Assembly (NCBI RefSeq): GCF_004006315.1
Contig: NZ_CP026530.1
Span: 982,501-1,046,500, forward strand
DNA: 64,000 nucleotides
From: Nautilia sp. PV-1
Lineage (GTDB): Bacteria > Campylobacterota > Campylobacteria > Campylobacterales > Nautiliaceae
Direction of reading: 5' to 3'
The translations under genes and the position numbers were made by a program. The stretch's first letter is position 1, and each line of letters opens with the position of its first letter. Below, in pieces: positions 1-64,000 of the stretch. The notes beneath the pieces are model-generated. The model ran no database searches. It worked only from the letters and a program-made list of their open reading frames with translations, and was not told where the DNA came from.

Positions 1-731
1 ATTTCTTCGAACAGATCTTTATAGTCAGTTTCAATTTTGCCGTATCCTAAAGCCTGTGCGAGTAACAGCTGTTCTTTTGCATATTCAAGAAGTTTGCTTA
101 ATTCTTCTTTATTTGCTTTATCGTTTTCTTTTGTCATTTCACTGGCTTTTATTATAGTTTTTTCAGCTCTTAATATCGGTAAAGGAATTACTACTTTTTC
201 AATAATTAATGTTTCAAGCGCTTCAACAATCAACGCTTTAGCCTCTTTAAATTTACCTTCTTCCACTAAAGGAATAATTGCTTTTATAACTACCGGATAT
301 GTCCCTATCGGTAATGCTGTTATATAAATATCCAGTTCACTTGCAAGATTTAACATAATATCTCTCGCTAACGCAACTTCTCCCTTTTTAATTAACGCAA
401 CAACTTCTGTTTTTGCAAGTTCAACGTCTTCAACTGTTCCCGGAAAATCAACAACTTCCTGTCTTACTCCCACAGGTACAGCCTGTAGTGTCGGATCTTT
501 AGCAACCAATACTTCAAGTTTGCCAAGAACTTTTTCTATTTGTTCCAAAACTTCTTCTTTATTTTCTTTATCAAGTAGTTCAACTACCTTTACAACTGCA
601 TTAATCGCCTCTGTAGCTTCTTTTGTTATTTTTTGCACTCTTTCATCAACGTAATTTTCTTTTGCCTCCTCTACATTTTTAGTAACTTCTTTGTTTTCTG
701 TTACTTTATTTTCTTTTTTTACTTCTGCCAT
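1..731 (-). CDS. YfdX family protein (3' end outside window)
   Basis: The open frame runs from an ATG at 731 leftwards through the window edge without a stop, giving 243 complete codons. An AAGGAGG ribosome site lies just upstream (about 738-744). The start is Lys/Glu-rich (MAEVKKENKVTENK), followed by helical sequence with VVELLDKENKEEVLEQIEKVLGKL-like heptads. The central segment, with LPIGTYP, then IPLVEEGKFKEAKALI and LPILRAEKTI, resembles the YfdX family. That family is small helical proteins of poorly defined stress-related function. There is no signal peptide or membrane helix in the visible part. The C-terminus cannot be judged. The family call rests on recalled similarity, not on a search. 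Confidence 0.65.
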   Translation of the reverse strand, partial: MAEVKKENKVTENKEVTKNVEEAKENYVDERVQKITKEATEAINAVVKVVELLDKENKEEVLEQIEKVLGKLEVLVAKDPTLQAVPVGVRQEVVDFPGTVEDVELAKTEVVALIKKGEVALARDIMLNLASELDIYITALPIGTYPVVIKAIIPLVEEGKFKEAKALIVEALETLIIEKVVIPLPILRAEKTIIKASEMTKENDKANKEELSKLLEYAKEQLLLAQALGYGKIETDYKDLFEE

Positions 732-900
732 TTTTTCCTCCTTAAAAGTTTTCAAAATTATACAACATTGATATATACTTTGTCAAGTTTATTTAATCGT
801 ATTATTTATGATATTTTACAAAGATAACTAAACTTTAAAACACTGAAATATTGTTTTAAGCTAATATATTAAAATAACAACAGTTAAAAAAGGAAAAAAA

Positions 901-1494
901 TTAAAAGACGGCTAAAGAAGCTTTGTATGCCGTATAGAATAAGCTTGCTGAAAAAAACAAAAACAGAGCGCTTGAAATCTTATTTACCGCATTCATAATT
1001 TTTTCTTCAATATTCAGTTTAGAGCTAAAATAGGCCGCTGTTAAAAAAGCTGCAGAAATACCTGCGTAAAGACTCACCAGACTTAACATAACATTCTTAC
1101 TCATGAACGGTGTTATTACTACTGCGAAAAATATCATCGCCTTGGGATTTGAAAGATTTAAAAAAAGAGCCTGTTTGTAAATATCAAACTTTTTATAATT
1201 GTCGCAGCTTTTTTCAATATGGACTTTTTCGTTAAACACCGCTACAGCAATACGAAAAAGATATATTCCGCCTAAAATTCCTACTGTCATCTGAAAATAC
1301 GGATTATGACCAATACTGCCAAGTCCTATTCCCACAAGTGTCAGATAGACTATATTACCGGTTAAAATACCTGCAACGGCCAAAAACGCGGAAACTCTCC
1401 CTTTGCACAGTCCCTGCCGTATGACATAAAAAATATCAGGTCCGGGAGTTAAAGCGGCAAAAAAACCCATACTTGCAAGTATTATATAATCCAT
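901..1494 (-). CDS. LysE/RhtB family amino-acid exporter
   Basis: A 197-residue inner-membrane protein with about six hydrophobic helices. The family signature TPGPD lies at residues 16-20 after the first helix, and the helix with FLNLSNPKAMIFF matches the second half of LysE/RhtB exporters, which move amino acids or their derivatives out of the cell. Length matches the family (about 200). The start has an AAAGGAT ribosome site. It is divergent from the aminotransferase at 1535, with only 40 bases between the two starts, so both promoters must overlap there. The pairing suggests amino-acid metabolism but does not identify the substrate. Confidence 0.85.
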   Translation of the reverse strand: MDYIILASMGFFAALTPGPDIFYVIRQGLCKGRVSAFLAVAGILTGNIVYLTLVGIGLGSIGHNPYFQMTVGILGGIYLFRIAVAVFNEKVHIEKSCDNYKKFDIYKQALFLNLSNPKAMIFFAVVITPFMSKNVMLSLVSLYAGISAAFLTAAYFSSKLNIEEKIMNAVNKISSALFLFFSASLFYTAYKASLAVF

Positions 1495-1534
1495 TTATAT
1501 CCTTTTTGATAAAATTATACAAAAAAGGCATATA

Positions 1535-2614
1535 ATGAAACCGTTTATAGTTATGGATGTTTTGAAAAAAGCAAGGGAGCTCGAAAATGTTATCCACTTA
1601 GAAATAGGAGAACCCGACCTTCTGCCCTCTCCAAAAGTAAAATCAGCACTCGAAATGTCAGTTAAAAACAACAGTTTTTTTTACACCGAAGCAAAAGGAC
1701 TTAAAAAATTAAGAGAAAAAATATCGGAACATTATAAAACTATGTATGACGTTAAAGTAAATCCTGAAAATATAATAGTAACCACCGGAACATCTACAGC
1801 GTTTTTAATAGCTTTTTATTTTTCAAAAATTATTGCCACCCCTACTCCTGGATATCCTTGCTATGAAAATTTTGCTGAGCTTGAAAATAAAAAATTCATT
1901 AAAATCCCTACCTGCTTTCCGGAATACAAATTAAACCCTAAAGATTTAAACAGGTACAATTTCGATACGCTTATGATATCTTCGCCAAACAATCCTACAG
2001 GTACGTTATATTCTAAAGAAGATTTAAAAAGCATATGTGATTACTGTCAAAACGAAAACAAGCTTCTTATTAGCGATGAACTTTATCACGGACTGGTATA
2101 TTCGGATGATTACACAACCGCACTGAAATATAACGAAAACGCCATTGTTATTAACGGGTTTAGCAAATATTTCTGTATGCCGGGTCTGAGAATCGGATGG
2201 ATGATAGTGCCGGAGAAATTTAAAAGGAATGCGGAAATAATTGCTCAGAATATCCTGATATCTGCCCCTACGCTTTCTCAGTATGCAGCGTTGGAAGCTT
2301 TTGACTATCAACATCTCAATACAGTAAAAGACGAATTTCAAAAAAGAAGAGACTTTTTATATAACGAACTAAAAGATCTTTTTCCTATAGCAAAACCTGA
2401 AGGAGCTTTTTATTTATGGTGTGATATAAGTAAATACTCAGACAATTCACTTAAATTTTGCAACACTCTGCTTGAAGATGCTAAAGTCGCTGCAACTCCG
2501 GGAATTGATTTCGGTGATTTTAATAACTTTATCAGAATTGCATACACCAAAAATATTAATGAACTTGAAACTGCGGCAGAAAGAATAAGGAATTTTTTAA
2601 AAAATATTAAATAA
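1535..2614 (+). CDS. PLP-dependent aminotransferase class I/II
   Basis: A 359-residue fold-type I aminotransferase, cytoplasmic. Visible catalytic features: SPNNPTG (150-156, Asn contacting PLP), Asp181 and Tyr184 in SDELYHG, the Schiff-base lysine K211 in GFSKYF, and Arg219 in LRIGW. These fit the aspartate/aromatic aminotransferase superfamily. It is shorter than typical AspC (about 390) because it starts close to the GEPD motif. The ATG at 1535 follows an AAAAAAGG site. The substrate cannot be fixed from sequence. It stands alone, divergent from the LysE exporter. Confidence 0.85.
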   Translation: MKPFIVMDVLKKARELENVIHLEIGEPDLLPSPKVKSALEMSVKNNSFFYTEAKGLKKLREKISEHYKTMYDVKVNPENIIVTTGTSTAFLIAFYFSKIIATPTPGYPCYENFAELENKKFIKIPTCFPEYKLNPKDLNRYNFDTLMISSPNNPTGTLYSKEDLKSICDYCQNENKLLISDELYHGLVYSDDYTTALKYNENAIVINGFSKYFCMPGLRIGWMIVPEKFKRNAEIIAQNILISAPTLSQYAALEAFDYQHLNTVKDEFQKRRDFLYNELKDLFPIAKPEGAFYLWCDISKYSDNSLKFCNTLLEDAKVAATPGIDFGDFNNFIRIAYTKNINELETAAERIRNFLKNIK

Positions 2615-2640
2615 CTATTAATATTTACAAAATTTTTGGT

Positions 2641-2646
2641 TATAAT
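2641..2646 (+). promoter_or_regulatory. Likely sigma-70 promoter of atpE (-10 box)
   Basis: TATAAT preceded by a T-rich stretch, the usual shape of Campylobacterota housekeeping promoters, which lack a strong -35 box. Transcription should start near 2653, giving a leader of about 70 nt before atpE. The 12-mer TATAATTTCAAT here is identical at the tRNA-Leu promoter (3218). Confidence 0.7.
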
Positions 2647-2652
2647 TTCAAT

Positions 2653-2724
2653 GCGTTACGTGTTAAGTAGGGATACGCAAGCCGAACGGACGTGGCGTAA
2701 TAAAATATCACAAAAGGAAGAAAC
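2653..2724 (+). promoter_or_regulatory. Structured 5' leader of atpE
   Basis: A GC-richer stretch between the -10 box and the ribosome site. TACGC (2674-2678) can pair with GCGTA (2695-2699) around an inner CCG/CGG stem (2682-2684 with 2687-2689). TTACG (2656-2660) can instead pair with CGTAA (2696-2700), so the two outer pairings exclude each other. The ribosome site AAAGGAAG follows at about 2713-2720. Whether this regulates atpE is inference. Confidence 0.35.
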
Positions 2725-3030
2725 ATGAAAAAAATCGTAGCTCTTATGGCAATTTTCGCAGCATTTGCTTTCGCAGCAGATGGTGACACAATGATTAAAG
2801 CATACAGCGTAGTAGCAGCTGTTGTAGGTCTTGGTCTTGCAGCACTTGGTGGTGCAATCGGTATGGGGCACGCTTCTGCGGCAACAATCGCTGGTACAGC
2901 AAGAAACCCTGGTATGGGTGGTAAACTTATGGGTACAATGTTCATCGCATTAGCGATGATCGAAGCGCAGGTTATTTACGCACTTGTACTTGCACTTATC
3001 GCACTTTACGCTAACCCATTCTTAGGTTAA
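2725..3030 (+). CDS. atpE: ATP synthase F0 subunit c
   Basis: The 101-residue proteolipid that forms the proton-carrying c-ring of F-type ATP synthase. It is larger than the usual 75-80 residues because of an N-terminal extra segment (1-18, MKKIVALMAIFAAFAFA) that looks like a cleavable leader, as known in Campylobacterota. Two membrane hairpin helices follow, with the polar loop at RNP (60-62) and the essential carboxylate Glu80 in the second helix (MIEAQVIYAL). There are Gly-rich helix contacts (GLGLAALGGAIGMG). It stands apart from the other atp genes, also usual in this phylum. It has its own promoter and terminator, consistent with separate high expression. Confidence 0.95.
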   Translation: MKKIVALMAIFAAFAFAADGDTMIKAYSVVAAVVGLGLAALGGAIGMGHASAATIAGTARNPGMGGKLMGTMFIALAMIEAQVIYALVLALIALYANPFLG

Positions 3031-3034
3031 TATC

Positions 3035-3057
3035 AAAACCCTTTTTCGGGTTTTTTT
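3035..3057 (+). terminator. Rho-independent terminator of atpE
   Basis: AAAACCC (3035-3041) pairs with GGGTTTT (3048-3054) around a six-base loop and runs into a T tract (3051-3057). It begins five bases after the atpE stop. Confidence 0.9.
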
Positions 3058-3073
3058 ATTTTTTACAACATCT

Positions 3074-3086
3074 AGTGTCTGTCACT
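3074..3086 (+). repeat. 13-bp dispersed element AGTGTCTGTCACT, copy 1
   Basis: AGTG-TCTGT-CACT, a short inverted repeat, between the atpE terminator and tRNA-Leu. Exact copies lie at 3337 and 41154, and an inverted one-mismatch copy at 14229. The surrounding interval 3031-3402 is the longest without a protein gene in the window. It holds only the terminator, two copies of this element and the tRNA with its promoter. Confidence 0.7.
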
Positions 3087-3217
3087 ATTATCAATTTTTT
3101 TATTTTACTTTTTCTATTTTTAATTATAACAACACTGAAAATTCAAACATTAAAACACATCTTTAATAAAAACACGCAAAAAGCCTTAACACTATTGAAC
3201 ATAACAGATCATTTTGA

Positions 3218-3223
3218 TATAAT
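3218..3223 (+). promoter_or_regulatory. Promoter of tRNA-Leu (-10 box)
   Basis: TATAAT ends 10 bases before the first base of the mature tRNA, so the transcript starts almost at the tRNA 5' end. It shares the 12-mer TATAATTTCAAT with the atpE promoter. Confidence 0.7.
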
Positions 3224-3233
3224 TTCAATCCGC

Positions 3234-3320
3234 GCGACGGTGGTGGAATTGGTAGACACGCAAGGTTGAGGGCCTTGTGGGCGTTAGCCCGTGAGGGTTC
3301 GAGTCCCTCCCGTCGCACCA
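3234..3320 (+). tRNA. tRNA-Leu (anticodon GAG)
   Basis: An 87-nt class II tRNA. Acceptor GCGACGG pairs with CCGTCGC, followed by discriminator A and an encoded CCA. D-arm GTGGAATTGGTAGACAC, anticodon stem CAAGG/CCTTG with loop TTGAGGG (anticodon GAG), long variable arm GGGC-GTTA-GCCC, and T arm GAGGG-TTCGAGT-CCCTC. All stems pair. It decodes CUC/CUU leucine codons. Confidence 0.95.
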
Positions 3321-3336
3321 TTTAAACTATCAAGTA

Positions 3337-3349
3337 AGTGTCTGTCACT
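3337..3349 (+). repeat. 13-bp dispersed element AGTGTCTGTCACT, copy 2
   Basis: Lies 16 bases after the tRNA CCA end. Here the inverted repeat extends to AAGTG/CACTT and is followed by a T-rich stretch, so it could also help end the tRNA transcript. Confidence 0.65.
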
Positions 3350-3402
3350 TGTTTATATTTTTTTTAAACTTTTTTTTATCTTCTATCAATTATAGAAATA
3401 AA

Positions 3403-4293
3403 TCAAGAAGAAAGTCTTTGTCTTAAAAACTTAACTTCTTCTAAAATCCCCTCTTCCGGTAAATTCATTTCTATGAAGTTTAACATTCTGTTTACGATAT
3501 TTTCAATACCTTTTGATTTTTTAATATCTTCCATTTCTTCATCTATTCTTTCAAGTACGGCTAGTATAAAAGGAATGTTTTTTATTTCTCTTTTTAAAAT
3601 AACTTCCAAATTTGGATATTTTTCATCAAATACAAATGCAAATTTCTGTTTTTGTTTATTTAGCTCTTCTTTTTCAAAATCAATTACCTTATTTTTTATT
3701 AAAGAATATTCAATATAATGTTTGTTTTTATAACTCGGCCTGATACGCAGTTCATCAAATATTTTTTTTGCTTTTTCAATACTTAAGGCGTTAAATTCGT
3801 CCGTATCAAAAACAACCTTGTAAATTTCAATTTCTGTAAATTCGCCGGTTTGTGAATTGAAAAAAGGTATCTTATGCAAAGCCCTTATCTCTTTTAACTG
3901 TTTTTCATCTATTATTCCAATGATTTTATTATCAAGCAGAGTAAAAAACGGTGATATTTTATTTATCAAAAAGCCTAATATGAATTTTTTCTTTTCTTCG
4001 CTCACATCGGCATCTACAATTACTAAAAACCCGCTGTTTATGTTTTTTGCAATTTCTATAAAACTGGTATATTTTAACGCATTATTTTCATCATAAAATT
4101 TTTCGATATGTACATTTTCAAGATTTGAAATTATTTTAAGAAGCTTCTTTTTAAATTCGCTTTTTTTTGATTTTTCTATTTTACACTCTTTACACAAAGA
4201 AGTAATAAGCTCTTTTGTTTCCGAATTTTTCTGTTTGATATTAAGCAGTTCCGTTTCAAGCTCTTTTATTTTTTGTAAAAGTATATTAACCAT
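3403..4293 (-). CDS. Uncharacterised coiled-coil protein downstream of recN
   Basis: A 296-residue protein that I do not recognise. Residues 1-60 are Lys/Glu-rich and helical (coiled-coil-like, with CKEC). The centre has alternating hydrophobic strands (GFLVIVDADV, DNKIIGIID) loosely reminiscent of a GGDEF-like fold, but without a GGDEF motif or nucleotide site. The C-terminal third is again helical. No signal peptide or membrane helix is seen. I chose the second ATG (4293), with AAAGG six bases upstream, because the first ATG overlaps that ribosome site. It overlaps the end of recN by 8 bases, so nadK, recN and this gene form one operon. A DNA-repair or NAD-linked role would be context only. 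Confidence 0.6.
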   Translation of the reverse strand: MVNILLQKIKELETELLNIKQKNSETKELITSLCKECKIEKSKKSEFKKKLLKIISNLENVHIEKFYDENNALKYTSFIEIAKNINSGFLVIVDADVSEEKKKFILGFLINKISPFFTLLDNKIIGIIDEKQLKEIRALHKIPFFNSQTGEFTEIEIYKVVFDTDEFNALSIEKAKKIFDELRIRPSYKNKHYIEYSLIKNKVIDFEKEELNKQKQKFAFVFDEKYPNLEVILKREIKNIPFILAVLERIDEEMEDIKKSKGIENIVNRMLNFIEMNLPEEGILEEVKFLRQRLSS

Positions 4294-5836
4294 TTTCATC
4301 CTTTAAAAGTTCTTTAGCATATTCTACGGCTTTTTGCGATTTTTCAATTCCCCCTATTATTCTGGCAACTTCCTGAACTCTCTCATCAAAAGTAAGTTCT
4401 TTTACGATACTTTTGCCTTCTTTTTTTTCAACAAGAAAATGCTTATTCGCTTTACTTGCAAGCTGTGGCTGATGCGATATGGCAAAGATCTGATATTTAC
4501 TTGACAGATATTTAAGCACTTCGGCTACACTCATACTTTCTTCACCGCTTAAATTTGCATCTATTTCATCTAAAAAAAGAGTTTTTTCATTATCCTCATA
4601 TTCAAGCATACTTGCCAGCAGTGCAACTCTGAGTCTGTTAAATTCTCCTGTTGAAATTGTATTTATATCTATATCGTTTACTATTATTTCTACTTTATCT
4701 TTTCCCAGCGAATTTAATTCAGTTTCATTAAAAACAATATCCGCTTTAGGCATATACAGTTTTTCAAGATAATAATTAAGCTTATTCTTAAGCTCTTCGG
4801 CGGATTTTTTTCTTTTTGCGGAAATTTTTCCGGCTAAAAGCAGCAGTTCTCTTTCATAATTCAAAATACTGTTTTCCAGCTCTTCCTTTTGAAAACTGAG
4901 ATTTTCAAGTTCGTTTAGTTCTTTTTTCTTTTTCTCATAAGCCTGAAGACACTCATCAATACTGCCGTATCTTCTTATAAGCTCCTGCAGATTTGAAAGC
5001 CTTTCAAGAACTTCTTCTATATCAACATTTTCTAGATACTCGGCTTTTTCCTGAGCTTTATCTATTGCAATTCTCAGTTCATTCATTGCGTTTGAAAAAA
5101 ATTCGCTCTCAACCCCGCTCATTTCAAGCAATTCGTAAACACCGTGTTCAAAATCAAATATTCTTTCAACTTCAAAAATTTTTTCTTTTATTTTTTCAAC
5201 TTTGCTTAAATCTTTTTTGATTTGCATAAGTTCTTCAAATTCCCCGGGTTTAGGATCAATCTGTTCTATTTTTTCCAATTCGAATTTTAAAAACTCTTTT
5301 TTTTCTTCTGCCTCTTTTTCTAAAGATTTCAAAGTTTCAAGTTCTTTTTTGTTTTTCATGTATTTATAAAACAGTTCTCTGTATTCTTTAATCAGCGTTT
5401 TATAATTTTTATCTTTGATCATTTTATCTAATACACTTATAATATTTTCGTTTTCAAACTCTTTTATTTCTCTTAAAGAAAGATAATTTATAAAAATATC
5501 AGCAATCTCTTTGACCGTTTTTTTACTTACGGCCTGATTGTTTATAAAAAACCTGTTTTTATTTTTTTTAATCTGTTTAAAAATTAAAACGTCGTCATTT
5601 TCAAGCCCGTACTTTTCTAAATCAACATCATTATCAACGACTGCTTCCCCAAGTTTCGCATTTAAATCAAAATATCCGAATATAGAAAGAATACCTCTCA
5701 TTAAAACAGATTTACCCGCTCCGCTTGGACCGGTGAAAACGATAAGACCTTTACTAAACTCAAGTTCAATTTCATTAAACTCAAGCTCAACCTCATCAAA
5801 CGTTACGTATTCTTTAAGATACACCCTTTCAATCAT
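4286..5836 (-). CDS. recN: DNA repair protein RecN
   Basis: A 516-residue SMC-like ATPase for double-strand-break repair, cytoplasmic. Walker A GPSGAGKS lies at residues 36-43. A long coiled coil fills the middle (roughly 150-360). The ABC-type signature appears as STGEFNRLRVALL rather than the common SGGE form. Walker B is LFLDEIDANLSG, followed by an H-loop (AISHQPQLA). It is slightly shorter than E. coli RecN (553), as expected in Campylobacterota. It lies downstream of nadK, with a heptad repeat in the 46-base gap that also supplies its AAGG ribosome site. Confidence 0.93.
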   Translation of the reverse strand: MIERVYLKEYVTFDEVELEFNEIELEFSKGLIVFTGPSGAGKSVLMRGILSIFGYFDLNAKLGEAVVDNDVDLEKYGLENDDVLIFKQIKKNKNRFFINNQAVSKKTVKEIADIFINYLSLREIKEFENENIISVLDKMIKDKNYKTLIKEYRELFYKYMKNKKELETLKSLEKEAEEKKEFLKFELEKIEQIDPKPGEFEELMQIKKDLSKVEKIKEKIFEVERIFDFEHGVYELLEMSGVESEFFSNAMNELRIAIDKAQEKAEYLENVDIEEVLERLSNLQELIRRYGSIDECLQAYEKKKKELNELENLSFQKEELENSILNYERELLLLAGKISAKRKKSAEELKNKLNYYLEKLYMPKADIVFNETELNSLGKDKVEIIVNDIDINTISTGEFNRLRVALLASMLEYEDNEKTLFLDEIDANLSGEESMSVAEVLKYLSSKYQIFAISHQPQLASKANKHFLVEKKEGKSIVKELTFDERVQEVARIIGGIEKSQKAVEYAKELLKDENG

Positions 5837-5845
5837 ATTTTATAC

Positions 5846-5880
5846 CTTAATTCTACATTCTCAATTCTCAATTCTACATT
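5846..5880 (-). repeat. Heptanucleotide repeat, class A, nadK-recN gap
   Basis: Read on the minus strand: five perfect-period 7-mers AATGTAG, AATTGAG, AATTGAG, AATGTAG, AATTAAG. It fills most of the space between the nadK stop and the recN start. The last unit contributes the AAGG of the recN ribosome site. Confidence 0.85.
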
Positions 5881-5882
5881 CA

Positions 5883-6710
5883 TTATTTCCCGTCTCCCCA
5901 GTTAAGTTTTTCCCTTAATACTTCAAAATAGTTCCTCTCGGTTCTGTGAATTAGTTTTGCAGGATTGGATGCTTTTTTAATTTTTATTTTACCCTTCATA
6001 TCAAAAATTTCCTGTCCGTCTATTATTAGTTTGGCATTGTTGTTTTCGACTTCTAATTCTATTTCAAAATGGCTGGGAAGAATAAGAGGCCTTTGCGTCA
6101 ATGAATGCGGACAGATAGGCGTCAATATAAAACCTTCGGTCAAAGGATAAACCACAGGTCCTCCGGCGCTAAGATTATATGCGGTGCTTCCCGTAGGAGT
6201 GGATATAATAAGACCGTCACCGTAATATCTGTTAAGATGGGACTCATTGGTATCTACGTTTATATGAATCATAGATGATATTATGTCTTTACTTATCACA
6301 ACATCGTTAAATGCATACAGTTTTGTATCCAGATAGTTTACTTCTATAACCATTCTTTCATCAACCCTGTATTCTCCTTTTAAAAATTTATCCAAAAACG
6401 CTTCAATATTGTCAGGATTGATATCGGTCAAAAATCCGAGTTTGCCTGCATTTATTCCCAAAATCGGCTTATCGAACTTATAACTTCTCCTCGCAACCGA
6501 AATAAGAGTGCCGTCACCTCCTAAAGTTACAAGAAAATCAACACTCTGGCACATTTTTTCAAAATCCATTCCGAGTATGCCTATCAGTTTTGCGGAAACC
6601 ATATCAATATAAACTTCTATACCTTTTTTTTCAAAAATTTCTTTTATTTTAAAATAGAGATGTTTTAAATTATCGTCAACCACCGGTTTTAATACAAATC
6701 CCGCTTTCAA
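5883..6710 (-). CDS. nadK: NAD kinase
   Basis: A 275-residue cytoplasmic enzyme that phosphorylates NAD+ to NADP+ with ATP. It has the family signature GGDGT at residues 64-68, the second conserved block with GDGLIISTPTGSTAYNLSAGG in the middle, and a Pro-rich turn PICPHSLTQRPLILP. Length fits the family (about 280-290). It is the first gene of the nadK-recN-hypothetical run, a pairing also known in Campylobacter. Confidence 0.95.
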   Translation of the reverse strand: MKAGFVLKPVVDDNLKHLYFKIKEIFEKKGIEVYIDMVSAKLIGILGMDFEKMCQSVDFLVTLGGDGTLISVARRSYKFDKPILGINAGKLGFLTDINPDNIEAFLDKFLKGEYRVDERMVIEVNYLDTKLYAFNDVVISKDIISSMIHINVDTNESHLNRYYGDGLIISTPTGSTAYNLSAGGPVVYPLTEGFILTPICPHSLTQRPLILPSHFEIELEVENNNAKLIIDGQEIFDMKGKIKIKKASNPAKLIHRTERNYFEVLREKLNWGDGK

Positions 6711-6804
6711 AGCATGCCTTTTTTTTCTCTAATTATACCAATTTATAAGTATGATTATTTTTAATTATATATTGGAAAAAAATTATTATTTAATAAATTT
6801 ATGC

Positions 6805-6810
6805 TATAAT
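6805..6810 (+). promoter_or_regulatory. Promoter of the bacterioferritin gene (-10 box)
   Basis: TATAAT in a T-rich context (TGCTATAAT, extended -10). The AAAAAAGG ribosome site and ATG at 6829 follow closely, giving a very short leader. No clear iron-box palindrome is seen. Confidence 0.6.
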
Positions 6811-6828
6811 AAGAAAAAAGGAATTAAC

Positions 6829-7326
6829 ATGGACAAAAAAAAATCAATTGAACTATTAAATAAAGCCGTAGCTGAAGAACTGAGCGCAATACACCAGTAT
6901 ATGTATTTTCATTTTATTCTGGATGATCTGGGATATGACCTGCTTGCAGGAATATTTAAAAAAACCGCAATAGACGAAATGCTGCATACCGAAAGATTCG
7001 CTGAAAGAATTCTCTTTTTAGGCGGGGAAATCGAGATGAAACCGGCTCATGAAGTCGAACATATAAGAGAACCGCATAAAATGCTCGAATGGGCTATGAA
7101 AAGCGAAGAGGAGGCAATGGAAATGTATAATGATTTTGCCGTTGAATGCACTCAGGCAAGAGATGCCGGAACTAAACAGATTTTCGAATCCATCATTGCC
7201 GATGAAGAAAGACATTTCGAAGGATTTGAACAGGAATTTGACAATCTTGAAAAATTCGGCGACAGATATCTGGCACAACAGGCGATGGAAAGAAGCAAAA
7301 GAATGGGAATTAGCGCGGCAGAATAG
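6829..7326 (+). CDS. bfr: Bacterioferritin-like iron storage protein
   Basis: A 165-residue four-helix ferritin-like protein. Diiron ligands fit the Bfr pattern with a one-residue offset: E17, E50, H53, E93, E126, H129. Met51 in IDEMLH corresponds to the haem-ligating Met52 of E. coli Bfr, so haem binding between subunits is expected. The start is the ATG at 6829, with AAAAAAGG upstream. A longer upstream frame exists but would begin inside the promoter. It should store iron and detoxify peroxide. Its 3' end overlaps the convergent CHAD gene by 17 bases. Confidence 0.88.
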   Translation: MDKKKSIELLNKAVAEELSAIHQYMYFHFILDDLGYDLLAGIFKKTAIDEMLHTERFAERILFLGGEIEMKPAHEVEHIREPHKMLEWAMKSEEEAMEMYNDFAVECTQARDAGTKQIFESIIADEERHFEGFEQEFDNLEKFGDRYLAQQAMERSKRMGISAAE

Positions 7327-7903
7327 AAAGAATTTCTTTTCTGGCCTTTTCCGCTTTTATTATAAATTTTCTCTTTTTAATATATGCATAAAGAAAGTTT
7401 TTATTCATTTTTTTGCATATTTTTTCGCATTTGTAATAATCATGGGCTTTGCCCAACATATCCTGTATCTTTTTAAATTCTTTTTCATATTTTTTGTTTG
7501 TATATCTGCACGCCTTAATTTTCAGTCTCAGTTTATGAAGCTGTTTGTCGTTTTTTATTAAAAAACTCTTTTTTAATATTTCTTTACATGTATCCAAGTC
7601 GGTTTTAACGGGTTTTTCTGCTTTTATTTCGTTGAATTTTACGGTTTTAAGAACTTTTAAAAATTTTTTATTTAGTTTTTTTCTTCTTTTTTTTAATATT
7701 TTAAAAATCTTTTTACTCTTGCAAATTTTGAGCATAACATCCGTATCTCTAAGCTTTGAAGATTTTTTTAATATTTTTTCGCAGCCTTCATCGCTCAGTC
7801 CATCTTTTAGTAAAAAAGAGAGCTTTTTCCTGCACTCGATTCTTAAATTATGCAGATTTTTTTCATTTTGTTTTTTAATATACTTTTTAATTATTCTTTC
7901 CAT
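7310..7903 (-). CDS. CHAD domain protein
   Basis: A 197-residue, extremely Lys-rich helical protein. Two copies of the CHAD signature are visible: LHNLRIECRKK near residue 17 and LHKLRLKIKACRY in the second half, the latter followed by KIQDMLGKAHDYYKCEKI. CHAD domains carry conserved histidines and basic residues and bind polyphosphate. No CYTH domain is fused. It overlaps the start-side neighbour mscS by 13 bases, so the two are probably translated together. Function beyond polyanion binding is inference. Confidence 0.75.
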   Translation of the reverse strand: MERIIKKYIKKQNEKNLHNLRIECRKKLSFLLKDGLSDEGCEKILKKSSKLRDTDVMLKICKSKKIFKILKKRRKKLNKKFLKVLKTVKFNEIKAEKPVKTDLDTCKEILKKSFLIKNDKQLHKLRLKIKACRYTNKKYEKEFKKIQDMLGKAHDYYKCEKICKKMNKNFLYAYIKKRKFIIKAEKARKEILSILPR

Positions 7904-8994
7904 AGATTATCCCTGCTGTCGTGAAATATAACAGATGTAGGATAAGCAAGTTCAAGTTTTGAATTTTTAATAATCTCCAGTACTTTATACAGCACGTCCT
8001 GTTTTACTTTCAGCCATTTCTCCCAGTCCACCGTAATTGAAAAGGCATAAACAAGTATATTCATAGAATAATCGTCAAATTCGTCAAGATATACCAAAAG
8101 TGTTTTTCTTACACCGTATTTGTCTTCAATGGAAAAAAGTGTGTTTTTCATCATTTTTTTTCTAAGCTGAAAAGCTATCTTTTTATCGGTAACGATTTGA
8201 GGATGATGTTCAAGCATCGTTCTGATTTCCTGAATAACTCTGTTTAGCTCTTTGGTATCGGTAGTGTATTTGATTTTAATCCAAAATTTTATACGTCTTC
8301 CGATTATTCTTCTTGACCAGTTTTTAATCCACTGATTAGCCAAAACGGAATTAGGAATCGTTATAAGGGAATTGTCAAACGTTCTTATCTGGGTTGCAGT
8401 CAGCCCTATTTCGGTAACGAACCCTTCAAAATCTTTAGTCTCAATCCAGTCTCCCTGGTGAAATGCGTCTTCACTTACCAGCCGGATAGAGTCAAAAAAA
8501 TTGCTCAGTGTATCTTTGGCGGCAAGACCTACGATTACACCGCCGATACCCAAGGAAGTGACTATTGCTGTAAGATTAACACCCAAATGAGACAGAATCA
8601 TTACGAAAACCACAATAACAAGCAACACTTTCGTAAGGTTTATTACAAGCAAAAACAGCTCCCGCCTAACATTGGCTTTTTGGGCAAGCTTTATAGAAAT
8701 AATCGTATATACGATGTATTTAAATACTTCGTAAAAAGCCCATGCAATCAGAAAAAGATTAATATAAAAAGCGGCATTTTCATAAGCAATGTTAAATTTT
8801 TTAAGCCAAAACGTCAAAACATTAAAATTTAAAAGCACTAACAGAGGAATACCGATCTTATTTACGCGGGAATAAAAAAGCCGGAAAGAAAGTTTTTTTC
8901 TGTTTTTAAAAAGAAAAATTTTCAGTTTTTTACTTAACACCGGATACATAAAATCCAATAATAATACAAAAACCGTAAGTATTATTTCCTTCAT
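7891..8994 (-). CDS. Mechanosensitive ion channel, MscS family
   Basis: A 367-residue inner-membrane channel. There are several hydrophobic helices in residues 1-150. The pore-lining TM3 region with Gly/Ala packing is GVNLTAIVTSLGIGGVIVGLAAKDTLSNFFDS, and a cytoplasmic beta domain follows (GDWIETKDFEGFVTEIGLTATQIRTFDNSLITIPNS). The family protects cells against osmotic downshock. The start is the ATG at 8994, with AAGGAT seven bases upstream, rather than an upstream in-frame codon at 9009. It is divergent from aspS and overlaps the CHAD gene. Confidence 0.9.
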   Translation of the reverse strand: MKEIILTVFVLLLDFMYPVLSKKLKIFLFKNRKKLSFRLFYSRVNKIGIPLLVLLNFNVLTFWLKKFNIAYENAAFYINLFLIAWAFYEVFKYIVYTIISIKLAQKANVRRELFLLVINLTKVLLVIVVFVMILSHLGVNLTAIVTSLGIGGVIVGLAAKDTLSNFFDSIRLVSEDAFHQGDWIETKDFEGFVTEIGLTATQIRTFDNSLITIPNSVLANQWIKNWSRRIIGRRIKFWIKIKYTTDTKELNRVIQEIRTMLEHHPQIVTDKKIAFQLRKKMMKNTLFSIEDKYGVRKTLLVYLDEFDDYSMNILVYAFSITVDWEKWLKVKQDVLYKVLEIIKNSKLELAYPTSVIFHDSRDNLWKE

Positions 8995-9055
8995 TTTTAT
9001 CCTTTGCAAAAATTATAGCACATTTTGGTATAATTGCGCCTAAAAAAGGAATTTA

Positions 9056-10822
9056 ATGAGAACTCATTATTGCGCCGAAGTTAATGAAAACCTTGTTGGT
9101 CAGAAAGTTGAGCTTGTAGGATGGGTAAACTCTCACAGGGACCACGGTGGAGTTATATTCATCGACCTTAGAGACAAAAGCGGGATTGTACAGGTGGTAG
9201 CAGATCCGGCAGACAGTACAAAAGCACACAAAGTTGCGGAAGAGATTAAAGACGAATATGTTTTAAAAGTAAAAGGACTGGTTAGATTAAGAGGCGAAGG
9301 CCTTGAAAACCCTAAACTGAAAACAGGAAAAATCGAAGTGGTAGCCGAAGAAATTATCATAGAAAACAAAAGCGAAGTTTTACCTTTCCAAATCGGTGAC
9401 AAAAGCGTAAACGAAGAGCTTAGACTTAAATACAGATATTTAGACCTGAGAGACCCGAACAGTTTAAATACTTTCATTTTAAGAAGCAAAGTCACAAAAG
9501 CAATAAGAGACTATTTTGATTCAAACGGATTTATAGACGTCGAAACACCTATTCTTACTAAATCCACTCCTGAAGGTGCAAGGGATTATCTGGTACCGAG
9601 CAGAATCCATCCGGGCGAATTTTACGCACTTCCTCAGTCTCCTCAGCTTTTTAAACAGATTTTAATGGTTGCGGGATTTGACAGATATTACCAAATCGCG
9701 AAATGTTTCAGGGATGAAGACCTCAGAGCAGACAGACAGCCTGAATTTACACAGGTGGACGTTGAGATGAGCTTTGTTGAAGAAGATGACGTAATCGCAG
9801 CAATCGAAGGTATGATTAAAGAAGCTTTCAAAGTGGCAGGCGTTGAGGTGTCTCTTCCGATTCCGAGAATGACTTACGCCGAAGCTATGGAGAAATACGG
9901 AAGCGACAAACCTGATTTAAGATTCGACCTTCCTATGGTAGACGTAATAGACGAATTTATCGATTCAAACAACGAAATTTTCAGCACTATTGCTAAAGAT
10001 AAGAAAAATAACAGATTTAAAGCGCTTAAAGTTCCGGGCGGAGATAATTTCTACAGCAGAAAAATGCTAAAAGAACTTGAAAACTATGTCAGAAAATTCG
10101 GCGCAAAAGGTCTTGCATACATTCAGGTAAAAGAAGAAGGGCTTAAAGGTCCTATCGTTAAATTTATGAGCGAAGAATCTCTAAACAAAATGATAGACAA
10201 ACTAAAACCTGAAACAGGTGACATTATATTCTTCGGTGCAGGTGATAAGAAAACAGTTCTCGATTACATGGGAAGACTGAGAGTAAGAATAGCAAACGAC
10301 ATGGGATTAATCGATGAAAATGAATATAAATTTACATGGGTTGTAGATTTCCCTATGTTCGAAAAAGATGATAACGGCAACCCTACTCCGCTTCACCATC
10401 CGTTTACTATGCCGGATATGGATACATGGGATGAAGAAGATTTCGAAAATATCCAGTCTATTGCATACGACCTTGTTCTTAACGGTTATGAAATCGGAGG
10501 GGGAAGTATCAGGATCCATAAAGAGGAAATTCAGGAAAAAGTATTCAAAATGCTTGGAATTGATGAAATGGAAGCTCGTGAAAAATTCGGCTTCCTGCTT
10601 GATGCACTTAAATTCGGTGCACCTCCTCACGGAGGTTTTGCTTTAGGGCTTGACAGGGTTATTATGCTTATGACAAAAACTGACAACATCAGAGACGTAA
10701 TAGCATTCCCTAAAACACAAAAAGCACAGTGTCTTTTAACAGGTGCTCCCGGTGAAGTCGACAAAACACAGCTTAAAGAACTTCATATCAGAGTAAAAAA
10801 ACCAAAAGCGGAAAATGAATAA
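9056..10822 (+). CDS. aspS: Aspartyl-tRNA synthetase
   Basis: A 588-residue class IIb synthetase of the bacterial type. An N-terminal OB fold binds the anticodon ([26 protein letters not shown]). Motif 2 is [18 protein letters not shown]. An inserted GAD domain is present (roughly 290-420), and motif 3 is [13 protein letters not shown]. In Campylobacterota this enzyme is usually non-discriminating and also makes Asp-tRNA(Asn) for amidation; that is family knowledge. A promoter -10 TATAAT lies at 9029-9034. The 3' end overlaps feoA by 8 bases. Confidence 0.95.
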
Positions 10823-11084
10823 AAAAATAAGCGAAGTTACAAATTTAACTCTGGCAAATTTAAAAAAAGGTGACGTGTTTAAAATAGTAGGATTCGATAA
10901 ATCATGCGGTAATTTTAAACACAGACTCAGCGACCTGGGAATCAGTAAAGGTCAAATAGGGCAGATAATAAACAAATCTCTTTTCGGCCCTATTGAAGTT
11001 GATATAGAAGGAAGAAAACTGGCTCTCGGACGCGGAATGACCAAAAAAATTTATGTTAAAAAATTTGAATGTCCGATATTGTGA
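10815..11084 (+). CDS. FeoA domain protein
   Basis: An 89-residue small SH3-like protein. The core ([11 protein letters not shown], then [17 protein letters not shown] and [24 protein letters not shown]) matches the FeoA domain, which modulates the FeoB ferrous iron transporter. No feoB is in the window. Translation is coupled to aspS through an 8-base overlap (GAAAATGAATAA region). The stop codon at 11082 is immediately followed by a heptad repeat array. Confidence 0.8.
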
Positions 11085-11152
11085 TTGTTGATGGTTGATA
11101 GTTAGTGGTTGAGAGTTGATATTTAGCGGTTAATGGCTGATGGCTGATGGTA
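11083..11152 (+). repeat. Heptanucleotide repeat, class C (GATGGTT), ten units
   Basis: Ten consecutive 7-mers in strict register: GATTGTT, GATGGTT, GATAGTT, AGTGGTT, GAGAGTT, GATATTT, AGCGGTT, AATGGCT, GATGGCT, GATGGTA. The first unit overlaps the feoA stop codon and the last runs into the adk -10 box. The array fills nearly the whole promoter region. Confidence 0.85.
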
Positions 11153-11156
11153 TAAT
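11151..11156 (+). promoter_or_regulatory. Promoter of adk (-10 box)
   Basis: TATAAT whose first two bases are the end of the tenth heptad unit, so the region upstream of this promoter is made of repeat. The AAAGGAGAG ribosome site follows at about 11172-11180. Confidence 0.6.
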
Positions 11157-11183
11157 ATAATAAAAAAAACAAAAGGAGAGATA

Positions 11184-11762
11184 ATGAAAAAACTGTTTTT
11201 AATAATCGGAGCACCTGGAAGCGGTAAAACTACTGATGCGGAACTTATAGCTGAAAGAAACGCTGATAAAATCGTTCACTATTCTACAGGTGATTTACTA
11301 AGAGCGGAAGTGGCAAGCGGCAGCGAACTAGGAAAAACAATAAAAAGCTATATTGACAACGGAAATCTCGTACCTCTTGAAATCGTAATCAACACAATTA
11401 AAAGCGCAATTGAAAAAGCGCCTAAAGATATCGTTTTAATAGACGGTTTCCCAAGAAGCGTTGAACAGATGAAAGCGCTTGACGAAATGCTTAAAAACTC
11501 TAAAGACATAGAACTTGTAAGCGTTATAGAAGTTGAAGTAAGCGAAGACGTTGCAAGAGAGAGAGTTTTAGGAAGAGCCAGAGGGGCTGACGACAATGTC
11601 GAAGTATTCAATAACAGAATGAAAGTGTTTTTAGAACCGTTAAAAGAAATCGAAGATTTCTATACGTCTCAAGGCAAACTTATTAAAATCAACGGTGAAA
11701 GAACCATTGAAGAAATAGTTGACGAAATGGAACAGGTAATAAAAGAAAAAGCCGGAATTTAA
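11184..11762 (+). CDS. adk: Adenylate kinase, short form
   Basis: A 192-residue enzyme interconverting ATP, ADP and AMP. P-loop GAPGSGKT at residues 9-16, AMP-binding blocks [10 protein letters not shown] and [10 protein letters not shown], and the LID-side arginines in [12 protein letters not shown]. It lacks the long Zn-type LID insert, as usual for Campylobacterota. Strong ribosome site AAAGGAGAG. Its TAATG end overlaps the start of the next gene by one base. Confidence 0.95.
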
Positions 11763-12499
11763 TGAAAATTTTTCAGGTAATAATCGGTACCGAAATATTA
11801 AACGGCAGGAGAGAAGATAAACATTTCAAATTTTTAAGAGACGCCCTCTTACAAAGAGGCTATGAACTTTTTTCCTCTTTTACCGTAAAAGACGATCCCG
11901 ACCTGCTTGAAAATATTTTTTCTTTAATAAAAAAAACCTCTGATTCTATGCTTTTCTGCTATGGAGGCATAGGCGCAACGCCTGATGATTTTACCAGAAA
12001 AACTGCGGCAAAAATTTTTACAGACAATGAAATGGAATATAATAAAGATTTCGTTAATATCATTGACCAAAAATTTCCTAATGAAGACAATAGCAAAAAA
12101 TATCTTTTAGCATACTGGCCAAAAGATGCAAAACCTTTATGGAACAATCCTGTTAACGGATTTCCTGGTTTTAATATCAAAAACAGATATTTTTTTATGC
12201 CTGGATTTCCTCAAATGGCCCATCCTATGACAAAAGAAGCCATTGAAAAATTTTTACCAAAAAAAGAAATTAAGAAACGCTATACATTAATTGCTTATGC
12301 AAAAGAAAGCGAAATGCTTGATATTATGAAAAAAATCCCAAAAGAAGTAGAGTTTTCTACACTGCCGAAACTGGATTATACCAGTGAAATTTCATTTGCA
12401 GGAGAAAATGCAAAAGAAATTTATGAATGGTTTATGCTAAAATTAAAAGAAAACAACATCAAATACAAAGAGGCGACAAATGAAGATCAAACCAAATGA
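11762..12499 (+). CDS. Molybdopterin-binding (MoaB/CinA N-terminal-like) protein
   Basis: A 245-residue protein with the MPT-binding fold: IIGTEILNGRREDKHFKFL at the N-terminus, LFCYGGIGATPDDFTRKT (the GG.G.T.DD.T signature) and MPGFPQMAHPM. It resembles the N-terminal domain of CinA ('competence/damage-inducible protein A') without the C-terminal deamidase. The last part (roughly 185-245) is unlike MoaB. Function may be a nucleotide or cofactor pyrophosphatase, inferred from CinA-like proteins. Start overlaps adk, and its 3' end overlaps the next gene by 20 bases. Confidence 0.75.
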   Translation: MKIFQVIIGTEILNGRREDKHFKFLRDALLQRGYELFSSFTVKDDPDLLENIFSLIKKTSDSMLFCYGGIGATPDDFTRKTAAKIFTDNEMEYNKDFVNIIDQKFPNEDNSKKYLLAYWPKDAKPLWNNPVNGFPGFNIKNRYFFMPGFPQMAHPMTKEAIEKFLPKKEIKKRYTLIAYAKESEMLDIMKKIPKEVEFSTLPKLDYTSEISFAGENAKEIYEWFMLKLKENNIKYKEATNEDQTK

Positions 12500-13652
12500 T
12501 TATTTAAAAAAACTGACCTGTCTGTATGTTGAAGACGATGACAGTGTCAGAGAAAGTTTCTTGGTAATTTTAAATAAAATATTTAAAGAGGTTTATATAG
12601 CAAAAAACGGAAAAGAAGGGCTGGAATTATATAAAAAACACAATCCTGACATCATTCTGTCCGATATTAAAATGCCACAGATGGACGGACTTGAAATGGC
12701 TAAAGAAATAAAATCAATAAACCCTGACGCATATATAATATTACTGACGGCATTCACCGATATAGAGTTTTTAAAACAGGCTATCGATTTAGGCGTTGAA
12801 GGATATATCACAAAGCCTGTAGATAAAAAAAAGCTGTATCAAAAACTAAACTTTTTAGCTGAAATTATTAAACATAAAAAAGAAGCGGAAGAAAATCTGC
12901 AGCTTTTGAATAAAATCTTTGAAGAACAGACTGATGCCGTTATACTCGCAAAAGACAATGACATTAAATTAAAAAACTCTACTTTTATCAATGAATTCGG
13001 AGATTATAAAACCCTTGACGATCTGGAAGAAAATTTAAAAATTGATCTTATATTTGACGAAAAACCCTCAATTGTAAATATTGAACTCGATAATAAAGTC
13101 AAAACCTACGAAATTTCTTATAAAAACGCCGATAAAAACCATAAAATCATTACATTCAAAAACATTTCAGAAATAAACAAAAAAATATATACAGACGAAC
13201 TTACAAAAGCATATAACAGAAAATATCTAAAAGAGCTTCTTCCGAAACTTATAAATAAAAAAGTCTGTTTTATTATACTTGATATTGACAATTTTAAACA
13301 GATAAACGATAAAAACGGCCATTTGGTTGGTGATATCGTTTTACAGATTTTAGCTGAAATCATAAAAGAAAATCTAAGAAAAGACGACATTTTCATCAGA
13401 TGGGGAGGTGAAGAGTTTTTAATAATACCAAACAACGTTGAAGACATTAATACTGCAGAAAAAATTGCTGAAAACTTAAGAGAAAAAATAGAACACAGCA
13501 ATTTTATGGAAGTTGATAAAGTTACCTGCAGTTTTGGAGTTTCATGCAAACAGATCTCTTCTCAGGATGACATAAAGTCACTGTTCAAAAAAGCGGACAG
13601 CGCTTTGTATCTTGCTAAACAGCACGGAAAAAATCAAGTAAAGGTTATTTAA
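12480..13652 (+). CDS. Response regulator with diguanylate cyclase output
   Basis: A 390-residue cytoplasmic protein. REC domain (1-125) with acidic pocket D19-D21 and phospho-acceptor D62 (SDIKMPQMDG), conserved Thr/Lys downstream. A PAS-like linker (about 140-230) follows. The GGDEF domain has active site GGEEF at 309-313 and inhibitory I-site RKDD at 300-303. It is therefore predicted to make cyclic di-GMP on phosphorylation, with product feedback. No cognate histidine kinase is in the window. The next gene starts on its stop codon. Confidence 0.92.
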   Translation: MKIKPNDYLKKLTCLYVEDDDSVRESFLVILNKIFKEVYIAKNGKEGLELYKKHNPDIILSDIKMPQMDGLEMAKEIKSINPDAYIILLTAFTDIEFLKQAIDLGVEGYITKPVDKKKLYQKLNFLAEIIKHKKEAEENLQLLNKIFEEQTDAVILAKDNDIKLKNSTFINEFGDYKTLDDLEENLKIDLIFDEKPSIVNIELDNKVKTYEISYKNADKNHKIITFKNISEINKKIYTDELTKAYNRKYLKELLPKLINKKVCFIILDIDNFKQINDKNGHLVGDIVLQILAEIIKENLRKDDIFIRWGGEEFLIIPNNVEDINTAEKIAENLREKIEHSNFMEVDKVTCSFGVSCKQISSQDDIKSLFKKADSALYLAKQHGKNQVKVI

Positions 13653-14107
13653 TGATATATTACACATTAATTGCAGTAAGCATAATAATTACGGCTTTTG
13701 CAATATATAATTTAGTTAAAATTTCTAAAATTGAAAAAAATATGAATAATTATCTATTCGCAATTACAAGCGAAAGAGGATACTATATTGGTGCGGTGCT
13801 GTTTTCACTGGCCTTAATGGTAATCACTGCTTTTCAAGCAGTCCCGTATGTTTTTGATATAAGAGTATTTAGTATCGTATTCTTTTTCTTTTCAATGTTT
13901 TTGCTCTCTTTATCACATCTGATATATCACAATGCAGTCATAAAAAAATGCAGTGATTACAAAGAGTTTTTCAAAGATTTTGAAATAAATTTCGATAATA
14001 AGTGTGAAAAACTTATGCTAAAACACATCTACTCTAAAGAAAAAGATATAGAAAAAATGAAAGATATCTTTAAAAGAAACAGGCATTTATGCAAGGAAAA
14101 AAAATAA
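13652..14107 (+). CDS. Small membrane protein of unknown function
   Basis: A 151-residue protein that I do not recognise. It has hydrophobic helices at about 2-20, 48-68 and 75-95, then a charged cytoplasmic tail (KKCSDYKEFFKDF, ending in a Lys-rich segment). The TAATG junction with the diguanylate cyclase implies coupled translation, so a link to c-di-GMP signalling is possible but only contextual. A hairpin with T run follows at 14127. Confidence 0.6.
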   Translation: MIYYTLIAVSIIITAFAIYNLVKISKIEKNMNNYLFAITSERGYYIGAVLFSLALMVITAFQAVPYVFDIRVFSIVFFFFSMFLLSLSHLIYHNAVIKKCSDYKEFFKDFEINFDNKCEKLMLKHIYSKEKDIEKMKDIFKRNRHLCKEKK

Positions 14108-14126
14108 ACTTGATTTTTCTTTTTTG

Positions 14127-14151
14127 CATTCATTATAAAAATGAATGTTTT
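14127..14151 (+). terminator. Possible terminator after the membrane protein gene
   Basis: CATTCATT (14127-14134) pairs perfectly with AATGAATG (14140-14147) around ATAAA, followed by TTTT. The stem is AT-rich, so strength is uncertain. The 190-base gap to mfrE otherwise holds one copy of the 13-bp element and a second hairpin. Confidence 0.45.
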
Positions 14152-14228
14152 AATATAATATAAATATTAATTTAAACTAATTAAAAAAACATTATAAATC
14201 AACAATCATATACACATATATAGCATAT

Positions 14229-14241
14229 AGTGAGAGACACT
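14229..14241 (-). repeat. 13-bp dispersed element, inverted copy with one mismatch
   Basis: The plus strand reads AGTGAGAGACACT; the minus strand is AGTGTCTCTCACT, one base from the element at 3074, 3337 and 41154. Flanks (TA before, AT after on the minus strand) also match the copy at 41154. Confidence 0.55.
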
Positions 14242-14271
14242 TAATAAATGTATTAAAACGAATTATAAACA

Positions 14272-14299
14272 AGGAGAAAAATTTTCTCCTCTTATTTTT
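14272..14299. terminator. Possible bidirectional terminator in convergent gap
   Basis: AGGAGAAAA and TTTTCTCCT form a hairpin (14272-14290). T-rich sequence follows on the plus strand (CTTATTTTT) and moderately on the minus strand. It sits just beyond the stop of the fumarate reductase operon. Confidence 0.45.
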
Positions 14300-15161
14300 A
14301 AACCTCAACAGGCGTTACGTGATGATGTAATCCCAGTTCTTTAGGCTCTATTCCAAAAGCAAGCCCTATAAGCTGCGGCAAATGCAGCACAGGCATATTA
14401 AATTCTTTATTGGCTTCTTTTGCAGCCGCTTTTTGTTTTACGTCAAGATTTAAGTGACATAAAGGACATGGAGTCACCATCATTTCGGCACCGCTTTCGC
14501 TAGCGTCTATTAAAGCGCTTGCAGTGAGTTTTTCGCTCACAGGAGTGTTTTGCAAATCAACGTGAAAACCGCAGCATTTTGTTTTCATCGCATAATCCAC
14601 AGGTTCTCCCAGCAATACTTTTATCAGACTTTCAATTGCATTCGGTTTAAACGGATTTTCATTTAAATTTGCCCCGTCATGCGTTTTCGAAGGTCTTATA
14701 ATATGACATCCGTAAAAAGGGGCAACTTTTAAATTAAGAGGTTTTTTCACATGTTTTGAAATTTCTTCAAGACCCACATCTTCCAGAATCGCATATAAAA
14801 AATGCTGAATTTTTGATTCACCGGTATATTTGTATCCTACTTCCGCAAGTTTTTCATTAACTTTGGCTTTAACTTCTTCATCACTGTCAAGTTTTTGTTT
14901 AGTGTTTTCAAGCATTAGCTGACATGTATTACAAAGCGTCACGAGTTTAAGCCCTCTTTTTTCCGCAAGGCAGATGTTTCTGGCATTAAGAACAAGTGAT
15001 AAAAATTCGTCAAAATCCTGAAGATGGCTGGCTCCGCAGCAGCTGGCTTCATTTAATATTTCTATTTCTATACCAAGTACTTTTGCAACGGCAAGTGTGG
15101 ATTTTAAAAGTTCCGGTGTCGATTCTTTTGCCGTACATCCCGTATATAGTGCATATTTCAT
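14298..15161 (-). CDS. Fumarate reductase/succinate dehydrogenase subunit E (HdrB-like)
   Basis: A 287-residue protein with two cysteine-rich CCG domains. The first has YTGC near residue 9, EASCCGA and CNTCQ; the second has FYGCH, TKCCGFH and CPLCH. This is the heterodisulfide-reductase-B-like anchor of E-type succinate dehydrogenases and the MfrE subunit of methylmenaquinol:fumarate reductases. It binds a non-cubane or 4Fe-4S cluster and passes electrons between quinone or another donor and the B subunit. No membrane helix is seen. It is the last gene of the A-B-E set, directly after the iron-sulphur subunit. Confidence 0.85.
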   Translation of the reverse strand: MKYALYTGCTAKESTPELLKSTLAVAKVLGIEIEILNEASCCGASHLQDFDEFLSLVLNARNICLAEKRGLKLVTLCNTCQLMLENTKQKLDSDEEVKAKVNEKLAEVGYKYTGESKIQHFLYAILEDVGLEEISKHVKKPLNLKVAPFYGCHIIRPSKTHDGANLNENPFKPNAIESLIKVLLGEPVDYAMKTKCCGFHVDLQNTPVSEKLTASALIDASESGAEMMVTPCPLCHLNLDVKQKAAAKEANKEFNMPVLHLPQLIGLAFGIEPKELGLHHHVTPVEV

Positions 15162-15162
15162 A

Positions 15163-16131
15163 TTAATCCTTTAACTCGTGAGTTTGAGATATTTCGATAA
15201 GTTTTTGTATCTCATCAAGACCTTCGCTTTTCGGCATCTGCCAAGGCAGTTTGATTTTGCCTTTCATGAACATTGAAATTGCTTCAGGCATATGACGCAC
15301 AACATTTGCACCCTCGCTGTAAAGTACAAGCATTCCCTCATCGAGAATTCCGTGTTTTTTAATAGAATGTACAAATCCTTCGGCATGTTTGGTAGCAACG
15401 TTTCTTTTAGCCACTCCCTCTTCAAATACCTGGTTATGAAGATGTGTGATTTTCGTAAACGGATCGACTCCTTTAGGACACACTTCTATACATCCCTGGC
15501 ATTTTACGCAGTCCCATATTCCGATTCCGAGTTTATCTACAAGTTCAAGTCTTTCTTTTTTAGCCTGATCTCTTACATCAGCCGTAAATCTGTATGTTTT
15601 TGCAAGAGCCTGAGGACCTAAGAAATCTTTATTAGCCCTGATACTTTCACATGTATAATAACAGCATCCGCATGCAATACAGTAATCCGCCTCTTCAATT
15701 AACTCTAAAAGAGCCGGTTTTATAAGATTTTCACTTTCAGGATGCTCGTCAATTTCTGCTATCAGATACGGTTTTACTTTTGCGTTTTTATCCCAGAAAT
15801 CTTTTTTATCTATCACAAGGTCTTTTATTACTTTTTCTTTGTTTTTGGTTAACGGTTCTACAATTAAAGTGCTGCCGAACATTTCAACGGCTTCTTTTAT
15901 ACTTGTTTTACACGCAAGAACGTTTTTACCGTTGAGTTTAACGGCACAGCTTCCGCATATACCGTGTCTGCAGCTTCTTCTGTAGCTGAGGCTTCCGTCA
16001 ATTTCCCATTTTATCTGATTAAGAGCGTCAAGTAAAACTCCGTCGTCTTTCAGTTCAAGTTCATACTTTTCATAATGAGGTTTGTCATCTGTTTCCGGAT
16101 TATATCTATATACTTTAAACGTTACTTTCAT
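15163..16131 (-). CDS. Fumarate reductase/succinate dehydrogenase iron-sulphur subunit
   Basis: A 322-residue electron-transfer subunit. The N-terminal plant-type [2Fe-2S] ferredoxin domain has CRHGICGSCAVKLNGKNVLAC. Then come two C-terminal cluster motifs, CIACGCCYYTC and CVKCQGCIEVCPKG. It is longer than E. coli FrdB (244), with a C-terminal extension typical of E-type enzymes. It bridges the flavoprotein and the HdrB-like subunit. Spacing to neighbours is 9 and 1 bases. Confidence 0.92.
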   Translation of the reverse strand: MKVTFKVYRYNPETDDKPHYEKYELELKDDGVLLDALNQIKWEIDGSLSYRRSCRHGICGSCAVKLNGKNVLACKTSIKEAVEMFGSTLIVEPLTKNKEKVIKDLVIDKKDFWDKNAKVKPYLIAEIDEHPESENLIKPALLELIEEADYCIACGCCYYTCESIRANKDFLGPQALAKTYRFTADVRDQAKKERLELVDKLGIGIWDCVKCQGCIEVCPKGVDPFTKITHLHNQVFEEGVAKRNVATKHAEGFVHSIKKHGILDEGMLVLYSEGANVVRHMPEAISMFMKGKIKLPWQMPKSEGLDEIQKLIEISQTHELKD

Positions 16132-16140
16132 CTTTAATCC

Positions 16141-17847
16141 TTAATATTTTCTTTCTTGAGGCTCGAATTTAGTAATTTTTACTGGAGCGTATTCAACTTC
16201 AACCTCATCATCTTTTAAATATGCAAAAGTATGTTTTAAAAACTGTTCGTCGTCTCTCTTAGGATAATCTTCCCTGTAATGCGCTCCGCGAGATTCTTTT
16301 CTGTTAATGGCGCCTTCAACTATAAACATCGCATAATCAAGCATATGGCCAAGTTCTATTGCTTCTTGAAGATCCGTATTGTAAAGTTTGCCTTTGTCGT
16401 CTAGCTTGATATTTTTATATCTTTTTCTTAATTCTTTAAGTTTTTCTTTTGCTTCAAGCATTGTGGCTTCTTCTCTGAAAACACCTACTTTTGTGCTCAT
16501 GGTTTCCTGAAGCTCGTTTCTTATATGAGAAACTTTTTCTTCCCCGTTTGAATTTAAAAGCCCCTTAACTTCATTTAACATGGTTTCGGCTTCTTTTGCG
16601 TTTGCTTCTCTTAATTCAATTTTATCCAAATCGTTAAGAATAGACTGTCCCGTCCATCTTCCATAGAAAAGTGCTTCAAGAAGAGAGTTTGCTCCGAGTC
16701 TGTTTGCCCCGTGAACGCTTACACACGCACACTCACCCGCAGCATACAGACCTTCGGTAAGTTCTGTAGCAGATTTTTTAACGTGTCCGTTAATGTCGAC
16801 TGGAATTCCTCCCATAGAATAATGCGCCGTAGCCGCAATTAAAATCGGCTCTTTAACCATATCCCGTCCTAAAAACGTTAATGCCAAATCTCTTAATTCA
16901 GGCAGTCTTTCGTTGATTTTTTTCTCCCCTAAATGTGTTAGATCAAGATATACCGCAAAAGGGTCCTCTTTTGCACCTCTTCCTTCGATTATCTCTTTCA
17001 TAATCGCACGGCTTACCACGTCACGGGGAGCCAGTTCCATTTTTTCAGGAGCGTATTTTTCCATAAAACGCTCGCCTTTGGAGTTAAAAAGCCTTCCGCC
17101 TTCTCCTCTGGCCGCCTCACTCATCAAAATTCCGCTTCCGGCAAGCCCTGTCGGATGAAACTGTACGAATTCCATATCTTCAAGAGGAATACCGCGTCTG
17201 GCTAAAATTGACAGACCGTCTCCGGTATTCGCGTGAGCGTTTGAATTTACCTTAAACGCCCTTGCGTATCCTCCAGTTGCAAACATTACCGCTTTTGCGT
17301 TAAATACGGCGGGAGTCAGATCTCTTAAGTTATAAGCAACGACTCCGTACGCCTTTCCGTCTTCATATAACACATCGGCTACATACCATTCATCAAGCAT
17401 TAAAACATCTTCTCTCACACACTGCTCATACATGGTCTGTAAAAGAGTAAGTCCCGTTCTGTCTTTTGCAAAGCAAGCTCTCGGTCTGCTCTGCCCGCCA
17501 AACGGCCTTTGGGCTATTCTTCCGTCTTCGCGTCTGCTGAACACCGCACCCATTCTTTCAATCCATCTGATTGTCTCAGGCGCTTTTTCACACATAAGCT
17601 CAACCGCGTCCTGATCGGCAAGATAATCGCTACCTTTAACCGTATCGAATTTATGAAGTTCCACATCGTCATCATCCGCAAGCGCCGCGTTAATGCCGCC
17701 CTGCGCCGCACCGGAATGTGAACGCAGTGGATGAAGCTTGGTAAGCACGGTAACACTTTTACCGGCTTTAACGAGTTCTCTTGCAGCGGCAAGACCCGCA
17801 AGTCCCGCACCTACAATTACTACATCGCTTTTATATACTGCTACCAT
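16141..17847 (-). CDS. Fumarate reductase/succinate dehydrogenase flavoprotein
   Basis: The 568-residue catalytic subunit. FAD-binding GAGLAG lies at 13-18, and His43 in [10 protein letters not shown] is the expected covalent FAD attachment site. The substrate region has QFHPTGL, HYSMGGI and [15 protein letters not shown]. There is no twin-arginine leader, so it faces the cytoplasm, unlike the periplasmic MfrA of Wolinella. In a reductive-TCA organism it would reduce fumarate to succinate; the sequence alone cannot fix the direction. It starts one base after the GltD-like gene, with AAAGGAT upstream. Confidence 0.93.
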
Positions 17848-17848
17848 A

Positions 17849-19270
17849 TTAATCCTTTAATCCCAAATCCTCTAAAATCGCATATGCCGCGTCTCTTCCG
17901 TCTCTTGCAGCCGTTACAACGAGATCCGCACCTCTTACCGCATCTCCGCCGGCATATACTTTCGGATTTGTGGTTTGATATCTTTCATTTACTTTCGGAC
18001 ATCCCCATTTATCGGTTTCGATACCCGCATGCTCGTACCATGCAAATTTTACGTTATCAAAACCAAGGGCTAATATAATTATATCACAAGGAATTTCAAA
18101 ATCGCTCCCTTCTACAACCTGAACTCTTCTTCTGCCGCTGCTGTCAGGCTCCCCTAGTTCGGTTTTTTGACAGATTATTCCCACAACATTGTTGTTTTCG
18201 TCAACTTTTACGGCTTTTGGAGCAGTATAAAACATAAAATTAACACCCTCTTCTTTTGCGTTAATCACTTCTTTTTTGCTTCCGGGCATATTTGCCTCGT
18301 CTCTTCTGTATACGCAAGTAACTTTTTTAGCACCGCTTCTTACAGACGTTCTTACGGCATCCATTGCACTGTCGCCGCCGCCAAGAACAACGACTTTTTT
18401 ATCTTTTAATATACATTCGTCAAAATCTTTGAATACTCTTTTTTGTGCATGAGTAAGCACATCCATTACGTGATACACGCCGTTTGCGTCTTCGTTTTCC
18501 ATCCTCGCACCCCTGCCGCTAGGAGCGCCGACACCTATAAATACGGCATCAAAATCGTCAACAACTTTTTCAAAATCCTCTTCCGTTAAAATAGGAGTGT
18601 TCAAATGAAGTTTAAGTCCGGCATCTTCCATCCATTTAAATCTTCTGAATATTACGTCTTTATGAAGTTTGAAATTCGGAATACCGTACGTTAAAAGCCC
18701 TCCGGGTCTGTCTGATTTTTCAAATATTTCCACATTGGCCCCTCCTCTTAGAAGATAAGTCGCACAGCTCATCCCTGCAGGCCCGCTTCCGATTACGGCC
18801 ACTCTTTTTTTTCTTTTTTTATCTTCTCCGTAGTATGGTTTTAGTCCCTGTTTAAATCCTTCTTCGCTTATAAACACTTCAATTGCGCCTATTGCAACGC
18901 TGCCGTATTCCGTTTTAGCGACAGTACACGCACCCTGGCACAGACTGTCATGAGGACAGACTCTTCCCATTACCTCAGGAAAAGGAGACGTTTCATTACT
19001 TAATTCAAACGCTTTTTTAAGATTTCCTTTTTTTACTTCCCTTATCCACTGAGGAATATAGTTGTTTAAAGGACACCCGGTTCTGCAAAAACTAAATTCA
19101 CTTTCAAGCCCTCTTAACACGTCAACCGGACAGGTAATACATCTTTTTGCCTGTTCTGTCGCTTCTTCGGTGTTGAATTCATGATAAATAGGATCAAAAT
19201 CCTTTACTCTTTCTTTGGCGTCTCTTTTTCTTTGAATTTTTTTAGGAATTCTTGTGTAATCTTTTTTCAT
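17849..19270 (-). CDS. GltD-like NAD(P)H-dependent FAD/Fe-S oxidoreductase
   Basis: 473 residues of the glutamate synthase small-subunit family. The N-terminal Cys-rich 4Fe-4S region has [20 protein letters not shown] and [11 protein letters not shown]. The first dinucleotide fold is [10 protein letters not shown] and the second is [13 protein letters not shown]. The C-terminus ends with [22 protein letters not shown] chose the ATG at 19270, which has GGAG upstream and lies 2 bases after the hypA stop. Here it sits in a hydrogenase operon rather than next to gltB. It may therefore exchange electrons between NAD(P)H and a ferredoxin instead of making glutamate. That is inference from context. 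Confidence 0.85.
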
Positions 19271-19272
19271 TT

Positions 19273-19608
19273 TCACTCCTTCACTTCTATATATTCTATA
19301 TGCATCTCTTCTCCGGCGATAATTTTTGTTTTTTCGCTGCCGCATATGGGACAGTGAAAATCAAAACCTTTAATGTCACTTTCATTTCCGCAGCCGAAAC
19401 ATTTAATTCTTACATCTACTTCTATAATTTCCATTTCAGCTGTTTCGCAAACAGTTCCTTCTTTGAAAAAGTCGAAGCTTTCTTTTAAAAAATGAGGTTC
19501 AATACCGCTCATTTTTCCTATTTTCACTACAAGTTTGGTAACTTCTTTACCTTTACTGACTTCTTCGACTATTTTCATCATAGACTGTACGACGGATAAC
19601 TCATGCAT
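19273..19608 (-). CDS. hypA: Hydrogenase nickel insertion protein HypA
   Basis: A 111-residue nickel chaperone. It begins MHE (Met1/His2/Glu3 nickel site) and carries the structural zinc site CFGCG and CPICG near residues 75-95. It delivers nickel to NiFe hydrogenase precursors with HypB, which is not in this window. It overlaps the upstream ferredoxin gene by 8 bases and lies in the Coo-type hydrogenase run, consistent with maturing CooH. Confidence 0.93.
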   Translation of the reverse strand: MHELSVVQSMMKIVEEVSKGKEVTKLVVKIGKMSGIEPHFLKESFDFFKEGTVCETAEMEIIEVDVRIKCFGCGNESDIKGFDFHCPICGSEKTKIIAGEEMHIEYIEVKE

Positions 19609-20119
19609 TTTGATTTAATCTCTCAAATGCCTCGTTTTGTTTTCTGGCCTTGTATTCCGTATAGTCTATAAGGCTCAAAGCATCCGTAGGACAAACGTTT
19701 ACACACGCCTGTTCACCCTCTGTTCCTCCGCATAAATCACATTTAAGAGCTACCAGTCCCGTTACGTTGGTAGATTCGCTAGGAGCCATTACAATCGCTC
19801 CGAACGGACACACCATTGCACAGCTTCTGCATCCTATACAGTCGTCTTCATATATTTTTACGTAATTGTTTTCATATTTGATAATATCTATAGGACACGC
19901 ATTCACACACGGCGCGTCTTCACACTGCATACACTGCATAGGTGCCGTAAGATTCGCATGTTTTATTACTGTGTTTCTATGAATAAGATCAATCCCTTTA
20001 AGCCCCATATCATATGCTTCTTCAAGACTCACTCCCATATGGCTTGCCGCACACGCAAGCTCGCAGTTGAGACATCCTATACACTTTGTAGCGTCTGCAA
20101 ATATAAATTTATTAGCCAT
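19601..20119 (-). CDS. HydN/CooF-like polyferredoxin
   Basis: A 172-residue cytoplasmic iron-sulphur protein with four 4Fe-4S motifs: CIGCLNCELAC near the N-terminus, CMQCEDAPCVNACP, CIGCRSCAMVCP, and CDLCGG with CVNVCP. It matches the HydN/CooF family that carries electrons between a dehydrogenase and an energy-converting hydrogenase. No CO dehydrogenase or formate dehydrogenase gene is in the window, so its partner is unknown. The tail ends in QNEAFERLNQNA, nearly the same as the tail of the CooX-like protein. Clean AAGGAG ribosome site. Confidence 0.87.
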   Translation of the reverse strand: MANKFIFADATKCIGCLNCELACAASHMGVSLEEAYDMGLKGIDLIHRNTVIKHANLTAPMQCMQCEDAPCVNACPIDIIKYENNYVKIYEDDCIGCRSCAMVCPFGAIVMAPSESTNVTGLVALKCDLCGGTEGEQACVNVCPTDALSLIDYTEYKARKQNEAFERLNQNA

Positions 20120-20182
20120 TTATTCTCCTTTTATATTATTTCTGCTTCACAACTTACCCACTTATCTACTTCAAAACTCACC

Positions 20183-21262
20183 TTATCTTTCAGTACATGA
20201 AATACACGGATCTATACTGTTAAATATTACAGCCACGTCAGTCAGTTTATTACCCGGAATCATAACCCTGAGAGCCTCCCAGTTCATATAAGTAGGAACT
20301 CTCCATCTCATTCTTTCCGGTTTTTGAGAGCCGTCGGTTTTTAGATAATAAATAAGTTCACCTCTAGGGGCTTCGCTTCTTGTAACCGCTTCGCCTGCAG
20401 GAATATGAGGTCTCTTTTGAGTAACGACAGGGCCTTCAGGCAAATTAGTTATAGCAACTCTCACCAGTCTTATTGATTCTTTTACTTCTCTCCATCTTAC
20501 TTTTGTTCTTGCATGAACGTCACCGTCTTCTTCAAGCATTACGTTTACTTTCAGTTCGTCATATGCCGCATACGGCGCTTTATCTCTTACATCGTTATTT
20601 ACTCCGCTGCCTCTTGCAGTAGGGCCTGTAACACCGAGTCTCAAAGCGTCTTCTTTAGGAAGAACACCTACACCGACCGTTCTGGCTCTTACGATTTTAT
20701 TGTTGAAATAAATATCAATAAGCTCGTCAACCTGCGGTTCGAGTTCGTCAAGTCTTCTTAAGATATATTCAATCTGTCCTTCATCCAAATCGTATTTAAC
20801 ACCGCTTAAAGTATTGGCGCTCATATCCATTCTGTTGCCCCAGATAGACTCTTTAATATCCTGCATAATTTCCCTGGCTTCCATTGTCTGGGTCATAAGA
20901 GAATGATGTCCCACAAGATGTGCCAGCATTGAAAGGTTAAACATATGCGATGCTATTCTTTTTACTTCGTCCGCAACGACTCTTAAATAGTTTGCTCTTT
21001 TGCTTACTTCAATCCCTGCTATTTTTTCCACAGCCATAACATATGTAAAAGGATGGTTGTTCGAACAAAGAGAGCATACCCTTTCAGTTAAAATAAGATT
21101 TTGAAAAAAGTTTTTCTGCATTGCAAGGTATTCTATACCCCTGTGAACAAAACCGTTTATCATATCTACGTTTTCAACCGTTTCACCTTTCAGGTCGATT
21201 TTAAAATATATAGGCTCTTCAAGACCGATATGAAACGGACCAATAGGAATCTTAGTTTTCAT
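20183..21262 (-). CDS. cooH: Energy-converting hydrogenase large subunit (CooH-like)
   Basis: About 359 residues; the NiFe-site subunit of a group 4 hydrogenase, homologous to NuoD. Nickel ligands are RVCSLCSNNH (C63, C66) and the C-terminal DPCISCTER (C353, C356). The protein ends exactly after this last motif, so there is no C-terminal peptide for a maturation protease to remove. I chose the ATG at 21262, seven bases after AAAGG; ATG 21265 is equally possible. It overlaps the CooU-like gene by 11 bases. It oxidises or produces H2 at the cytoplasmic face of the complex. Confidence 0.92.
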   Translation of the reverse strand: MKTKIPIGPFHIGLEEPIYFKIDLKGETVENVDMINGFVHRGIEYLAMQKNFFQNLILTERVCSLCSNNHPFTYVMAVEKIAGIEVSKRANYLRVVADEVKRIASHMFNLSMLAHLVGHHSLMTQTMEAREIMQDIKESIWGNRMDMSANTLSGVKYDLDEGQIEYILRRLDELEPQVDELIDIYFNNKIVRARTVGVGVLPKEDALRLGVTGPTARGSGVNNDVRDKAPYAAYDELKVNVMLEEDGDVHARTKVRWREVKESIRLVRVAITNLPEGPVVTQKRPHIPAGEAVTRSEAPRGELIYYLKTDGSQKPERMRWRVPTYMNWEALRVMIPGNKLTDVAVIFNSIDPCISCTER

Positions 21263-21770
21263 CATTATGCCTTTCACTTTCAATTTTTTCCCACATACAG
21301 CAGGTTGCCGCTCCGTTCATCGCCTGAGAAAGCGGCATATATTCGCCTAAAATCCCCTCGGCTATACTTTCGTCAAGGAACAGTCTTTTTGGATTAGGAT
21401 GTCCTATTAGCTCTATTCCGAACATTTCTTTAAACTCTCTTTCAGTCCAGTTTGCGGAATCCAAAATAGGCGTAATAGAATCAACTTTATTATCAAACAG
21501 CTCTACTTCAACGTTTAAAAGCATTCCGTCTATATCTAGATGATATACAAGCACGTGATGGTCGTCTTTTTTATATGCACTGATAATTACGCATCTTCCT
21601 CCGAAATCTTTTACAAGCTGCGCAACGTGCAGTATGTCTCTTCTGTTATGAAGTTTCAGCCAAAGCTGAATGTTTCCTTTTTCATCAACCTCTTCTCTTA
21701 ATTCATAATTACCGGGTTCGAGTCTTTCTTTTATTTCCGCTTTTACTTTTCTTTTTAATGTTTCTTTCAT
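21252..21770 (-). CDS. cooU: Energy-converting hydrogenase subunit, NuoC-like (CooU-like)
   Basis: A 172-residue protein homologous to NuoC and the N-terminal part of HycE. It contains the 30-kDa-subunit signature: ILDSANWTEREFKEMFGIELIGHPNPKRLFL carries the conserved E-(R)-E-x-x-(D/E)-x-F-G-I block. It holds the large subunit to the ferredoxin arm. It is separate from the large subunit, as in Coo- and Ech-type enzymes. It overlaps cooX by 4 bases and cooH by 11. Confidence 0.88.
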   Translation of the reverse strand: MKETLKRKVKAEIKERLEPGNYELREEVDEKGNIQLWLKLHNRRDILHVAQLVKDFGGRCVIISAYKKDDHHVLVYHLDIDGMLLNVEVELFDNKVDSITPILDSANWTEREFKEMFGIELIGHPNPKRLFLDESIAEGILGEYMPLSQAMNGAATCCMWEKIESERHNDEN

Positions 21771-22270
21771 TGATGCAACCTTTCAAAAGCTTCATTTTGT
21801 CTGCACTTAGGACATAGTGTTAAAAATCTCTTAATACTGTCGTTTACCTTAGGATATGCCCTTTCAAGCAGTTCATAGCTTGGCGCCATAAAATATTCTC
21901 CGCATTTTTCACATTTTACTTCAGGCACCGTTGCTACCGTAATAAATTTAAATTTCTCCTCTTCCGTGTTTGCAGTATGAAAATCATTGCTCAGTTTTAT
22001 TGCCCCGGTAGGACAGAAAAATTCGCAGTTCCCGCAGTAACAGCATGTGTTGTACCATGTCGTATGTACGTATACGTTATCGTTTTTTGTTATATGTATC
22101 GCACCGGAAGGACACACTTCCTCACATGTCCCGCAGGCGGTACAGGCTTTCGCGTCTACGCTTAATTTACCTCTTAATTTATCCGGTATAAATGTAGGCC
22201 CAAACGGATAAGGGTCTGTTGTCGGACCTTTTAATAGATTTCTTATAGCAATTTTTAAAAATCCGCTCAT
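21767..22270 (-). CDS. cooX: Energy-converting hydrogenase ferredoxin subunit (CooX-like)
   Basis: A 167-residue NuoI/HyfH-type subunit. Two 4Fe-4S motifs, CTACGTCEEVCPSG and CCYCGNCEFFCPTG, lie at about 40-95. A C-terminal zinc-ribbon-like pair (CEKCGEYF and CPKC) follows. It relays electrons from soluble ferredoxin to the small subunit. The C-terminus KCRQNEAFERLHQ is shared almost exactly with the HydN/CooF-like protein three genes downstream. It overlaps both neighbours by 4 bases. Confidence 0.9.
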   Translation of the reverse strand: MSGFLKIAIRNLLKGPTTDPYPFGPTFIPDKLRGKLSVDAKACTACGTCEEVCPSGAIHITKNDNVYVHTTWYNTCCYCGNCEFFCPTGAIKLSNDFHTANTEEEKFKFITVATVPEVKCEKCGEYFMAPSYELLERAYPKVNDSIKRFLTLCPKCRQNEAFERLHQ

Positions 22271-22695
22271 TTTTGACCCCTTATTCTTTGTTTCCAGATT
22301 TCAAGCGCTTTGGCGACGCCGTCAATTATAGCCTGCGGTCTGGGCGGACATCCCGGAACGTTTACGTCTACTCTTACATATTTGTCAAGCGGTCCTTCAA
22401 TAGCATATGAATCTCTGAATATACCGCAGCTTGTAGGACACGTTCCCACAGCCACTACAACAAAAGGATTAGGAAGTTCATCCAAAACTTCAAGCAGATA
22501 AGGCTTGCTTCTGGCTGTAATTGGACCGGTAACAAGTAAAATATCAGCATGTTTAGGGCTTCCTGTATATCTGCATCCAAGTCTTTCAACGTCATACCTA
22601 GGAATCATAGCCGTTGTGGCCAGTTCCACGTCACATCCGTTACAGCTCCCTGTATTTATTCTGAATAAAAAGGGACTTCTGGTTATAATACTCAT
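22267..22695 (-). CDS. cooL: Energy-converting hydrogenase small subunit (CooL-like)
   Basis: A 142-residue NuoB/HycG homologue that carries the proximal 4Fe-4S cluster next to the NiFe site. Cluster cysteines are visible in TGSCNGCDVE near residue 17, in VGTCPTSCG and in PGCPPRP. Length matches CooL/EchC (about 140). It overlaps the membrane subunit gene by 4 bases. Confidence 0.92.
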   Translation of the reverse strand: MSIITRSPFLFRINTGSCNGCDVELATTAMIPRYDVERLGCRYTGSPKHADILLVTGPITARSKPYLLEVLDELPNPFVVVAVGTCPTSCGIFRDSYAIEGPLDKYVRVDVNVPGCPPRPQAIIDGVAKALEIWKQRIRGQK

Positions 22696-23651
22696 ATTAA
22701 TCCTTTAACAGAAAGAATTACTAAAACAAGTGATGTAAATGCCAACACAACAGGCACTTTAATTAAAAATTTAAATTCCTGGTCCGCTCTGAAAGATGCC
22801 AAAGAGGCATGTGCCAACGCTATAAATCCGACAAGGAAAAGCGTTTTAACAACAAACCATAATAAATTAATAACGACATCTCCCCCTATTACGCTCGGGA
22901 AAAAGAATATCTGAAACACTATGCTTAAAACAACGATTTTTAACGCATCGGTAATTTCAAAAAGAGCAAGAGGAGCTCCGCTGTATTCGATTAAATAACC
23001 TTCCATAATATCAGCATGGTTATGGTGCGCAACTTCAAAAGGAGGCACTTCTAAAGTAGCCAGAACAAATATTAAAAACGCAATAAACGCAGGCCAAAGT
23101 TTCCAGTCAAAAAGGAAGTAGCCGTGCTGCATCTGGTAATCCATTATTTTTTTAAGAGAAAATTCACCGCTTCCGTGTCCGACATATATTGCCAATGTAA
23201 GACCTATAATAATAAATACAAACTCGTAAACAAGCATAAGTTTCAGCTCCCTACTTACACTGATAGCCGCATAAGGAGAGCTTGACGCACCACCTCCCAG
23301 AATATGGGAAATAGCCGGAAGCGCCATAAAGTAAATAAGTATGATTAAATCGTAATCACCCTTTACGCCTTCGTATACACCGGGAACCGGTAAAAAGTAA
23401 ACAAGAACAAGCATTCCCGAAAATCCGAAAAGCGGCGCAAATTTAAATACAAAATCCTTTGCGTCTTTAGGTATAAGCGTTTCTTTATTTAACAGTTTTA
23501 TAATATCGATTATATTCTGATAAAAAACCGGACCTACGCGTCCTTGGAACCTTGCAACCAAAATTCTTTCTATACTGATAAGTATAAGACCTAAAAACAC
23601 CGCAAAAAGCCCTCCCGGAAAGACAAAAAAGTTTATTAAATTAGCGTTCAA
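22692..23651 (-). CDS. cooK: Energy-converting hydrogenase membrane subunit, NuoH-like (CooK-like)
   Basis: A 319-residue integral membrane protein with about eight helices, homologous to NuoH/HycD/EchB. It shows ERILVARFQGRVGPVFYQN in the first loop, the acidic loop VPPFEVAHHNHADIMEGYLIEYSG and a polar LMLVYEFVF helix. It couples the hydrophilic arm to the ion-pumping subunit. It overlaps the large antiporter-like subunit gene by 11 bases and cooL by 4. Confidence 0.92.
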   Translation of the reverse strand: MNANLINFFVFPGGLFAVFLGLILISIERILVARFQGRVGPVFYQNIIDIIKLLNKETLIPKDAKDFVFKFAPLFGFSGMLVLVYFLPVPGVYEGVKGDYDLIILIYFMALPAISHILGGGASSSPYAAISVSRELKLMLVYEFVFIIIGLTLAIYVGHGSGEFSLKKIMDYQMQHGYFLFDWKLWPAFIAFLIFVLATLEVPPFEVAHHNHADIMEGYLIEYSGAPLALFEITDALKIVVLSIVFQIFFFPSVIGGDVVINLLWFVVKTLFLVGFIALAHASLASFRADQEFKFLIKVPVVLAFTSLVLVILSVKGLI

Positions 23652-26600
23652 CGTAACCTCCTTTTAAACCGAATATTCTTTTGGTTACTCTAACAATAGA
23701 AGAGATAAGCACTATTAACGGCTCGTAATAGTTTTGTGAATGCAGATGAATTTCGCTTTCGCTCAAATCTCTGACTCCGGAGAGGAATATATGCGTATTT
23801 CTTTCTTTTCTGCCAAAATACATAATTAACGATCCGCCTATAATAATGGCTATTATCAGATAAACTGACAGGTCTGCCATATTTAGCGTATCGGCTCCGA
23901 TACTTACAGAAGCCAAAGTATATGAAATTGGATTAAATCCGAATCCTTCAAGAACCATGTTTATAGGTTTAAGCATTATTGAAGGGAAAATACCTAAAAG
24001 AATATTTAAAACAGCGAGTATTCCCATAGGAACCGCCATATACAAATCGACCCTGCTGACGTTCATAAATCTTTTTTCAACTTTACCGAAATAAGCCGAA
24101 TGCAGGAATTTAACAAACACAAGCAAAATCATAATACTTCCGAGAAGCGTCATGACGGCCAGGAATACATACCCTTTTTGTAAAAGAGCGTGATAAATCA
24201 TCCATTTTGAAACGAAACCGCTGTATAAAGGCACACCGGCTGTTGAAAACACAGCTACAAGGAACGTCAAAAACGTAATAGGCATTTTTCTTGCAAGCCC
24301 GCCGATTTCGTCAAGGTTGTCAATTCCGGTTTTATAGAAAATCGCTCCCGCACTTAAGAAAAGCAGATCTTTAAAGAACATATGGTTTACAAGATGTAAA
24401 AGTCCTCCCGCCAAACCGTCGTTAGTCAGAAGAGACACACCGGCTATGATATATCCTATCTCGGCAACCGTTAAGAAAATAAGAAGTCTTTTCATAGAGT
24501 TAGTAAGCAGTCCGAAAGCCGCTCCCATCAAGATAGTAACAACACCCACAGTTGCGGCTATATGCCCGATAACACCAATACTTGCGAGTCTTATTGCAAC
24601 AGCTCCAGCAATTATGAAATAAAACATCTTAACAAGCATAAAAGGACCTGTTTTTAACATTGTGGAAGAAATATATCCGCTTATCGGAGTCGGTGCCGGT
24701 TTAGGGTGCATTTGATAATCTATTCTTATCGGAAGCTGTGCCGCTTTGGCAAGGAATCCGATTGTAAGCAGACTGATGGCAAATATAACCTCATGTGTTA
24801 AAGGAATTGTTTTAAATACCAGACAGCTGTTTCCATATTTTAATATTACAGACAGTCCTATCATAAGTATTCCCGCACCGGCAAAATTATATACGAGATA
24901 TTTGCTGGCTTCCCTTATCGAATAATCGTCTTCTTCATGCACAAGTGCGATATACAGAGCCCATCCGCCCATAATTTCCCAGAAAAAGAACATATTATAA
25001 ATGTTTTTAGCCAGCGCCACTCCTAAAATCCCTACTATCATAACCATAAAATTAGCAAAGAATCTGTTTGGTTTATGAGAGTGGTCCATATACTGTATTG
25101 CATAAGTAAAATTAAGTACGGCCATAAACAGTACTAGCCCGGCAAAAAACACACCGAAACTGAATTTATGAGTGAAAATTTCAAGAAGCGCTATAAACGA
25201 AAAACTTGCCGCCAATATACCTGCGTTTTTACTTGTTTTACCGAAGAAAAACACCACAATAGCGCCCAATGTCATAATTATTACGCTTAAAGGCAGATTT
25301 AACACGAAATCAGGAGTGTTTACGTTTAACGCCAGAGTCTGATGAATAGCCGAATTGATGAAACTTAACACTTCTTTCGGAAACACACCTAAAAGAAAAG
25401 ACACGAACGCCAGTAAATAGACAACCCAGAGTTTAAGTCCCCCTACTTTTTTAAATTCTCTGACAGGGTTTAATAAAAAGATAAATCTGAACACCCTGAG
25501 CATACCTATAAACCCGATAACCGCACCTATAATCAATCCAAACGCAACAAGATAATTGTCGCTTTGCATACTTGCGTTTATCATTAAAAATTTAGAGTTG
25601 AAATTCCCAAAAGGAGGAAAAGCGCTTATTGCAAAAACGCCTACACCGAGAGGAAACGCCAAAAGAGGCATTTTTTTACCGATACCTTTTAAATCGTCAA
25701 GGTTTCTGCTGCCTGCGCTCATAATTAAAAGACCGGCGCTTAAAAACAACAGGTCTTTTACCACCGCATGGTTGATTATATGATAAAGAGCGCCGCTGAG
25801 AGCAAGAGAGCTCATCAGTCCCAGCACAGTAACTATTTCACCGATTTGACCGATTGTGGAATACGCAAACAGTCTTTTAATGTCTTTTTCAAAAAGAGTT
25901 TTAATTTCACCGTAAAAAAGAGTCACAAGACCGATACCTATTAACAAATAAGAAAAAATCTGTGAATTGAAGTTAAATACGTATATTAATGTAATAATTC
26001 CAAAAATACCCGCTTTTGTTAAAATACCTGAAAGAGGCGCGGAAATACTGCTTGGAGCTTCCGGATGCGCTGCCGGCAGCCATTTATGAAGAGGCACAAT
26101 ACCGGCTTTTACACCGAAACCTAGAAGCATAAGTATTCCGATATTTAAAGAAACGGCGGAAACGTCAGTAAAATACTCCATACCGTTCGCATAAAAATCA
26201 GAAAATGCAAGCTGCAACAGATATGCACCGCCGATACACATTACAAAATATATTTTTGCAGCACTAATCGCCGCATCTTCCCTGCTGTGCATAATTAAAA
26301 GATATGAAGAAATCGTCATAAGCTCCCAGAAAAGATAAAAACTTTCAAAACTGTCGCTAAGAGCAACTTCTATTAAAGCAATTGAAAGTATGGCTAAAGC
26401 CGAATAATAGAATTTTTTATGTTTTTGTATATAATCGAAAGAATATAAAAATACAATAAATGCAATAAAAGCGAATATTAATGCAAAAATACCTCTAATT
26501 CCGCTGAAATCAAACCCGAAACTCAAAGTAAACGGTTTAATGTTTCCGAATAATTTAGGTATGATCAAATAAACCTGAGGCAGTACAAACACCGCAATAC

Positions 26601-27126
26601 CCGCTAATGTAAAAATACCTACAGGCAGCAGATTTGTGATTTTTGCAGTTTTTTCACCTTTTTTAAATACAATAGTTTCAAAAAGGGACATTAAATAAAC
26701 TGCCTGAACGATATTGATTACAACAATCATATACCCAAGCTCAAACATCCCCGCACTTGAAAAAGCATTTAGAATTAACTGTTTAGAAGTAATTAAAGAC
26801 ACTCCCAAACTGCCGAATATTGCAAAACCGAACACTACACCGCTCCAGCCGAATCCTACACCGGCAAGATCGCTTAATTTTTCGCTTTTTGCAAAAGCAA
26901 AAAATTCAAACAGCATCAAAAACGCCAAAATTCTGAACACCGTCTGATATTCAATATGCAGTACCGCAGCGCTTAATGCGCTGTTTGAAATAATTGCGAC
27001 TCCCAGATAAAACAGCTCAGCAATACTTGCAACAACAAACGACTTTTTAACATTTTCTTTGTTTGTTAAAGCAAATATTTTGAGTGCGAGAATCACAAGG
27101 AGAAATAAAAACACAATACTTTCCAC
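23641..27126 (-). CDS. cooM: Energy-converting hydrogenase double antiporter-like subunit (CooM-like)
   Basis: A very large (about 1161-residue) membrane protein made of two tandem NuoL/M/N-type modules. The first module has FLFWELMTISSYLL and KAGIVPLHKWLPAAHPEAPSS, the TM5 Glu and TM7 Lys of proton-pumping subunits. The second has FFFWEIMGGWALY and KAAQLPIRIDYQMHPKPAPTP. Single-module homologues are about 500-650 residues. CooM of CO-oxidising bacteria is similarly long. I prefer a GTG start at 27126, which has AAAGGAG five bases upstream; the ATG at 27153 has no ribosome site. It is the first gene of the 12-gene run. Confidence 0.87.
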   Translation of the reverse strand: MESIVFLFLLVILALKIFALTNKENVKKSFVVASIAELFYLGVAIISNSALSAAVLHIEYQTVFRILAFLMLFEFFAFAKSEKLSDLAGVGFGWSGVVFGFAIFGSLGVSLITSKQLILNAFSSAGMFELGYMIVVINIVQAVYLMSLFETIVFKKGEKTAKITNLLPVGIFTLAGIAVFVLPQVYLIIPKLFGNIKPFTLSFGFDFSGIRGIFALIFAFIAFIVFLYSFDYIQKHKKFYYSALAILSIALIEVALSDSFESFYLFWELMTISSYLLIMHSREDAAISAAKIYFVMCIGGAYLLQLAFSDFYANGMEYFTDVSAVSLNIGILMLLGFGVKAGIVPLHKWLPAAHPEAPSSISAPLSGILTKAGIFGIITLIYVFNFNSQIFSYLLIGIGLVTLFYGEIKTLFEKDIKRLFAYSTIGQIGEIVTVLGLMSSLALSGALYHIINHAVVKDLLFLSAGLLIMSAGSRNLDDLKGIGKKMPLLAFPLGVGVFAISAFPPFGNFNSKFLMINASMQSDNYLVAFGLIIGAVIGFIGMLRVFRFIFLLNPVREFKKVGGLKLWVVYLLAFVSFLLGVFPKEVLSFINSAIHQTLALNVNTPDFVLNLPLSVIIMTLGAIVVFFFGKTSKNAGILAASFSFIALLEIFTHKFSFGVFFAGLVLFMAVLNFTYAIQYMDHSHKPNRFFANFMVMIVGILGVALAKNIYNMFFFWEIMGGWALYIALVHEEDDYSIREASKYLVYNFAGAGILMIGLSVILKYGNSCLVFKTIPLTHEVIFAISLLTIGFLAKAAQLPIRIDYQMHPKPAPTPISGYISSTMLKTGPFMLVKMFYFIIAGAVAIRLASIGVIGHIAATVGVVTILMGAAFGLLTNSMKRLLIFLTVAEIGYIIAGVSLLTNDGLAGGLLHLVNHMFFKDLLFLSAGAIFYKTGIDNLDEIGGLARKMPITFLTFLVAVFSTAGVPLYSGFVSKWMIYHALLQKGYVFLAVMTLLGSIMILLVFVKFLHSAYFGKVEKRFMNVSRVDLYMAVPMGILAVLNILLGIFPSIMLKPINMVLEGFGFNPISYTLASVSIGADTLNMADLSVYLIIAIIIGGSLIMYFGRKERNTHIFLSGVRDLSESEIHLHSQNYYEPLIVLISSIVRVTKRIFGLKGGYVER

Positions 27127-27266
27127 TCTCACTCCTTTAAAATGATTAATCATTCATATTTTAAAACGAATTTAAATGAAAATTAAGAGAATGTGCAGAT
27201 ATAATTAAATTTAATGAATGAGTGTTTATTTTTTACACATAAAAAGACAAAAAAAGTTTTTTTATC

Positions 27267-27284
27267 CATTGACTGCAGTCAATG
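27267..27284. promoter_or_regulatory. CATTGAC-N4-GTCAATG palindrome upstream of chemoreceptor
   Basis: An 18-bp perfect palindrome CATTGAC-TGCA-GTCAATG. The only other copy in the window is upstream of hcp (47629). The core TTGAC-N4-GTCAA is of the Crp/Fnr type and resembles sites described for HcpR/DNR-like regulators. TAAAAT at 27305-27310 is centred 32 bp downstream, the class-II activator spacing. TATAAT at 27300-27305 is an alternative -10. Confidence 0.7.
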
Positions 27285-27335
27285 AAGCAAAAAACGTGCT
27301 ATAATAAAATTATAAGTAAAAACCAAAGGCTTAAC

Positions 27336-29285
27336 ATGTCTTTTAAAAACCTCTCTATATCCAAAAAAATCCACTACCCTCTAATAGCTGCTATTATAAT
27401 CGGTATCGTCATTATGATAATAATCAGTTATAACTCCACGCAGAATATTAAAAAAGAAATTTTCCATAACACAAAAGAAGATTTAATAAGTCTTTTTAAG
27501 CTTAAAATGGAAGCAAAAAAAGATGTCGGAATCACAAACGCAATCTCAATAGCTCAGAATACCGCCGTAATAGAAGCTTTAAAAACAGGCGACAGGAAAA
27601 TAGCTTTAAAAGCACTTAAAAAATTAACAGAAGAATATAAAAAATATACAAAATTCAAAAATATAAAAATACATATACACACATCCGATCTGCATTCTTT
27701 TTTGAGGGTATGGAAACCGAATAAATACGGAGACGACTTAAGCGGATTCAGAAAAACAATCGTCTGGGTAAAAGAACATAAAAAACCTCTGGTTGCCATT
27801 GAATTAGGAAGAGCCGGACTGGTGTTAAGAGGCCTTTCACCGGTTTTTGACGATAACAGATATATTGGAAGCGTTGAATTTATGCAGGGCTTAAATTCAA
27901 TTGCCAAAGATTTAAAAAAACAGCATATATACACTTTAATTATATTTAATAAAAAATATCTAAACATAGCCAAATTTTTAAAAAGCGCTCCTGAAATTAT
28001 GAACAATTATGTAATGGCTTTGAAAAAAAGCGCTTATGACGAGTCGTTTTACAACGACCTTAAAAACAAAACGCTTCAAAAAATCATAAAAACAGACAAA
28101 TATTACTGCGTTTCCATTCCGATCAATGATTTCAGCGGAAACACAGTAGCATACGCAATTCTCGGTAAACCCTTAAATTTAATACAGGGCGCAATAAAAA
28201 CCAGCGAAAAAAGTTTAATTTACCAGCTTGTGGCAATGCTTATAATCGACATATTGATTGTAGTTATTTTAATGATTATAATTTCAAAAAGCGTTGCGAA
28301 ACCTATTAAAGAATTAAACGAAAGAGTTGAAGATCTCGCACAGGGCGAAGGTGATCTTACAAAAAGAATAAAAATAGATTCGAACGATGAAATAGGAACC
28401 GTGTCTTCAAATATAAATAAATTTTTAGAAAAACTTCAAAATATTATTAATTCGTTAAAAGATCTGATTTCACAGACAGTATCTATTACAAAACAGACAG
28501 ACAGCGTTACGAAAAAAGTTAAAAATTCCATTGAACAGCAGACCAAGCTTCTAAACGACGCAAAATCTTTCACCGGCAATATCGAAGAAGATATAGAAAC
28601 AACAAGACAGAGTGTTTTAAAAACATCGGAAGACATCAAAAACACCCAAAAAGTACTTGAAGACCTTGCTCAATCTCTGCAGGAAATAGTCTCAAGCATT
28701 CAAAACAATTCCAGCCAGGAGCTTGAAATTTCCAATAAAGTAACAATGCTTGCCGATCAGTCAAACCAGATAAAAGAAATCATTACAATAATTAAAGAAA
28801 TAGCGGATCAGACAAATCTTCTCGCTCTAAACGCCGCAATAGAAGCTGCTAGAGCCGGAGAACACGGAAGAGGTTTTGCCGTAGTAGCGGATGAAGTAAG
28901 AAAATTGGCTGAGAGAACCCAAAAGAGTCTCAGCGAAATAGACAGTGCTATAGGCATTATTGTACAGGGGATTATGGAAACACAAAATGAAATACAGAAC
29001 AACGCTCAAGACTCCGAAAAGCTTTCAAATATAGCCAGCAGCTTGATAGAAAAATCAAATAACGGTATGGAAAAACTTAACACGACAATCAGCATATCGG
29101 AAAAAGCAAAAGAAGAAACAGAAAAAATCTATGCGTCTATAAAAGAAATGGTCAAAATTATTGACAATCTGAATAAAGAGGCCTTAACAAGCGAAGAAGC
29201 AGTTGCAGAATTAAATCAGATCGTTAACAGACTTGATCTAATTACTAAAAATCTTTTAAAAGAAGTAAATAACTTTAAATCTTAA
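27336..29285 (+). CDS. Methyl-accepting chemotaxis protein with Cache sensor
   Basis: A 649-residue transmembrane chemoreceptor. TM1 lies at about 15-35. A periplasmic Cache-type domain (about 40-270) has [12 protein letters not shown], then VLRGLSPVF and YIGSVEF, like double Cache_3 sensors. TM2 is at about 290-315, a HAMP domain follows with EGDLTKRI, and a cytoplasmic signalling domain carries the hairpin core [20 protein letters not shown] and [18 protein letters not shown]. The start is the ATG at 27336 with AAAGG upstream, not the in-frame ATG at 27282 inside the palindrome. Its promoter carries the same palindrome as hcp, suggesting induction by the same N-oxide-type stress or electron acceptor. 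Confidence 0.92.
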
Positions 29286-29707
29286 TCCTTTTTCGGGATT
29301 TCTTCTATTATTTCCACATCTATAATGTCAGAATCGTCATTGTAATAATGAGTTCCGTGATAAACGGTGTTGCTTTTTAAGAATTTTTTTGCAAACCATT
29401 TAGCAAACGGTTCAAACATTAAAAGCAGCCCGACCATATCACTGAAAACACCAGGAATAAAAAGTAAAATCGCACCGATAAGCTTAAAAAGCCCTATTGA
29501 AATAAATTCTTCTTCGCTGATTTCCCTGCGCATAACACGCTGCATACTCTCATACATAGAAAAATTAAGGGTTCTGATGATAGTAATACCGGCAACCGCA
29601 GTTACAAGAACTTCCAAAAAAAGCCCGAAAGGCGTAAAAACTTTTGCAAATTCATAAGAAAAAAGTATCTCCAAAAAAAGATACACCAAAAAATATATTA
29701 GTCCCAT
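29282..29707 (-). CDS. FxsA family membrane protein
   Basis: A 141-residue protein with four hydrophobic segments. It begins [20 protein letters not shown], has a Gly-rich second helix and an [14 protein letters not shown] segment, as in FxsA (suppressor of F exclusion of phage T7). Molecular role is unknown. The acidic tail [13 protein letters not shown] is typical of the family. The stop overlaps the convergent chemoreceptor stop by 4 bases. Confidence 0.8.
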
Positions 29708-29710
29708 AGA

Positions 29711-30097
29711 TCACCTCTTCATTAATATCAAATCAAGCTTTTTAAAACCTAATTTTTCATAATAATCTTTCATCTCCTCTAAACAATAAAGCTCAAACCC
29801 TGCAACATTTCTTAATTTCGGATGATTAAAAACCTCATTTAATAAAATTTTACTTACACCCTCTCCTCTATAATTTTTATCGACAATGACGTCAAAAATC
29901 AATGCTTTATAAACTAAATCACTTAAAACCCGGCAAAATGCTATTAGCTTATCATCTTTAACTATACCGAAAACAAAAGTGGTGTTTTGAAGCATTTTTA
30001 TAACGTCATCCTTGCTTCTTTTATCACTCCACCACTCGTTTTTGTAAAGAGCCATCAAATCATCAATATAATCATACACATCAAAGATGATTTTCAA
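29711..30097 (-). CDS. GNAT family N-acetyltransferase
   Basis: A 128-residue GNAT domain. The acetyl-CoA pyrophosphate loop is VDKNYRGEGVSKILLNEVF (R-G-x-G-V form), preceded by a beta strand ALIFDVIV and followed by GFELYCLEEMKDYYEKLGFKKL (the Y-x-x-x-G-F end motif). Substrate unknown. The only reasonable start is TTG at 30097, which lies inside a heptad repeat whose GGAG serves as ribosome site. It follows proS at 17 bases and is probably in its operon. Confidence 0.8.
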   Translation of the reverse strand: MKIIFDVYDYIDDLMALYKNEWWSDKRSKDDVIKMLQNTTFVFGIVKDDKLIAFCRVLSDLVYKALIFDVIVDKNYRGEGVSKILLNEVFNHPKLRNVAGFELYCLEEMKDYYEKLGFKKLDLILMKR

Positions 30098-30120
30098 TTC
30101 TCAATTCTCCATTCTCAATT
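30093..30120 (-). repeat. Heptanucleotide repeat, class A, proS-GNAT junction
   Basis: Minus strand: four 7-mers AATTGAG, AATGGAG, AATTGAG, AATTGAA, with a degenerate fifth (AATTAAT) inside the end of proS. It contains the proS stop TGA (30115-30117), the GGAG ribosome site and the TTG start (30095-30097) of the acetyltransferase gene. Confidence 0.85.
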
Positions 30121-31839
30121 ATTAATTATCTCCATCACTTTCTCAAGCGCCATCTCTTTTTCAACCTCGAACTTCTCGCCCGTGCGTCTATTTCTTACTT
30201 CCACTTTACCGTCTTTAAGTTTTTTTCCGACAATAACACATACAGGGAATCCCACAAGCTCAAAATCCGCAATTTTAGGCCCGAATCTCTCTGCTCTGTC
30301 GTCAAGTATCGTTTTAACTCCAGCACTTGTCAGTTTATCATACAAATCTTCAGCAAAAATTAACTGCTCGTCCTTTTTAACATCCCCTACTATTATATCA
30401 ACCACAAAAGGAGCAATCTGTTTAGGCCAGATAATCCCTTTGTCGTCATGGTTTTGCTCTATTGCGGCGGAAATCAGTCTGCTGACGCCTATTCCGTAAC
30501 ATCCCATAATAAACGGCTTGGCTTTACCGTTTTCATCCAAAAACGTTGCGTTCATAGGCTCACTGTAAACGGTTCCGAGTTTAAAAATATGCCCTACTTC
30601 AATTCCTTTTGTTATTTTCAAAGGAGCTCCGCATTTTGGACATTTATCCCCTTCTTTTACAGCGGCTATATCCCTGTATACAGTGAGGTTTCCAAGCAGA
30701 TTCGCATCTAAAAGACCCGCACCTTTGATGTGATAGTCTTTTTTATTCGCACCGCATACAAGCTCTTCGGCCATTCTTAAATCATCGTCGATTATATATT
30801 TTACACTGCTTGGAAGCCCGAACGGTCCGATAAACCCTGGTACAAGCCCTACAGCTTCAAGTTCTTCCTCGCTTGCGTCCACAAGTTCAAGCGCACCTAC
30901 AGCATTTGTAGCTTTGGTTTCTTCAAGCGTATCGGTTCCTCTTACGAAAAACACAACTATTTCGCTTTTCCCGTCATCATATATAGCTTTTTTAACAACC
31001 GCTTTTATACTGAAATACGAATCAACACCTATAAAATTACACACATCTTCAATAGATTTCATATCAGGAGTATGTACCTCTTCAATTACTTCCGTTTTTA
31101 CAGGGTTTTCTCTTTTTTCATGTTTTCTTGTAGCCACTTCTATGTTTGCCGCATAGTCACACTCGCTGCATACTACGATGTCATCTTCACCCGTTTCCGC
31201 AAGTACCATAAATTCTTTAGATCCGCTTCCGCCTATTGCTCCGCTGTCTGCCCATACGGCTCTAAAGTCAAGTCCCAGTTTAGTGAAAATATTTTTATAC
31301 GTCTCTTCCATTAAATTAAATTCCCTGTCAAGGTCTTCCTCAGTAGCATGAAACGAATATGCGTCTTTCATTATAAATTCACGTCCCCTGAGAAGTCCGA
31401 ATCTCGGTCTTGCCTCATCCCTGAATTTAAGATTTATCTGATAAAGGTTAACAGGCAGTTGTTTATAACTTTTAACAGTTCCTCTAACGAGATCAACCAC
31501 ACTCTCCTCGTTTGTAGGAGCTAATACAAAACTTTGGTCTTTTCTGTCTTTAATTCTTAGTAATTCTTTTCCGTATTTTTTAGCCCTTCCGGTCTCTTCC
31601 CAAAGTTCGTTAGGTGTCACGAATGTAAGCATTACTTCCTGTGCACCTGAAGCGTCCATCTCTCTTTTTATGATATCCCTGATATTATCAAGCACCATTT
31701 TTCCAAGAGGCGCAAAATCATATATTCCCGCGGCCACCTGCTTGATATACCCGCCTCTTACCAGGTACTTGTGGCTTGCAACCACGGCGTCTTTCGGTGC
31801 TTCTTTTTGTGTATAGGCAAAAAATCTACTCCATCTCAT
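30115..31839 (-). CDS. proS: Prolyl-tRNA synthetase, bacterial type
   Basis: A 574-residue class II synthetase. Motif 1 region GGYIKQVAAGIYDFAPLGKMVLDNI, motif 2 LYQINLKFRDEARPRFGLLRGREFIMKDAYSFH, an inserted YbaK-like editing domain (about 225-390), motif 3 GCYGIGVSRLISAAIEQNHDDKGIIWPKQIAPF, and a C-terminal anticodon domain. A normal-length bacterial enzyme. The last residues (EIINN) and stop are encoded by sequence that merges with a heptad repeat. Confidence 0.96.
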   Translation of the reverse strand: MRWSRFFAYTQKEAPKDAVVASHKYLVRGGYIKQVAAGIYDFAPLGKMVLDNIRDIIKREMDASGAQEVMLTFVTPNELWEETGRAKKYGKELLRIKDRKDQSFVLAPTNEESVVDLVRGTVKSYKQLPVNLYQINLKFRDEARPRFGLLRGREFIMKDAYSFHATEEDLDREFNLMEETYKNIFTKLGLDFRAVWADSGAIGGSGSKEFMVLAETGEDDIVVCSECDYAANIEVATRKHEKRENPVKTEVIEEVHTPDMKSIEDVCNFIGVDSYFSIKAVVKKAIYDDGKSEIVVFFVRGTDTLEETKATNAVGALELVDASEEELEAVGLVPGFIGPFGLPSSVKYIIDDDLRMAEELVCGANKKDYHIKGAGLLDANLLGNLTVYRDIAAVKEGDKCPKCGAPLKITKGIEVGHIFKLGTVYSEPMNATFLDENGKAKPFIMGCYGIGVSRLISAAIEQNHDDKGIIWPKQIAPFVVDIIVGDVKKDEQLIFAEDLYDKLTSAGVKTILDDRAERFGPKIADFELVGFPVCVIVGKKLKDGKVEVRNRRTGEKFEVEKEMALEKVMEIINN

Positions 31840-31890
31840 TAAATCTCCTTAAATCATTTGTAAAATTTTACCGAATTAAACAAACATATA

Positions 31891-34800
31891 TTATACTTCA
31901 ATCCCTATTCCCTTGTATTTTTCAACAAATGCGGAAATTTTTTCAAAAACTCTCTGTTTTTTTCCAAGATAATCAGGATTAAGAGGACTCATTTTAGGAA
32001 GAATTTCATTCAACTCAGTCCCCATATCACTGGCATATCCTCTTTTTAAAGAGATTTGAATGTATCTTTTTGCATTTTCCTCTTTTAGCTTTTCACTCTC
32101 AATAAGTTCTTTGGCTTCTTCTTTTAGTTTTTTTCTTGCAAACTCATAAAATTCTTTAATTATTGTTGTTTTATCTTTAAATTCGTCTATATTTCTGCTG
32201 TTTATAAATTCTACAATCAAAGATTCTTTCGCTCTGTTTTCAAGGCTTGAACGAATTATACTTCTTATTTCATTAATCAAAATCTCTTTTGAGTCGCTTG
32301 AGCGGTTTTTTTCAAGTATCAGTTCAAGTATATAATCAAGATTAATCTCCTGTGATTTAAGAAGTTCAACTTCAAATACGACATCTTCCCAGTTTATTTG
32401 TGATTTTTCTTCATTTTCACTTTGTCTTTCTCTTCTAACCCATTCCCTTATATCGTTATATACGGATTTGTAGTCCTGTACAAGTCTCACGGGTGGCATA
32501 ATTTTCGCAATTTCTTTTAATTCTTCAAACGTTTCATCATCTAAGAAGTTGCTTTCTTTAATTTTTTCAAGTTCTTTTTCATCCGTAATATTTTTTATTT
32601 CTGATACAAGTGTAAATTCATCGAAGTTTTGTAAAATATTTTCAAGTTTTAAATATTCGCCGAAAAGTTTAACAAACTCTTTTTTTTCACTCTCTTTTTC
32701 AATTTCATCCGGGTTTGGAAATTTCTCTTTAAGCTCATTTACCACTTCTTTGTAACCTCTTTTTGCCTCACCGCTTAAAATATCTTTAAATCCTTCCATA
32801 TATTCTTTAAAGTTTTTTTCAAGAATTATGTTTTTCGTATTGCTCTGCCCAAAAAGTTTTATAGCTTCTATTGTAGCTTTTTCAAGGTCTCTGAATGTTA
32901 CGATGTTTCCAAAACTTTTTGTGGCGTCATATATTCTGTTCGTTCTTGAGTATGCCTGAATCAGTCCGTGGTATCTTAAGTTCTTATCCACAAAAAGCGT
33001 ATTTAATCGCGGGGCGTCAAAGCCCGTAAGAAACATTCCCACCACTATCAGTAAATCGACTTCACCATTTTTAACTCTTTTTGAAACATCTCTGTAGTAA
33101 TTTTGAAAACCTTTTGAATCGAGTGAAAAACTTGTCTTAAACATTTCATTATAATCTCTAATAGCCTTTTCCAAAAACTCTTTTGCTGTAGAGTTAAGAG
33201 CATTCGGTTCAAAATTTTCTTCTTCTATCTCCCCAAGCGCGTTTTGCTCTTCATTTTGGGCATAAGAAAAAATAGTGGCGATTTTTAATTTATGCGGGGC
33301 GTCCTTTTGAAGCCTCCCAAAAGTTTCATAATAAAGCTTTGCCGCATCAACACTGCTAACGGCAAACATCGCATTAAAGCCTTTTGAATTTATAGTAAGC
33401 CTGTGTGTTTTTCTTGCAAAATTTTCAAGAATATATTTTGTAATCTCTTCAATTCTTTTAGGATGCAAAAAAGCCTGTTTTGTTTCATAGGCGGAGAGTT
33501 TTTCAATATCAATCTCTTTTTCGAAATGTTTAAATTCAGGTCTTACATCGTTATAATCCACTTTGAATTTAAGCACTTTTTCATCTCTTATAGCGTCAGT
33601 AATTACATATGAGTGAAGCTCCGTTCCGAATACTGAAGCGGTCGTTTGAGAGCCTATAGCGTTTTCGGGAAAAATAGGAGTACCGGTAAATCCGAACTGA
33701 TAATATTTTTTAAATCTTTTTTTGAGATTTTTCTGAGCTTCGCCGAACTGACTTCTATGTGCTTCGTCAAATATAAAAACCACATGTTCGTTGTAAATAT
33801 CAAGGTCTTTTTCAGTTTTTAGGAGATTATTTAGTTTTTGAATCGTGGTAACGATTATTTTATTATCGTTTTTTTCTATGTTTCTTTTAAGTCCGGCAGT
33901 GCTGTCGCTGCCGTTTACGCTGTGAGGAGAAAATCTTTGATACTCTTTCATAGTCTGATAATCAAGATCTTTCCTGTCAACAACAAAAAAGACTTTTTTT
34001 ACGAAATCAAGCTCGGTTGCAAGCCTTGCGGTTTTAAAACTTGTAAGTGTTTTACCGCTTCCCGTGGTATGCCATATATATCCGCCGCCTTCAAGGCTGC
34101 TCCATTTTTTAGAATTATATGCACTTTTTATTTTCCAGATAATCCTTTCAGTCGCCGCTATCTGATAAGGTCTCATAATAAGAAGGGTATTTGTCACATC
34201 AAAGACGCTATATTTTATAAGCACGCTTAAAAGTGTGTTTTTTTCAAAAAAAGTAGCGGTAAAATCTTTTAAATCTTTTATTGGCTTATTATCCGCCCTT
34301 GCCCAGTTCATCGTAAAATCAAAGCTGTTTTTATCTCTTTTGGTGGTATTCGCAAAATATCTCGTATCCGTTCCGTTTGAAATTACGAAAATCTGAATAT
34401 ATTTAAATAGCGAATGCTCTTTATTAAAGCTCTCTTTTGAGTACCTGTGAATCTGATTAAAGGCTTCTTTTAAAGCCACTCCTCTTTTTTTCAGCTCCAC
34501 ATGCACCATCGGAAGACCGTTAATCAAAATCGTTACGTCATATCTGTTTTTTGCTTCTTCAAACTGCCTTATAACTTCAAGGGAGTTTCTTAATATGTTT
34601 TTTTTATCAAGTAGGTAAATGTTTTGAATATGTCCGTCGTCAAATACAAAATCATAAACGTAATCTTCATGCACTTTTCTTGTCTTCTCTATTCTCCCCT
34701 CACCCGGCTTGTCAAGATACTCTTCCAAAAACCTCTGCCACTCTTCATCAGTGAATTTTACCGAATTTAATTTTTCTATCTTTTCCCTTGCGTTTTTTAG

Positions 34801-34983
34801 CAAATCATCGTGATTTTTTATATCTTTTCTAAACACATACCCCTGATTTGCTAAATCCTTAATAAAAGACATTTCAAGATCATATTCACTCTGATACATA
34901 TCGTTTACCTGCGGTATTTTTTCGTATTTGTCCAAAACAATAAAGTTTTTCGTTTCGGCTATCGGGTTTGTTTCGTAACTCAT
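31891..34983 (-). CDS. hsdR: Type I restriction enzyme, R (motor/nuclease) subunit
   Basis: A 1030-residue HsdR. The N-terminal PD-(D/E)xK nuclease region has VHVELKKRG near residue 155. An SF2 translocase follows with Walker [17 protein letters not shown] box [10 protein letters not shown], motif III FTGTPIF and motif [12 protein letters not shown] helical C-terminal region docks on the methylase. It cuts DNA away from unmethylated sites. No frameshift or stop breaks the frame. It is last in the hsdM-hsdS-prrC-hsdR order and starts 2 bases after prrC, with a GGAGGGAG ribosome site. Confidence 0.95.
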
Positions 34984-34985
34984 TG

Positions 34986-36107
34986 TTATTCTCCCTCCAC
35001 TTTAAACTTATAAATTTCTATTATATCTTCAAGCAAACGTTTAAGTACTCTTTTATCTCCATCTCTTAATTCAGCAACTTCATCCATAGAATGCTTTGAA
35101 TGACTATAAAGATTAATAATTCTATTATAGTACGCATCGGTATCGCCTTCGATAGGTTCTAAAAGTCTTTTCCAACTTCCATATCCTAAAAAAGTTGATA
35201 GTTTTTCTAAAATTTGTCTAAGCAAATTAAAATGATATTTTTTTATTTTATCAGCTTCAATTGCTTTTTTTAATTCTTTTAAAATATAAAGATGATATGA
35301 AAAAGGAGAATCATTATTTTGTTTTTTTAATTCATATAACCCATCTTCATTTTTTTCTAACCTATATTTTTGGAACTCCTTTTTTTTACCTTTATAATTT
35401 CTACCTCTATTATTAAATTCATTTGCTAAAATATTATAAAATAACGCATTATGGGTAGTAATAATAAATTTCAAATCAGATTCGCTCGACTTTATTAACT
35501 CCGCTAAGTCCACAGCTAGCTCAATCAAATGATTTTCATCCAATGATGAAACAGGGTCATCAATAAAAATGTATTCTAAATCATCAAATTCATTTGTTTC
35601 CCTCTCTTCCTTTTCAGGAATATTTAAAACTGAAATTATTTCATCAAATAAGCTATAAAACACACACCAAATTAAGTTACTCTCTTCCCCTTTTGAAATC
35701 TTTATATTTTCTATAGATTCATCATTACCTTTTGTATATGAAAAAGTTATATTTGAATAATCTTCATTAAATTTAGGGCTTAATTTTTCACTCGTATATT
35801 TTTGGAATTTATTAATTATTTCTCTTTCTTTACCCTGATCTTTTAATATCCAGTCCGTAAAGCCGTTTGTCTGTATATTTAATTTAGGTTCTAAGTTATT
35901 TTCCAAATCATTATCCCAAGAAAATAAATCTTCAGTATATGCATTATAATAAATCATTTTACTTTTTGATTGTTCATCATCTGATAATAATTTCTTAAAC
36001 TCCATTGAAAGTCTTGTCTTTCCTGTACCATTAAATGCAAAAATCAACTGAACCTTTTTGCTACTATTTTTTAATTCTTGTGCAATTTTATTTAATGTAT
36101 TCCCCAT
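34986..36107 (-). CDS. prrC: PrrC-like tRNA anticodon nuclease
   Basis: A 373-residue protein matching E. coli PrrC (396) along its length as I recall it. N-terminal ABC-like NTPase: FNGTGKTR at 25-32, [15 protein letters not shown] at 53-67, signature SKGEESN at 138-144, Walker [13 protein letters not shown] at 179-190, then FIITTHN with His219. The C-terminal nuclease triad Arg320-Glu324-His356 of PrrC corresponds to R297, E301 (LLRQILEK) and H336 (NLYSHS). PrrC cleaves tRNA-Lys at the wobble base when a phage disables the restriction enzyme that holds it silent. Position between hsdS and hsdR is the same as in the E. coli prr locus. Confidence 0.92.
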
Positions 36108-36119
36108 TTTTCATCCCTT

Positions 36120-37277
36120 TTACAAAAAGTCTAAAAGAACATTCCTGTAATATTCATACTGCTTTTGCCTAAGCTCTATCTCTTTTGGAAGACCTTCGGT
36201 TATTGAATTGGTGAGAGTGTCGAATTTATCAAGTGTTTCTACTATTTCTTTTTGTTTTTCGATTGAAGGGATTGGAATTTTAAACTTTTCAAACATAGGC
36301 TTACGTAAAGACGTAACAGAAGCATGAACGGAAGTTTTTATAATATAATCATAAAAATTATTAACAAAAAAGTAAAATAAAAACTTTGATAATAAAATAT
36401 TTTCATCTTTTACTACAATACGATAAGCTCTTTGATGTAAAGCATATTTACCATTAATAAAATGAAAAACTTTCCCAACTCCAACACCATCACCAGCCGT
36501 TATAATTGCAGTTTCATCAAACTCATAATGATCTATTTTTCTTGGTGTCTGAGAACGTACAAAAAATGGATATTTCCCATCTTCTGTAGCTTCGTTAGTA
36601 TTACGACTACCTGTTCCAATAATGGCTATTTTCCCCAACTCCTTCCACTCAACTTCATCCCCGAATGTTAAAAGTTTTTCACGGTAATATTCATACTGTT
36701 TTTTTCTCAAAGACAGCTCTGCTGTAAGCTCTGCTGTAAGCTCTGTGAAATTGTCAAGCACGCTGACAATTTCACGCTGAACATCGATAGGGGGAATAGG
36801 AATATCCATATCAAGGATAGATGCCATATTAGGATGTTTTATACCTGAACCTCTGTAAAATGAACTTATTAAATTTATTTTGCTCCATAAATAATAATAT
36901 AAGTATTTGTTATTTAAATAATTTGTATCATTTGATGTCGCAATACGATTATCGCCAGTAACAAATTTTCCTTTGTAATATTGAATAATTGGGTTTCCAC
37001 CCCACGGAATAGCAACAATTTCACCTTCATGAATATAATCTCCTGCTAACTCTTCTGTAGTCCAATAATCTGTTTTACTCGTTGTAAGTAATTTAACATT
37101 TCCATTTTTTACTATTAATTTTTTTAGGTCATTAGCAAGAAGATATTTATATTTAATTGTCTTTGGTTGTTTAAATTTTTCAACATTATTGAACTTTTTA
37201 TCCCAAATTGTCACTTCCCATATTTTTTTCCACTCAACTTTTCTACCGTTCAATAACTTTTCAATGTATTTATGCAT
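36120..37277 (-). CDS. hsdS: Type I restriction enzyme, specificity subunit
   Basis: A 385-residue DNA-recognition subunit with two target-recognition domains (about 15-160 and 205-345). Each is followed by a conserved helix ([34 protein letters not shown]) and the repeated motif [10 protein letters not shown] / [10 protein letters not shown]. The central spacer contains [11 protein letters not shown] at residues 178-188, the hallmark of type IC subunits such as EcoR124. It overlaps the end of hsdM by 8 bases. The target sequence cannot be read from the protein. Both half-domains look complete. Confidence 0.93.
36715..36745 (-). repeat. 12-bp tandem repeat in hsdS encoding TAEL
   Basis: Plus-strand unit AGCTCTGCTGTA at 36715-36726 and 36727-36738, plus a partial AGCTCTG to 36745. 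Each unit encodes one TAEL tetrapeptide between the two recognition domains. In-frame loss or gain of a unit changes the helix spacer length. Confidence 0.85.
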
Positions 37278-38817
37278 TTTCGATTTCCTCTATAACTGCA
37301 TCGATTTCTTTTCTTAATCTGTCTATTTTTGAAACGGTCCGTTTTATCTCTTCATTTACCTTTTTGATATCTATTTTTTTTCTTGTGTCTCTCGGCTCCA
37401 CATACGCACTGACTGATAGGTTGTAATCATTTGATTCAATTTCATCGGTATCCGCCATTTTGCAGATATGCCTGATATCTTCTTTTTTGGCAAAAATTTC
37501 AATGATTTTATCTATATGATGAGGTTCTAAAACGTTGTTGTTTGTCTGCTGGGTATAAAAATCTTTTGAAGATGCGTCAATAAACTGTATTTTCGTGTCC
37601 GTTTTGTTTTTAGAAAGAATCAAAATATTTACGGCTATTGTTGTACCGTAAAATAGATTCGGAGGGAGTGCAATTATGGTTTCTATATAATTATTTTCCA
37701 CAAGGTATTTTCTGATTTTTTTCTCTGCTCCGCCTCTGTAAAATATACCCGGAAACGTAACAATTGCAGCCCTTCCTCTTGGTGAGAGGTAGTTTAGAGA
37801 ATGAAGTATAAAAGCAAAATCGGCTTTTGATTTTGGAGGTAGTACGCCTGCGGGCGCGAATCTTTCGTCGTTTATCAGTGTCGGATCATCGCTTCCTACC
37901 CATTTGATAGAGTACGGGGGATTCGAAACAATCGCATCAAAAGGCTTTTCGTCCAAAAAAGCCGGGTTTGTTAAAGTATCCCCGTGATATATCGAAAATT
38001 TATCGTAATTTATATTATGCAAAAACATATTCATTCTTGCAAGGTTATAAGTCGTGTGGTTAATCTCCTGTCCGAAAAAACCTTCCTGGATTATGTGCTC
38101 GTCAAACTGCTTTTTTGCCTGTAAAAGCAAAGATCCCGAACCGCAGGCCGGGTCGTAGATTTTATTGACTTCTTTTTGATTATATAGAGCCAGTCTTGAT
38201 ATTAGCTTTGAAACACTCTGAGGAGTAAAAAACTCCCCTCCGCTTTTTCCGGCATTTGCCGCATATTTTGAAATTAAAAATTCATAAGCATCGCCGAAAA
38301 GATCTATTTTGCTATCTTCAAAATCTCCGAAATCAAGTCCCGCCACTCCCTGAAGAACGGCTGTGAGTCGTCTGTTTTTCTCCGCCACCGTTTTACCGAG
38401 ACGGTTGCTTGTGGTGTCAAAATCTGCAAAAAGCCCTTTTATATCATCTTCGCTCGGATATCCATTTGCAGAATTTTCAATATCTGCAAATATTTTTGCA
38501 AGATCGGTATTTAAATTCGGGTTATTCGGAGCATTTTTAACTACATTGCAAAAAAGCTGGCTCGGATAAATAAAATAACCTTTTGATTTAATCGCATCGT
38601 CTTTTATCTCGGGAGTTATAACATCATCAGGAAGTGAAGCATAATCTATATCCTCATCTCCCGCCATATATTTCGCAAAATTTTCACTTATAAACCTGTA
38701 AAAAAGAGTCCCCAAAACATACTGCTTAAAATCCCAGCCGTCAACCGAACCTCTGACATCATTTGCTATTTTCCATATTTGATTGTGAAGTTTTGCCCTT
38801 TGATCCTGTTCACTCAT
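37270..38817 (-). CDS. hsdM: Type I restriction enzyme, methylase subunit
   Basis: A 515-residue N6-adenine methyltransferase. SAM-binding motif I is [10 protein letters not shown] and catalytic motif IV is SNPPYS. It has the HsdM N-terminal helical domain (residues 1-160), then [14 protein letters not shown], which precedes motif I. The C-terminal coiled part ([24 protein letters not shown]) joins HsdS. It is the first gene of the operon, with a GGGAG ribosome site, and the promoter must lie in 38818-38882, divergent from radC. Confidence 0.95.
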
Positions 38818-38897
38818 CTATTCTCCCAAATTTTTAATAAATTATATCAAACCTACCGTAAAATTAAGCTAAAATATTAAAAATGCAAAGGCTTAGT

Positions 38898-39560
38898 ATG
38901 AAAAAACTGAATGAACTTTATCATAAAGATAAACCAAGGGAAAAGCTCACACAAAAAGGGGTCGGAGCACTACAAAACGACGAACTTATAGCAATATTAA
39001 TAGGCTCCGGTATAAAAGGAAAAGACGTAAGAAAACTCTCAAAAGAGATAGAAGATATCATTAATAAAACTTTCCCGAATTTAACCTTTGAAAAACTCTC
39101 TTCAATAAAAGGACTCGGCAGCGCAAAAACAGCAATAATTTTAGCCGCTGTGGAACTTGGCAGAAGATATCATACAAAAAGCAATAAAAAAATAAACGAC
39201 GCAAATGACGCTTATGAATTATTAAAAGAATATGCCGACAAAAAACAGGAGTATTTTCTGTCTATTACACTTGACGGGGCTATGAATGTAATAGATAAAA
39301 GAATAATCTTCATAGGAACACTAAATCAAAGCATCATTCATCCAAGAGAAGTTTTTGCAGACGCCATAGCTGACAGGGCAAATTCCATAATCATAGCCCA
39401 CAATCACCCAAGCGGAGAGCTGACTCCCAGTAACGCAGACATTGAAATAACAAAAAGACTTCAAGAAGTCGGTAAACTTATAGGAATTGAACTTCTGGAT
39501 CATTTAATAATAACAAAAGAAGGGTTTTACAGTTTTTCTCAAGAAGGTATGCTTATATAA
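38898..39560 (+). CDS. radC: RadC family JAB-domain protein
   Basis: A 220-residue protein. The N-terminal helix-hairpin-helix-like part has LIGSGIKGKDVRKLSKEI and ISSIKGLGSAKTA-type residues. The C-terminal JAB/MPN metalloprotease-like domain has the motif AHNHPSGELTPSNAD (H-x-H-x7-S-x2-D). Despite the historical name it is not shown to be a DNA-repair protein. I chose the second in-frame ATG (38898), six bases after AAAGG. It is divergent from the restriction operon and convergent with the S4 gene, the stops being adjacent. Confidence 0.9.
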   Translation: MKKLNELYHKDKPREKLTQKGVGALQNDELIAILIGSGIKGKDVRKLSKEIEDIINKTFPNLTFEKLSSIKGLGSAKTAIILAAVELGRRYHTKSNKKINDANDAYELLKEYADKKQEYFLSITLDGAMNVIDKRIIFIGTLNQSIIHPREVFADAIADRANSIIIAHNHPSGELTPSNADIEITKRLQEVGKLIGIELLDHLIITKEGFYSFSQEGMLI

Positions 39561-39806
39561 TCAAATCTCCTTTACGTATTCGCTCTTTTTACTTTTAGGA
39601 ACCGTTTTGGTTTCGGGCAGTTTTAAAACTTCATATTTTTTTATTCCGCTTAAGTAGTGGATTTCTATCGTATCTCCCACTTTTACATCTTTTGCGCTCT
39701 TTGCTTTTTTACCGTTTATAAAAACAACTCCTTCTTTGCACATTTCATCGGCAATTGAGCGTCTTTTAACGATATTTACCGCATTTAAAAACTTGTCTAT
39801 TCTCAA
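39561..39806 (-). CDS. S4-domain RNA-binding protein
   Basis: An 81-residue protein consisting of a single S4 domain (MRIDKFLNAVNIVKRRSIADEMCKEG, then VFINGKKAKSAKDVKVGDTIEI), followed by a short basic tail. It is of the Hsp15/RqcP type, which bind stalled 50S ribosomes or rRNA. The exact role is inferred. Confidence 0.85.
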   Translation of the reverse strand: MRIDKFLNAVNIVKRRSIADEMCKEGVVFINGKKAKSAKDVKVGDTIEIHYLSGIKKYEVLKLPETKTVPKSKKSEYVKEI

Positions 39807-39844
39807 AACGTCCCTTTTTTTGTCAAATTATACAATATTTTATA

Positions 39845-39879
39845 AATTGAGAATTGAGAATTGATAATGGAGAATTAAT
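39845..39879 (+). repeat. Heptanucleotide repeat, class A, upstream of argG
   Basis: Five 7-mers AATTGAG, AATTGAG, AATTGAT, AATGGAG, AATTAAT, filling most of the space between the S4 gene start and the argG promoter. Confidence 0.85.
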
Positions 39880-39885
39880 TTTTAG

Positions 39886-39891
39886 TATAAT
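39886..39891 (+). promoter_or_regulatory. Promoter of argG (-10 box)
   Basis: TATAAT seven bases beyond the heptad array. The AAAGGA ribosome site and ATG at 39915 follow. No ARG-box-like palindrome is obvious. Confidence 0.6.
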
Positions 39892-39914
39892 TTGAAAAAA
39901 ATTAAAGGAATTCA

Positions 39915-41117
39915 ATGAAGGTAGTATTGGCATACAGTGGAGGACTTGATACAAGTATCATTCTTAAATGGCTTCAGGACACTTACGATGCGGAAGTTGT
40001 AACATTTACGGCTGACATCGGACAAGGTGAGGAAGTAGAAGAAGCTAGGGAAAAAGCAATAAAACTCGGTGTAAAACCTGAAAATATTTTTATCGAAGAT
40101 TTAAGAGAAGAATTTGTTAGAGATTACGTATTTCCAATGTTTAGGGCAAATGCGATTTATGAAGGTGAATATCTGCTTGGAACTTCAATCGCAAGACCTC
40201 TTATTTCAAAAAGACAGATCGAAATCGCTAAACAGGTAGGAGCTGAAGCCGTAGCGCACGGTGCGACAGGAAAAGGAAACGACCAGGTAAGATTCGAGCT
40301 TGGATATTATGCATTAAAGCCTGATATCAAAGTAATCGCGCCTTGGAGAGAATGGGATCTAAATTCAAGGGAAAAACTTCTTGCATATGCGGAAAAACAC
40401 GGTATTCCGATTAACAGACACGGTAAAAAATCTCCTTATTCAATGGATGCGAACCTTCTTCATATTTCATATGAAGGCGGAATTTTGGAAGATCCGTGGG
40501 CGGAACCTGAAGAAGATATGTGGAGATGGACGGTATCACCTGAAAAAGCTCCTAACAAGCCTGAATATATCGAAATCGATTTTGAAAAAGGCGACGCGGT
40601 TGCAATTAACGGTGCGAGAATGACTCCTGCACAGATACTTGAAACACTGAACGAATACGGTAAAAAACACGGTATCGGAAGACTTGATATAGTTGAAAAC
40701 AGATTTGTAGGAATGAAAAGCAGAGGTTGTTATGAAACTCCGGGAGGAACTATCCTTCTAAAAGCACACAGAGCAATTGAAAGCATTACACTTGATAAAG
40801 GCGAAGCACACCTTAAAGACGAAATCATGCCTAAATACGCAGAACTTATTTACAACGGATTCTGGTTTTCACCTGAAAGGGAAGCTCTTCAAAAACTGAT
40901 CGACCAGACTCAGGAAAACTGTGAAGGGACTGTAAGACTCAAACTTTACAAAGGAAACGTAACGGTTGTGGGAAGAAAATCACCAAAATCACTTTTCAGT
41001 CCTGAATTCGCCACATTTGAAGAAGATAGCGTATATAATCAAAAAGACGCTGAAGGGTTTATTAAACTAAACGCTTTAAGATTCATTATCGAAGGGTACG
41101 TAAGAGGTAAAAAATAA
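39915..41117 (+). CDS. argG: Argininosuccinate synthase
   Basis: The 400-residue enzyme joining citrulline and aspartate with ATP in arginine synthesis. The ATP-pyrophosphatase loop AYSGGLDTS lies at residues 6-14. Other conserved blocks include [20 protein letters not shown], then [19 protein letters not shown] and [14 protein letters not shown]. Full length. It stands as a single gene with its own promoter. The next gene is convergent. Confidence 0.96.
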
Positions 41118-41153
41118 GTCTCTTTACTCCTTTTCCTTTATTTCAACCAAATA

Positions 41154-41166
41154 AGTGTCTGTCACT
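41154..41166 (+). repeat. 13-bp dispersed element AGTGTCTGTCACT, copy 3
   Basis: Exact copy, in the convergent gap between argG and the rhodanese gene. Context TAAGTGTCTGTCACTAT. Confidence 0.7.
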
Positions 41167-41207
41167 ATATAAACAAAAAACATAAATTTATTAATTTCTT
41201 TTAATAT

Positions 41208-41230
41208 CGGAAGGAAAGTTTATCCTTCCG
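41208..41230 (-). other. Stem-loop spanning the rhodanese stop codon
   Basis: CGGAAGGA (41208-41215) pairs perfectly with TCCTTCCG (41223-41230), loop of 7 containing the stop codon of the minus-strand gene. No T run follows on the minus strand, so it is more likely an mRNA-end stabiliser or weak terminator than a classic terminator. Confidence 0.5.
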
Positions 41231-41633
41231 TATGAGCTAAATGTGCTTCTATAAGATATTTAATGTCATCGGTCATTACATAAACGTTTTCATATCCCAG
41301 TATATCTAAAAGACCTTTTATTCTGCTGGCAAAAAAAGCTTTTCTGCAAGCTACAATAATCGGCTGTGTTTTATCATCAGGCAATATATCTATATAATCC
41401 GCAAATTCCGGGTAAGGAGTATAATACGCATTGACTATTCCGGCTTCTTCGGCATTTTGAGGATCCACTAAATGCGGAAGCGTAACATCAAGTAAAACGG
41501 CTCCTACTTCTTTTAATAATTCTCTTGTTTTATGCAAATCAATATTTGCAAGTGCTTCTTTTTCTTTATTAAAATTTAACGCCTCTTTAAATCTTCCGAC
41601 CACTTCATTTTCAAACTGTGTAAGTTTTGCCAT
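41220..41633 (-). CDS. Rhodanese-like domain protein
   Basis: A 137-residue protein. A helical N-terminal segment (1-40) is followed by a rhodanese-like fold: GAVLLDVTLPHLVDPQNAEEAGIVNAYYTPYPEF and the active-loop region PIIVACRKAFFASRIKGLLDILGYENVYVM. Cys in VACRK is the likely persulfide site. It could carry sulfur in sulfur respiration or cofactor synthesis, but the partner is unknown. Strong AGGAGG ribosome site. Confidence 0.75.
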   Translation of the reverse strand: MAKLTQFENEVVGRFKEALNFNKEKEALANIDLHKTRELLKEVGAVLLDVTLPHLVDPQNAEEAGIVNAYYTPYPEFADYIDILPDDKTQPIIVACRKAFFASRIKGLLDILGYENVYVMTDDIKYLIEAHLAHTEG

Positions 41634-41687
41634 TTCAGCCTCCTTTTTTTATATTATAACTCTAAACGGCTGAAAAAAGCAAATATG

Positions 41688-42329
41688 CTATTTTACTTCT
41701 TTAAGCAATTCTTGAACTTCTTCATCGCTTAATTGATGAAAATCGTCATACCATTTGCCTACGCTCATAAACATATTAGGTGTTTCTAAAATCTCCAAAT
41801 GATGAGACACACTCTGCAGCATATTCAAAACCTGCTCGTCATTTGGCGCAACCGGTGCTGCAATAATGATGTTATTAGGCATATCTCTTACTATACTCTG
41901 TGCGGCGAGATACATACTGGCTCCCGTAGCAATACCGTCATCTACCAAAATAACGTCTTTACCTTCCAGTAATACAGGCTCTTTTTTATATTTATCTCTT
42001 AACCTTGCCATTTCCTGAATTTTTTCTATACCTTTTTCCCTGAGATAATCTTCATCAACTCCAAATTTTGAAACCAAAGCTTCATTTACAAACATAATTC
42101 CGTTTTCACTTACGCTGCCTATAGCCAGTTCTTCGTTACCAGGTGCAGGGATTTTTTTTACGAAAAGCAGATCCAAAGGCGCATTAAGTTCTTTTGCTAT
42201 TTCTACTCCTACAGGGACTCCTCCTCTTGGAAGAGCGACTACCACAGGATCTTTGATTTTACCCTCTTCCTGAAGTTTTTTAAGCCTCTTAGCAAGAATT
42301 TTTCCGGCACTTTTTCTATTTTCATACAT
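41688..42329 (-). CDS. Phosphoribosyltransferase-like protein
   Basis: A 213-residue type I PRTase fold. It has VVVALPRGGVPVGVEIAKEL at about 28-47 and the PRPP-binding loop VILVDDGIATGASM (DD-G-ATG-A/S) near 128. The C-terminal tail (about 170-213) is extra. This kind of protein is often annotated as a predicted phosphoribosyltransferase without a known base. It lies alone, followed by the rhodanese gene at 54 bases. Confidence 0.82.
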   Translation of the reverse strand: MYENRKSAGKILAKRLKKLQEEGKIKDPVVVALPRGGVPVGVEIAKELNAPLDLLFVKKIPAPGNEELAIGSVSENGIMFVNEALVSKFGVDEDYLREKGIEKIQEMARLRDKYKKEPVLLEGKDVILVDDGIATGASMYLAAQSIVRDMPNNIIIAAPVAPNDEQVLNMLQSVSHHLEILETPNMFMSVGKWYDDFHQLSDEEVQELLKEVK

Positions 42330-42426
42330 TTATGTCCTTTTTTTATTTAATTATATCAAATTGGCACTTTTTTCTGATATAATTTTAGATTATATTAACT
42401 TATAAGTTAAGCTTAAGGAGAGGAAA

Positions 42427-43035
42427 ATGAAAGATTTTATTTTAAAAATGACGGCCTCTAAATGGAACTATTATTTAAGTCTATGTGTGGATTTTTTAAC
42501 GGCAGTCGTTTTTTTAGGATTGAGTATATATTACTCAACGGACATATGGGCGAGCATCGCGCTTTTTATAGTGGGAGTAATATTTTTCACATTCCTAGAA
42601 TACGCCGTTCATGCATGGCTTTTTCATAAAAACCACCCTTTTAAAGTATTCATAGAAGGACATGCGCATCATCACCAAAACCCGTTTAGTTATGACGCTA
42701 TGCCGTTTTTTATGAGTGCGGTAATTGCTTCGTTTTTTGCATGGCTTTTCCATTTCTTCATGCCTAGCAGCGATGCATTCGCAATAGTCGGAGGTATGGC
42801 TTTAGGCTATTTTAACTACGGAATCATGCATCATATTATGCACAGACGCGAATTTACAAGCCACTACTGGAGATATATGCAGGAGTTTCATTTCGTTCAC
42901 CACAAAAAACCGCTTTTGAACCACGGTATTACAACAGATATCTGGGACAGAGTATTCGGTACATATTACCAATGGAATGAAGAAGATTTAAAAGGTATCG
43001 AAAAACTTAAAAGAGTAAAGAAAAAATCTTCTTAA
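42427..43035 (+). CDS. Fatty acid hydroxylase / sterol desaturase superfamily membrane protein
   Basis: A 202-residue membrane protein with four helices and the histidine boxes of the diiron superfamily: HAWLFH, GHAHHHQNP, HHIMHRR and HFVHHK. Enzymes of this family hydroxylate or desaturate lipids with O2. In an anaerobic or microaerophilic organism the reaction is puzzling; a lipid-modifying role is only inferred. The promoter -10 TATAAT lies at 42378-42383, with AAGGAGAGG upstream of the ATG. The 3' end overlaps the convergent reverse gyrase gene by 29 bases. Confidence 0.82.
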   Translation: MKDFILKMTASKWNYYLSLCVDFLTAVVFLGLSIYYSTDIWASIALFIVGVIFFTFLEYAVHAWLFHKNHPFKVFIEGHAHHHQNPFSYDAMPFFMSAVIASFFAWLFHFFMPSSDAFAIVGGMALGYFNYGIMHHIMHRREFTSHYWRYMQEFHFVHHKKPLLNHGITTDIWDRVFGTYYQWNEEDLKGIEKLKRVKKKSS

Positions 43036-46000
43036 TTTCCTCTTCATAGCTTTTTTCCCCTTTTTCTATTTCATCCATCGATGCTTCAAGCGCAGCAGTA
43101 AATTTTTCATCTACAAATTCCTGATATTCGCTTTCAAAAATTTCTTTTATTACCCTAAAGCCAAGTCTGGTAGAAAAAATATAACCTTTTTTTTCTGTTA
43201 TATATTTTCTTTCCAGAAGTTTTTCTATTATAACGGCATAAGTAGAAGGTCTTCCTATTCCTTTCGTTTTCATTTCTTCAATTATTTCTGCATAAGTATA
43301 AGGTTTTACTTTCGGTTTGTTTAAAAGCGTTTTGTCAATTTCCTTTTCACCTTCAGTAAATTTCACTGTTTTAATAGGATAAACAAGATTGAAACCGTCT
43401 TCGAGAATTTGAGTTATAAACTCTTTTTGCTGAGTGACAATTAAAAATGTTTCTTTTAAAACAGTTGTTTCTTTCATTTGTGAAGCGATAAATTTCCTGA
43501 ATATAAGATCATACAGTTTTAAATGTCTGTCTGAAAGCTCAATTCCTTTTTGAAGAATAAAAACTCTCAGATCATTCATATCCATTGACGCTGTCGTTCT
43601 TATGGCTTCATGAGCTCCGATATTTTCAAAACTTCTGGGCTTAAAAAACTCTATTCCGAAATTATCCGATATATAGCTTTTTGCTATCGATATTCCAAGA
43701 TCAGAAATTCTGTGAGAATCTGTTCTGTGATATGTTATAAATCCTTTTTCAAAAAGATCCTGTGCAAGTCTCATAGTGGTCTGAGGTGAAAACTTCAATT
43801 TTTGCGAAGCTTCTTTCAACAAAGAAGAAGTGTTAAACGGTCTTTCAAACAGTTTGTCTTTTTGCGACGATATTTTTTTAATTTCTATTTTTTCTCCTAA
43901 AGAAATCAGAAACTTTTCCGCTTCTTCTTTTTTGTCAAAATCAAAATCTATGTTTATATTATCAACAGTTATTCTTACGGTAAAAAATTTTTCTTTAAGC
44001 TCTTCCGTTCTGTCGCATATCCATTTTAACACCGGAGTCTGAACCCTTCCTGCGGATAAACGGCTGTTTTTAAGCAGTTTTTGTAAATAAAGCGAAATTT
44101 TAAAACCTATCCATCTGTCTGCTATTCTTCTTAAAAGCTGGGCTTTTACAAAATTTAAGTTTATATTTCTTGGATTATTTAAAGTTTTGTAAAAAGCCGT
44201 TTTGGTTATTTCGTGAAATTCCATTCTTTTTATGTTTTTATTATACGGTTTGTTACTAAGCGTCAAATCCAGAGCTATCTTTTCCCCTTCTCTGTCAGGA
44301 TCGGTTGCGACATATATCTCTGCAGCTTCAAAAGAAGTTATTCTAAATGCTTTTAAAATCTCTTCTTTATTTTCTATAATTTCATATATAGGGACAAAAT
44401 CTTTAACACCCCATACTCCTTCGTCTTTAACCAAATCAAAATCGTGCCCTATGCTTGCAGCTATAAGCAAAACCCTGTTTTCCAGCAAAACTTCGTATAC
44501 TGCGGTATTATTTATTATCCTTTTTGAAGGATTGCCGAAAAACCCGCTTATTGTTTTGGCTTTTGTAGGCGATTCAACTATCACAAAAGCAGTGTTAAAA
44601 GCTGTTTTAAAGTTCTCTTTTCTGCTTTCGTCCACTTCATTTATTAACTGTTTTAGATTAACATTTTTAATATTTTTAAACTCTATATTTCCAAACCATT
44701 TTAGTTTTTTCTGAAGAGAATAAAACGCTTTTTGGCTGTCAATAAGTACCAGACTGAACCCTTTAGTCAAATGTCCTTTATAAAACCTGCTGCTTCTGCC
44801 GCTGGCCTGAATATACCCTGTAACATCGGCTATTATTATTTTTTCTCCGTCAAAATTAATTTCTTTAGAGTTTTTTATCAAACTGTCGTATTTTTGTATA
44901 AGTCCCCTTAACTGTTCAGTTATTTTGGCTATTTTTTCTTCTGCAGATCCTGAAGGTTTAATTATAAACACATACCTTTTCAGATATTCAAGCGCATATT
45001 TTATTTTTTCCAAATCTACATCTGATATTCCGCTCTCAGCCAATACAGAAAGCAATTCAATCATTATAAAATATAAAGCCCTGTAATTTGTCTCGCTTAA
45101 ATCAAACACCATCTTAGGCACACCTGTAAATAAAGTATATCTTATGTGTTCCGGCAGATCCAGACCTCTGGCCAGAGGATTCCTGTAACTGGCAAATCCT
45201 GCAAAACAGCATCTGCCCTCTTTAAACTCTTCCAAATGTTCTTCAAATTCTTCATATGAATATACTTTTATATCATGCTCCTGCAGGTATTTTATATAAT
45301 CATTAAGTTTTTCTTTTGTTTCGCTTCCCGGCAAAAACACCAAACCGCCTCTGCCAAGTTTTTTTATCCATTTTGCAGATTTTTCCCATGAACATTCTTC
45401 TTCGTACAAATCCTCGATATTTCTTAAATTAAAAGAAGGTCTGCTTATTTCAAATCCGAGAAGATATTTAAACAGAAGAACTCTTTTTGATTTTGGATTA
45501 GCCGTGGCCGATGATACGATAAGGTTTCCGTAAATGCTTTTTTTATTTAATTTTTTAATTTCATCGTATTTTTTTTCTTTTATTAATGCAAGTGTTTTTT
45601 CCAATGTTTTTTCATCAAAGCCTAACAAAAGCAGTATGTCGTTAATTTTTTTTCCGCTTTTTAAAATAGAATCCACATCGTCTACAAATATCAAATTAAA
45701 TTTTTTATTTATAATAGCTCTGTTTTTATACATAAACTGCGTAGTAGTTACCAGTATATCGTATTCGCCTTTTTTAATTTTTTCTTTTTCTTCTTTTTTA
45801 CCGGTATATGCTAGTGCGTTTATTCCCCATTCTTTATATTTATTTAAAGCCTGTTTAACCAGCAGTTTAGTTGGGAACATTATGTATGATTTATTAACAA
45901 ACGCGCTTAAAAGCAGTCCGAATGTTGTTTTGCCTATTCCTGTAGGCGCCAGCAGAACAAAAGAACTGCCTAGAAAAAATCTTTTTGCCCACATCCGCTG

Positions 46001-46240
46001 AATAGGATTTAATATATTGCCTGTTTTATTTTTAAAAAACAGCTCAAATTCTTTAAATTCAAGCCTTGCTTTACAAAAAAGCTCATAATTTTTCATAATA
46101 TCACAGTTTTCAATGTCAGCTATATTGTCGGTTTGTAAATCTTGCATACATTTGTCGCAAAAAACTCCCGCCTCAAGATTATATGACGAAATATCCCCTC
46201 CGCATCTCGGACAGCTTTTTTTATAAATCATATTTATCAT
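43007..46240 (-). CDS. rgy: Reverse gyrase
   Basis: A 1077-residue single-chain enzyme that introduces positive supercoils; known almost only from thermophiles. N-terminal zinc finger with C10, C13, C28, C31. SF2 helicase-like module with Walker A APTGIGKT (98-105) and FVDDVDS. Type IA topoisomerase module with Toprim VIVESPTKAKTISGFFG and VATDPDREGEK, and the active-site tyrosine region GFITYHRTDSHRIS. All parts are present with no frameshift. It is slightly short of archaeal forms (1100-1200), lacking a clear second zinc finger. The ribosome site AAGGAT supports the ATG at 46240. Confidence 0.96.
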   Translation of the reverse strand: MINMIYKKSCPRCGGDISSYNLEAGVFCDKCMQDLQTDNIADIENCDIMKNYELFCKARLEFKEFELFFKNKTGNILNPIQRMWAKRFFLGSSFVLLAPTGIGKTTFGLLLSAFVNKSYIMFPTKLLVKQALNKYKEWGINALAYTGKKEEKEKIKKGEYDILVTTTQFMYKNRAIINKKFNLIFVDDVDSILKSGKKINDILLLLGFDEKTLEKTLALIKEKKYDEIKKLNKKSIYGNLIVSSATANPKSKRVLLFKYLLGFEISRPSFNLRNIEDLYEEECSWEKSAKWIKKLGRGGLVFLPGSETKEKLNDYIKYLQEHDIKVYSYEEFEEHLEEFKEGRCCFAGFASYRNPLARGLDLPEHIRYTLFTGVPKMVFDLSETNYRALYFIMIELLSVLAESGISDVDLEKIKYALEYLKRYVFIIKPSGSAEEKIAKITEQLRGLIQKYDSLIKNSKEINFDGEKIIIADVTGYIQASGRSSRFYKGHLTKGFSLVLIDSQKAFYSLQKKLKWFGNIEFKNIKNVNLKQLINEVDESRKENFKTAFNTAFVIVESPTKAKTISGFFGNPSKRIINNTAVYEVLLENRVLLIAASIGHDFDLVKDEGVWGVKDFVPIYEIIENKEEILKAFRITSFEAAEIYVATDPDREGEKIALDLTLSNKPYNKNIKRMEFHEITKTAFYKTLNNPRNINLNFVKAQLLRRIADRWIGFKISLYLQKLLKNSRLSAGRVQTPVLKWICDRTEELKEKFFTVRITVDNINIDFDFDKKEEAEKFLISLGEKIEIKKISSQKDKLFERPFNTSSLLKEASQKLKFSPQTTMRLAQDLFEKGFITYHRTDSHRISDLGISIAKSYISDNFGIEFFKPRSFENIGAHEAIRTTASMDMNDLRVFILQKGIELSDRHLKLYDLIFRKFIASQMKETTVLKETFLIVTQQKEFITQILEDGFNLVYPIKTVKFTEGEKEIDKTLLNKPKVKPYTYAEIIEEMKTKGIGRPSTYAVIIEKLLERKYITEKKGYIFSTRLGFRVIKEIFESEYQEFVDEKFTAALEASMDEIEKGEKSYEEEIKKIFSLLF

Positions 46241-46308
46241 TTTTATCCTTTTTTTGTTTCAACGTTATTTATTTTTGTTATAATTGACACTTACGTAAAA
46301 AGGAAAAT

Positions 46309-47634
46309 ATGATGAAAAAAATCATAAAACTTTTTAAAGCGCCTTTAAGTAAGTTCGCCCTTTTAAGAGATTTTTTATTAGCATCAATCTTAACCGGATT
46401 TTTAAGCGGTATTTTTGTCGTTATATATGATCTCCTTGCAAAAATAATATCAAGAATACTTTATAAAGGCGATCCAATATCCACTATTCCTAATCTGCCG
46501 GTATGGTATGTTTTTATAATTCCTATTATATCCATTTTAATCGTAAATTTTATAATCTCTTTTGACAAAAGCGTTAAAGAATACGGGGTAAGCGAAATAG
46601 CGGAAATCGTAAGCGAAGAAAAAGAAATGATCACCATTAAAAATCTTTTTTTAAAGATTATAGCTTCAGCCATTTCAATCGGAAGCGGGTTTTCAATGGG
46701 TAACGAAGGTCCTTCAGCCGCTATAGGAGCTATGATCGCTTATAAAATCCACCATTTGTTAAAATTTCCCGCAAACCTTATAAAACCTCTAATAAGCGTA
46801 GGAGCCAGCAGCGGTATTGCAGCAATTTTCGTATCTCCTATCACAGGCATAGCGTTTGCAATAGAAAGTATTGCATATAACTTTGTAAAAAGCTACATTT
46901 CTTTTATTATTGTCGGAAGCCTGAGCGCTTTTACCATTTCCGTAAAATATCTTGATTCTTTTACTTTTGTCTATTCGGCCGGAAGAATAATAGACGACAG
47001 GTATATATATCTGACCGCGGCGTTTATTCCTTTTATAACATTTTTTATTTATCTGTATTTGACTCTTCAGGATAAAATCCTATATGTTTTAAATTTAAAA
47101 CTTTTTAACAGATTCGGCAAATTCAAAGATATCATATTCGCAATAATTGGAGGAAGCGTAATAGCTTTGATTCTGATAATAAGTCCTTACGCTGGCTTTA
47201 CAGGCCATAATATTGTTACACTTCTTATAAACAGTGAAAAAACGATTCCTATTCTATTTATCGTTGAACTGCTTTTGTTAAGAATTTTCGCCACATCTTT
47301 TTCAATATATTCAAACGCGATAGGAGGTATGTTCGTTCCTTTGATGAGTATCGGGGCTTTGGTCGGATATCTGTTTGGAGAAATAGTTTTTAAAATGCAT
47401 ATAGAAATAGAACCTTTCTATTTTGCCGCGATTGGAGCAGCCGTTTTTATGGGAGTGCTTATGAAACTTCCTTTAACTTCCATTGTTTTAGCCCTTGAAA
47501 TCACAAACGATTACAATGTCGTTGTCGCAACAGGTGTAAGCGTTGCCATAATTTCTTATCTAACAAGATTAAATTTCAATATCAAAAAATTCAACACAAT
47601 TAATATAAATTTCTCTGATCTTAAGATTCATTGA
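46309..47634 (+). CDS. ClC family chloride channel/transporter
   Basis: A 441-residue inner-membrane protein with about 10-12 helices. The selectivity-filter regions are SIGSGFSMGNEGPSAAIGA (G-N-E-G-P with the gating glutamate) and NAIGGMFVPLMSIGALVG. It is likely a Cl-/H+ exchanger or anion channel. There are no C-terminal CBS domains. Promoter TATAAT at 46279-46284. Its stop codon overlaps the palindrome that precedes hcp. Confidence 0.9.
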   Translation: MMKKIIKLFKAPLSKFALLRDFLLASILTGFLSGIFVVIYDLLAKIISRILYKGDPISTIPNLPVWYVFIIPIISILIVNFIISFDKSVKEYGVSEIAEIVSEEKEMITIKNLFLKIIASAISIGSGFSMGNEGPSAAIGAMIAYKIHHLLKFPANLIKPLISVGASSGIAAIFVSPITGIAFAIESIAYNFVKSYISFIIVGSLSAFTISVKYLDSFTFVYSAGRIIDDRYIYLTAAFIPFITFFIYLYLTLQDKILYVLNLKLFNRFGKFKDIIFAIIGGSVIALILIISPYAGFTGHNIVTLLINSEKTIPILFIVELLLLRIFATSFSIYSNAIGGMFVPLMSIGALVGYLFGEIVFKMHIEIEPFYFAAIGAAVFMGVLMKLPLTSIVLALEITNDYNVVVATGVSVAIISYLTRLNFNIKKFNTININFSDLKIH

Positions 47635-47646
47635 CCGCAGTCAATG
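47629..47646. promoter_or_regulatory. CATTGAC-N4-GTCAATG palindrome upstream of hcp
   Basis: CATTGAC-CGCA-GTCAATG, overlapping the stop codon of the ClC gene. TAAAAT at 47667-47672 is centred exactly 32 bp downstream, the spacing of a class-II Crp/Fnr activator. The same element and spacing precede the chemoreceptor at 27336. Confidence 0.75.
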
Positions 47647-47702
47647 CATTAAACTTTCCAAAAGACTAAAATACTCTCGTAACAAAATTTTAAGGAGTAC
47701 TA

Positions 47703-49124
47703 ATGTTCGGTTTATTCGGAAAAAAAGAAGAAACAAAAAATAACGCTTGTGATCTGCAGTTTTTATGCTGGCAGTGTGAAATGAGTGCACCAGGCGGATG
47801 TGGAAGCCATGGTGAAAGCAAAGGTGTTTGCGGTAAAACATCTACAAAATCAAGACTTCAGGATTTAATGATATACGGTCTTAAAGGTCTCAGTGCATAC
47901 AGAGAGCATGCAAGAGAGCTTATTGATATGAACAACCCTGATGAAAGACAAATATTAACTGAAATTGACGATGTAAACTCTGAAACGTTATATTTCACAC
48001 TTACAAACGTAAACTTCAACTTTGACGAGCATATCGCTCAGCTTATGAAAGTTGGACAAGCCGGTGTAAAAGTTATGGATTTATTAAGCGAAGCACATAC
48101 AAAAGCACTTGGAATCCCGGCACCTGTAGAAGTTACTCAAAACAAAGCGGAAGGTAAAGGAATCCTTGTTTCAGGACATAACCTTGATATGCTTGAAAAA
48201 CTTCTAAAAAGAATAGAAGAAAGAGGACTGAGCGATAAAATCAACGTATATACTCACTCAGAAATGCTACCTGCACACGGTTATCCTCATCTTAAAAAAT
48301 TCAAAAACCTAAAAGGTAACATCGGTAAAGCTTGGTTCGACCAGACTGATATTTTCAGCAAATGGAACGGAACATGTGTAGTAAACACTAACTGTATCGT
48401 ACCGCCTGAAAAATCTAAAAAAGTACAAAACTATATCGACAGACTTTATACATATAAAATCGTAGGTATCGAAGGTGCTAAAAAAATAGAAAACGACAAC
48501 TTTGATCCGCTAATCGATCAGACTTTAGAACTGCCTGATATTACAGGATTCGACAGTGATGAAAAACTTGTAACAGGACATCACTACAAAACAGTTCTTG
48601 ACGCATTCGGAGCAAAAATCCTTGATGCGATTAAAGAAGGTAAACTAAAAAGAGTATGGGTTATTGCAGGATGTGACGCACCTGGTAAAAAAAGAGACTA
48701 TTTCAGAGAGTTAGCTCTTGCAGTACCTAAAGATCATATCATTATCACATCAAGCTGTGGTAAATTTAGATTCAACGACATCGATTTCGGAACAGTACCT
48801 GGTACTGACATTCCAAGATATATCGACCTTGGTCAGTGTAACGACAGTAACGGTGCAGTTCATATCGCACTTGCGGTTGCTAACGCTTTAGGTGTAGAAG
48901 ACGTAAATGATCTTCCGGTATCAATCGCGCTTCTATGGATGGAGCAAAAAGCTATTATTATTCTTTTAGCATTATTAAGCCTTGGAATAAAAGATATTTT
49001 AATCGGGCCAAACGCTCCTCAATTTGCCGACGAAGCTATCGTTAACTTCTTAGTTGAAAACTTTAACTTCGGTGTAATCAGCGGTGATATTCACAAAGAT
49101 TTCGGTAAAGAACTTGCTTCTTAA
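47703..49124 (+). CDS. hcp: Hydroxylamine reductase / hybrid cluster protein
   Basis: A 473-residue enzyme. The N-terminal cluster site has CWQCEMSAPGGCG then GVCG. Hybrid-cluster ligands are in GHHYKTVLD, VIAGCDAPGKKRDYF, TSSCGKFRFND, LGQCNDSNGAV and LWMEQKAI. It reduces hydroxylamine to ammonia and/or NO to N2O. It is shorter than the usual 550 residues, lacking about 80 residues in the N-terminal helical part, like the short (class III) forms. In Nautilia this enzyme has been linked to nitrate ammonification. Strong AAGGAG ribosome site. Regulated from the palindrome at 47629. Confidence 0.94.
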   Translation: MFGLFGKKEETKNNACDLQFLCWQCEMSAPGGCGSHGESKGVCGKTSTKSRLQDLMIYGLKGLSAYREHARELIDMNNPDERQILTEIDDVNSETLYFTLTNVNFNFDEHIAQLMKVGQAGVKVMDLLSEAHTKALGIPAPVEVTQNKAEGKGILVSGHNLDMLEKLLKRIEERGLSDKINVYTHSEMLPAHGYPHLKKFKNLKGNIGKAWFDQTDIFSKWNGTCVVNTNCIVPPEKSKKVQNYIDRLYTYKIVGIEGAKKIENDNFDPLIDQTLELPDITGFDSDEKLVTGHHYKTVLDAFGAKILDAIKEGKLKRVWVIAGCDAPGKKRDYFRELALAVPKDHIIITSSCGKFRFNDIDFGTVPGTDIPRYIDLGQCNDSNGAVHIALAVANALGVEDVNDLPVSIALLWMEQKAIIILLALLSLGIKDILIGPNAPQFADEAIVNFLVENFNFGVISGDIHKDFGKELAS

Positions 49125-49142
49125 TTTTTCTCCCTCCTTTGT

Positions 49143-49163
49143 GGGGCCTTTGTGCCTCTTTTT
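49143..49163 (+). terminator. Rho-independent terminator of hcp
   Basis: GGGGC (49143-49147) pairs with GCCTC (49154-49158, one G-T pair) around CTTTGT, followed by TTTTT. It separates hcp from the hemerythrin gene. Confidence 0.7.
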
Positions 49164-49167
49164 ATAC

Positions 49168-49173
49168 TATAAT
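49168..49173 (+). promoter_or_regulatory. Promoter of the hemerythrin gene (-10 box)
   Basis: TATAAT directly after the hcp terminator, with AAAAAGG and ATG at 49194 close behind. No copy of the palindrome is present here, so this gene may be regulated separately from hcp. Confidence 0.55.
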
Positions 49174-49193
49174 TACGACAAAAAGGTATTAGT

Positions 49194-49583
49194 ATGCTCA
49201 TAGAAAAAGTAAATCCGGTTGCATTTGAACCGATGAACGAAATACACAACAGGGAACTTCACTATGTAAACAGTTTATATGACGCTATCATAAACGGAAA
49301 AGACATAGAAAAAGCATATGAAGAATTTTTAAATGACGTAAAAGAACATTTTGCTTTTGAAGAAAAACTTATGGAAAAATACAATTTTTTTGCAATTGTT
49401 CCTCATAAAATGGAGCATGCCAGAATATTAAACGAACTTACAGAACTTAAAAGCAGACTAAATGACACTGAATATCTTAAAGATTATTTAACAAAGGCGT
49501 TTATACCTTGGCTGGAAAATCATATTAATACAATTGATACGGTTACGGCAGGGTTTTTCAAAATGATAAACGCTACCATGTAA
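49194..49583 (+). CDS. Bacteriohemerythrin-like protein
   Basis: A 129-residue single-domain hemerythrin. The diiron ligands are visible in order: His in EIHNRE, HFAFEEK (H-x3-E), HKMEHA (H-x3-H) and HINTID (H-x4-D). These proteins bind O2 reversibly or react with NO. The position between hcp and a Crp/Fnr regulator suggests protection or sensing in oxygen or nitric-oxide metabolism. The 3' end overlaps the convergent regulator gene by 11 bases. Confidence 0.9.
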   Translation: MLIEKVNPVAFEPMNEIHNRELHYVNSLYDAIINGKDIEKAYEEFLNDVKEHFAFEEKLMEKYNFFAIVPHKMEHARILNELTELKSRLNDTEYLKDYLTKAFIPWLENHINTIDTVTAGFFKMINATM

Positions 49584-50208
49584 AAAACTCTTTTATTTTT
49601 TCTTTATCTTTTACTATTAACTTGCTTCCGGTATTTTCAATTATTCCGAGTTCTTTAAATTTTTTAAGTTTTCTGCTTAATGTTTCAGGTTTTATATTCA
49701 AAAGACTGGCAATGCTGTGCTGTTTAAGTTCTCCGAACATTTCATCATTGTCATATATAAACTTTGCTATTTTTGTTTCGGTATCAAGGATAAGATTATC
49801 CTGAATAAGATCGTCTAAAAATTTCATTTTTTTAAGAAGAGAACTCATTATGGAAAAACAGACATCTCCGTTTTTCATAAATTTTTTAAAAGGTTCAAAT
49901 TCTATTTTTAAAATAATTCCGTCTTCATCCATTGCACAGTTGGCGGGATAAGGCATATTTTCGAAATTTGCAAGTTCAGCAATTAAAGACACGGGCAGAA
50001 ATTTGTGTATTACAAGCTCATTGCCTTTATTGTCTACTTTATACACTCTTACACTTCCGCTGATAAGAAGATGAAGATACGCAGGATTTTCTTTTTCATA
50101 AAATACTATTTCGTCTTTTTTTAAATTTTTTACGATTGTAAACTTTTCTATCTCTTTGATCTGCTCGTCGCTGAGACCTTTAAACAAAAAAAGGTTGCCT
50201 AAATCCAT
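49573..50208 (-). CDS. Crp/Fnr family transcriptional regulator
   Basis: A 211-residue regulator. N-terminal cyclic-nucleotide-like sensor domain (roughly 1-120; LHLLISGSVRVYKVDNKGNELVIHKF) and C-terminal winged helix with recognition helix IASLLNIKPETLSRKLKKFKELGI. It lacks the N-terminal cysteine cluster of FNR, so an Fe-S oxygen sensor of that type is unlikely. A haem or other ligand is possible, as in DNR/HcpR-like proteins. The start is the ATG at 50208 after GAGGT. Gene position next to hcp makes it the best candidate to bind CATTGAC-N4-GTCAATG. Confidence 0.87.
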   Translation of the reverse strand: MDLGNLFLFKGLSDEQIKEIEKFTIVKNLKKDEIVFYEKENPAYLHLLISGSVRVYKVDNKGNELVIHKFLPVSLIAELANFENMPYPANCAMDEDGIILKIEFEPFKKFMKNGDVCFSIMSSLLKKMKFLDDLIQDNLILDTETKIAKFIYDNDEMFGELKQHSIASLLNIKPETLSRKLKKFKELGIIENTGSKLIVKDKEKIKEFFTW

Positions 50209-50306
50209 ATATACCTCTTTTTGTTGTAATTTTATCACAAGACCCCAGCTTCTTTACAATTTATTTACGTTTTTTAGTCAATTTTATTACATAAAGTAAT
50301 AAACAA

Positions 50307-52103
50307 TTATTCAATAACCTGATATTTTTTTAAATCCTCTTCTGATATTCCGTCTATTAAGTTCATTTTTTTTAGTTTTTCAATTACTTCAGGTGTAGTA
50401 TCGACATCTGGCGGCCACTCACGGTTAAAACCGTCTATTTTACTTTTGTTTGTACCGTCTATACCTATGATTTCCTCAATCCATACATCCCTAAGCGCAT
50501 CAATATTGTTTGTCACCCTCCATACAAGCATATACGGATTAAACGTTTCGGGAGTGTTTATAAACACTACAACTCTTAAATGCTCTTTGAGTTCTTTTAA
50601 CTTATCGAAAATTTCCCTTGCGGGCTTTGTTTTATTGAATTTGATCACACATACCGGATTTTTGGTATCCGTCATATACTGTTTAATTTCCTCCACACTC
50701 TCATCAAGCGCTTTTATTTTCTCCAACAGCTCCTCATCATCTAAAATTCTCAATTCTCCATTCTCAATTCTCCATTCATGCGTTGCATCCACTCCAAGCT
50801 TTCCGCCTACAAGTTCTTCTACGCTTGAATGGTCAAGCTCGTCTACAACACCTTTGCTTATAAGCACTTTTTCAGGATCCAGATTGTTAAGTATATATCT
50901 TGTTATGTTTTCATAATCTCTAAGTTCAGGCGCATCCTCACCTACAAAAACCGCGTGTTTTACAAAACTCATCTGCCCGACACCCCACAAAGAGTGCATT
51001 ACCTGCATACTGTGTCCGGGATATCTCGGAGCTATTTTACAAAGAATTAAGTTATGAAAAACCCCGTTTTCAGGCATTGCGTAATCAATTAAATCAGGTG
51101 AAGTGGTTTTAAGCAGAGGCAGAAATATTCTCTCTGTCGCATAACCCATATATTTGTCTTCCAAAGGCGGTTTCCCGACAACAGTTGCATAAAACACAGG
51201 GTCTTTTTTAGTTGTAATGGTTTCTACATGCATAACCGGAAACGGCTTTTTAAGCGTATAATATCCGGTATGGTCCCCAAACATTCCCTCAATTTCCATC
51301 TCTTCAGGTTCGCACCACCCCTCAATTACAATATCCGCATCCGCTGGAATCTCAATATCATTGCTTATACATTTGACAAGTTTAGGGCTTTCGCGTCTTA
51401 CGAATCCGTACAGCATTACTTCAAATATCCCGGGAGGCATCGGTGCGGTGGCACACCATGTCCACAGAGGGTCTCCCCCTATTGCAACGGATACAGGCAT
51501 TTTTTTGCCTGCCTTTTTATACTCCCAAAACAAGTGTGCGCTGTCTTTATGTATCTGCCAGTGCAGTCCGAGTCTTTTATCGTCATATATCTGAAGTCTG
51601 TACATTCCCACGTTTCTGACACTTCCGTCAAGACTTTTGGTATAAACCTGTCCCATTGTGATAAATTTCCCGCCGTCAAGCTCCCATGTTTTAAGTATCG
51701 GAAGATTAGAAAGTTTTGCGGCGTCTCCCCGGTATACTCTGTACTGACACTCTGCGGATTTAACGGTTTTTGGAATTGTGTTTTTAATTGCAAACAGCTT
51801 TCCGAACGCTTTTAATTTTTCACTAAGTGTTTTAGGAGGTTTCATTTTAATAAGACTTTCAATCTCACCTGCTATTTCATCAAGCTCTCTTCCAAATATC
51901 TCTCTTACAACCTCATCGTTTGCAAAAATATTCATAACAACAGGCATATCAAACTTTTTGCCGTTTTCCACAGGGTTTGTAAACATCAGTATTTTAGGAT
52001 TTTCTTTTTTTGCTTCTATATAAGCCAGATGCGGTATTTCAAGATTAATATCCAAAGGCTCGTCTATAATTTTTATATGTTTTTGCAGATCACTTAACTT
52101 CAT
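50307..52103 (-). CDS. UbiD family decarboxylase (menaquinone pathway candidate)
   Basis: A 598-residue UbiD-type, prenylated-FMN-dependent decarboxylase. It has AECQYRVYRGD, WELDGGKFITMGQVYTKS, MYRLQIYDDKRLGLHWQIHKDSA (prFMN/substrate region), EMEIEGMFGDHTGYYT with the catalytic acidic cluster, and KHAVFVGED. In Campylobacterota such proteins serve the futalosine menaquinone route; that is family knowledge. A heptad repeat (50749-50776) is inserted in frame and encodes WRIENGELRI near residue 445. I chose the ATG at 52103 over a GTG one codon earlier. Confidence 0.87.
   Translation of the reverse strand: MKLSDLQKHIKIIDEPLDINLEIPHLAYIEAKKENPKILMFTNPVENGKKFDMPVVMNIFANDEVVREIFGRELDEIAGEIESLIKMKPPKTLSEKLKAFGKLFAIKNTIPKTVKSAECQYRVYRGDAAKLSNLPILKTWELDGGKFITMGQVYTKSLDGSVRNVGMYRLQIYDDKRLGLHWQIHKDSAHLFWEYKKAGKKMPVSVAIGGDPLWTWCATAPMPPGIFEVMLYGFVRRESPKLVKCISNDIEIPADADIVIEGWCEPEEMEIEGMFGDHTGYYTLKKPFPVMHVETITTKKDPVFYATVVGKPPLEDKYMGYATERIFLPLLKTTSPDLIDYAMPENGVFHNLILCKIAPRYPGHSMQVMHSLWGVGQMSFVKHAVFVGEDAPELRDYENITRYILNNLDPEKVLISKGVVDELDHSSVEELVGGKLGVDATHEWRIENGELRILDDEELLEKIKALDESVEEIKQYMTDTKNPVCVIKFNKTKPAREIFDKLKELKEHLRVVVFINTPETFNPYMLVWRVTNNIDALRDVWIEEIIGIDGTNKSKIDGFNREWPPDVDTTPEVIEKLKKMNLIDGISEEDLKKYQVIE
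50749..50776 (-). repeat. Heptanucleotide repeat, class A, inside ubiD-like gene
   Basis: Minus strand: four 7-mers AATGGAG, AATTGAG, AATGGAG, AATTGAG. They are read in frame as part of WRIENGELRI, so the gene stays open. Confidence 0.85.
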
Positions 52104-52557
52104 CACCGTCCTTTAACAACATCATTATTTTAGAAAGCAGTATCATTATTTTAAAAACCTCTTTTAATAAATATTCTTTTTCTTCCAAATCTTCCGGATA
52201 AGAAAGCATACTTAAAATCTCCAATGCCTTTATTATAGCTTCGCTTATTTCATTCCCGTAAACAGAATTAAGCTCCTGTCTTAATTTTTCCAAATCTTTG
52301 CTTAAAACAAAATCTTCCGGTAAAAAAGGAGCAAAAAACAAGGCAAGCTCACGTGAAAGCTTTTCATAATTGCCGTCAAAATATTTCATTAGCTCTTCTT
52401 CAGAAATATCCGTGTTATGAAATTCGTCATAAAATTCAGCATATTTTTCCAGACCGTATTCTTTTAAAAAATCATTTAAACTTTTTTTATCATATGATTT
52501 AAAAAGAAAATAGAGTGCTATTTCACTGAATTTGCCGTTTTTTAATTTTTCAAGCAT
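52090..52557 (-). CDS. Uncharacterised helical protein between sixA and the ubiD-like gene
   Basis: 155 residues, not recognised. Entirely helical, acidic, no membrane segment at the N-terminus; the C-terminal FKIMILLSKIMMLLKDGDE is amphipathic or hydrophobic. I prefer the second ATG (52557), six bases after AAGG, over ATG 52563, which overlaps the ribosome site. It overlaps the ends of sixA and the start of the ubiD-like gene, so all are co-translated. Confidence 0.6.
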   Translation of the reverse strand: MLEKLKNGKFSEIALYFLFKSYDKKSLNDFLKEYGLEKYAEFYDEFHNTDISEEELMKYFDGNYEKLSRELALFFAPFLPEDFVLSKDLEKLRQELNSVYGNEISEAIIKALEILSMLSYPEDLEEKEYLLKEVFKIMILLSKIMMLLKDGDEVK

Positions 52558-53014
52558 TTTCATCCTTAAAGTGTCTGTATTGAAAAAGAGCCTTTAAAAC
52601 CCCGTCTTCTATTTCGGCAAGAGAAGGTTTTCTGAGTTTCAGTTTTAAATTAGGTGCATACATAAGTTCTCTTACGAAATTACCAAGATCCGGTTCATGT
52701 CCAACTATAGCCACCACACCGTCTTTATTTTGTAAAACCTGTTTAAGTTCAATCATACCCGCACCCGGATACAGCAAAGCAGTTTCTTCAAAAAAAGCAT
52801 TAGGGTAATAAGATTTTAAAATTTCCGCAGTCTGTTTTGCTCGCAGGGCTTTAGAAGTTACGATATAGTCAATTTCCGGATATATTTTTTCTATATGTTT
52901 GAAAAATTTTTTAGCTCTTTTTATACCTTTTTCCACTAAAGGCCTTTCAAAATCGTGTCCGTTAAACTCTTCCCTTTCCATTGCCAGAGAATGCCTGATA
53001 AATAAAAGCTTCAT
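52550..53014 (-). CDS. sixA: SixA-type phosphohistidine phosphatase
   Basis: A 154-residue histidine phosphatase. RHSLA at residues 7-11 holds the nucleophilic histidine, TSKALRAKQTAEIL supplies the second arginine, and VAIVGHEPDLGNFV the second histidine. SixA removes phosphate from histidine-phosphotransfer proteins. No phosphotransfer protein is in the window. It overlaps the methyltransferase gene by 4 bases. Confidence 0.88.
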   Translation of the reverse strand: MKLLFIRHSLAMEREEFNGHDFERPLVEKGIKRAKKFFKHIEKIYPEIDYIVTSKALRAKQTAEILKSYYPNAFFEETALLYPGAGMIELKQVLQNKDGVVAIVGHEPDLGNFVRELMYAPNLKLKLRKPSLAEIEDGVLKALFQYRHFKDENA

Positions 53015-54180
53015 TTTGTTTTCCTTAAAAGTACTCCCGTTAAATAAAGCGAATTCGGTATATTCAAAACATAAGGATGGTCATAATCCTGTTTTAAAAA
53101 TTCCAAAACTGACAAATAAGAATTATCAATAATACTGCTGCTTAACGCCAAATCCAGCAGATCTTTTGAAGTTATTGAATGTGAGCAGCTAAAAAGTGCA
53201 AGACAGCCTCCGTCTTTAAGCAGTTTTAAAGCGTTTACTATTAAATATTTCCAGCCCTTAATAGCCCCGTTTCTCGCTTTTTTATTTTTAGCAAAGGCCG
53301 GCGGATCTATAATAATCAGATCATACGTTTCTTTTTCTTTTTCAAGAAACTTAAAAACGTCCGCTTTAATAATATCGTAATTCTCAACTCCGTTTAATTC
53401 ACAGTTTTTTTCTATCTGTGAACAGGCAAGTGCCGAAATTTCTACGAATTTAGTATATTTGGCATTTGCATAAATACCAAATCCTCCCGCATTGGCAAAC
53501 AGATCCAGTGTTTTTTTATTCCCGAATTTCCCTACTAAATATCTGTTCTTTCTTTGATCAAGGAAAAATCCGGTTTTTTGTCCTTCTTTTAGGCTTGTCA
53601 AAAATTTTTTATCATTTTCTTCTATTATAAATTCGTTATCTACATTGCCGTATACAGTATGGGATATAACTTCCAGCCCTTCTTTTTCTCTGATTTTATC
53701 TGCTTTTTCATATATGCCTTTAGGATTTAACAGTTCAATCAGTATTTCAAGTATTACACCCTTAAAATTATCCATACCCGCAGTGGTAAAACTCACAACA
53801 AGATTGTTACCGTATTTATCTGCTATAAGACCCGGCAGAAAATCCGCTTCCGAATGAATAAGTCTTAAAGCATTAGTAGTGCTTGCGTTTATTTTCCACA
53901 AACCGTTTTTAACAGGTCCGTTTTTTCTTTTTTCAATCGCTTTTTCTATTCTGTTTTTAAAAAACTCCCTGTCTATGTTTACTTTTTCAAAGCTCAAAAC
54001 CCTTGCCGTAATTTTACTTTCCGGATTAACAAATACCGTTGCCGCATATTCGCCTTTATAAACAAGATCGGCTATACTGCCTTTATCGCATTCAGGTATT
54101 GAAACTATTTCGTTTTTATATATCCAGGGCACTCTTCTTTTCAGCTTGTTAAAAGCCTCTTTTGTTATTTCTACCTTCAT
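53011..54180 (-). CDS. Class I SAM-dependent rRNA methyltransferase (RlmI-like)
   Basis: A 389-residue protein. N-terminal PUA-like domain (about 1-75: GSIADLVYKGEYAATVFVNPESKITARVLSF), a middle RlmI/RlmK-type domain (EGLEVISHTVYG, GQKTGFFLDQRKNR), and a Rossmann methyltransferase with LDLFANAGGFGIYA and the catalytic IIDPPAFAKNK. RlmI makes m5C1962 of 23S rRNA; the exact target here is inferred. Full length. Confidence 0.87.
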   Translation of the reverse strand: MKVEITKEAFNKLKRRVPWIYKNEIVSIPECDKGSIADLVYKGEYAATVFVNPESKITARVLSFEKVNIDREFFKNRIEKAIEKRKNGPVKNGLWKINASTTNALRLIHSEADFLPGLIADKYGNNLVVSFTTAGMDNFKGVILEILIELLNPKGIYEKADKIREKEGLEVISHTVYGNVDNEFIIEENDKKFLTSLKEGQKTGFFLDQRKNRYLVGKFGNKKTLDLFANAGGFGIYANAKYTKFVEISALACSQIEKNCELNGVENYDIIKADVFKFLEKEKETYDLIIIDPPAFAKNKKARNGAIKGWKYLIVNALKLLKDGGCLALFSCSHSITSKDLLDLALSSSIIDNSYLSVLEFLKQDYDHPYVLNIPNSLYLTGVLLRKTK

Positions 54181-54190
54181 TTTCCGTCTT

Positions 54191-56143
54191 TCATTTTAAA
54201 GTGATATATTTTCCGTTGCTTTTTATGTATTCTATCAAATTTTTATAAGTTTGGCTGACAATCAGCGTTTTAGCGTCTCCGATAATGACAAGTTTTCTTT
54301 TTGCTCTGGTAATCGCTACATTCAAGCGTCTTATATCTTTTAAAAAGCCTATTTCCTCTCTTTCGTTTGCCCTGACTAAACTTAATATTATTATTTCCTT
54401 TTCCCTTCCCTGAAATCCGTCAACACTCTTAACTTCCAGCAAATCACTTTTTACTTTACATTTTTCACTCTTCACTAAACTTTTTATGTATTCCTCATGG
54501 TCTTTATACGGAGTAATTATCCCTATATGCTCTTCCTTAGCACCGTTTTTCAAAAACTCTTCAACGAGTGAAACTACAAATTCAGCTTCTTTCGGATTGT
54601 ATTTTGAAGGTGAATCTTTTTTACTTTTTTCCATAAATTTGCCGCATGTGTCTATAAATACAGCCGGTATATACTCCCCGTACATTTCACTCGGCTGGAT
54701 ATTAAGATCTCTTATCGTTATATCCTTAATTTTTTCATAAGTTTTTACTTTGCACTCATAAAACTCACAGCTTGGAAATTCATTTATTTTTTCATTCATA
54801 CGGTATTGTATTTCAAGAGTATGTAAAACATTCGGATATAAAGCGCTGAATCTTTCAAACATACTTATTTTCAGTCTTTCGTCATTGCTTAAAATAGTAG
54901 GAGGAAGCTGTTTGTGGTCTCCGGCAAATATTACACTTTTACCTTTAATAAAAGGTATCAGGCTGCTAGGCTCCATCGCCTGAGCCGCTTCGTCTATAAA
55001 TACCGTATCAAAATCCCTGTTTTCCAGAAATTCTCCTCCGCATGCCGAATTTGTAGCAAAAATTATTTCAGCGTTATTTAAAACATCATTCATAATCTGT
55101 TCGATTATTTCGTTTTTCTGATCGTACAGTTTATTTATATTCTTCTGAATTTTAAGCCATTCGGCCATTTCTCTCATCCATTCTTTCAGTACTCCTCTGG
55201 CCCCTTTGCCCTCTTTTGCATATTTTAATATTTCCTCATCGCTTAAACCTCTTCTCCTTCCGGGAGTCGGTTTTTTATATCTTTTATCCTGCAGATATTT
55301 CAAATCATCGATTTTTTTAATTATTTTTTCAACCTCTTTATATCTTTTATCGCGTCTTATTTTTACATCCAGCGAATATTTCATAAGTTTAGAATCCATT
55401 TTCGCAGGATGTCCAATTCTTACGACATTATATTCCTTGAGTTTCTCAAGCAGGTTGTCAACAGCTACGTTGCTGTCGGCGGAAACAAGCAGTTTTTTGC
55501 CTATATGTTTTTTGATCACCTCCGCAAGAGTTGTAGTCTTACCGGTTCCCGGAGGTCCGTGTATAAGAAAAACGTCTGAATTAATGGATTTGCTAAGCGC
55601 TATGTTTTGAGATTCGTTTAAAATATCGCTTTTTTCGTCAACCGTTTCAACTTTCGGCTCTTTTTTACCGAGCAGTATTTCCTTAGCATTTTCAATTTTC
55701 AATTCTCCATTCTCAATTTTTTCAAGCGCTTTTTTCATTCTTTTAAAAGTTATATCGTTTACAAACAGATCAAGTCTGTAAAGTTTTGAACGGAATATCG
55801 GTTCTTTTGAATATACTTCTATAAAATTTCTCCCAACACCGCTTACAGTCGCCTCCTGGTTAAACTTAAGGGGTTCTCCTTTGCTTATAAGCACAATATC
55901 TCCGGCTTTAATCTGATGTTCAGGCATATTGTTTCTGTTAAATCTGTATATTTTAAAATCCAGAAATTCTCCGACATATTTCATTCTAAGCCCTAACACC
56001 GCACGGCCTCTTTTTTGTCTTTCTCTGCCGCTTAACCTTTTTATTTCATTTAAATGAAACTCTTTTTCCGCCAGACGTTCTTTTTCTATCAATTTTTCAA
56101 AATATTCAACATATTCTTTTACTGTCTTAAATTTATACAACAT
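54191..56143 (-). CDS. SF1B DNA/RNA helicase (IGHMBP2/Dna2-like)
   Basis: A 650-residue helicase. N-terminal beta-barrel region (50-130), then Walker A HGPPGTGKTTTLAEV near 195, FIDEAAQAMEPS (motif II), GDHKQLPPT (III), the EIQYRMNEKI block (IV region), SVDGFQGREKEIIILSLVRAN (V) and NVAITRAKRKLVIIGD (VI). Two heptad repeat arrays are read in frame: class A near residues 142-151 (KIENGELKIENA) and class B near 556-567 (LVKSEKCKVKSD). Both lie between conserved motifs, where an insert would be tolerated. The cellular role is unknown. Confidence 0.88.
   Translation of the reverse strand: MLYKFKTVKEYVEYFEKLIEKERLAEKEFHLNEIKRLSGRERQKRGRAVLGLRMKYVGEFLDFKIYRFNRNNMPEHQIKAGDIVLISKGEPLKFNQEATVSGVGRNFIEVYSKEPIFRSKLYRLDLFVNDITFKRMKKALEKIENGELKIENAKEILLGKKEPKVETVDEKSDILNESQNIALSKSINSDVFLIHGPPGTGKTTTLAEVIKKHIGKKLLVSADSNVAVDNLLEKLKEYNVVRIGHPAKMDSKLMKYSLDVKIRRDKRYKEVEKIIKKIDDLKYLQDKRYKKPTPGRRRGLSDEEILKYAKEGKGARGVLKEWMREMAEWLKIQKNINKLYDQKNEIIEQIMNDVLNNAEIIFATNSACGGEFLENRDFDTVFIDEAAQAMEPSSLIPFIKGKSVIFAGDHKQLPPTILSNDERLKISMFERFSALYPNVLHTLEIQYRMNEKINEFPSCEFYECKVKTYEKIKDITIRDLNIQPSEMYGEYIPAVFIDTCGKFMEKSKKDSPSKYNPKEAEFVVSLVEEFLKNGAKEEHIGIITPYKDHEEYIKSLVKSEKCKVKSDLLEVKSVDGFQGREKEIIILSLVRANEREEIGFLKDIRRLNVAITRAKRKLVIIGDAKTLIVSQTYKNLIEYIKSNGKYITLK
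54442..54476 (-). repeat. Heptanucleotide repeat, class B (AGTGAAA), inside helicase gene
   Basis: Minus strand: five 7-mers AGTGAAG, AGTGAAA, AATGTAA, AGTAAAA, AGTGATT (35 bp), translated in frame as VKSEKCKVKSD. It sits between helicase motifs ending ITPYKDH and starting VDGFQG. Confidence 0.8.
55691..55718 (-). repeat. Heptanucleotide repeat, class A, inside helicase gene
   Basis: Minus strand: four 7-mers AATTGAG, AATGGAG, AATTGAA, AATTGAA, translated in frame as KIENGELKIEN between the N-terminal domain and Walker A. Confidence 0.85.
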
Positions 56144-57416
56144 ATACTCCTATAGCATAAAATATTATTAATAATGATACCAGATTTATACCATAAAATA
56201 GCCTTTTTGAAAAAAATGAAAAAACACTTCCCAATATAAAAAACAGCCCGAACCATAAAGGGATTTTCACCGTTACAAAGTAATCTCCAAAATGAAGAAA
56301 CTTTTCTAAAACAGAATCGAACACTCCCCCGAAACCTATCATATGAAGAAAAATTTCAAAAGGATAAAACAGGGTAAACAGTATGTTTATAACGGGAGAA
56401 AAAAGCTGGTATAAATTGAAGTTTCCGAAAAACACATGCGAAACAACAAACATATTCAAAAACATATAAAAACTCAAAATAAGAGAATTTATAAACGTAG
56501 GCTTGTAATATCTGAAAAACAGATAAATATAAAACACCCCCAATATACTCAAAAAATAGCCGAGGCTGAAAACTTTGCTTCCGAATATTATTAAAGAAAG
56601 AAAAAATACTGTAATCAATACTTTCAGGGAAAAAGGGTTTTGAAGATTGTAAGCATATAAAAACACAACAATTTCAAGTATATACGCCCTGATAAGAGAA
56701 GGCGGAAATCCTGTAATATAAAGATATAAAAATTCAATAACAAAAACAGCCGCGGCCAAATCCGCAAATCTGTTCCGGTATGGAAAACGTGTTTGAAACA
56801 GTTTATAAAACGGAGTCAAAAAAACATACAAAAACACGGACAAAAAACCTAAATGCAGACCGCTTAACGCTACTAAATGCGAAACACCCAGAGTGCTCAG
56901 CTCCTGCCTCGTTTTATGACTGATACTTTCTCCCAAAAACAGAGCCTTAAAAATATCTGCCGTTTCTTTTCTCAGATGCTGTTTTTCTATATATTCGTCA
57001 GCCTTTGAAACCGGCAGAAGTTTAATATTAAAACTCGGAGCATAAAAGGTAAACATGAAACCGCTAAAAGCTATATTAGACGTTATAATACTTAAAGAGA
57101 GTTTTTCATTTAACAGATTTTTTAAATCTTCTTTGGATGTTGTATAAAAACTGAGCGTCCTGTTTCTAAGCTTCAAAACATAATAATCGCCTCTTTTCCC
57201 TTGTTTTTTATATTGATTAACCACATTTGCGTTTATATTTTGAACCTTATGATATTTAAAATCAAGATAGTTGAAAAAAGAGATCTGGAATCTGACCGTT
57301 ATAAGAATAACAGCAGCCAAAATTAAAAATTTATTTTCTGAAAAATATCGCGTAATTTTAAAATATACCGCAAAAAGCGGCGGTTTTAATCTATCTGATT
57401 TTGACAAAATCTCCAT
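56133..57416 (-). CDS. comEC: ComEC/Rec2-type DNA uptake channel
   Basis: A 427-residue polytopic membrane protein with about ten helices. The Competence-domain signature is LGVSHLVALSGLHLGFLSVFLY near residues 180-200, followed by FPPSLIRAYILEIV. It lacks the C-terminal metallo-beta-lactamase-like domain seen in Bacillus ComEC, as usual in Campylobacterota. It should pass single-stranded DNA across the inner membrane in natural transformation. It overlaps the helicase gene start by 11 bases and follows dnaB. Confidence 0.87.
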   Translation of the reverse strand: MEILSKSDRLKPPLFAVYFKITRYFSENKFLILAAVILITVRFQISFFNYLDFKYHKVQNINANVVNQYKKQGKRGDYYVLKLRNRTLSFYTTSKEDLKNLLNEKLSLSIITSNIAFSGFMFTFYAPSFNIKLLPVSKADEYIEKQHLRKETADIFKALFLGESISHKTRQELSTLGVSHLVALSGLHLGFLSVFLYVFLTPFYKLFQTRFPYRNRFADLAAAVFVIEFLYLYITGFPPSLIRAYILEIVVFLYAYNLQNPFSLKVLITVFFLSLIIFGSKVFSLGYFLSILGVFYIYLFFRYYKPTFINSLILSFYMFLNMFVVSHVFFGNFNLYQLFSPVINILFTLFYPFEIFLHMIGFGGVFDSVLEKFLHFGDYFVTVKIPLWFGLFFILGSVFSFFSKRLFYGINLVSLLIIFYAIGVYVV

Positions 57417-57433
57417 ATATCATTCTCTATTCC

Positions 57434-58834
57434 CTAAATGGAAGGTATTTCTATCTGAGCCTCGCTCATTTGAATTTCCTGTACTTCACTGACTTTATCT
57501 GTAAACAGTACATAATTCTTATGAAACAGCATTTCGACTGTGCCCGTCGGCCCGTTTCTCTGTTTACCGATGATTATTTCGGCGTCTTCAACTTCTTTTT
57601 CTTTAAACTCTATCTGAACGGCTTTTCCCTGCTCCATTGCTTCTTTTTGTTTCTGCTTCGCCTCCATCGCTTTATAAACGTCGTCTCTGTATATAAACAT
57701 GATTATATCGGCATCCTGTTCAATTGCGCCTGATTCTCTAAGGTCGCTCAGCATCGGCCTTTTGTTAGGTCTGCTTTCAAGTGAACGGTTAAGCTGTGAG
57801 AGCGCAATAATAGGTATCTGAAGCTCCCTTGCCAAAAGTTTCAGGCTTCTTGAAATTTCAGCAATTGCCAGATGCCTTTCTTTTAAATCCGAATTGATAA
57901 GCTGAAGATAATCCACTATTGCCAAAGAGAGTTCCGGATTTTGAATTTTAAGCTTTCTGAGTTTTGCTCTGATGGTATGAATATTTACATTACCTTCGTC
58001 ATCTACAAACAGCGGTTTTTCGCTTAATTCGTCTGCAACAGCCGTAAGCTTGCTCCATTCATTGTCATCGAGATTCCCCCTTCTTAAATCCTGAAGCGGT
58101 ATTTTCCCGGCTGAGCTCAGCATTCTAAGCATCAGCTGATCAGCCGGCATTTCAAGTGAAAATATTGCCACGCCCTTATTCTGTTTTAATACATTTAAAG
58201 CAAGATTTAAAGCTAAAGCCGTTTTACCCATAGAAGGTCTTGCGGCTAAAATAATCAGATCACCTTCTCCAAAACCGCTTGTCATTCTGTTAAGTTCAAC
58301 GTAACCCGTATCAAGTCCCGTTACGATTTTATTCTGTTTGCTTACCTGGGCTTTGATATATTCAAGCGTTTCATCTATAATAACCTGTGAATTTTTAAAG
58401 TCTCCGGCAAGATTGGAAGTTGCGATGCTAAAGAGTTTGCCCTGTATTTCTTCTACTTCTTCAATAGCTTTTTTATCGTCTTCCAAAACTGTTTTTTTAA
58501 TTTCATTGGAAAGATGTATCAGCTCCCTTTTAACCGCAAGATCCTTAATTTCCCTCGCATAAGCTTCGACAGCCTCAATAGGGGCCGTTCCGAGTATTTC
58601 CAAGAAAAGCTCTTCATCAAATTTATTCTGTTTAGTAAGATAGTCTCTTAAAAATATTTCATCAATCGGATAGTCTTTTTTAGAAAGATCCTCCATCGCC
58701 GCAAAAATATTCTGATGAAAAGGAAGATAAAAGTCGGAAGGTTTAAGAATAGCCGCCACGTCTTCATATATTTTCCCGTCAAACAATATGGCGCTCAGTA
58801 TCCCTCTTTCTATATCCAGGTTGTAAAGTTCCAC
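57434..58834 (-). CDS. dnaB: Replicative DNA helicase DnaB
   Basis: A 466-residue ring helicase. N-terminal primase-interacting helical domain (1-100), linker helix, RecA-like domain with Walker A AARPSMGKTALALN near 200, Walker B LAIVDYLQLI, and LSQLNRSLESRPNKRPMLSDLRESGAIEQDADIIMF. There is no intein and the length is normal. It unwinds DNA at the replication fork. The gap to comEC (17 bases) contains GAGAATG-like bits that may be a worn heptad. Confidence 0.96.
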   Translation of the reverse strand: MELYNLDIERGILSAILFDGKIYEDVAAILKPSDFYLPFHQNIFAAMEDLSKKDYPIDEIFLRDYLTKQNKFDEELFLEILGTAPIEAVEAYAREIKDLAVKRELIHLSNEIKKTVLEDDKKAIEEVEEIQGKLFSIATSNLAGDFKNSQVIIDETLEYIKAQVSKQNKIVTGLDTGYVELNRMTSGFGEGDLIILAARPSMGKTALALNLALNVLKQNKGVAIFSLEMPADQLMLRMLSSAGKIPLQDLRRGNLDDNEWSKLTAVADELSEKPLFVDDEGNVNIHTIRAKLRKLKIQNPELSLAIVDYLQLINSDLKERHLAIAEISRSLKLLARELQIPIIALSQLNRSLESRPNKRPMLSDLRESGAIEQDADIIMFIYRDDVYKAMEAKQKQKEAMEQGKAVQIEFKEKEVEDAEIIIGKQRNGPTGTVEMLFHKNYVLFTDKVSEVQEIQMSEAQIEIPSI

Positions 58835-58884
58835 TATTTTTCCTTTTATAGCATTTATGTTAAAATTATAAAAAAAGGTTTTTA

Positions 58885-59139
58885 ATGATTTTAAAAATCA
58901 CTTATCCTTACAAAGATTCTTTGGCAACATTGCAATACAGAAGTATATATATCCAAACGGATGACAAAGAATTAATAGAAAATCTTAAAGCCACAAAAAA
59001 CCCTATTGATATTGGTGTTATTTTATCTGAAAACGAAGAAAAATTCAAAATGCTCGAAAACGCAAAAGAAGATTACGAAATTGTAATCGACGAAGTTTTG
59101 GCTAATCCTGATTTACGTCTCCATTTTCCCGGTCAGTAG
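58885..59139 (+). CDS. Small uncharacterised protein
   Basis: 84 residues, not recognised. The predicted alpha/beta pattern begins MILKITYPYKDS; acidic ([21 protein letters not shown] near the end). No signal or membrane helix. It has an AAAAAAGG ribosome site and is divergent from dnaB. The stop lies 38 bases inside the convergent gene at 59102, an unusually long 3' overlap. Codon use looks like the neighbours, so I take it as real. Confidence 0.55.
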   Translation: MILKITYPYKDSLATLQYRSIYIQTDDKELIENLKATKNPIDIGVILSENEEKFKMLENAKEDYEIVIDEVLANPDLRLHFPGQ

Positions 59140-59419
59140 TTTTTAATATGTGTTTTTTAATATGCTTAACGGCATCATACAGGTCCTGAGATTCAAAAAG
59201 AGTTTTTAGTTTTGTTCTTTTTTTCTTAGGAAGTGCCCTTATCAGTTCTTTAAGCTCCTCGTCGTTTTTCGCTTTTTTAATCTCTTCGGCATGTTCGCCT
59301 AATATTTTAAGAATTCTCTCTTCCGTAATTTCTATTTTTCTAAGCAGCATAAAAATAAAAATAAATGCCATAGAGGCAATACTTAGCCCCACGATATATA
59401 TCATAGTAGTTGCGCTCAT
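59102..59419 (-). CDS. Small single-pass membrane protein
   Basis: 105 residues. One N-terminal membrane helix (about 5-25, [21 protein letters not shown]) is followed by a charged helical cytoplasmic part rich in Lys/Glu. Not recognised. It overlaps the ispG stop by 3 bases (ATGA type), so it is co-translated with ispG. Confidence 0.6.
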
Positions 59420-60468
59420 TCACTCTCCTTTTTTACTTCTTCCAAAAACCTCTCAAGCAGTTCGCTTTCTTTATATTTGCCTATTATTTCGCCTTTTTTA
59501 ATAATAAGCCCGTACCCTTTGCCGCAGGCAATCGCAACATCCGCTTCTTTTGCTTCGCCTATGGCGTTAACCACACAGCCCATGACCGCAAGATTAAGAG
59601 GTTTTTTTATATTTTTGGTAGCTTCCTCAACAGCTTCAACAATAGGAGGAAGGTCTACTTCTATCCTCCCGCAGGTAGGACATGAAATAATATTGACCCC
59701 TTCTTTTGAAAGTCCTAAATCTTTCAATATCGCTTTGCCTACTTTTATCTCCTCTTCAAGCTCTCCGGTTATTGACACCCTCATAGTATCGCCTATACCT
59801 TCCAGAAGCAAAGCGCCAAACGCGGCAGCGCTTTTAATAGTTGCATGAAATTTGGTTCCGGCTTCGGTTACACCCAAATGAAAAGGATATTCGACAAGAG
59901 GTCTTAACATTCTGTACGCTTCAACCGTTCTTTGAACGTCGCTGGCTTTTAGTGAAACTTTTATATCCCTGAAATCAAGATCTTCAAGAAATTTAATATG
60001 CCATAAAGCAGACTCAACCATGGCTTTAGGCGTCTGGCCGTATTTGTTTTCAAGATGATCTTCAAGGCTTCCGGCATTAACACCTATTCTGATAGGAATA
60101 TTTCTCTGTCTGCATGCGTCGACAACTGCTTTTACTCTTTCTTTTCCGCCTATATTTCCCGGATTAATACGAAGAGCGTCTACCGCTTCAGCGGCTTTAA
60201 GTCCCAGCTTGTAATTAAAATGTATATCCGCTACAACCGGAAGGGGAGAGTTTTTTTTAATTTCTTTTAAAGCGTTTGCGTCTTCCTCATCCAAAACTGC
60301 CACCCTGACGATATCAGCACCCGCAAAATAAAGCCTGTTAATCTGCTCAAGAGTAGCTTTTATATCTTTTGTTTTTGAATAGGTCATAGACTGCACCGAA
60401 ATAGGAGCATCTCCTCCTATTTCGACGTTTCCGACTTTTATTTTCCTTGTTGGATATCTGCTTATCAA
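59416..60468 (-). CDS. ispG: 4-hydroxy-3-methylbut-2-enyl diphosphate synthase
   Basis: A 350-residue 4Fe-4S enzyme of the MEP isoprenoid pathway, using reduced ferredoxin or flavodoxin. TIM-barrel start ([22 protein letters not shown], then ADIVRVAV). The cluster cysteines lie in ISCPTCGR and [11 protein letters not shown]. Full length with no insert domain, as in other bacteria. It starts the ispG-membrane protein pair. Confidence 0.95.
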
Positions 60469-60494
60469 AATTAGACCTTTTTTGTGCGATTATA

Positions 60495-61205
60495 TCAAAC
60501 TTTTTTGAAATGATATATAAATTCAGTGTTTCCTTCTTTTCCTTTAATACTAGACTCTTCTTTTCTTATCAGCTCCCAGCCCAGCTTTTTACATTCATTT
60601 TCAAAATTAATCATAGCAGATTCTACAGCCTTCATATCGGTTACAACGCCTTTTTTATCTCTTTTGGCCTCTCTTCCGACTTCAAACTGCGGTTTAAAAA
60701 GAAGTATAATGTCTTTTTTTGCCAGTGTATCTATTTTATCAGTAATTTTAAGCAGTGAAATAAAACTGACGTCACTCACAATAACGTCAAATTTTTCATT
60801 ATATACAAACTCTCTTATATCGGTATTTTCATAAAGTTCTATTTTATGGTTGTCTCTAAGCGTTTTATGAAGCTGACCGCTTCCTACATCCACACTTACT
60901 ACCTTTTTAGCACCCGCTTCCAAAGCAACCTGCGTAAATCCTCCGGTACTTGAACCTATATCCAACACATACTTGTTTTCAAAAGTAATATTGTATTTTT
61001 CAAGATAGTTTTTCAGTTTATATGCGGCTCTTGAAACGTATCCGTCATTTTGCACAACTTCAATTTTATCGTTTTCGTCAATTTTAAATGACGGTTTTTT
61101 AATGATTTTATCATTAACTTTTACATATCCGCTCTTTATAATTTCCTGCGCCTTGTTTCTGCTAAATGTATATTCATTTGTTACCAAATACTGATCAAGC
61201 CTCAT
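60495..61205 (-). CDS. tlyA: TlyA family rRNA 2'-O-methyltransferase
   Basis: A 236-residue protein. N-terminal S4 domain (MRLDQYLVTNEYTFSRNKAQEIIKSGYVKVN), then an FtsJ-like methyltransferase with DIGSSTGGFTQVALEAGAKKVVSVDVGSGQL and DVIVSDVSFISL. TlyA adds 2'-O-methyl groups to 16S (C1409) and, in longer forms, 23S rRNA. It is historically named a hemolysin. The start is the ATG at 61205; a TTG at 61226 is possible. Confidence 0.88.
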   Translation of the reverse strand: MRLDQYLVTNEYTFSRNKAQEIIKSGYVKVNDKIIKKPSFKIDENDKIEVVQNDGYVSRAAYKLKNYLEKYNITFENKYVLDIGSSTGGFTQVALEAGAKKVVSVDVGSGQLHKTLRDNHKIELYENTDIREFVYNEKFDVIVSDVSFISLLKITDKIDTLAKKDIILLFKPQFEVGREAKRDKKGVVTDMKAVESAMINFENECKKLGWELIRKEESSIKGKEGNTEFIYHFKKV

Positions 61206-61264
61206 TATTTTCACTTTTTTTAGCAAATTTTAACAAAAATTATTCACATATTCACATTATTTGC

Positions 61265-61270
61265 TATAAT
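61265..61270 (+). promoter_or_regulatory. Promoter of the 31-residue membrane protein gene
   Basis: TATAAT with TGC just upstream (TTGCTATAAT, extended -10) and a T-rich region before it. The strong ribosome site AAAGGAG follows at 61286-61292. Confidence 0.6.
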
Positions 61271-61296
61271 AATCGAAACTAAAAAAAGGAGAAAAA

Positions 61297-61392
61297 ATGG
61301 GATTTAGCGGATTTATAGCAATTTCTATGTGTGTTATTGCGACAGGAATTATTCTTTCAATAGTTGCGGGTGCAGTTAAAAAAGCACAATAA
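61297..61392 (+). CDS. 31-residue small membrane protein
   Basis: An open frame of 31 codons plus stop. It begins MGFSGFIAISM and ends VKKAQ. Residues about 5-26 form one hydrophobic helix (FIAISMCVIATGIILSIVAGA), with a positively charged C-terminus. It has its own extended -10 promoter and an AAAGGAG ribosome site at ideal distance, and lies alone between the divergent tlyA and convergent gpsA genes. Not recognised. Such single-helix proteins often adjust a larger membrane complex, but no partner is evident here. Confidence 0.65.
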   Translation: MGFSGFIAISMCVIATGIILSIVAGAVKKAQ

Positions 61393-61415
61393 TAATTCTT
61401 CTCCCTTTTACGGGA

Positions 61416-62300
61416 TCAGCCCAGTAAATCTTTTAACGATTTTAACGGTTCTTTATTTTCATAAATAATTTTATATACTTCGTTTGCTATCGGCGTATAA
61501 ACTTCGTTCAGTTTTGCCAGTTTATAAATCGCTTTTGTTGTATACACCCCTTCAGCCACTTCTCCAAGTTCATCCAATATATCATTAAGAAGTTTTCCTT
61601 TGGCAAGATTAAGTCCTACCCTGTAATTACGGCTCATAGTGGAATTTGCTGTCAAAAACAGATCTCCCGAACCGGCCACACCTAAAAAAGTGTCTTTTCT
61701 TGCTCCGAACTTTTCTCCGAATCTGTCCATTTCCACAAGTCCTCTGGCTAAAAGCGCGGCTTTTGCATTAGACCCCAGATTCAGCCCTTCGCATATCCCG
61801 CCGGCTATGGCTATCACGTTTTTATATGCTCCGGCAACTTCTACGCCTGCCACATCGTCATCGATATATATTTTTAAAAATGTAGGGAAAAATGTTTTAA
61901 ATTGTTCAGCCAAATCCGTATTTTTAGAAGCGATTACAAGAGCCGTAGGCTTGTTTTCCCTGACTTCTTTTGCGAAAGAAGGCCCTGAAATAAAAGCGAG
62001 ATTGTCAGGAGACACATATTCTTCAAAAATTTCATTTAAAAATTTGAGTTTTTCGTTATCTATTCCTTTGCTGGCTACGAGTATTTTTTTCTCAGAAAGA
62101 TCAACTTTTTTTAAAAAATCTTTAATCGACTGAGCAGCAATAGCTATTAAAATATATTCATTTTCCAGCGCTTTGTCCAAATCAGCGAATCCTTCAATGT
62201 TTCTTTTCGTCCTTGAGGTGATTACTGCATCAGGTACCATCTGTTTAATTGCATAATATAAAGCGCTCCCCCAGGCTCCCGCACCTATAACGGATATCAT
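61416..62300 (-). CDS. gpsA: Glycerol-3-phosphate dehydrogenase [NAD(P)+]
   Basis: A 294-residue cytoplasmic enzyme making sn-glycerol 3-phosphate for phospholipids. The N-terminal GAGAWG (6-11) binds NAD(P)H. The catalytic and substrate region has VASKGIDN, SGPSFAKEV, the lysine in AGAYKNVIAIAGGICEGLNLGSNAKAALLARG and GVAGSGDLFLTANSTMSRNYRVG. It is shorter than E. coli GpsA (339). It overlaps the RCK-domain gene by 4 bases, an unrelated function in the same operon. Confidence 0.95.
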   Translation of the reverse strand: MISVIGAGAWGSALYYAIKQMVPDAVITSRTKRNIEGFADLDKALENEYILIAIAAQSIKDFLKKVDLSEKKILVASKGIDNEKLKFLNEIFEEYVSPDNLAFISGPSFAKEVRENKPTALVIASKNTDLAEQFKTFFPTFLKIYIDDDVAGVEVAGAYKNVIAIAGGICEGLNLGSNAKAALLARGLVEMDRFGEKFGARKDTFLGVAGSGDLFLTANSTMSRNYRVGLNLAKGKLLNDILDELGEVAEGVYTTKAIYKLAKLNEVYTPIANEVYKIIYENKEPLKSLKDLLG

Positions 62301-62995
62301 ATCATACCTCCGTGTTGAAATAGTTCAAGATCATTTTTAAATCTTTCAATTTCTTCTACGTCTCCGACTACAACCAAAATATCGCCCTCGTCTATTTTAT
62401 GGTTATAACCTTTTGTAACAAACTGTACGTTGTCTGAAAGCTCTTTGTCAACAATACCTATAATTAACAGATTGTATAACGAAGAAATATCTTTAAATAT
62501 GTCTTTAATATATTTACCTTCTAAAAAAGAATTAGGAGGTATCACTATTTCAGCAAAAGAAAGCTTGTTGTCCTGAAAAATTATTTCTTCTATAACTTTC
62601 AGGGTTAAAGGCTTTTTCAGTATAGTCATAATTCTGTTTGCCGTAACTTCGTAAGGATTTATCAGTTTGCTAACTCCTGCAAGTCTGTATTTGTATTCAT
62701 TGTCTTTGTCTGCAACTTTCGCGATTATCTTTTTATCAGGAAACAGATCTCTTAACGTAAGACATAAAAACAGGTTTTTATCTTCATCATGAAGAACAGC
62801 TATAGCTATATCAAACTCTTCTATTTTAGCAATTTCATCATCGTCAATATTGTGAAGCTTTACTACGTCGTAAAGCTTTTCCCTGGCTCTTGCTTCTTCT
62901 TTTTCATCCAAAACCACAATAACGATATCTTTTTTATTTAAAAATCTCGCTACTCTTTCCCCAAAATCGTCAAATCCGAATATAGCTATTCTCAT
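62297..62995 (-). CDS. TrkA/RCK domain potassium-channel regulator
   Basis: A 232-residue cytoplasmic protein. RCK_N Rossmann domain (FGFDDFGERVARFL at 6-19, acidic residue at the end of the second strand) and RCK_C domain (about 140-220: LSFAEIVIPPNSFLEGKYIKDI). Such proteins gate Trk/Ktr or RCK channels by nucleotide or ion binding. It overlaps by 4 bases the channel gene that precedes it, so the two probably form a single K+ transport unit. Confidence 0.88.
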   Translation of the reverse strand: MRIAIFGFDDFGERVARFLNKKDIVIVVLDEKEEARAREKLYDVVKLHNIDDDEIAKIEEFDIAIAVLHDEDKNLFLCLTLRDLFPDKKIIAKVADKDNEYKYRLAGVSKLINPYEVTANRIMTILKKPLTLKVIEEIIFQDNKLSFAEIVIPPNSFLEGKYIKDIFKDISSLYNLLIIGIVDKELSDNVQFVTKGYNHKIDEGDILVVVGDVEEIERFKNDLELFQHGGMI

Positions 62996-64000
62996 ATACT
63001 ACTCTTTTCAATCTGATATTTAAAGTAATTCACACTCACACTGTAACCCATTACAACCAGAATATCGCCTTCTTCAAGTTTTAAATCAAAAGGAGGGTTA
63101 AAATAAAAATGGCCTTTTTCAATCTGCAAGGTCTCATTAAGAAGTGGAGACTCGTTCCTTTTTAATACCCCGAACAGAATAATTTTATACTTGTCAAAAT
63201 CAATTTCTCCTACAAGTTTACCGTCAAGAATAGAATCTTTAATAACGATAATTTCATCAATAATAGCATTTCTTCTTTCAGTTAAAATCGCATCAATCAC
63301 TTCAAAAGTAATAGGATTTCCTATATATTCCGCAGTCAGTAAAGCGGTAACGGTAGACGGAACCACTACGTGATTCGCTCCCGCTTTTTTTATTTTGCTT
63401 ACGTTTCTTTCGTCATTTGCCAGTGCAATAATTTCAGCTCCTTTGCTGTAAGCTTTTACACTTAATACGATAAATGAATTACTGATGTCGTTATTTGTAA
63501 GTACGAATATTTTTGATATTTTGCTGAAATCAAGCACCTGCAAAAATGTCTTTTGTGTAATATCGCCTTTTAATGTGATATACCCTTTATGGTTAGATTT
63601 TTCAACTCTGTCTTCATCCATATCCACCACAACAAAATCTATATTGTCTTTTTTAAATCTTTCTGCAAGAATTTCCGCTTCGTTAGAATATCCGCATATT
63701 AGATATACATCTTCCATATGTTTTATTTTTCTCAAAACCCTGTCCGCTTTAAGTTCATTCAGTTTTTCCGTAAAAGCGGAAGCTATAATTGATGTGGAGA
63801 ATGAGATAAATCCGATACCCACTACAATCAAAAACATGGTAAGAACTTTACCTTCCTGGGTAACCGGGGTAATATCTCCGTAACCGACGGTGGAAATGGT
63901 AATTAAAGACCAGTATATCGCATCGAATATTGTTTCGATTTTAGGATTTATGTGCGCTTCAAAAACATATATGACAGCACCGCCTATAAACGTTACGAAA
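62992..64000 (-). CDS. Potassium channel with RCK domains (5' end outside window)
   Basis: The frame is open from 62992 to the right edge, so the visible part is about 335 codons and the N-terminus is missing. Immediately upstream of the first internal Met (63837) the frame reads IYWSLITISTVGYGDITPVT, which contains the K+ selectivity filter TVGYGD and the pore helix. The gene is therefore a two-helix-type K+ channel with RCK_N (YLICGYSNEAEILAERF) and RCK_C domains, like MthK/Kch. The M2 helix after the filter is MFLIVVGIGFISFSTSIIAS. It is followed by the separate RCK gene. Confidence 0.9.
   Translation of the reverse strand, partial: FVTFIGGAVIYVFEAHINPKIETIFDAIYWSLITISTVGYGDITPVTQEGKVLTMFLIVVGIGFISFSTSIIASAFTEKLNELKADRVLRKIKHMEDVYLICGYSNEAEILAERFKKDNIDFVVVDMDEDRVEKSNHKGYITLKGDITQKTFLQVLDFSKISKIFVLTNNDISNSFIVLSVKAYSKGAEIIALANDERNVSKIKKAGANHVVVPSTVTALLTAEYIGNPITFEVIDAILTERRNAIIDEIIVIKDSILDGKLVGEIDFDKYKIILFGVLKRNESPLLNETLQIEKGHFYFNPPFDLKLEEGDILVVMGYSVSVNYFKYQIEKSSI

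Follow-up and report, generated by a model that had tools for sequence, protein, structure and literature searches.

A chemoreceptor gene of Nautilia sp. PV-1 with a predicted HcpR/Nss/DNR-type operator

In Nautilia sp. PV-1 the gene for one chemoreceptor is preceded by a TTGAY-N4-RTCAA palindrome of the kind seen in regulons of HcpR/Nss/DNR type. We consider it likely that this receptor and the hybrid cluster protein gene hcp are jointly controlled by a Crp/Fnr regulator of that type, probably the one whose gene adjoins hcp, because the receptor site has an hcp-like score, lies in the same promoter geometry, is conserved with symmetric changes, belongs to the receptor gene and fits the content of the regulon in the family. 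The sequence-only reading had likewise considered shared control of the chemoreceptor with hcp, and the hcp-like score, the -41.5 geometry, the symmetric changes in the orthologue and the ownership of the site now support this well as a prediction. The relevant features of the window, by which we mean the whole 64-kb stretch of DNA analyzed, are as follows.

27267..27284, no strand assigned: perfect 18-bp palindrome CATTGACTGCAGTCAATG, predicted Crp/Fnr-family (HcpR/Nss/DNR-type) operator of the chemoreceptor gene
27300..27305, + strand: TATAAT, alternative -10 of the chemoreceptor gene; the palindrome centre would then lie at about -36.5; kept in N. profundicola
27305..27310, + strand: TAAAAT, candidate -10 of the chemoreceptor gene; the palindrome centre would then lie at -41.5 (class II)
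27336..29285, + strand: chemoreceptor, 649 aa, best start ATG at 27336, with dCache_3 (65-280), HAMP (316-368) and MCPsignal (466-615)
47629..47646, no strand assigned: CATTGACCGCAGTCAATG, predicted hcp operator, identical to the har motif published for N. profundicola
47667..47672, + strand: TAAAAT, -10 element of hcp
47703..49124, + strand: hcp/har, hybrid cluster protein (hydroxylamine reductase), 473 aa
49194..49583, + strand: bacteriohemerythrin, downstream of hcp
49573..50238, - strand: Crp/Fnr-family regulator with recognition helix KPETLSRK, the likeliest binder of both sites

The palindrome, its promoter geometry and its conservation

The 18-mer at 27267-27284 is its own reverse complement. 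When up to three mismatches are allowed, the window holds one other match to it, at 47629-47646 with a single mismatch, against 0.01 expected by chance. TAAAAT follows both 18-mers after a gap of 20 bases, and the centre-to-centre distance from palindrome to hexamer is 32 at the receptor and hcp sites alike. Thus, the earlier description of a perfect palindrome with only one second copy in the window was borne out, as was that of a TAAAAT box exactly 32 bp downstream of both, the distance being understood from centre to centre. The second possible -10 element, TATAAT, and the divergent hydrogenase operon starting near 27126 had not figured in it.

We also searched with a composite pattern, namely the site followed by 21 or 22 bases and TANNNT, against a reversed control. 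It occurs twice in the window (0.03 expected) and eight times in the single-contig 1.79-Mb genome (1,791,100 bp), where the control gives none; 21 genomes of the family together hold well over a hundred, versus a handful in the controls. The bare core TTGACN4GTCAA is present in three exact copies in the PV-1 genome; its one-mismatch copies show no enrichment across the whole genome (32, versus 50 in the control), and this count was left unused. Since the bare core lacks enrichment at one mismatch, it is weak evidence on its own, and the case gains its strength from the extension to 18 bp, the constant spacing and the conservation.

A matrix (PWM) spanning the 18-mer and the -10 hexamer was derived from 14 hcp promoters of other genomes, with none from the window. 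It ranks the hcp site first in the window (36.1) and the receptor site second (35.1), the hcp range being 29.3-37.4. Read backwards, the two sites score 18.8 and 10.5; the next position in the window reaches 6.2, and among 7.7 million Markov-random positions the highest score is 16.0.

We examined 23 promoters (15 of hcp and two each of the receptor, feoAB, hemerythrin and rubrerythrin-like genes). Counted from the first T of the site, a -10 hexamer starts at exactly 36 bases in every one of them, versus an average of 0.37 of the 23 at other offsets, and the receptor gene is in this respect the same as hcp. By arithmetic, an offset of 36 puts the centre of the site at -41.5, which is the class II activator position for Crp/Fnr proteins. 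The TATAAT at 27300, which would give a non-class-II spacing, could be the true -10.

A complete genome of the same genus (G018; 1,676,444 bp), which we take as N. profundicola because it carries the har motif published for that species, encodes a receptor orthologue with 82% protein identity. At the aligned place its promoter has CATTGATTATAATCAATG, also a perfect palindrome, with a score of 26.4 and with TAGAAT as the -10 where PV-1 has TAAAAT. The four differences from the PV-1 site are all symmetric and form two mirror pairs, a pattern with a chance of about 0.001 given four random substitutions. The C-to-T alternation between TTGAC and TTGAT is also seen among hcp sites across the family, TTGATTATAATCAATG being the hcp site of the family genome G015. 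As the hcp sites alternate but the regulator's recognition helix is PETLSRK in nearly all copies examined, it is plausible that a single regulator recognizes both forms. Conservation of the site in orthologous upstream regions, which the sequence-only reading had proposed as a test, held in N. profundicola and failed further afield, the site being absent from 28 more distant receptor homologues outside Nautilia (37-55% identity). The receptor orthologue is present in just two genomes, and the conservation therefore rests on one comparison. The other receptor genes of either Nautilia genome have no such site nearby, and a GTDB scan for the receptor, from which near genomes may be left out, gave no match.

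The candidate regulator and its regulon

In the window, hcp is followed by the hemerythrin gene and then by the convergent Crp/Fnr regulator gene, which lies beside hcp throughout the family with its PETLSRK helix unchanged in nearly all copies examined. The encoded protein combines a cNMP-binding domain with a Crp-type HTH bearing E181/R185 (the FNR-type reading head); it has no N-terminal FNR-type cysteine cluster and no cysteine before a mid-protein NCAM motif, and its best solved match with a named function is DNR (3dkw, E 8e-9).

Sites extended by TCAATG precede hcp in 15 of 15 promoters examined and account for 12 of the 13 exact ygbA sites among 19 genomes of the family, while rhodanese genes are preceded by such sites in five genomes, PV-1 included. 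The ygbA product belongs to Pfam YgbA_NO, and in E. coli NO induces both hcp and ygbA, which are targets of NsrR (PMC5320621). The hcp, ygbA and rhodanese genes make up a nitrosative-stress set, and by the TCAATG extension of its site the receptor falls in with them. The content of this predicted regulon is not uniform, since ygbA, with an exact site in 13 of the 19 family genomes, lacks one in both Nautilia genomes, perhaps through a lineage-specific loss.

The third exact TTGACN4GTCAA site of the PV-1 genome (at 1748453) shows proper -10 spacing toward a gene for a secreted rhodanese, and the rhodanese genes of four other genomes also have a site of this kind; agmatine deiminase was rejected as its target, with TAAAAT at offset 21 on that side versus offset 36 on the rhodanese side. 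At the feoAB, nifS-like and rubrerythrin-like genes, TTGAYN4RTCAA sites are conserved within the genus and show a -41.5-type spacing (35 for the nifS-like gene), with no TCAATG extension; these are possibly a separate iron/redox regulon of a second Crp/Fnr paralogue.

We propose that a homodimeric Crp/Fnr regulator of HcpR/Nss/DNR type, most likely the product of 49573-50238 next to hcp and hemerythrin, would bind the palindrome at -41.5 and, as it would at hcp, activate the TAAAAT promoter. The inducing signal would probably be NO or other reactive nitrogen species arising from nitrate/nitrite metabolism. Nautilia would then probably make this palindrome-controlled receptor, one among about a dozen that the cell possesses, under nitrosative stress.

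Alternative explanations

An AT-rich promoter might simply happen to hold a palindrome: at the composition of this genome, perfect 18-bp palindromes are by our own estimate no rarity in themselves, and the TTGACN4GTCAA core occurs about as often as chance predicts. The receptor site, however, scores far above the 7.7 million random positions, its spacing is fixed and the compensatory changes in the orthologue are symmetric, and on the near-copy count, the matrix score and the composite-pattern count we reject chance resemblance, to which we assign a negligible probability. Alternatively, the palindrome might serve the operon on the other side, its place before the chemoreceptor being incidental. 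The features that bear on this are:

27127..27335, no strand assigned: divergent intergenic region between the hydrogenase operon and the chemoreceptor gene, 209 bp
23641..27126, - strand: first gene of the divergent Coo/Hyd-3 (group 4 hydrogenase) operon, a rival target that was rejected

Crp/Fnr proteins often control hydrogenases, and the two divergent transcription units have the 209-bp region in common. Nevertheless, five receptor-less coo operons of other genera show no such site within 350 bp, with the rest of their upstream region partly recognizable as conserved, and on this absence the operon was rejected as the target. The palindrome also lies about 150 bp from the hydrogenase start, and the matrix is strongly directional, with 35.1 toward the receptor versus 10.5 toward the hydrogenase operon, all of which makes control of the hydrogenase through this site very unlikely. 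Three of the five receptor-less coo genomes have the gene order proS-fxsA-coo, and both Nautilia genomes have the receptor gene between fxsA and coo. From the site-free operons, this gene order and the directional matrix, the palindrome is, as judged from the genome comparison, the receptor gene's own, having come with the receptor or arisen for it; probably, an insertion in the Nautilia lineage placed the receptor gene between fxsA and the Coo operon, with a regulated promoter of its own.

The binder might instead be the second Crp/Fnr paralogue, encoded at G000:C1:437941-438561 in the PV-1 genome and present in nearly all family genomes. Its helix, AETLSRIL, is similar, the ETLSR recognition helix being common to both paralogues, and it could bind TTGAT-type sites; the receptor would then fall into a broader redox/iron programme with the feoAB, nifS-like and rubrerythrin-like genes, whose TTGATN4ATCAA-type sites have almost the same spacing. 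We hold this to be unlikely, however, for the TCAATG extension, found on both receptor sites as on those of hcp (15/15) and ygbA (12/13), is absent from the feoAB, nifS-like and rubrerythrin-like sites, and across the family it is the hcp-adjoining regulator, not the paralogue, that shows physical linkage to hcp. We hence still prefer the reading in which the hcp-adjoining regulator controls the receptor gene jointly with hcp.

Two further observations concern the hydrogenase side of the intergenic region. Just upstream of the start of the Coo operon, window positions 27141-27154 hold a second palindrome, AATGATTAATCATT, which is a candidate operator of that operon because it is identical in N. 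profundicola and recognizable in other genera. Across 14298-27126 the Coo/Hyd-3 genes are followed on the same strand by genes for a ferredoxin, a GltD-like flavoprotein, the A and B subunits of fumarate reductase and an HdrB-like protein, an arrangement that suggests one long electron-transfer operon.

The sensor domain and known systems

The dCache, HAMP and MCPsignal domains of the receptor all score above the Pfam cut-offs, confirming the earlier identification of a Cache-domain chemoreceptor downstream of the palindrome. The PilJ nitrate-binding domain found in McpN-type receptors gave no match in this protein, whose sensor is a dCache_3 domain. This sensor domain is broadly distributed in the order, with a match at E <= 0.001 in 129 of 200 genomes; relatives in other families of the order are 39-55% identical, and the invariant residues include H113, H115, R124, W126, K130, D133, D134, R139 and R165. 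A search by sequence gave no meaningful solved relatives of the sensor. An AlphaFold2 model of receptor residues 1-292 (mean pLDDT 92.5) has as its closest solved folds the sensor domains for citrate, C4-dicarboxylates and amino acids, which are dCache-type neighbours. As these bind carboxylates or amino acids, the model suggests that the ligand is organic. The movement in response to nitrate, nitrite, NO or hydroxylamine that the sequence-only reading had envisaged is left unsupported, given the breadth of the sensor family, the relatives outside Nautilia that lack the site and the carboxylate and amino acid ligands of the fold relatives. That the receptor, besides its place in a nitrosative-stress regulon, also senses an N-oxide, or else a metabolite signalling nitrosative damage, strikes us as improbable; were it so, Nautilia would move along gradients of nitrate, nitrite, NO or hydroxylamine under HcpR-type control.

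Several known systems resemble the proposed one in part. In the portion of the source considered here (PMC1274295), regulons of the HcpR1 branch of HcpR from delta-proteobacteria and cyanobacteria similarly have a wyTTGACnnnnGTCAArw site upstream of hcp, a Crp/Fnr regulator that is often encoded near hcp and lacks FNR-type cysteines, and a recognition helix with Pro or Ser at 180 and Glu at 181; they differ in that no chemoreceptor is among the targets named there. The Nss/NssR proteins of Campylobacterota (NssA/B/C of Wolinella and NssR of Campylobacter; PMC11539149) come from the same phylum and the Crp/Fnr superfamily and have a Dnr-type DNA-binding domain and the consensus TTGA-N6-TCAA, as in Nautilia; in contrast, their known targets are denitrification and NO-defence genes. 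A paper of 2009 had described the identical 18-mer CATTGACcgcaGTCAATG as the hcp (har) site of N. profundicola, for har only and as a site for repressors, and relative to that publication (PMC2628731) the receptor site and the -41.5 activator geometry are new. Because the -41.5 position is invariant, we read the har site as an activator site, which would revise the published reading from repression to activation.

NsrR is a repressor of the Rrf2 family, unrelated to Crp/Fnr proteins. In E. coli it is NO-responsive and, as Partridge et al. reportedly found in 2009, has targets that include hcp, ygbA and motility functions. Unlike in Nautilia, this motility control involves no single dedicated receptor. 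The nitrate chemoreceptor McpN of Pseudomonas aeruginosa (PMC6381276) is likewise tied to nitrogen-oxide physiology and regulated at the transcript level, but its PilJ domain binds nitrate, and nitrate lowers its transcript, whereas the Nautilia receptor has dCache_3, predicted activation and another type of regulator.

No chemoreceptor under HcpR-type control was found in the literature searched; the hcp site is known, and the chemoreceptor as a predicted member of an HcpR/Nss/DNR-type regulon is new. In vent Campylobacterota, a particular chemoreceptor would thereby be tied to nitrosative-stress control, in a form amenable to a one-gene, one-site test, within a family-wide regulon of hcp, ygbA, rhodanese and receptor genes that is outlined here from sequence alone.
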